Shown here piece by piece: positions 1 to 16,771 of a stretch of DNA of 16,771 bases; positions within the stretch are counted from its first letter, which is position 1; the number at the start of each line of letters is the position of its first letter. The DNA comes from Opitutaceae bacterium (GTDB taxonomy: Bacteria > Verrucomicrobiota > Verrucomicrobiia > Opitutales > Opitutaceae), in contig JAESUN010000160.1 in NCBI GenBank assembly GCA_016763045.1, positions 1-16,771 on the forward strand, written 5' to 3'. The translations under genes were made by a program, and so were the position numbers. The notes below the pieces were generated by a model that was given only the letters and a program-made list of their open reading frames with translations, made no database searches and was not told the DNA's origin.

Positions 1-129
1 AAAGGCTCTGAAGGACTTATTCGCTTCAGACAGAAGGGAATCGGGATACAGGTTAATTGCGAAAACCGAGAGAAGAATCAACAATATGAATCCGAACACG
101 GTAGGGATCGACACCCACACATCGCTCAA
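1..129 (-). CDS. N-terminal fragment of an integral membrane protein, possibly a BCCT-like transporter
   Basis: The minus strand is open from about 129 to the window edge, giving 43 residues. The fragment has a short polar start (SDVW), one strongly hydrophobic helix at about residues 6-26 (FGFILLILLSVFAI within it), then NLYPDSLLSEANKSF. The order 'VSI, hydrophobic helix, Pro-acidic, amphipathic stretch' resembles the first segment of betaine/carnitine/choline (BCCT) transporters, but 43 residues cannot prove it. The start is uncertain. A TTG at 129 overlaps the TGA of the upstream secreted-protein gene (TTGA), and GTG codons at 120 and 114 are alternatives. Such an overlap would suggest translational coupling. 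Any other membrane protein with one N-terminal helix is possible. Confidence 0.4.
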   Translation of the reverse strand, partial: MSDVWVSIPTVFGFILLILLSVFAINLYPDSLLSEANKSFRAF

Positions 130-1142
130 AAATACAGCGGGATCAGCACTTCTTCCTCTAGCAGTTCACCCTCTTCTATCGCAGGAAAAAACTTCCAACA
201 CCGAACGGTATCCAATATTTTGTTAGCAGTCGAATCTGGGATATCTGTATCAAGGTTCGCCTCAGAAACCATTCCTATTTCGCTGATCACTATTTCAACT
301 GATATTTTCCTTCCAGAAAGGTTCTTATAGTCTGTTTCTTTTAAATCAAAATCAGGTCTAAAAAGAAGCGCTGGATTTGCTTTTTTATCCTTTTGGGCGT
401 TGAGGTATGACCCTGCAATTTGCGCCATGGATGATTTCTCAAACCATTTGAGCAGATCTTCTCGTTGAGGATTATTGGCAGGCGTTAATTCCGCCTCACT
501 CTGGTAGACCAGTAATAAATAACGAGGATCCTTATGTGTTTTAAGAGTTTTCTTATTAAGATAAGGAACCCTCACCGAAAGTTTTTCACCTACGGTTGTA
601 TCTTTTAGATTTCTCCAGTGAAGTTCGGCGACTCCCTTTTCACTGTAAAAGACAAAGACCCCATATGCATTTATCAACGGAGTCTCGAGAGGGGTCACAT
701 CCTCCCATAAGGAGGTTGTATCGTCATGTTTAATCACGACTTCCCCTCCTTCTTCGGACATAACTGAATCTGACGTCCCTCCCAACGAAGTATTGGCGAA
801 ATTCGCGGATGTAAGTCCGTGCCCTACACCCGTATCAGCAGTTGCCACATTTCTTCCCATTGAAATATCAGGGATCCCAACTAAGCGATTCGCCCAGAAA
901 AAAACAGTCGTCTCTTTTGAAACAGGAACTAATTGCCCAGAAACATTAATCAACGGTTTCTTGTTTTCGACGCCTACAATCGGGTGAAATTTATTTCCAT
1001 ACAAAGCAACTGGAATATACGCATGAGAGACTTCAATAGCCTCATTCGATTTCGCGGCCTCTCCTGAATAAGAAAAAATCGGGACAAAAAAGGCTCCAGA
1101 AAAAAGCAGAAGATTCGAAAATAAAGTGAGGTTGGTTTTCAT
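126..1142 (-). CDS. Secreted protein of unknown function with TonB C-terminal-like end
   Basis: This 338-residue protein is not recognised over most of its length. The first ~26 residues form a Sec signal peptide: a Lys near the start, a hydrophobic core (LTLFSNLLLFSGAFFVPIF), and a likely cut near SYSG/EAA. The mature protein should therefore be periplasmic or exported. The last ~70 residues resemble the TonB C-terminal/energy-transducer fold: alternating strands (ISVEIVISEIGMV), a helix with repeated small residues (TANKILDTVRCWKFFPA, the family's 'aV..W.F.PA' signature), and a final strand EVLIPLYF. No transmembrane anchor or proline-rich linker is seen, so it is not a classical TonB. A TTG at 1154 adds four residues; the ATG at 1142 gives the better signal peptide and is preferred. 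Its stop overlaps the membrane-protein fragment downstream. Confidence 0.7.
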   Translation of the reverse strand: MKTNLTLFSNLLLFSGAFFVPIFSYSGEAAKSNEAIEVSHAYIPVALYGNKFHPIVGVENKKPLINVSGQLVPVSKETTVFFWANRLVGIPDISMGRNVATADTGVGHGLTSANFANTSLGGTSDSVMSEEGGEVVIKHDDTTSLWEDVTPLETPLINAYGVFVFYSEKGVAELHWRNLKDTTVGEKLSVRVPYLNKKTLKTHKDPRYLLLVYQSEAELTPANNPQREDLLKWFEKSSMAQIAGSYLNAQKDKKANPALLFRPDFDLKETDYKNLSGRKISVEIVISEIGMVSEANLDTDIPDSTANKILDTVRCWKFFPAIEEGELLEEEVLIPLYF

Positions 1143-1548
1143 TTTTTTAGACAATTCGTTCTTGGCAATTAAAACAACCAGACCCTATGGCAAAAGAACT
1201 TCGATGGCAACACTGCGTTATGATAATCAGTAATGGCTCGACTCTCGCTCTCTCTTCGACTCTCGCTAGTAACTTTGCAAGAGGAGCACAAAAAAAGACT
1301 ACTGCGACTCATCTCCAGTTTCTTACGTTCGGCAAGGAGACTCTTTTCCTCCACGCGACTTGGTATTCAGGGGCACAGTTGCAACAACCGACGCCCTTCT
1401 CCACCGTAAAATAAGCCAAAGACGCATTCTCCTAAAAAAAGGAGTTTTTCAGAAAACCTGATGAATCTACAATAATGAGTAGACGTAACCATGTGATTTT
1501 GTAAATAATTCCGTCAAAGAACACGATACCTCCTAACCAAAAAAGATT
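1143..1548. other. Intergenic stretch without a supported gene
   Basis: This 406-base region lies between two divergent genes and should carry both promoters, though no convincing -35/-10 pair was found. It contains a 12-base direct repeat (TCGACTCTCGCT at 1238-1249 and 1256-1267, 18-base period). It also has a weak plus-strand hairpin (CTCC at about 1430, loop, GGAG, then five T, ending near 1449). Short ORFs on both strands lack ribosome sites, protein-like composition and recognisable motifs. Confidence 0.5.
1238..1267. repeat. Two-copy 12-base direct repeat
   Basis: TCGACTCTCGCT occurs at 1238-1249 and 1256-1267, separated by CTCTCT, so the block is rich in alternating CT. It sits in the intergenic region upstream of the secreted-protein gene. 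It could be a simple slippage repeat or a pair of protein-binding sites; nothing distinguishes these. Confidence 0.6.
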
Positions 1549-2247
1549 ATGACACAGCAGATAGATACTGAACAATTAAGATCCGACTTTGACCGCGACG
1601 GTTATGTTCTTCTGCCGGCTTTGTTTCCTGACAATGATCTTGCAGATGTTCGCACCATGTTCGACCGGTTCGAGTCAGAACTTGAAGACCGCAATAATGA
1701 CGACCCAACGGAATACGGTAAATTCGAGACAAGCCCAATCACCTTTCCCTTAGCTAACGAACCTGCCGCACAAACACTCATTGCCCACCCCTTGCTGCAC
1801 GAAGCGACTGAAGCAGTCATCGGTGCTTCTTATTCTCTCACATACGCCGCTTCCTGGTGCACGAGAAAAGGGGCTGGCCAAGGTTGGCATCAGGATTCAT
1901 TCAATGATAATCCCGACCAGTTCGTGCTGAATCGCTTGATCTTTGTTCGCGAAATCACATCTGAGCAGGGCTGTCTTTATGTCGTCCCAGGTTCGCATCG
2001 CGCTGGCGACATCCCACCCGGCGAAAATCATGGAGAATTGCCCGGCGAACTGGCGATCACTGTACCAACTGGCTCTCTCGCACTTATGCATTCCCGCTGC
2101 TATCACCGTGTGGGCATCAACCAAACCGACAAACCACGTATTCAGATGAACAGCCGAGCTCTTCCGGCTCTGGCCTCCGAAGACACCAGCTACCGGGCGG
2201 TATTTCGCACCGGACGCTGGGACTTTCGTACCAACAGCGAATGGTAA
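1549..2247 (+). CDS. PhyH-family Fe(II)/2-oxoglutarate-dependent dioxygenase
   Basis: The 232-residue protein has the phytanoyl-CoA dioxygenase (PhyH) layout. An N-terminal FDRDGYVLLPALFP segment is followed by the double-stranded beta-helix. The iron triad is visible: H114 and D116 in GWHQD, and H186 in CYHRVG. A likely 2-oxoglutarate-binding Arg lies at R197 (DKPRIQ). GCLYVVPGSH (141-150) is the usual strand before the variable loop. Family members hydroxylate small substrates such as ectoine, fatty acyl-CoA or secondary metabolites, using O2; the substrate here is unknown. It is cytoplasmic, with no signal peptide. It converges with fhs, with only 13 bases between stops, so it is not in the methyl-transfer operon. 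Its presence argues for oxygen use by the host. No Shine-Dalgarno precedes the ATG. Confidence 0.9.
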   Translation: MTQQIDTEQLRSDFDRDGYVLLPALFPDNDLADVRTMFDRFESELEDRNNDDPTEYGKFETSPITFPLANEPAAQTLIAHPLLHEATEAVIGASYSLTYAASWCTRKGAGQGWHQDSFNDNPDQFVLNRLIFVREITSEQGCLYVVPGSHRAGDIPPGENHGELPGELAITVPTGSLALMHSRCYHRVGINQTDKPRIQMNSRALPALASEDTSYRAVFRTGRWDFRTNSEW

Positions 2248-2260
2248 AATTAATCGATGA

Positions 2261-3934
2261 CTAAAACAGTCCGGTTACCTTACCGTCTTCGTTCAGATCG
2301 ATCACATTCGCTGCAGGTTTCTTAGGCAAGCCGGGCATCGTCATAATATCACCGCAAATCATCACTACAAACTCCGCTCCAGCGGATAGCCGGACTTCTC
2401 GAACATGGATAACATGCCCAGTCGGTGCTCCCAACAATTTTGCGTCAGAAGAAAACGAATACTGTGTCTTCGCCACACAAACAGGAAAATGACCAAAGCC
2501 ATCTTGCTGTAATTTTTCAATTTTCTTACGCACTTTTGCGTCAGCTGAAACTCCTTCCGCCCGATAAATTTTTCGGGCAATCATTTCCATTTTTTCCCAT
2601 AGAGAAGCTCCGTCTTCATAGGAAAAGCGAAAGTCATTCTCATCATTTTCGATACAATCGACAACCATCTGAGCCAAAACCTCTGCGCCCTTTCCTCCAT
2701 TTGCCCAATGAGTTGATTCGGCTACTTTCACTCCCTTTTTCATCAACTGACTGCGAACCAACTCGATCTCCGCATCTGTATCAAAAGTAAATCGATTAAT
2801 CCCGACCACACAGGGAAGACGAAACTGATCTTTAATATTACTCACATGCCTTTCGAGATTCGCCAGGCCGTTTTCAAGAGCCTGCAGGTTTTCCTCCGTC
2901 AAAGCACTCAACTCAGCTCCCCCATGATATTTTAAGGCACGAATCGTTGCGACAAGAACCACCGCATCTGGCTTCAGCCCTGCTTTTCGACATTTAATAT
3001 CCAGGAATTTCTCGGCGCCTAGATCAGCCCCAAAGCCCGCCTCTGTGACCACATAATCCGCCAATTTTAAGCCCGTCTTTGTCGCCAAAATAGTATTACA
3101 CCCATGTGCGATATTCGCAAAAGGGCCGCCATGAATGATCGCCGGATTTCCTTCAAGCGTCTGAACCAGATTAGGCTTAAAGGCATCTTTCAATAAAACA
3201 GTCATCGCACCGTGAACATTTAGATCACGCGCCGTAACAGCCTTTCGAGCTCTGGAATAACCAATGATAATATTGCCCAAACGTTCTTTCAACTCCTTCA
3301 ACGACATTGAAAGGCAAAAAATCGCCATCACCTCCGAGGCCACGACAATATCAAACCCATCCGTTCTCGGACAACCATTACTCACTCCCCCCAGACTCAC
3401 TGTGATTTCACGCAGAGCACGATCATTCATATCAACCACCCGTTTCCAGGTCACCCTCCTTGGATCAATGTCCAATTCGTTCCCATGGAAAATATGATTA
3501 TCAATAATGGCCGAAAGAAGATTATTGGCCAAGGCAATGGCGTGAAAATCACCCGTAAAATGCAGATTAATATCTTCCATCGGCACCACTTGCGCATAAC
3601 CACCGCCAGCAGCCCCTCCTTTCATCCCGAAACAAGGCCCTAGAGAAGGCTCTCTCAAACAAGCGATCGCCTTCTTTCCGATACGATTTAATCCATCCGT
3701 AAGACCCACACTTGTCGTCGTCTTCCCCTCACCTGCCGGAGTGGGACTGATTGCGGTTACCAAAATCAATTTCCCATCAGGTCGTTCCTGCAACGACTCA
3801 ATAAAATTCATCGATATTTTTGCTTTGTAATGACCAAACGGCTCCAAGTGCTCCTCCGAAAACCCCAGCTTCTCCTGAGCGACTTCGACTATTTTCCGAG
3901 GGCTATATTGTTGGGCGATTTCTATATCGGTCAT
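2261..3934 (-). CDS. fhs: Formate-tetrahydrofolate ligase
   Basis: This enzyme interconverts formate + ATP + H4folate and 10-formyl-H4folate. The protein is 557 residues from the ATG at 3934, the usual family length. The P-loop-like [10 protein letters not shown] is at residues 65-74. The glycine-rich family signature ([12 protein letters not shown], then [12 protein letters not shown]) and the C-terminal [15 protein letters not shown] block are all present. An upstream in-frame ATG at 4027 would add 31 residues ([11 protein letters not shown]...) that match nothing in the family, so it was rejected. The gene is on the same strand as the AraC-type regulator but 312 bases away, and probably has its own promoter. 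Beside a methyl-transfer operon it could run in the formate- and ATP-forming direction, or it could simply feed biosynthesis. Confidence 0.97.
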
Positions 3935-3971
3935 TACGTTTTGCGTGGTAGGATGAATGATTGGGCTAAAT

Positions 3972-3998
3972 AAAAAAAATGGCCTCGAAATGGCCTTT
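3972..3998 (-). terminator. Weak hairpin plus T-run in the leader upstream of fhs
   Basis: Read on the minus strand, GGCC, a seven-base loop (ATTTCGA), GGCC and then A followed by eight T form a short stem-loop with a T tract. Three further A-T pairs form if one A is bulged. It lies about 40 bases before the fhs start codon. It may end the regulator transcript or act as an attenuator in the fhs leader. The four-pair GC stem makes it a weak candidate. Confidence 0.35.
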
Positions 3999-4138
3999 CC
4001 ATAAGTTCTAACAATTCTCCTAAACATTGACTGTGCACACTTTGCTCAACGTTAGGCGGTTTTGGACAGAAGCCCATTTTCCCAAAACATGATAAATACA
4101 TGCGCGCGCGTGAGAATAAACTAAAGGGATAAAGCGGA

Positions 4139-4231
4139 ATGACTTTAAACGCTGTGCTTTTCGGAACTTTGATCAACAAGAAAGACGAAGAAGCCACGAA
4201 ATACACCCAACAACTTTCAAAGAACCCTTAG
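4139..4231 (+). CDS. Possible 30-residue small protein
   Basis: An ATG-initiated ORF reads MTLNAVLFGTLINKKDEEAT and continues to a C-terminal SKNP and TAG, 30 residues in all. An AAGGG tract ends about 10 bases before the ATG, which is one of the few Shine-Dalgarno-like sequences in this window, and an in-frame stop lies just upstream. The peptide has a hydrophobic N-terminal third and a charged, probably helical remainder. A hairpin with a short T-run follows at 4239-4261. It is antisense to the gap between araC-type gene and fhs, so it could be spurious. I do not recognise it. Confidence 0.25.
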   Translation: MTLNAVLFGTLINKKDEEATKYTQQLSKNP

Positions 4232-4238
4232 CGCGATC

Positions 4239-4261
4239 AAAGACCTCTATTTGTCTTTTTT
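4239..4261 (+). terminator. Small hairpin with T-run after the small ORF, overlapping the regulator's stop
   Basis: AAAGAC, eight-base loop, GTCTTT, then three more T on the plus strand. The stem is six pairs and AT-rich, so termination would be weak. It overlaps the last codons of the convergent AraC-type gene (stop at 4247-4249). Confidence 0.3.
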
Positions 4262-5101
4262 CGCAGTCCATTCTCCAGGGGGAACTCCAAACCGTCGACG
4301 AAACAGGCGATAAAAATGCGAAAGATCATTATACCCGCAAGAAAAAGCCACCCCGATGATCGTATGCGTTTCTTTTTCGAGCAATCGGGCAGCATAAGCG
4401 AGACGAAGCTCTGTCAATTTCTCCAGAAAAGTTATTCCCTCCACTATCTTGAAAAGTTGACTAAAATGCCTCCGAGAGAGCCCTGCCTGCGTACTCGCTC
4501 TCCCAATATCCCATTCCTCAAAAAAAGATTCCTCTAAATTCTTTACCACTTCCTCAACCCGTCGAATCGCCTTTCGTGAAGGAACCTCCTTCAATGCCCT
4601 GGCCAGCCTTACCAGCATCCGTTCGGTGTCTGATCGAAGTAAAACCAGACTACCTACTCTTGGATTCAACTGCTCCACCATCGCTCTTCGCCACGTATGC
4701 TCAAAATGCCTCCGATCCGCCATCGTCAAAGGGATCGACTCCTTCCCTTCCTTATTCAAAGCCTCCCAAACAGCAGATAATTCAGAATCGTTTTCAATAA
4801 AAGCCTCCGAACAACAAAGTAAAAGAATCGTCGAGGGAACCAAATCAGAAATGAGATGTTCGACTCCACTGCAAACGGTCAAGAGCGATCCTCTCTCAAC
4901 GACTATTTTTTTATCGATATTATCCGCTTGATGATTCACTCGACCATTTTGAACATAGAGCAGTTTATGAAAAGAGTCTCGCCGTTTTTGCATACGAAAT
5001 CCTTCTTCATGTATGCTTTCCGCAAAAATCACCCCAACAGGAGGAATAGAGACCTCTACAGGGCGGATTACTTTAGAAGAAACTTCGGGATCATTTTCCA
5101 T
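4247..5101 (-). CDS. AraC-family transcriptional regulator, likely controlling the methyl-transfer operon
   Basis: The protein has 284 residues from the ATG at 5101. The N-terminal ~150 residues look like a cupin-type effector-binding half (FHKLLYVQNGRVNHQAD, then VVERGSLLTVCSGVEHLI). The C-terminal ~105 residues carry the two AraC helix-turn-helix units (WDIGRASTQAGLSRRHFSQL and IIGVAFSCGYNDLSHFYRLF), ending in the usual RRRFGVPPGEW. A TTG at 5152 would add 17 residues; neither start has a good ribosome site, and the ATG is preferred. It is divergent from the UroD-type methyltransferase gene. This is the typical arrangement of a local activator that senses the pathway substrate. The effector is unknown, and it might be the methyl donor. 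Confidence 0.9.
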   Translation of the reverse strand: MENDPEVSSKVIRPVEVSIPPVGVIFAESIHEEGFRMQKRRDSFHKLLYVQNGRVNHQADNIDKKIVVERGSLLTVCSGVEHLISDLVPSTILLLCCSEAFIENDSELSAVWEALNKEGKESIPLTMADRRHFEHTWRRAMVEQLNPRVGSLVLLRSDTERMLVRLARALKEVPSRKAIRRVEEVVKNLEESFFEEWDIGRASTQAGLSRRHFSQLFKIVEGITFLEKLTELRLAYAARLLEKETHTIIGVAFSCGYNDLSHFYRLFRRRFGVPPGEWTAKKDK

Positions 5102-5168
5102 ATATCGCCTAATCTGCAAATAGCATAGGTCCCAATAACCCAAGTATTTCAAGCCTATAAAAAGCTAT

Positions 5169-5220
5169 GATTACATAATCTCTCTAAATACCCCTCGTTA
5201 AGGATCGAAAACTTACATAA
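5169..5220. promoter_or_regulatory. Repeated TTACATAA sites in the divergent promoter region
   Basis: TTACATAA occurs twice, at 5171-5178 and 5213-5220, 42 bases apart (about four helical turns, same face). The first copy sits in an inverted repeat GATTA-CA-TAATC (5169-5180). A near copy, TTACATAT (8650-8657), lies before the MT2 gene. Direct repeats on one DNA face are typical AraC-family operators, so this is a reasonable binding-site guess. The motif is AT-rich, so chance occurrence is possible. Confidence 0.4.
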
Positions 5221-5231
5221 GCCTCACTCCT

Positions 5232-6290
5232 ATGCCAACAACTCCGCATCCAACTGCCACTCGATCAGAAGTAGAATCAACTCTACGCTTCGAGAGTAAT
5301 CGATCTATCCCCCTTTTCATGCCAGCCATCTACGAGCATAAAGGGCATTTCATCGGCAAGACCCCTTCGCAGATCTCTCGTGACCCTCAATTACTTGCGC
5401 AGGCAGCTCTAAAAGAATACGAACAACTAGGGCCAGATGCACTCGCCATCGGAGTGGATGTCTATAACCTCGAAGCGGAAGCAGCTGGTTGCGAAGTGAC
5501 GTATTACGAGGGAGACGACACCAGTATTCCGGGCATCAAACCAGGTAATCACGTGATCAAACCAGGACAAGATCTCACCAATTATCCAGTTCCCAATCCT
5601 CTGAAAGACGGTCGGATGCCAGTCAACATCGAAGCAGCTCGTATCGTTCGCAAAGAAATTGGAGATGATTACTGGATCAGAGGAGCTATTTCAGGACCTT
5701 TCTCTCTCGCGATCAGCCTACTCGGCGCCGAAGACCTCTTCATTTCCTGCCTGGATGATCCCGAATTCGTCAATGGCCTGATGAATTACTCCGCAAAGAT
5801 CATCAAAGAATTTGCCAAAGGTTATATCGACGCAGGAGCCGATCTTATCATCTTTGATTCGCAAGCATCTCCTGAGCTTCTTTCTCCCACCATGTATGAG
5901 GAGATCGTGCTACCCGTCACACAAGACCTGATCGCCTTCTTTAAGACGCAAGGCGTCAACGATGTGCCCTTAATTATTGGTGGGAACACGACCCCAATCA
6001 TCGATACACTGATCGACACCGGAGCAAACAACCTACTCTGCGACTTCACTGGAAACTGGGAAGAATGGTCAGACGCCTGCAGAGGAGCCAAAAGAGCTCT
6101 TCGCCGAAACATCGCCCCACAACTCATCGAAAACGGAACCCCTGACGAAATCTATGCCGTAGCCAAGCAGGAAATCGCCAATGCAGGTGATTTCCCTGGA
6201 TTCATCATGGGAACAGCCGTTATTCCTTTTGCTACAAAAACAGAAAATATTCTCGCCATCAAACAAGCCTGCATCGACGCAGGTTCTTGA
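5232..6290 (+). CDS. UroD/MtaA-CmuA-type methyltransferase (probable MT1: methyl donor to corrinoid protein)
   Basis: A 352-residue TIM-barrel protein of the uroporphyrinogen decarboxylase superfamily, methyltransferase branch. Supporting motifs include PLFMPAIYEHKG (27-38), GPFSLAISLLG (155-165), AGADLIIFDSQASPELLSP (201-219), GGNTTPIID (250-258) and TENILAI (337-343). It heads the operon and lies directly before the corrinoid protein, so a role in transferring a methyl group to Co(I) is likely. The odd point is zinc. MtaA/MtbA-type enzymes use His-x-Cys before the Gly of this GNTTPI block plus a Cys near the C-terminus. Here those positions are I248, G250 and about T328/A329, so all three ligands are missing. 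The donor could therefore be a type that does not need zinc activation. Heme-pathway UroD function is unlikely from context. Confidence 0.85.
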   Translation: MPTTPHPTATRSEVESTLRFESNRSIPLFMPAIYEHKGHFIGKTPSQISRDPQLLAQAALKEYEQLGPDALAIGVDVYNLEAEAAGCEVTYYEGDDTSIPGIKPGNHVIKPGQDLTNYPVPNPLKDGRMPVNIEAARIVRKEIGDDYWIRGAISGPFSLAISLLGAEDLFISCLDDPEFVNGLMNYSAKIIKEFAKGYIDAGADLIIFDSQASPELLSPTMYEEIVLPVTQDLIAFFKTQGVNDVPLIIGGNTTPIIDTLIDTGANNLLCDFTGNWEEWSDACRGAKRALRRNIAPQLIENGTPDEIYAVAKQEIANAGDFPGFIMGTAVIPFATKTENILAIKQACIDAGS

Positions 6291-6336
6291 ACATCATTCC
6301 GATAATAAACCCTTTAACACTCCACCATCTAAAATC

Positions 6337-6978
6337 ATGCCTGACTACGCCCAACTCAATCAATTTGTTTACGAAGGAAAAGCTAAAGACGTCCAACGCA
6401 TTACTCAAGAATACGTCGATGAAGGGATCCCCGTTGATCAAATTCTGAACAAAGGCCTTATCGCCGGAATGAGCGTCGTTGGAGAAGATTTTAAATATAA
6501 CATACTCTACGTTCCTGAAGTTCTTATCGCAGCCAGAGCGATGAAAGCAGGCCTTGCTGTGGTTAAGCCACTCCTCATTGCACAAGACGGAGATTCTTCT
6601 TCATCTGGAACCGTCGTAATGGGCACTGTCAAAGGTGACCTCCACGACATCGGTAAGAACCTCGTCTGCATGATGGCCGAAGGAGCAGGTTTCACCATCA
6701 TCGACATAGGCGTAGATCAACCATACGAAAAGTTCATCGAAGCAGCCAAAGAACATAAAGCGGATATCGTTGGAATGAGTGCCCTACTCACCACAACAAT
6801 GCCGTATATGAAAAAAGTTGTCGATGAATTCGAGAATGCCGGACTCGGTGACATCAAAATGGCTGTTGGAGGTGCTCCGGTCAGTGAAATGTACGCGGAT
6901 GAAGTTGGAGCAGATGGATATGGCTCCGATGCGCCTAGTTCTGTGGAACTTTTCCACAAACTCTGCGCTTCAGCTTGA
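6337..6978 (+). CDS. Corrinoid (cobalamin-binding) methyl carrier protein
   Basis: A 213-residue MetH-type corrinoid protein, the usual length for methyltransferase system carriers (MtaC, MtvC, OdmA). Residues 1-80 form the helical cap (EVLIAARAMKAGLAVVKPL at 61-79). The Rossmann B12 domain follows, with D101-L-H103-D-I-G106; H103 is the expected lower cobalt ligand. S148-A-L150 and G178-G179 are the other nucleotide-tail contacts. It would accept the methyl group from the UroD-type enzyme and deliver it to the MT2 enzyme. The reading frame is open upstream to 6181 but overlaps the previous gene; the ATG at 6337 matches the family's start. A gap of 46 bases separates it from MT1. Confidence 0.97.
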   Translation: MPDYAQLNQFVYEGKAKDVQRITQEYVDEGIPVDQILNKGLIAGMSVVGEDFKYNILYVPEVLIAARAMKAGLAVVKPLLIAQDGDSSSSGTVVMGTVKGDLHDIGKNLVCMMAEGAGFTIIDIGVDQPYEKFIEAAKEHKADIVGMSALLTTTMPYMKKVVDEFENAGLGDIKMAVGGAPVSEMYADEVGADGYGSDAPSSVELFHKLCASA

Positions 6979-6984
6979 GCTGAA
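6969..6984 (+). repeat. Inverted repeat across the corrinoid protein stop codon
   Basis: TTCAGC (6969-6974), TTGA, GCTGAA (6979-6984) can form a six-pair hairpin with a tetraloop that contains the TGA stop. No T-run follows, so it is not a terminator. It could stabilise the 3' end of the upstream message, helping to make more corrinoid protein than reductase, or be chance. Confidence 0.4.
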
Positions 6985-7042
6985 TCAATTTCATTCTCCT
7001 CTTCTCGTTTAAACTCAGGACTCAAACCCCAATTCCAATACG

Positions 7043-8623
7043 ATGCCATCGCTTGAAGAAAAACTAAATCAGTCCGACGCCTTTCTCATAGGAGTAGAGC
7101 TTGTCTCTACTCGTGGGACGACCGCCGATGTAAGCTCTGTCAAAGCGATAAAGTTTGGGAGTGATCTAGCACAAAGCGACAGAATCGACTGGGTTTCGAT
7201 CACCGATAACGCTGGTGGAAACCCAATGCTCGCTCCCGCCGCCCTAGGTAAGCCCATTATGGATGCGGGAAAAGAAGTGATCATCCACCTCTCCTGCAAA
7301 GATTTTAACCGCAACAGCATTGAGAGCCAAGCTTGGCAACTGGCCAGCGAAGGATTCAAGAATATCCTTACCCTCACCGGAGACTTTCCGGAAGATGGCA
7401 TCAACGGGATGGCAAAGCCTGTTTTCGACACCGATTCCGTCGGGCTACTCACCATGCTGGAAAGCATGAACAAAGGACTCACCATCTCCAGAGGAGGTTC
7501 CCGTAAAACGATCCAACTCGGAGGCACCGACTTTTATCCTGGTGCGGTTGTCACCAATTTCAAACTACACGAAAACGAAGTCATTCCCCAATACCTTAAA
7601 TTGGAGAAGAAGATCGAATGTGGTGCCAAGTTCATCATCAATCAGATCGGTTATGATTCACGCAAGAACCACGAACTCATTGCCTACTTCAAACGCAAAA
7701 ACCTCGAACACATTCCCCTCGTCGGAAATGTATATGTCCTAACAGGTACCGTTGCCAAAATTTTTCGATCACAGAGAATTCCCGGTATTGTCGTTTCGGA
7801 TGAACTCCTGGAGCTCAGCCTGGAAAAAGCAGCAGCTCCCGATAAAGGAAAATCCTTCTTCTACGAACTAGCGGCCAAACAGATCGCAATCTACAAAGGA
7901 CTCGGCTACAAAGCGGCTTACCTCGGCGGCGTCCATACTCTCAAAGGGATCGAGCGCATCTTGGACATCTACGACTCTTTTGGAGAAAATGATTGGAAAG
8001 AATTTGCAAAAGAAATTCTTTTTTCCAGGCCGGGAGAGTTTTTTCTTCTCGACGAAGACCCTGAGACAAAACTGGCAAACCCAGATAAGTTGAATCCTGT
8101 CTATGAAGCGTCTTTGGTAGATCCAGAAGCAACTTCAAACGTCAACTTCAGTTTCCGCCTCTCCCGATTTATCCATGATCTCATGTTTGACCAAGGGAAA
8201 GGCTTAGCCAAAATCGGCGCTAAACTCTGCAAAAATTCAGCGGATCCATCCCAGGGGCCCAAACTCCTTCGCACTTTCGAACATATTAGCAAAAGCCTCA
8301 TGTTTGAATGCAAAGATTGCGGGGATTGTTCTCTCCCTGAAACAGCTTTTCTCTGCCCCGAGTCCCAGTGTGCCAAAAACCAGCGAAACGGACCCTGCGG
8401 AGGAACGAGAGACGGTAAATGCGAAGTACATGATTTTGAATGTATCTGGGGCAAAGCCTATGACCGCATGAAATACCTTGGTAAGGACTCCGAACTACTG
8501 GCTCATTCACCCGTCATACAAGACCAACGGTTAAGAGGCACTTCCAGCTGGGCCAATAGCTGGCTGGGCAAAGACCATATCGCTAAACGTCTAAACAAAA
8601 AATCTGAATCTTCAACCGGCTAA
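7043..8623 (+). CDS. metF: Methylenetetrahydrofolate reductase, MetF fused to a MetV-like cysteine-rich C-terminal domain
   Basis: The 526-residue protein has two parts. Residues ~1-300 form the MetF flavin TIM barrel (FLIGVELVSTRGT near the start, the WVSITDNAGG and NILTLTGDFPEDG blocks, and the GAKFIINQIGYD strand). This half interconverts methylene- and methyl-H4folate. The C-terminal ~110 residues match the MetV/MTHFR_C domain with eight conserved-looking cysteines: C423, C426, C429, C438, C443, C452, C460 and C467, around GPCGG. In acetogens MetV is a separate subunit that helps electron transfer to or from MetF; here it is fused. In this operon the enzyme likely runs oxidatively, taking methyl-H4F from MT2 to methylene-H4F. 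It is 64 bases after the corrinoid gene. A biosynthetic role supplying methionine synthase cannot be excluded. Confidence 0.95.
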   Translation: MPSLEEKLNQSDAFLIGVELVSTRGTTADVSSVKAIKFGSDLAQSDRIDWVSITDNAGGNPMLAPAALGKPIMDAGKEVIIHLSCKDFNRNSIESQAWQLASEGFKNILTLTGDFPEDGINGMAKPVFDTDSVGLLTMLESMNKGLTISRGGSRKTIQLGGTDFYPGAVVTNFKLHENEVIPQYLKLEKKIECGAKFIINQIGYDSRKNHELIAYFKRKNLEHIPLVGNVYVLTGTVAKIFRSQRIPGIVVSDELLELSLEKAAAPDKGKSFFYELAAKQIAIYKGLGYKAAYLGGVHTLKGIERILDIYDSFGENDWKEFAKEILFSRPGEFFLLDEDPETKLANPDKLNPVYEASLVDPEATSNVNFSFRLSRFIHDLMFDQGKGLAKIGAKLCKNSADPSQGPKLLRTFEHISKSLMFECKDCGDCSLPETAFLCPESQCAKNQRNGPCGGTRDGKCEVHDFECIWGKAYDRMKYLGKDSELLAHSPVIQDQRLRGTSSWANSWLGKDHIAKRLNKKSESSTG

Positions 8624-8649
8624 ATTCATCCGGCGTCTTACTTATTCCT

Positions 8650-8668
8650 TTACATATAAACATATGTA
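8650..8668. promoter_or_regulatory. Inverted repeat in the gap before the MT2 gene
   Basis: TACATAT (8651-8657), AAAC, ATATGTA (8662-8668) is a perfect seven-base inverted repeat. It includes TTACATAT, a near copy of the TTACATAA repeats upstream of the operon. The surrounding 94-base gap is the longest inside the cluster. It could hold a second operator or promoter for the MT2-to-109-residue half of the cluster. I could not fit a convincing -35/-10 pair. Confidence 0.4.
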
Positions 8669-8717
8669 TTAATGTTGATATGTATGAATCCCTGAAAAAG
8701 TCCTTCCACAAAAATTT

Positions 8718-9653
8718 ATGAACGAAAAAAAGATCAAAGTTATTGGAGATCTCATCAACAACGCTTATGGCCGCGCACGCAAAGCCTGGACCACCCGAAA
8801 CCTTGAGGGCTATCAGAAACTAGCTAAATCTCAGGAAGAAGATGGTGCGATCGCTCTTGATGTAAATATTGACGGCACTCAGGTTGTCTCCGTTAAGCAG
8901 GAAGAAATGCTAGAGTTCCTGCCAGAGCTCATCCCTGCCCTCCAAGAAGCCACCTCAGTGCCTCTCTGCTTTGATAATCCTTCGGTCAAGTATCACCGCA
9001 TGGCTCTCAAGCACCATGATCAATCAAAATCAAACGGGAAGCCCATCATCAACTCCATTGCTGCCTCTCGTGAAAATCTTGATGAGATCCTTGAGCTGAT
9101 AAAAGAATATGATACCAGAGTCATCGTGATGGCTTCAGAGCATTTCCTCGAGGACGGAGGAAGTGCGCAATGTATGAATCCAAATGATTCCCATGCCGCT
9201 ACAAAACATTTTGTCGAACTCCTGACAACAAAAGCAGGACGAACAATAGACGATATCATTGTTGATACCGGTCTGGCGCCAATTGGAGCCGACACATACT
9301 GTCTCGTTAACATTGGATTAGATGCGATCAAACTAATCAACGAGGACCCTGACCTTCAGGGAATTCATTTCTCTGTCGGCCTCACCAATTTTGCTTGGGG
9401 TTCACCCAAGGCAATTCGCCATCAAATGGAACGGGCCTATCTGAGAATAGCGTCAGAGGTCGGGCTGGATTATGCATTGGCAAACCCAGAAAAAGATCCT
9501 CAACCATCAGACCCTTCCGACCCTCTCGTCGATCAGCTCCGCAACGTCCTTAAAATAGGTCGTCAACAAGAAGGAGAATCCCGCGAAGATGCTGGATTTC
9601 GTCAGGCTGAAGCAGTCCTTGAAATCTGCTTGGAGCATATAGATAGGGATTAA
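8718..9653 (+). CDS. Methyl-H4folate:corrinoid protein methyltransferase (MT2, pterin-binding domain)
   Basis: The 311-residue protein is a pterin-binding TIM barrel like AcsE, MtrH, MT2 of O-demethylases and the MetH folate domain. Family signatures are visible: VIGDLINNAYGRARKAW (8-24; the 'iGE.iN..r' start), GAIALDVNID (43-52), KPIINSIAA (108-116), DTGLAPIGAD and the FSVGLTNFAWGSP block near residue 235. It should move the methyl group between the corrinoid protein and tetrahydrofolate. MT1, corrinoid carrier, MT2 and activator together make the full four-part methyl-transfer set. Its stop is three bases before the amidohydrolase start. No Shine-Dalgarno is seen. Residues after ~285 (glutamine- and acid-rich, DAGFRQAEAVLEICLE) form a helical tail. 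Confidence 0.93.
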   Translation: MNEKKIKVIGDLINNAYGRARKAWTTRNLEGYQKLAKSQEEDGAIALDVNIDGTQVVSVKQEEMLEFLPELIPALQEATSVPLCFDNPSVKYHRMALKHHDQSKSNGKPIINSIAASRENLDEILELIKEYDTRVIVMASEHFLEDGGSAQCMNPNDSHAATKHFVELLTTKAGRTIDDIIVDTGLAPIGADTYCLVNIGLDAIKLINEDPDLQGIHFSVGLTNFAWGSPKAIRHQMERAYLRIASEVGLDYALANPEKDPQPSDPSDPLVDQLRNVLKIGRQQEGESREDAGFRQAEAVLEICLEHIDRD

Positions 9654-9656
9654 TAC

Positions 9657-10940
9657 GTGCTTTCATCCAAACATTTTGCTGCGCTTTCCTCTGTAACAGA
9701 GGAAGGCAATGTTTGGCTACAAATCGCTGAATTAATCGACGGGCAGAGCACTGTATCCCTCCAGAATGCTCACCTCGTTTATTCACAATCCGAAATTCTC
9801 TACGTTGGGAATGAAGATTCACCTCCACCTAAGGACATTGTCCCGGGAAAAACAAACCCGGATCTCATTCTGACAGAATACACTGTCTTGCCAGGACTCA
9901 TCGAGGCCCATGCCCACTTATTCCTCGAAGGAAGCGAGCTCGATTTCGATAAACGAAAAACTTACTTAGCACTCCCTCAAGACCAACTTCTAAGCAAAGC
10001 CAGAGAACGACTTTCCAACCTCCTCCACCTCGGCATAACAGCCATCCGTGATGCAGGCGACAGGAACAACGTGGGATTGACCCTAAGTTCTGAATACCAA
10101 AAAGGAAACCAAAACGACATGCCCTACATAGACAGTCCCGGTGCAGCCATCCACCACCAAGGTCGCTATGGAAGTTTTATGGGCGACCCCTTGGAAGCGT
10201 TTCAAAACGCAGAAGCCTGTGTGAAATCCCGTATCACCGATGGGGCTGACCGGATAAAAATCATTGCGACCGGCATCATCAATTTTAAAAAAGGTCGGGT
10301 AACGTCAAAACCCCAGATGTCTGCCGAAGAAGTGACTGCACTGGTTCAATCCTCCAGGAAACACAACCGCCAGACGTTTGCCCATGCTTCGGGTAGCGAG
10401 GGCATCGAAAACGTTATTAAGGGAAAGGTTGACTCGATCGAACATGGTTTTTTCATCACCGACGAACAGCTCCTCAAACTGCGCGACAACAATATCGCAT
10501 GGATCCCAACTCTGACCCCGATTCAAAAACAAATCGAGCATGCGAAACAATTAGGATGGAATGACCAAACGGTCGATCACCTCAAGCGCATCATCGACAC
10601 CCATCAAAAAACTCTCCTCAAAGCCGCCGACCACGGAGTAACCATCATAGCAGGAAGCGATGCCGGATCGTGTGGAGTTCCCCATGGATCCGGATTACTG
10701 GATGAACTGGAGCTGATGGAAGACGCCGGACTTTCCAGTATCCACGTGGTGAATTCAGCTACAGGGACAAGCGCAAGCAGATTGAAATACCGCGATGAAA
10801 TTGGATCTCTTAAAAAAGGATCGAAAGCCCGCTTTATCCTCACAGAGCATTCACCTGTCCAGACTGTCAAAAATCTTCAAAAAGAGAAAATCGTTGTTTT
10901 CGACGGCGCTCTCTTTCACTCCCATTCACATTTTTCTTAA
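9657..10940 (+). CDS. Metal-dependent amidohydrolase (imidazolonepropionase/prolidase-like subgroup)
   Basis: A 427-residue cytoplasmic amidohydrolase with no signal peptide. Binuclear metal-site residues are recognisable: H85-A-H87 after the VLPGLIEAH strand, K201 in RIKIIATG (likely carboxylated), H243 in FAHASG, H263 in SIEHGFF and D335 in AGSDAG. The small beta-sandwich is formed by the two ends. This pattern fits the Xaa-Pro/imidazolonepropionase-like branch, which hydrolyses amide bonds in small molecules or dipeptides. It starts with GTG three bases after the MT2 stop, so it is almost certainly co-transcribed. Its place among the methyl-transfer genes suggests it releases the methylated substrate from a conjugate, or processes the demethylated product. 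The substrate is unknown. Confidence 0.9.
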   Translation: MLSSKHFAALSSVTEEGNVWLQIAELIDGQSTVSLQNAHLVYSQSEILYVGNEDSPPPKDIVPGKTNPDLILTEYTVLPGLIEAHAHLFLEGSELDFDKRKTYLALPQDQLLSKARERLSNLLHLGITAIRDAGDRNNVGLTLSSEYQKGNQNDMPYIDSPGAAIHHQGRYGSFMGDPLEAFQNAEACVKSRITDGADRIKIIATGIINFKKGRVTSKPQMSAEEVTALVQSSRKHNRQTFAHASGSEGIENVIKGKVDSIEHGFFITDEQLLKLRDNNIAWIPTLTPIQKQIEHAKQLGWNDQTVDHLKRIIDTHQKTLLKAADHGVTIIAGSDAGSCGVPHGSGLLDELELMEDAGLSSIHVVNSATGTSASRLKYRDEIGSLKKGSKARFILTEHSPVQTVKNLQKEKIVVFDGALFHSHSHFS

Positions 10941-10961
10941 GCCTCAAGAACCAACTGCACG

Positions 10962-12611
10962 ATGCCTGTTCGTCTCCTGATCAATTCCAAAGAAGCCACC
11001 AATCCCAAAAAGGGAACTAATATCTTCGAAGCCGCTGAAGAGATAGATATCCGTGTCCCCTCTTCCTGTCGTAAACAAGGAAAATGCAGGGAATGCCTCG
11101 TCGAGGTCATTCAGGGAGAAGATCTCCTCTCACCTCGTACATTCGAAGAAGAACACCTCAAGGGCTCCTTCCGACTCTCCTGCCGTGCCCATATCGCAGG
11201 TGAAAGCGGAATCGTCCGCTGCCACACAATGCGTAGCGGAACAATGCAGATGGAAGACAGCGCGATTGATCTCCCGGGCAATATAAACGGGAAAAGACTC
11301 CTGGTCCCTGCCGTCACCCGAGACGGTGATCGCATTCTATTGGATGGAGACGAAATAGCTGTCTCCAGCGAGCCCATCCACGGCATTGCGATGGACCTGG
11401 GAACAACCACGATTGTTGTTCGCCTGCTCAACCTGGAGACAGGAGAACTGATTGCGACCTCCTCCTTTGAAAACCCTCAACGTTTTGGAGGCTCCGATGT
11501 CATGTCCCGTATTCAATACGATACGGATCATCCAGACAAACTTCTGCAAAAGACTCTTCTGGGTTACCTGACGCGAGCGATCAAAGATCTACCGGTCGAT
11601 CCCAAAACAATCTACGAACTGGTTGTCGCAGGAAACTTAACCATGCGTGACATCTTTTTCGGATTGAACGTCTATTCCATAGGTCAAAAGCCCTACCGCT
11701 CCCAAACGGAACTCGACGTCGAAGAAGGTAAAGAGACATCCACCAGCTATCACTTAAAAGCTAAAGAACTAAGGATTCCTATTCATCCTAAAGCCAGGAT
11801 CTATGGGACACCCTTAATCAGTGGCCATGTCGGTGCGGATGCCTCTGTCAATATGCTGGCTATTGATCTCGCTAACGAGGAGAAAACCATCGTCCTCATG
11901 GATATCGGCACCAACACAGAGATTATCATTGGAAACAAAGATAAGATCATGGCAGCCTCTTGCCCAGCAGGCCCCGCCTTCGAGGGTGGAGCGATCACCT
12001 GCGGAATGCCCGGGCTCGATGGAGCTATCGATACCGTTTCGATCGATCCCTCCACCGGCAAAGCCGACTTCCACGTGATCGGAGATCGCAGAGCACAAGG
12101 TATCTGTGGCTCAGGATTAATAGACATTCTCAGCGAACTCAGAAAAACAGAACTCATCAATGAGCTGGGTCGTTTCGAAGAAATCAAAAACCCCTACGAC
12201 ATAGATAAAGAGAACGGAATTTCTTTCTCCGAAAGCGACATCAATGAACTGGCACAGGCGAAAGGTGCAAACGTAGCCGGCTTACAAATCGTATTCAAAA
12301 ACTACGGACTCTCCCTTGAAGATATTGATGTTTCCTATTTGGCCGGAGGCTTTGGACGTTACATAAACATCGATGCAGCCAAACAGATTGGATTGATACC
12401 AAATCTTCCAACCGAAAAAATCCTTCAGGTAGGCAACGCCGCCATTGAAGGTGCTACCATTGCCCTTCTTTCCATTAGCCGAAGAAAACATTTGGAAGAA
12501 ATGGTCAAAAACATCGAACACATAGAACTCGAAACAGATCCCGATTTCTTCGATTATTTCGTCGACGGCTGCCAATTCCTCCCTTTCGACAGCACTGAAT
12601 TCTCCTCCTGA
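10962..12611 (+). CDS. RACo-type ATP-dependent reductive activator of corrinoid protein (ferredoxin + ASKHA domain)
   Basis: The 549-residue protein reduces accidentally formed Co(II) back to Co(I), coupled to ATP hydrolysis. Residues 1-92 form a plant-type [2Fe-2S] ferredoxin domain with C36-x5-C42-x2-C45 and C74. A linker follows, then the DUF4445/ASKHA ATPase: DLGTTT (145-150), a VVAGNLTMRDIFFGL block, MDIGTNTE (313-320), GICGSG (380-385) and YLAGGFG (459-465). The architecture matches RACo of the CO dehydrogenase pathway and the activating enzymes of O-demethylase systems. It differs from RamA, which carries C-terminal [4Fe-4S] clusters. It follows the amidohydrolase by 21 bases and precedes the MetH-activation-like gene by one base. 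Its natural target is the corrinoid protein encoded at 6337-6978. Confidence 0.95.
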   Translation: MPVRLLINSKEATNPKKGTNIFEAAEEIDIRVPSSCRKQGKCRECLVEVIQGEDLLSPRTFEEEHLKGSFRLSCRAHIAGESGIVRCHTMRSGTMQMEDSAIDLPGNINGKRLLVPAVTRDGDRILLDGDEIAVSSEPIHGIAMDLGTTTIVVRLLNLETGELIATSSFENPQRFGGSDVMSRIQYDTDHPDKLLQKTLLGYLTRAIKDLPVDPKTIYELVVAGNLTMRDIFFGLNVYSIGQKPYRSQTELDVEEGKETSTSYHLKAKELRIPIHPKARIYGTPLISGHVGADASVNMLAIDLANEEKTIVLMDIGTNTEIIIGNKDKIMAASCPAGPAFEGGAITCGMPGLDGAIDTVSIDPSTGKADFHVIGDRRAQGICGSGLIDILSELRKTELINELGRFEEIKNPYDIDKENGISFSESDINELAQAKGANVAGLQIVFKNYGLSLEDIDVSYLAGGFGRYINIDAAKQIGLIPNLPTEKILQVGNAAIEGATIALLSISRRKHLEEMVKNIEHIELETDPDFFDYFVDGCQFLPFDSTEFSS

Positions 12612-12612
12612 A

Positions 12613-13344
12613 ATGAACCTCCCTCAGGGCAAAACAATACCGATCGTCCGCGACGAAGAGTTTAAGCGACTCCTCGGGCTCCCGCCGGACTTCGAACTAA
12701 CTGAAGAGATGGCAAGTCTCTCTCAGTGGGCTCGCGATTGGTATGCTGAAAACGGACAACCCTGGACCTACTCTCAAGAAGCGGAGAACTTTGAAATCAA
12801 AGAGGACCATCTCATCATTGATTCCGCCCTTTTAGATACGAAGGAATTCCGCAAACGGCTCATCAGTGGACGAGCACACAGTGTCGTCCTCATCGCCGCA
12901 GGTGCAGGCCCGGAAGCAGAAGAAGAAGCCAGAACCCAGTGGGAAAACGAATTCCCCGATAAGTATTTTTTCATGGAAGCCTATGCCTCCGCGGTCGTTG
13001 AAGCCTTGATCACTGAAGCAAGCGGACGACTCTGTGCCTGGGCAGATGCAAAAGGAATGGCCGCGCTCCCACACTATAGCCCCGGCTATCAGGGATGGGA
13101 ATTAAAAGATCAGAAAGTTATTTACGAACTCATCACGGAGAAAGACCCCTCTATTGCTCAAAAAATAGAGCTACTTTCTTCAGGCATGTTGAAACCTAAA
13201 AAATCTCAGCTCGCTGTTTTTGGACTGACGCGTGACCTTACTCGTGCCAAAAACCTCGAAGAGCTGGTTCCGTGTACCTATTGTGCACTACTTAAATGCC
13301 AGTTTCGACGTGGCAAATACAGAACCATTGCCCAGGCATCATAA
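12613..13344 (+). CDS. Stand-alone protein related to the MetH cobalamin reactivation domain
   Basis: The 243-residue protein aligns by eye with free-standing vitamin B12-dependent methionine synthase activation-domain proteins. These carry R-x-S-P-G-Y and end in a Cys-x2-Cys-x4-Cys tail. Here the blocks are AHSVVLIAAGAGPEAEEEA (88-106), a helix YASAVVEALITEASGRLC (124-141), H154-Y-S-P-G-Y159-Q-G-W, KPKKSQLAVFGL (194-205) and C221-x2-C224-x4-C229. In MetH the domain binds S-adenosylmethionine for reductive methylation of Co(II). The Arg before SPGY that contacts SAM in MetH is His154 here, so SAM use is doubtful. The gene starts one base after the RACo-type activator and abuts the next gene. 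It probably assists corrinoid maintenance or binds the carrier. Exact role unknown. Confidence 0.7.
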   Translation: MNLPQGKTIPIVRDEEFKRLLGLPPDFELTEEMASLSQWARDWYAENGQPWTYSQEAENFEIKEDHLIIDSALLDTKEFRKRLISGRAHSVVLIAAGAGPEAEEEARTQWENEFPDKYFFMEAYASAVVEALITEASGRLCAWADAKGMAALPHYSPGYQGWELKDQKVIYELITEKDPSIAQKIELLSSGMLKPKKSQLAVFGLTRDLTRAKNLEELVPCTYCALLKCQFRRGKYRTIAQAS

Positions 13345-13842
13345 ATGAATCCAGAACAAGAAGCATCTAGCGGAGAGAATCCATTGAACAGCGAAGTCAC
13401 CTATGACTACGGCAACAAAGCCCTCAAGCGCTGGCACAAAGAAAGGCTAACCATCTCCCACCATGAGAACGGAACCATTAAGGCTCTCTTCCAACTAATT
13501 GGAAGCACTTGTAGCAACATGGGCATGCCCCTTTCCTTCGACTACACTGTCGCCCTGTCCGGCCCATCAGAACAATATACCATAACCGAGATGCAATGCC
13601 TGCCCACCGAAGGGCATCATGGCCATAAATCGATGTGCAGCTACCTCGATAATCCAGGAAGAATCCTCGGTGCATTAGAAAACGAAAAACCACTGCTTGG
13701 GAAAACGCTTGATCAAGCTATCGACTGGGATGCGAGGATCTCACCAGCTGGATGCGTTTGCACCCAAGGAAGTCGCAATCATAAATGGAATATTGTTTTG
13801 CAAACCCTCCACTTTGCTCTCTCACACTTAAAACACACTTAA
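13345..13842 (+). CDS. Unknown 165-residue cysteine/histidine-containing protein of the methyl-transfer operon
   Basis: I do not recognise a family. The ATG follows the previous stop with no gap, and no ribosome site of its own is seen, so translation is probably coupled. The protein has no signal peptide or membrane helix. Five cysteines stand in motif-like settings: C56 (GSTCSNMGMPLSF), C85 (TEMQC), C98 (after G-H91-H92-G-H94-K) and C137-V-C139 (SPAGCVCTQGSRNHKW). The GHHGH and C-x-C groups could bind a metal or Fe-S cluster; this is a guess from composition. The sequence is moderately hydrophilic with mixed alpha/beta appearance and ends in a helix (VLQTLHFALSHL). Position behind two corrinoid-activation genes suggests an accessory of corrinoid repair, electron delivery or substrate handling. 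Confidence 0.75.
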   Translation: MNPEQEASSGENPLNSEVTYDYGNKALKRWHKERLTISHHENGTIKALFQLIGSTCSNMGMPLSFDYTVALSGPSEQYTITEMQCLPTEGHHGHKSMCSYLDNPGRILGALENEKPLLGKTLDQAIDWDARISPAGCVCTQGSRNHKWNIVLQTLHFALSHLKHT

Positions 13843-13854
13843 CCGAATAGACCT

Positions 13855-14184
13855 ATGCAAATCAAACTCTGTGACGTAAACCCAAATGCAGAAGAAATGC
13901 TTTCTGCCGAAAAAAACGACCGATCCGGTATCGGCGTTCACTATGTGGATGCTTATATCAAGCCCATGAAGACCACTCTGGAAGACGGAACGAGAGTCAC
14001 CTGCAAACGCAGAGGATTAAAAGTTACGCTCTCCGTCGGAGATAAAAAAGGTATCGGACTCATGCGTCGTCTCGATGTCAGCGAAGACCCCATCGTCATG
14101 CTTCAAGCAGCCCTTCAAGAAGCGGCAACAGCAGCGGGTATCACACTTTCCGTCAATGACGGAGCCATCTTTATCGAATCCTAA
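13855..14184 (+). CDS. Unknown 109-residue protein closing the methyl-transfer operon
   Basis: Not recognised. It starts 12 bases after the 165-residue protein and is the last plus-strand gene before the convergent slyD. Predicted features are a small alpha/beta fold: MQIKLCDVNPN, a Gly-rich stretch (RSGIGVHYVDAYIKP), three to four strands with basic residues (RVTCKRRGLKVTLSVGDKKG), then an amphipathic helix (PIVMLQAALQEAATAAGI) and a final strand. There is no signal peptide, membrane segment or clear catalytic motif. C6 and C50 are its only cysteines. It could be a small partner or chaperone of the corrinoid system. The regular operon spacing and normal composition support a real gene. Confidence 0.75.
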   Translation: MQIKLCDVNPNAEEMLSAEKNDRSGIGVHYVDAYIKPMKTTLEDGTRVTCKRRGLKVTLSVGDKKGIGLMRRLDVSEDPIVMLQAALQEAATAAGITLSVNDGAIFIES

Positions 14185-14228
14185 GGGGATTCGTCTGAGA
14201 TCGCTTTTCTCTAGGAGAGCATCTAGAC

Positions 14229-14257
14229 AAAAAAATGCTCCCCTTAAAAAGGGAGCA
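14229..14257 (-). terminator. Intrinsic terminator of slyD
   Basis: TGCTCCC (14236-14242) and GGGAGCA (14251-14257) form a seven-pair GC-rich stem with an eight-base loop. On the minus strand it is followed by A-free T7 (A7 on plus at 14229-14235), a good rho-independent terminator for the SlyD-type gene. On the plus strand an A-rich stretch with no T-run follows, so it should not strongly stop the converging operon. Confidence 0.8.
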
Positions 14258-14294
14258 GATAAAAAGCAGGTAAACTGGAGCTCGCTATAAAGTC

Positions 14295-14819
14295 TTAGTG
14301 CTTGCAGCCACAGCCTTCATTCCCACAACCACCTTCATCTTTTTCTTCATGGTGGTGATGACCTCCTGACCCATGAACATGGCCGTGACTTATTTCAGTT
14401 TCTGTCGCAGCTCTCTTTTCAGTGATTTCCACTTCGAAAAACAAATCTTCTCCCGCCAGTGGATGATTCGCATCAAGCGTCACCTTATCACCATCGAGAG
14501 CCACCACTTTCACCACGGGTGCATGATTGTCCTCACCCGCCCGAAACTGATCCCCAATCGAAATATCCTCCACTGGTAAAAGAGAACGCTCCACAATCTG
14601 AATCATCGATTCATCATGTTCGCCATAGCCACGCTTTGCTTCGACGATCACTTCTTCCTTTTCTCCAACCTCCAAGGCTTTCAACGGTTCCTCCAATCCT
14701 TCAATAATGGAACCACTGCCTTCCAGAAAAGAAATCGGTGAACCGGATCCCGAAGTATCCAAAACCTCTCCGGATTTATTGCGTAAAGTATAATTAAACG
14801 TGATGATATTTAAGCTCAT
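14295..14819 (-). CDS. slyD: SlyD-type FKBP peptidyl-prolyl isomerase with metal-binding tail
   Basis: The 174-residue protein catalyses cis-trans isomerisation of prolyl bonds and acts as a cytoplasmic chaperone. The FKBP domain is split as in SlyD: MSLNIITFNYTLRNKSGEVL start, PISFLEGSGSIIEGLEEPL (28-46) and KRGYGEHDE (62-70). An insert-in-flap chaperone domain follows (~73-115), then DANHPLAG (116-123) and the closing FFEVEI strand. The tail (145-174) is rich in His and Cys (GHVHG, HHHH, CGNEGCGC) and should bind nickel or similar metals, as in E. coli SlyD. An in-frame ATG at 14855 adds 12 residues not typical of the family; the ATG at 14819 is preferred. It converges with the methyl-transfer operon and is divergent from purE, and probably has no functional tie to either. 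Confidence 0.95.
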   Translation of the reverse strand: MSLNIITFNYTLRNKSGEVLDTSGSGSPISFLEGSGSIIEGLEEPLKALEVGEKEEVIVEAKRGYGEHDESMIQIVERSLLPVEDISIGDQFRAGEDNHAPVVKVVALDGDKVTLDANHPLAGEDLFFEVEITEKRAATETEISHGHVHGSGGHHHHEEKDEGGCGNEGCGCKH

Positions 14820-14991
14820 AGGACTAAAAAAAGAAGCCCCATCGTTCCCATCCATTCAAACCCTAGCAAGAAAAACCTCACCTCAAGGTACTTTTAAACT
14901 CGAAACACCCTTCGCTTTCGGTGAAAAAGATGTTATCTGCTACTGATATTCCACCCATATTAGAGAAATAACGTTCGAAAACACCTTCAAT

Positions 14992-15492
14992 ATGCCCGAG
15001 ATAGACCCAACAAAACCACTCATCGGAATCATTATGGGGAGCACCTCTGACTGGAGCACCATGAAGCATACCGCTGATAAACTGGAAGAATTCGGTATCC
15101 CCTTCGAAAAAGAAGTCGTCAGTGCCCACCGCACTCCGCAAAAACTCTATGAATACGCTCGCTCGGCTTCTGAAAGAGGACTGCGATGCATCATCGCTGG
15201 AGCTGGCGGAGCTGCTCATCTTCCAGGAATGGCCGCCGCCATGACAGAGCTACCCGTCTTGGGTGTCCCCGTCGAATCTGCAGTCCTACGAGGTGTGGAC
15301 TCAATGCTATCCATTCTTCAAATGCCTGCGGGCATACCTGTTGCGACATTTGCCATCGGTAAAGCCGGTGCGACCAATGCCGCTCTTTTTGCCCTTTCTC
15401 TGCTCGCAGCGACAGATACGGAATTAGCCGGCAAACTTGCCGATTTCCGCACGGCACAGACAAATCAGGTGCTGCAGTCAAAACTCCCTTGA
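14992..15492 (+). CDS. purE: N5-carboxyaminoimidazole ribonucleotide mutase
   Basis: PurE converts N5-CAIR to CAIR in purine synthesis. The 166-residue protein is of class I length and carries all signatures: [11 protein letters not shown] (11-21), SAHRTP (44-49, with catalytic H46), [11 protein letters not shown] (70-80), GVPV and the [17 protein letters not shown] block. It is followed 20 bases later by purK, its usual partner, so N5-CAIR made by PurK is passed on. No Shine-Dalgarno precedes the ATG. It is divergent from slyD with about 170 bases between the starts. Confidence 0.98.
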
Positions 15493-15512
15493 GAGGGAAA
15501 GACCAAGACACA

Positions 15513-16649
15513 ATGATTACTCCCGGTAAAACCATCGGTATTTTTGGCGGCGGACAACTTGGCCGCATGACAGGAATCGCAGCCCGCAAAATGGGTTATT
15601 CCGTTCATATCTTTGAACCTGCTGCCAATTGTCCGGCAGGACATATCGCAGATCGCGAGATCAACGCCTCCTACGAAGACAAGGAAGCCCTGAAAGATTT
15701 CATCCAGCAGATCGATGTCCTCACCTACGAATTTGAGAATATTCCCAGTGCAACCATTGAATTTGCCGCTGAGCATCGCCCCCTCCACCCTTCGAGCAGC
15801 GTCTTGTTCACCTGCCAAAACAGAGAGAGGGAGAAACTCTTTCTTCGGGCAAACAACATCCCTCATGCCGATTTTGAAATCGTTACCTCCGAAGAGGAAC
15901 TAGAGGCCGCTGTTGGTAAAATTGGCACCCCTTGTGTTTTAAAAACTGCTGATTTCGGATATGACGGAAAAGGCCAGATAAAGCTCTCTTCCGAAGATAA
16001 AGACTTCGGTAAAATCTGGGCTCAATTCTCCGCACCAAAGGCTGTATTGGAAAAATGGGTTCAATTCGACCTGGAGCTATCCGTCATCTGCGCCCGTAAT
16101 AGCAAAGGGGAACAATGCACATTCCCCGTCTCCGAAAACATCCACACAAACCATATCCTCGATTTAAGTATCGTCCCTGCTCGTATATCTGAACACGTCA
16201 CCAAAGAAGCCGAAACCTTGGCTCTGCAAATAGCTAACCAGCTTGATGTCGTGGGATTAATAGCCGTCGAAATGTTTCTCACGAAAGAGGGAAAGATCAT
16301 CGTAAACGAATTAGCTCCCCGTCCACATAACTCTGGACACTACTCCTTTGACGCTTGCGTCACCAGCCAGTTCGAACAACACGTTCGCAGCGTCTGTGAC
16401 CTCCCTCTGGGGTCCACAGAATTACTGGAGCCCAACGTCATGGTAAACATTCTCGGAGATGCCTGGCACGCAGGAGAACCCGACTGGGCAAAATTGCTGG
16501 AAGACCCAAAAGTAAAACTTCATCTTTACGGTAAAGCTCAGGCTCGACCAGGTCGCAAAATGGGGCACTTCTGCGTCATGGACAAAAGCCTCGAAACAGC
16601 TCTTCACAAGGCACAGCAGTATCGCAACTTGATCACCTCGACTCCTTAG
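15513..16649 (+). CDS. purK: N5-carboxyaminoimidazole ribonucleotide synthase
   Basis: PurK is an ATP-grasp enzyme that carboxylates AIR with bicarbonate and ATP to N5-CAIR. The 378-residue protein has the N-terminal IGIFGGGQLGRM (8-19), a central ATP-grasp with FGYDGKGQ, and the C-terminal N265-E-L-A-P-R-P-H-N-S-G-H276 magnesium/substrate signature, close to the family's NE(I/L)APR.HNSGH. A TTG at 15489 overlapping the purE stop would add eight residues; the ATG at 15513 matches the family start (MITPGKTIGIFGGG). It forms a two-gene unit with purE and is followed by a strong hairpin. Confidence 0.97.
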   Translation: MITPGKTIGIFGGGQLGRMTGIAARKMGYSVHIFEPAANCPAGHIADREINASYEDKEALKDFIQQIDVLTYEFENIPSATIEFAAEHRPLHPSSSVLFTCQNREREKLFLRANNIPHADFEIVTSEEELEAAVGKIGTPCVLKTADFGYDGKGQIKLSSEDKDFGKIWAQFSAPKAVLEKWVQFDLELSVICARNSKGEQCTFPVSENIHTNHILDLSIVPARISEHVTKEAETLALQIANQLDVVGLIAVEMFLTKEGKIIVNELAPRPHNSGHYSFDACVTSQFEQHVRSVCDLPLGSTELLEPNVMVNILGDAWHAGEPDWAKLLEDPKVKLHLYGKAQARPGRKMGHFCVMDKSLETALHKAQQYRNLITSTP

Positions 16650-16664
16650 TCGAAAAAACTGATC

Positions 16665-16718
16665 ACTAGTTTCAGTTAATCGACCCGAAGACGGAAAGTT
16701 TTCCGTCTTCGAACTAGT
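16665..16718 (+). terminator. Long nested hairpin after purK
   Basis: CGAAGACGGAAA (16686-16697) and TTTCCGTCTTCG (16700-16711) form a perfect 12-base inverted repeat with only GT between. An outer pair, ACTAGTT (16665-16671) and AACTAGT (16712-16718), extends the structure. It starts 15 bases after the purK stop. The T content that follows is diffuse rather than a clean run, so it may be a bidirectional terminator, an mRNA-end stabiliser, or both. Confidence 0.7.
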
Positions 16719-16771
16719 CTTTGTTCGTTTTACTCGCTCTCTTCCGATTTACATCCGGAACAACAGCACCT

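Follow-up and report, generated by a model that had tools for sequence, protein, structure and literature searches.

What would a complete corrinoid methyl-transfer operon do in a probable aerobe, and which methyl donor would feed it? Work on corrinoid O-demethylases has centred on strict anaerobes, and Co(I) is easily lost to oxidation. We analysed a stretch of 16,771 nucleotides (hereafter the window) from an Opitutaceae bacterium (GCA_016763045.1, contig JAESUN010000160.1, positions 1–16,771 of the forward strand), whose host is an incomplete Opitutaceae-like MAG.

Organisation of the operon

Nine genes, all on the plus strand, make up the operon at 5232–14184 (Table 1). The initial annotation of this DNA had placed MT1, a corrinoid protein, a MetF-MetV fusion, MT2 and a RACo-type activator on one strand behind a divergent AraC gene, and Pfam domain matches confirmed this arrangement. 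Its comparison with the O-demethylase/mto plan was supported by the Pfam and NCBIfam matches of the components. Judged from sequence, the operon looks like a variant of the known corrinoid O-demethylase plan in oxidase-bearing Verrucomicrobiota.

Table 1. Genes of the operon and its upstream flank in the window.
Feature	Positions	Strand	Match or remark
Formate-tetrahydrofolate ligase (FTHFS)	2261..4027	-	PF01268, E 8.6e-269; NCBIfam PRK13505, 906 bits (cut-off 652)
AraC-family regulator, divergent from operon	4247..5152	-	PF12833, PF00165
MT1, UroD-superfamily methyltransferase	5232..6290	+	PF01208, E 4.6e-44
Corrinoid protein, motif GDLHDIG	6337..6978	+	PF02607, PF02310; ORF open from 6181
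MetF-MetV fusion (MetFV; methylenetetrahydrofolate reductase and Cys-rich MetV domain)	7043..8623	+	PF02219, PF12225
MT2, predicted pterin-binding methyl-corrinoid:tetrahydrofolate methyltransferase	8718..9653	+	PF00809
Metal-dependent amidohydrolase, Xaa-Pro-dipeptidase/ochratoxinase group	9657..10940	+	PF01979
RACo-type reductive activator (2Fe-2S, middle and ASKHA domains)	10962..12611	+	PF00111, PF17651, PF14574
Stand-alone MetH activation-domain homologue	12613..13344	+	activation-domain fold
Cys-rich protein, function not assigned	13345..13842	+	present in type A loci
Conserved 109-aa protein, function not assigned	13855..14184	+	no Pfam match

The best NCBIfam match of the corrinoid protein was the MtgC type of the betaine system, at 193.6 bits, far below the cut-off of 370. 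Betaine or N-methyl donors nevertheless look less likely, because the MT1s of those systems belong to the MttB superfamily. The solved relatives of MT2 were MetH- and AcsE-type folate domains together with 4o0q and 4o1e, and the RACo-type protein scored 333.5 bits against the AcsV model (cut-off 800).

Any roles of the amidohydrolase and of the three genes at the end of the operon are putative. Structure matches of the amidohydrolase included 2qs8 (E 3.6e-34) and 4c5y (E 2.2e-18). The product of 12613–13344 has the MetH activation-domain fold. The AdoMet motif of that domain in MetH is RxxxGY; the window protein carries His in place of the Arg, and this column, read by eye in 18 homologues, held His in 13, Phe in three, Tyr in one and Arg in one (L017). 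The Cys-rich protein matched no Pfam family even at an E limit of 10, and its AlphaFold model (pLDDT 82.8) gave no convincing match in the fold comparison. All 16 members of the 109-aa family were likewise free of Pfam matches; among 7999 candidates scored, 7383 were homologues of the window protein.

Distribution and hosts

Loci with a corrinoid-type operon as in the window are called type A; type B denotes a nested clade of nine LigM-bearing loci. The initial annotation had proposed a search for the gene order in relatives, and the nine-gene order was found in 14 of 80 loci examined, with eight of the genes in one further locus. All nine genes also stand in order in the complete genome G014, which we match to Congregicoccus parvus ASA1 (JCM 36569); this isolate has been described as aerobic. 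Of the 14 nine-gene loci, all but L016 had an AraC match on the opposite strand (13 loci), as did L030 and all nine type B loci.

COX1-family genes were present in 22 of 23 genomes, the window MAG among them, and acetyl-CoA synthase (PF03598) in none of the 23. The earlier reading of a probable aerobe without acetyl-CoA synthase was supported in this sample. A PhyH gene, the dioxygenase of the initial annotation, lies near the operon.

The earlier proposal of an outlet through folate oxidation was strengthened by the FTHFS gene beside the operon and by PurU, which scored above its cut-off in 35 of 38 genomes. FTHFS also adjoins the operon in L009, a locus of the same genus, and in one type B genome it lies beside a second MetFV-MT2 pair. 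Operating in the reverse direction, the ligase would yield formate and ATP. This gene was absent from the initial annotation.

A separate standard MetF was found in nine of ten type A genomes examined, including that of the window; therefore, MetFV is an extra enzyme there. MetH-sized frames, called by size and corrinoid match, occurred in 27 of 31 genomes; none was seen in the incomplete window MAG. The same MAG contains a LigM gene on a contig that may be contamination, since its make-up differs (G+C 52% vs 47%; tetranucleotide r 0.61 vs 0.90 for another contig).

MT1 and its partner

MT1 matched the MtaA/CmuA family model with 132.6 bits, below the cut-off of 235.4. In the alignment it has Ile248, Gly250 and Thr328 where MtaA (4ay7) has His, Cys and Cys, and thus lacks the His-Cys-Cys Zn site; conservation was examined in 23 homologues. 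Replacement of the Cys ligands is described for UroD-family O-methyltransferases in the accessible text of PMC10418091, and that of PMC13222342 gives both the Moorella O-demethylase and CdmB as zinc-free. The additional loss of the His ligand goes beyond what the accessible part of PMC10418091 describes and counts against an O-demethylase.

MT1 and the corrinoid protein are fused in all four Pelagicoccus-type loci with a full gene (L060, L062, L063 and L071); a fifth, L076, stops within MT1 and was left out of this count. In three of the four fusion loci MetV and MetF are joined in reversed order. We considered whether MT1, although of the UroD fold, is no corrinoid methyltransferase and has just the regulon in common with the other genes. 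MT1 persists in the nine type B loci and L035 with no corrinoid protein encoded locally, and it has no operon partners in L018, L028, L040 and L044 (L028 and L040 being short contigs). The fusion argues against this reading, as do a second corrinoid protein and activator in 9/9 type B genomes, a possible partner in trans, and we judge it the least probable of those considered. In acidobacterial and planctomycete MT1 loci, no corrinoid-protein match at E 1e-3 was obtained in any.

The fusion also resembles CmuA, and CmuA and CdmB are UroD-superfamily MT1s, CdmB without zinc (accessible text of PMC13222342). Together with the sub-threshold match to the MtaA/CmuA model, this would fit a methyl halide donor, as in the UroD-family Cdm/Cmu systems. 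However, we recognised no halide-linked gene in the neighbours scanned, and the sister operon with its LigM gene speaks for ethers; a methyl halide donor seems very unlikely.

The LigM-bearing sister operon

In the nine type B loci, the divergent AraC gene, MT1 and MetFV are followed by a gene of the LigM/DesA family of folate-dependent aromatic O-demethylases, and the locus has no close corrinoid protein, MT2, amidohydrolase or RACo gene. The L021 protein matched LigM (5tl4) at E 5.9e-136, and scored below both family cut-offs (DesA, 566 bits against an equivalog cut-off of 800; LigM, 519 against 580). In the tree, the type B clade was nested among type A rows. MT1 is as constrained as MetFV in type B (omega 0.13–0.32 vs 0.13–0.27, 7 pairs).

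Each of the nine type B genomes encodes a second corrinoid protein, with an activator no more than 3 kb away. This hub could partner MT1 in trans; in L043, an MT1 operon without a corrinoid gene lies on the same contig as such a hub. Because type B retains MT1 without a local corrinoid protein, LigM may act on a substrate other than that of MT1. L098 groups LigM with PurU and a weak MetF match, divergent from an AraC gene. For the amidohydrolase, the type B genomes gave only distant matches (29–30%), in three of the nine.

Standard MetF was found in none of seven type B genomes examined, and MetFV could therefore be biosynthetic there. MetF usually runs in the reducing direction. This direction, the missing MetF and the MetH-activation domain in the operon would all suit an operon working in reverse, in which MetFV would produce methyl-THF for MT2 to load onto the corrinoid protein, and MT1 would then methylate some acceptor (as a biosynthetic methyltransferase, for instance, or as part of something like a split methionine synthase). 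We hold this to be quite improbable: the homocysteine-binding domain PF02574 is absent from the operon Pfam matches, MT1 has no thiol Zn site, most genomes already have a MetH-sized corrinoid frame, and type B MetFV shares its operon with a LigM-type producer of methyl-THF.

Carbohydrate genes surround some relatives and keep another donor in consideration, namely an aliphatic O-methyl compound (an O-methyl sugar or polyol from plant or bacterial polysaccharides) used by the same machinery in the same direction. MT1 relatives of Ignavibacteria and Bacteroidota (43–52% identical, often beside MtaB and carbohydrate kinases) are accompanied by a corrinoid protein and an MtaB-type gene in 11 loci, of which one member was scanned; PfkB, glycerate kinase, Gfo/Idh, nucleotidyltransferase, GHMP/galactokinase-type or heparinase-like genes lie in many of these loci. 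Near type B loci are an FGGY kinase and a hydrolase whose best family, 2,4-didehydro-3-deoxy-L-rhamnonate hydrolase, was matched below cut-off. These sugar genes count against an aryl ether. However, they lie outside the operon, the LigM/DesA gene lies within the AraC-MT1-MetFV operon in nine loci, and the substrates of LigM/DesA-family enzymes presented in the accessible text of PMC5547118 are aryl ethers of the methyl or methylenedioxy type. We consider the aliphatic donor possible, though rather unlikely.

Proposed function

The explanation that we favour, to which we give about even weight, is a catabolic corrinoid O-demethylase that would feed folate oxidation, with an aryl methyl ether of the lignin type as the likeliest donor; both donor and direction of flux are inferred. 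The complete component set, the conserved nine-gene order, the lost thiol Zn site and the MT1-corrinoid fusion support this explanation, and so do the extra MetFV of type A genomes, the neighbouring FTHFS gene, the constraint on MT1 in type B and the gene group of L098. The donor had been left open in the initial annotation, and the LigM/DesA-family aromatic O-demethylase gene in the same operon of the nested clade favours an aryl methyl ether, narrowing the choice slightly. In the selection of neighbours that we scanned, we recognised neither an aromatic transporter nor a ring-cleavage gene, which counts against an aromatic donor. Further points against the favoured explanation are the acidobacterial and planctomycete MT1 loci, the retention of MT1 in type B loci that have no corrinoid protein of their own, the lack of a standard MetF in the seven type B genomes examined and the doubtful origin of the LigM contig in the window MAG.

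In this O-demethylase, AraC would sense the methylated compound, MT1 would move the methyl group from that compound onto the corrinoid Co(I), and MT2 would pass it on to tetrahydrofolate. MetF-MetV would oxidise the resulting methyl-THF, and the C1 unit would exit as formyl-THF and formate via folate enzymes encoded elsewhere and FTHFS or PurU. RACo, perhaps helped by the stand-alone MetH-activation domain, would restore corrinoid that had been oxidised to Co(II).

More tentatively, and with clearly less than even confidence, we suggest that aerobic Verrucomicrobiota gain carbon and energy from lignin-type ethers through a true corrinoid O-demethylase, that two reactivation parts of the operon, the ATP-dependent RACo and the stand-alone MetH-activation domain, keep it working in air, and that one lineage swapped the corrinoid module for the corrinoid-free LigM at the same operon position, retaining an MT1 that works with a corrinoid hub elsewhere. 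An operon of this kind, conserved and complete in Verrucomicrobiota with oxidase genes and in an isolate described as aerobic, would add to the routes by which methoxyl carbon is known to be turned over in oxic soils and waters, and would offer a tractable system for how oxygen-sensitive corrinoid chemistry tolerates oxygen. The sister operon, with the same regulator family, MT1 and MetFV plus a LigM-type gene, would amount to a natural swap between two demethylation chemistries that are unrelated to each other.

Comparison with known systems

Among the matches listed from the open-licence literature (titles and abstract starts), a corrinoid O-demethylase in Verrucomicrobiota was not found. 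Peatland MAGs of 19 bacterial phyla carry corrinoid methyltransferase genes, some for methoxylated compounds, with expression in Acidobacteriota (accessible text of PMC10805028); such genes in soil bacteria are therefore not new as such. "Verrucomicrobi-" goes unmentioned in the main text of that article, as far as accessible, and the accessible part of PMC11264602 reports mtv and mto genes as absent from its MAGs.

A type 1 mlp cluster needs at least two Mlps with Zn ligands, and the window operon has one UroD protein without them. A split methionine synthase would call for a homocysteine-binding domain or a thiol Zn site, and the operon has neither PF02574 among its Pfam matches nor the Zn ligands in MT1. 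Type 1 mlp clusters do resemble the operon in combining UroD-family proteins with a corrinoid protein and an activator. However, Mlps retain the His-Cys-Cys ligands, the three described examples have no folate methyltransferase gene corresponding to MT2, and the mlp genera are reported as obligate anaerobes (all from the accessible portion of PMC10418091).

The Cmu/Cdm chloromethane systems share a UroD-family MT1 and corrinoid and folate steps. CmuA unites MT1 and corrinoid protein, as in the Pelagicoccus-type relatives, whereas the window has separate genes.

The operon is like the Mtv/Odm/Vdm systems of acetogens and Mto of Methermicoccus in having a UroD-superfamily MT1, a separate corrinoid protein, a pterin-type MT2 and an ATP-dependent activator, and zinc-free MT1s are known in that group (accessible parts of PMC8630106 and PMC13222342); likeness of the window MT1 to MtvB, OdmB, VdmB and MtoB was judged by superfamily, gene set and Zn site. 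Unlike those systems, the window operon adds the MetF-MetV fusion, the amidohydrolase, the MetH-activation domain, two unassigned families and an AraC gene, and hosts of its type have COX1-family genes and no acetyl-CoA synthase. The LigM/DesA system of the SYK-6 type is a corrinoid-free single enzyme, and the window operon has no GcvT-family gene (no PF01571), whereas the nine type B loci do; yet both would deliver methyl-THF for oxidation, and a LigM/DesA-family gene occupies the sister operon.

Gene content and conservation of the operon

Searches with Pfam and NCBIfam models recovered the six components from MT1 to the RACo-type activator that the initial annotation had read from the sequence, as well as the divergent AraC gene (see table). 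The last three operon proteins had no Pfam match at E 1e-3 (best weak match, 0.1). The 109-aa protein belongs to a large family (7383 homologues among 7999 candidates scored) that has no Pfam model.

Coordinates of features in the window and in related loci
Feature	Source	Position	Strand	Remark
342-aa protein	window	126-1154	-	no Pfam/NCBIfam match at E 1e-3; N-terminal stretch signal-peptide-like by eye
PhyH-family oxygenase	window	1549-2247	+	adjoins FTHFS; resembles methylphosphonate hydroxylase very weakly, far below cut-off
Formate-tetrahydrofolate ligase (FTHFS)	window	2261-4027	that of AraC	beyond AraC
AraC gene	window	4247-5152		divergent from operon
MT1, corrinoid protein, MetF-MetV, MT2, amidohydrolase, RACo-type activator	window	5232-12611	+	
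Corrinoid protein start	window	6337		probable
109-aa protein	window	13855-14184	+	
MT1-MetFV-amidohydrolase-activation domain	L035	8900-15020		same region as L102; AraC divergent; LigM, corrinoid protein, MT2, RACo locally absent
MetF-LigM	L097 (window's MAG)	1-2360		at contig edge
LigM-PurU-(weak MetF match)	L098 (Verrucomicrobiota)	5693-9713		AraC divergent
MetV-first MetF gene and LigM	L099 (Verrucomicrobiota)	6947-10583		AraC divergent

The MT1 alignment was scanned against genome contigs, which yielded 93 relatives, and the best 80 of the 93 loci were kept. The proposed operon recurred among them, with all nine genes on one strand and in the same order in 14 of these 80 loci. Locus L030 had eight of the nine, with the amidohydrolase missing, and a divergent AraC match accompanied L030 and all fourteen nine-gene loci except L016. 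In L010, L014, L015, L024 and L041, MT1, corrinoid protein and MetFV were followed by the contig end. One MAG carried two full operons (L017 and L033).

The window is contig C81 of a MAG of 2.29 Mb that is 75% complete. Its nearest MT1 relatives came from Opitutaceae MAGs (L009 at 87% identity), and the organism names on MT1 matches, where given among the 120 listed, were Opitutaceae, Opitutus, Synoicihabitans or Verrucomicrobia. All nine genes were also present in a complete genome (G014), whose locus L104 encodes a protein (P0243) listed under the organism name Opitutales bacterium ASA1. In an excerpt of PMC12193912, ASA1 is described as Congregicoccus parvus, an aerobic, oxidase- and catalase-negative garden-soil organism of the Alterococcaceae; the genome collection used here assigns G014 to the window's family.

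In the Pelagicoccus-type loci L060, L062, L063 and L071, MT1 and the corrinoid protein, in that order, form a single protein, a CmuA-like plan; a fifth such locus (L076) stops within MT1. The fusion links MT1 with a corrinoid protein on grounds other than gene order. In L060, L062 and L071 the MetV-MetF fusion begins with MetV, opposite to the window order. Both L062 and L071 have, 5' of MT1, a gene weakly related to the activation domain (at E 6e-4 and 9e-4, respectively).

A sister operon with LigM and a second corrinoid hub

In nine type B loci (L019, L020, L021, L023, L025, L029, L031, L037 and L039), AraC was divergent from MT1-MetFV, with a gene of the LigM/DesA family next in line. The nine fetched stretches, of which that of L019 ends with its contig just past LigM, contained no match for the corrinoid protein, MT2, amidohydrolase or RACo. 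The L021 protein matched LigM 5tl4 at E 5.9e-136 and scored 566 bits for DesA and 519 bits for LigM, below both equivalog cut-offs. One fork (support 95/86) of the 44-row MT1 tree united the nine rows of type B with L035, in which the amidohydrolase occupies the LigM place. Because this fork is nested in another (96/87) that also includes three type A rows, type B is probably derived. Omega was 0.13-0.32 for MT1 and 0.13-0.27 for MetFV in seven non-independent type B pairs, and 0.04-0.14 and 0.03-0.18, respectively, in nine non-independent type A pairs; type B MT1 is under purifying selection, as is MetFV.

A LigM gene in the window's MAG (contig G000:C19), 75% identical to that of L021, comes after a MetF-family gene that is truncated where the contig begins. 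It was given little weight because the composition of this contig differs from that of the window's contig and no LigM was found in the same-genus genome G001.

A corrinoid-protein match was present in 31/31 genomes searched. For type B (nine genomes) the top match was a second family (47-51% identity) located elsewhere, and in 9/9 a RamA-like activator (32-35% identical to RACo) lay no more than 3 kb away. The fetched hubs (L089-L094, L096, L101 and L103 of Opitutaceae-type genomes) hold several UroD-like proteins, of which three from L089 were scanned, and their own corrinoid protein, with the RamA-like activator in most. The L089 hub has a homocysteine-methyltransferase-like gene, and the hub of the window's MAG is assembled at an edge only (G000:C365, L100). 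Close to the hub in one type B genome (L103) lies a MetFV-MT2-FTHFS-MetF run. In L043, an operon of MT1, MetFV, MT2 and amidohydrolase that lacks a corrinoid protein of its own shares its contig with such a hub. We infer that components of the hub may serve MT1 in trans.

Host metabolism

The expectation of a probable aerobe agreed with the COX1 family in 22/23 genomes, with four matches in the window's MAG. CdhC/acetyl-CoA synthase, previously noted as missing, was found in 0/23, and two archaeal controls were positive. FTHFS occurred in 21/40 genomes, including 9/9 of type B, and PurU was above cut-off in 35/38 (exceptions G066, G070 and G071). A standard MetF in addition to MetFV was found in 9 of the 10 type A genomes examined (G066 being the exception) and in 0 of 7 type B genomes. 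The operon is consistent with an oxidative branch of C1 metabolism rather than with acetogenesis.

Methyl donor

In an alignment with MtaA (4ay7), the His, Cys and Cys of MtaA, which we take to be Zn ligands, in agreement with PMC10418091, are matched by Ile, Gly and Thr in the MT1 family of the window. Available text of Kountz and Balskus (PMC10418091) assigns His-Cys-Cys to UroD-family S-methyltransferases and the replacement of one or both Cys to O-methyltransferases; in the window's family, His is replaced as well. According to a section of PMC13222342, neither CdmB nor the Moorella O-demethylase contains zinc. An ether or halide is therefore a likelier donor than a thiol.

Several observations were counted against an aromatic donor. 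Sugar genes occur among the type B neighbours, and in 11 Ignavibacteria/Bacteroidota loci (L049-L054, L056-L058, L072 and L086) distant MT1s (43-52%) lie beside a corrinoid protein and an MtaB-type protein, a call based on one scanned member (PF12176, E 2e-155). Many of these 11 loci lie amid carbohydrate kinases, in a conserved cluster that includes genes for PfkB, glycerate kinase, Gfo/Idh, nucleotidyltransferase and GHMP kinase, and possibly serve a demethylation step of carbohydrate catabolism. The top NCBIfam match of the corrinoid protein was MtgC of the glycine-betaine system, below cut-off. At E 1e-3, no corrinoid protein was matched in the acidobacterial and planctomycete MT1 loci (36-43%).

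There is good support for a conserved corrinoid methyl-transfer operon that has a folate outlet, and we consider it probable; with aryl methyl ether added as the best single donor guess, the whole statement is about evenly poised.

Comparison with known systems

Corrinoid methyltransferase genes for methoxylated compounds are described in peatland MAGs of many bacterial phyla in an extract of PMC10805028, and the accessible portion of PMC11264602 reports none for another soil MAG set. Among the matches listed in the literature searched, no report of such genes in Verrucomicrobiota was found. The host is new, and so are the sister operon that bears LigM and an operon plan in which MetFV, amidohydrolase and activation domain take part. 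The chemistry is known, the host is unexpected, and the gene context is new.
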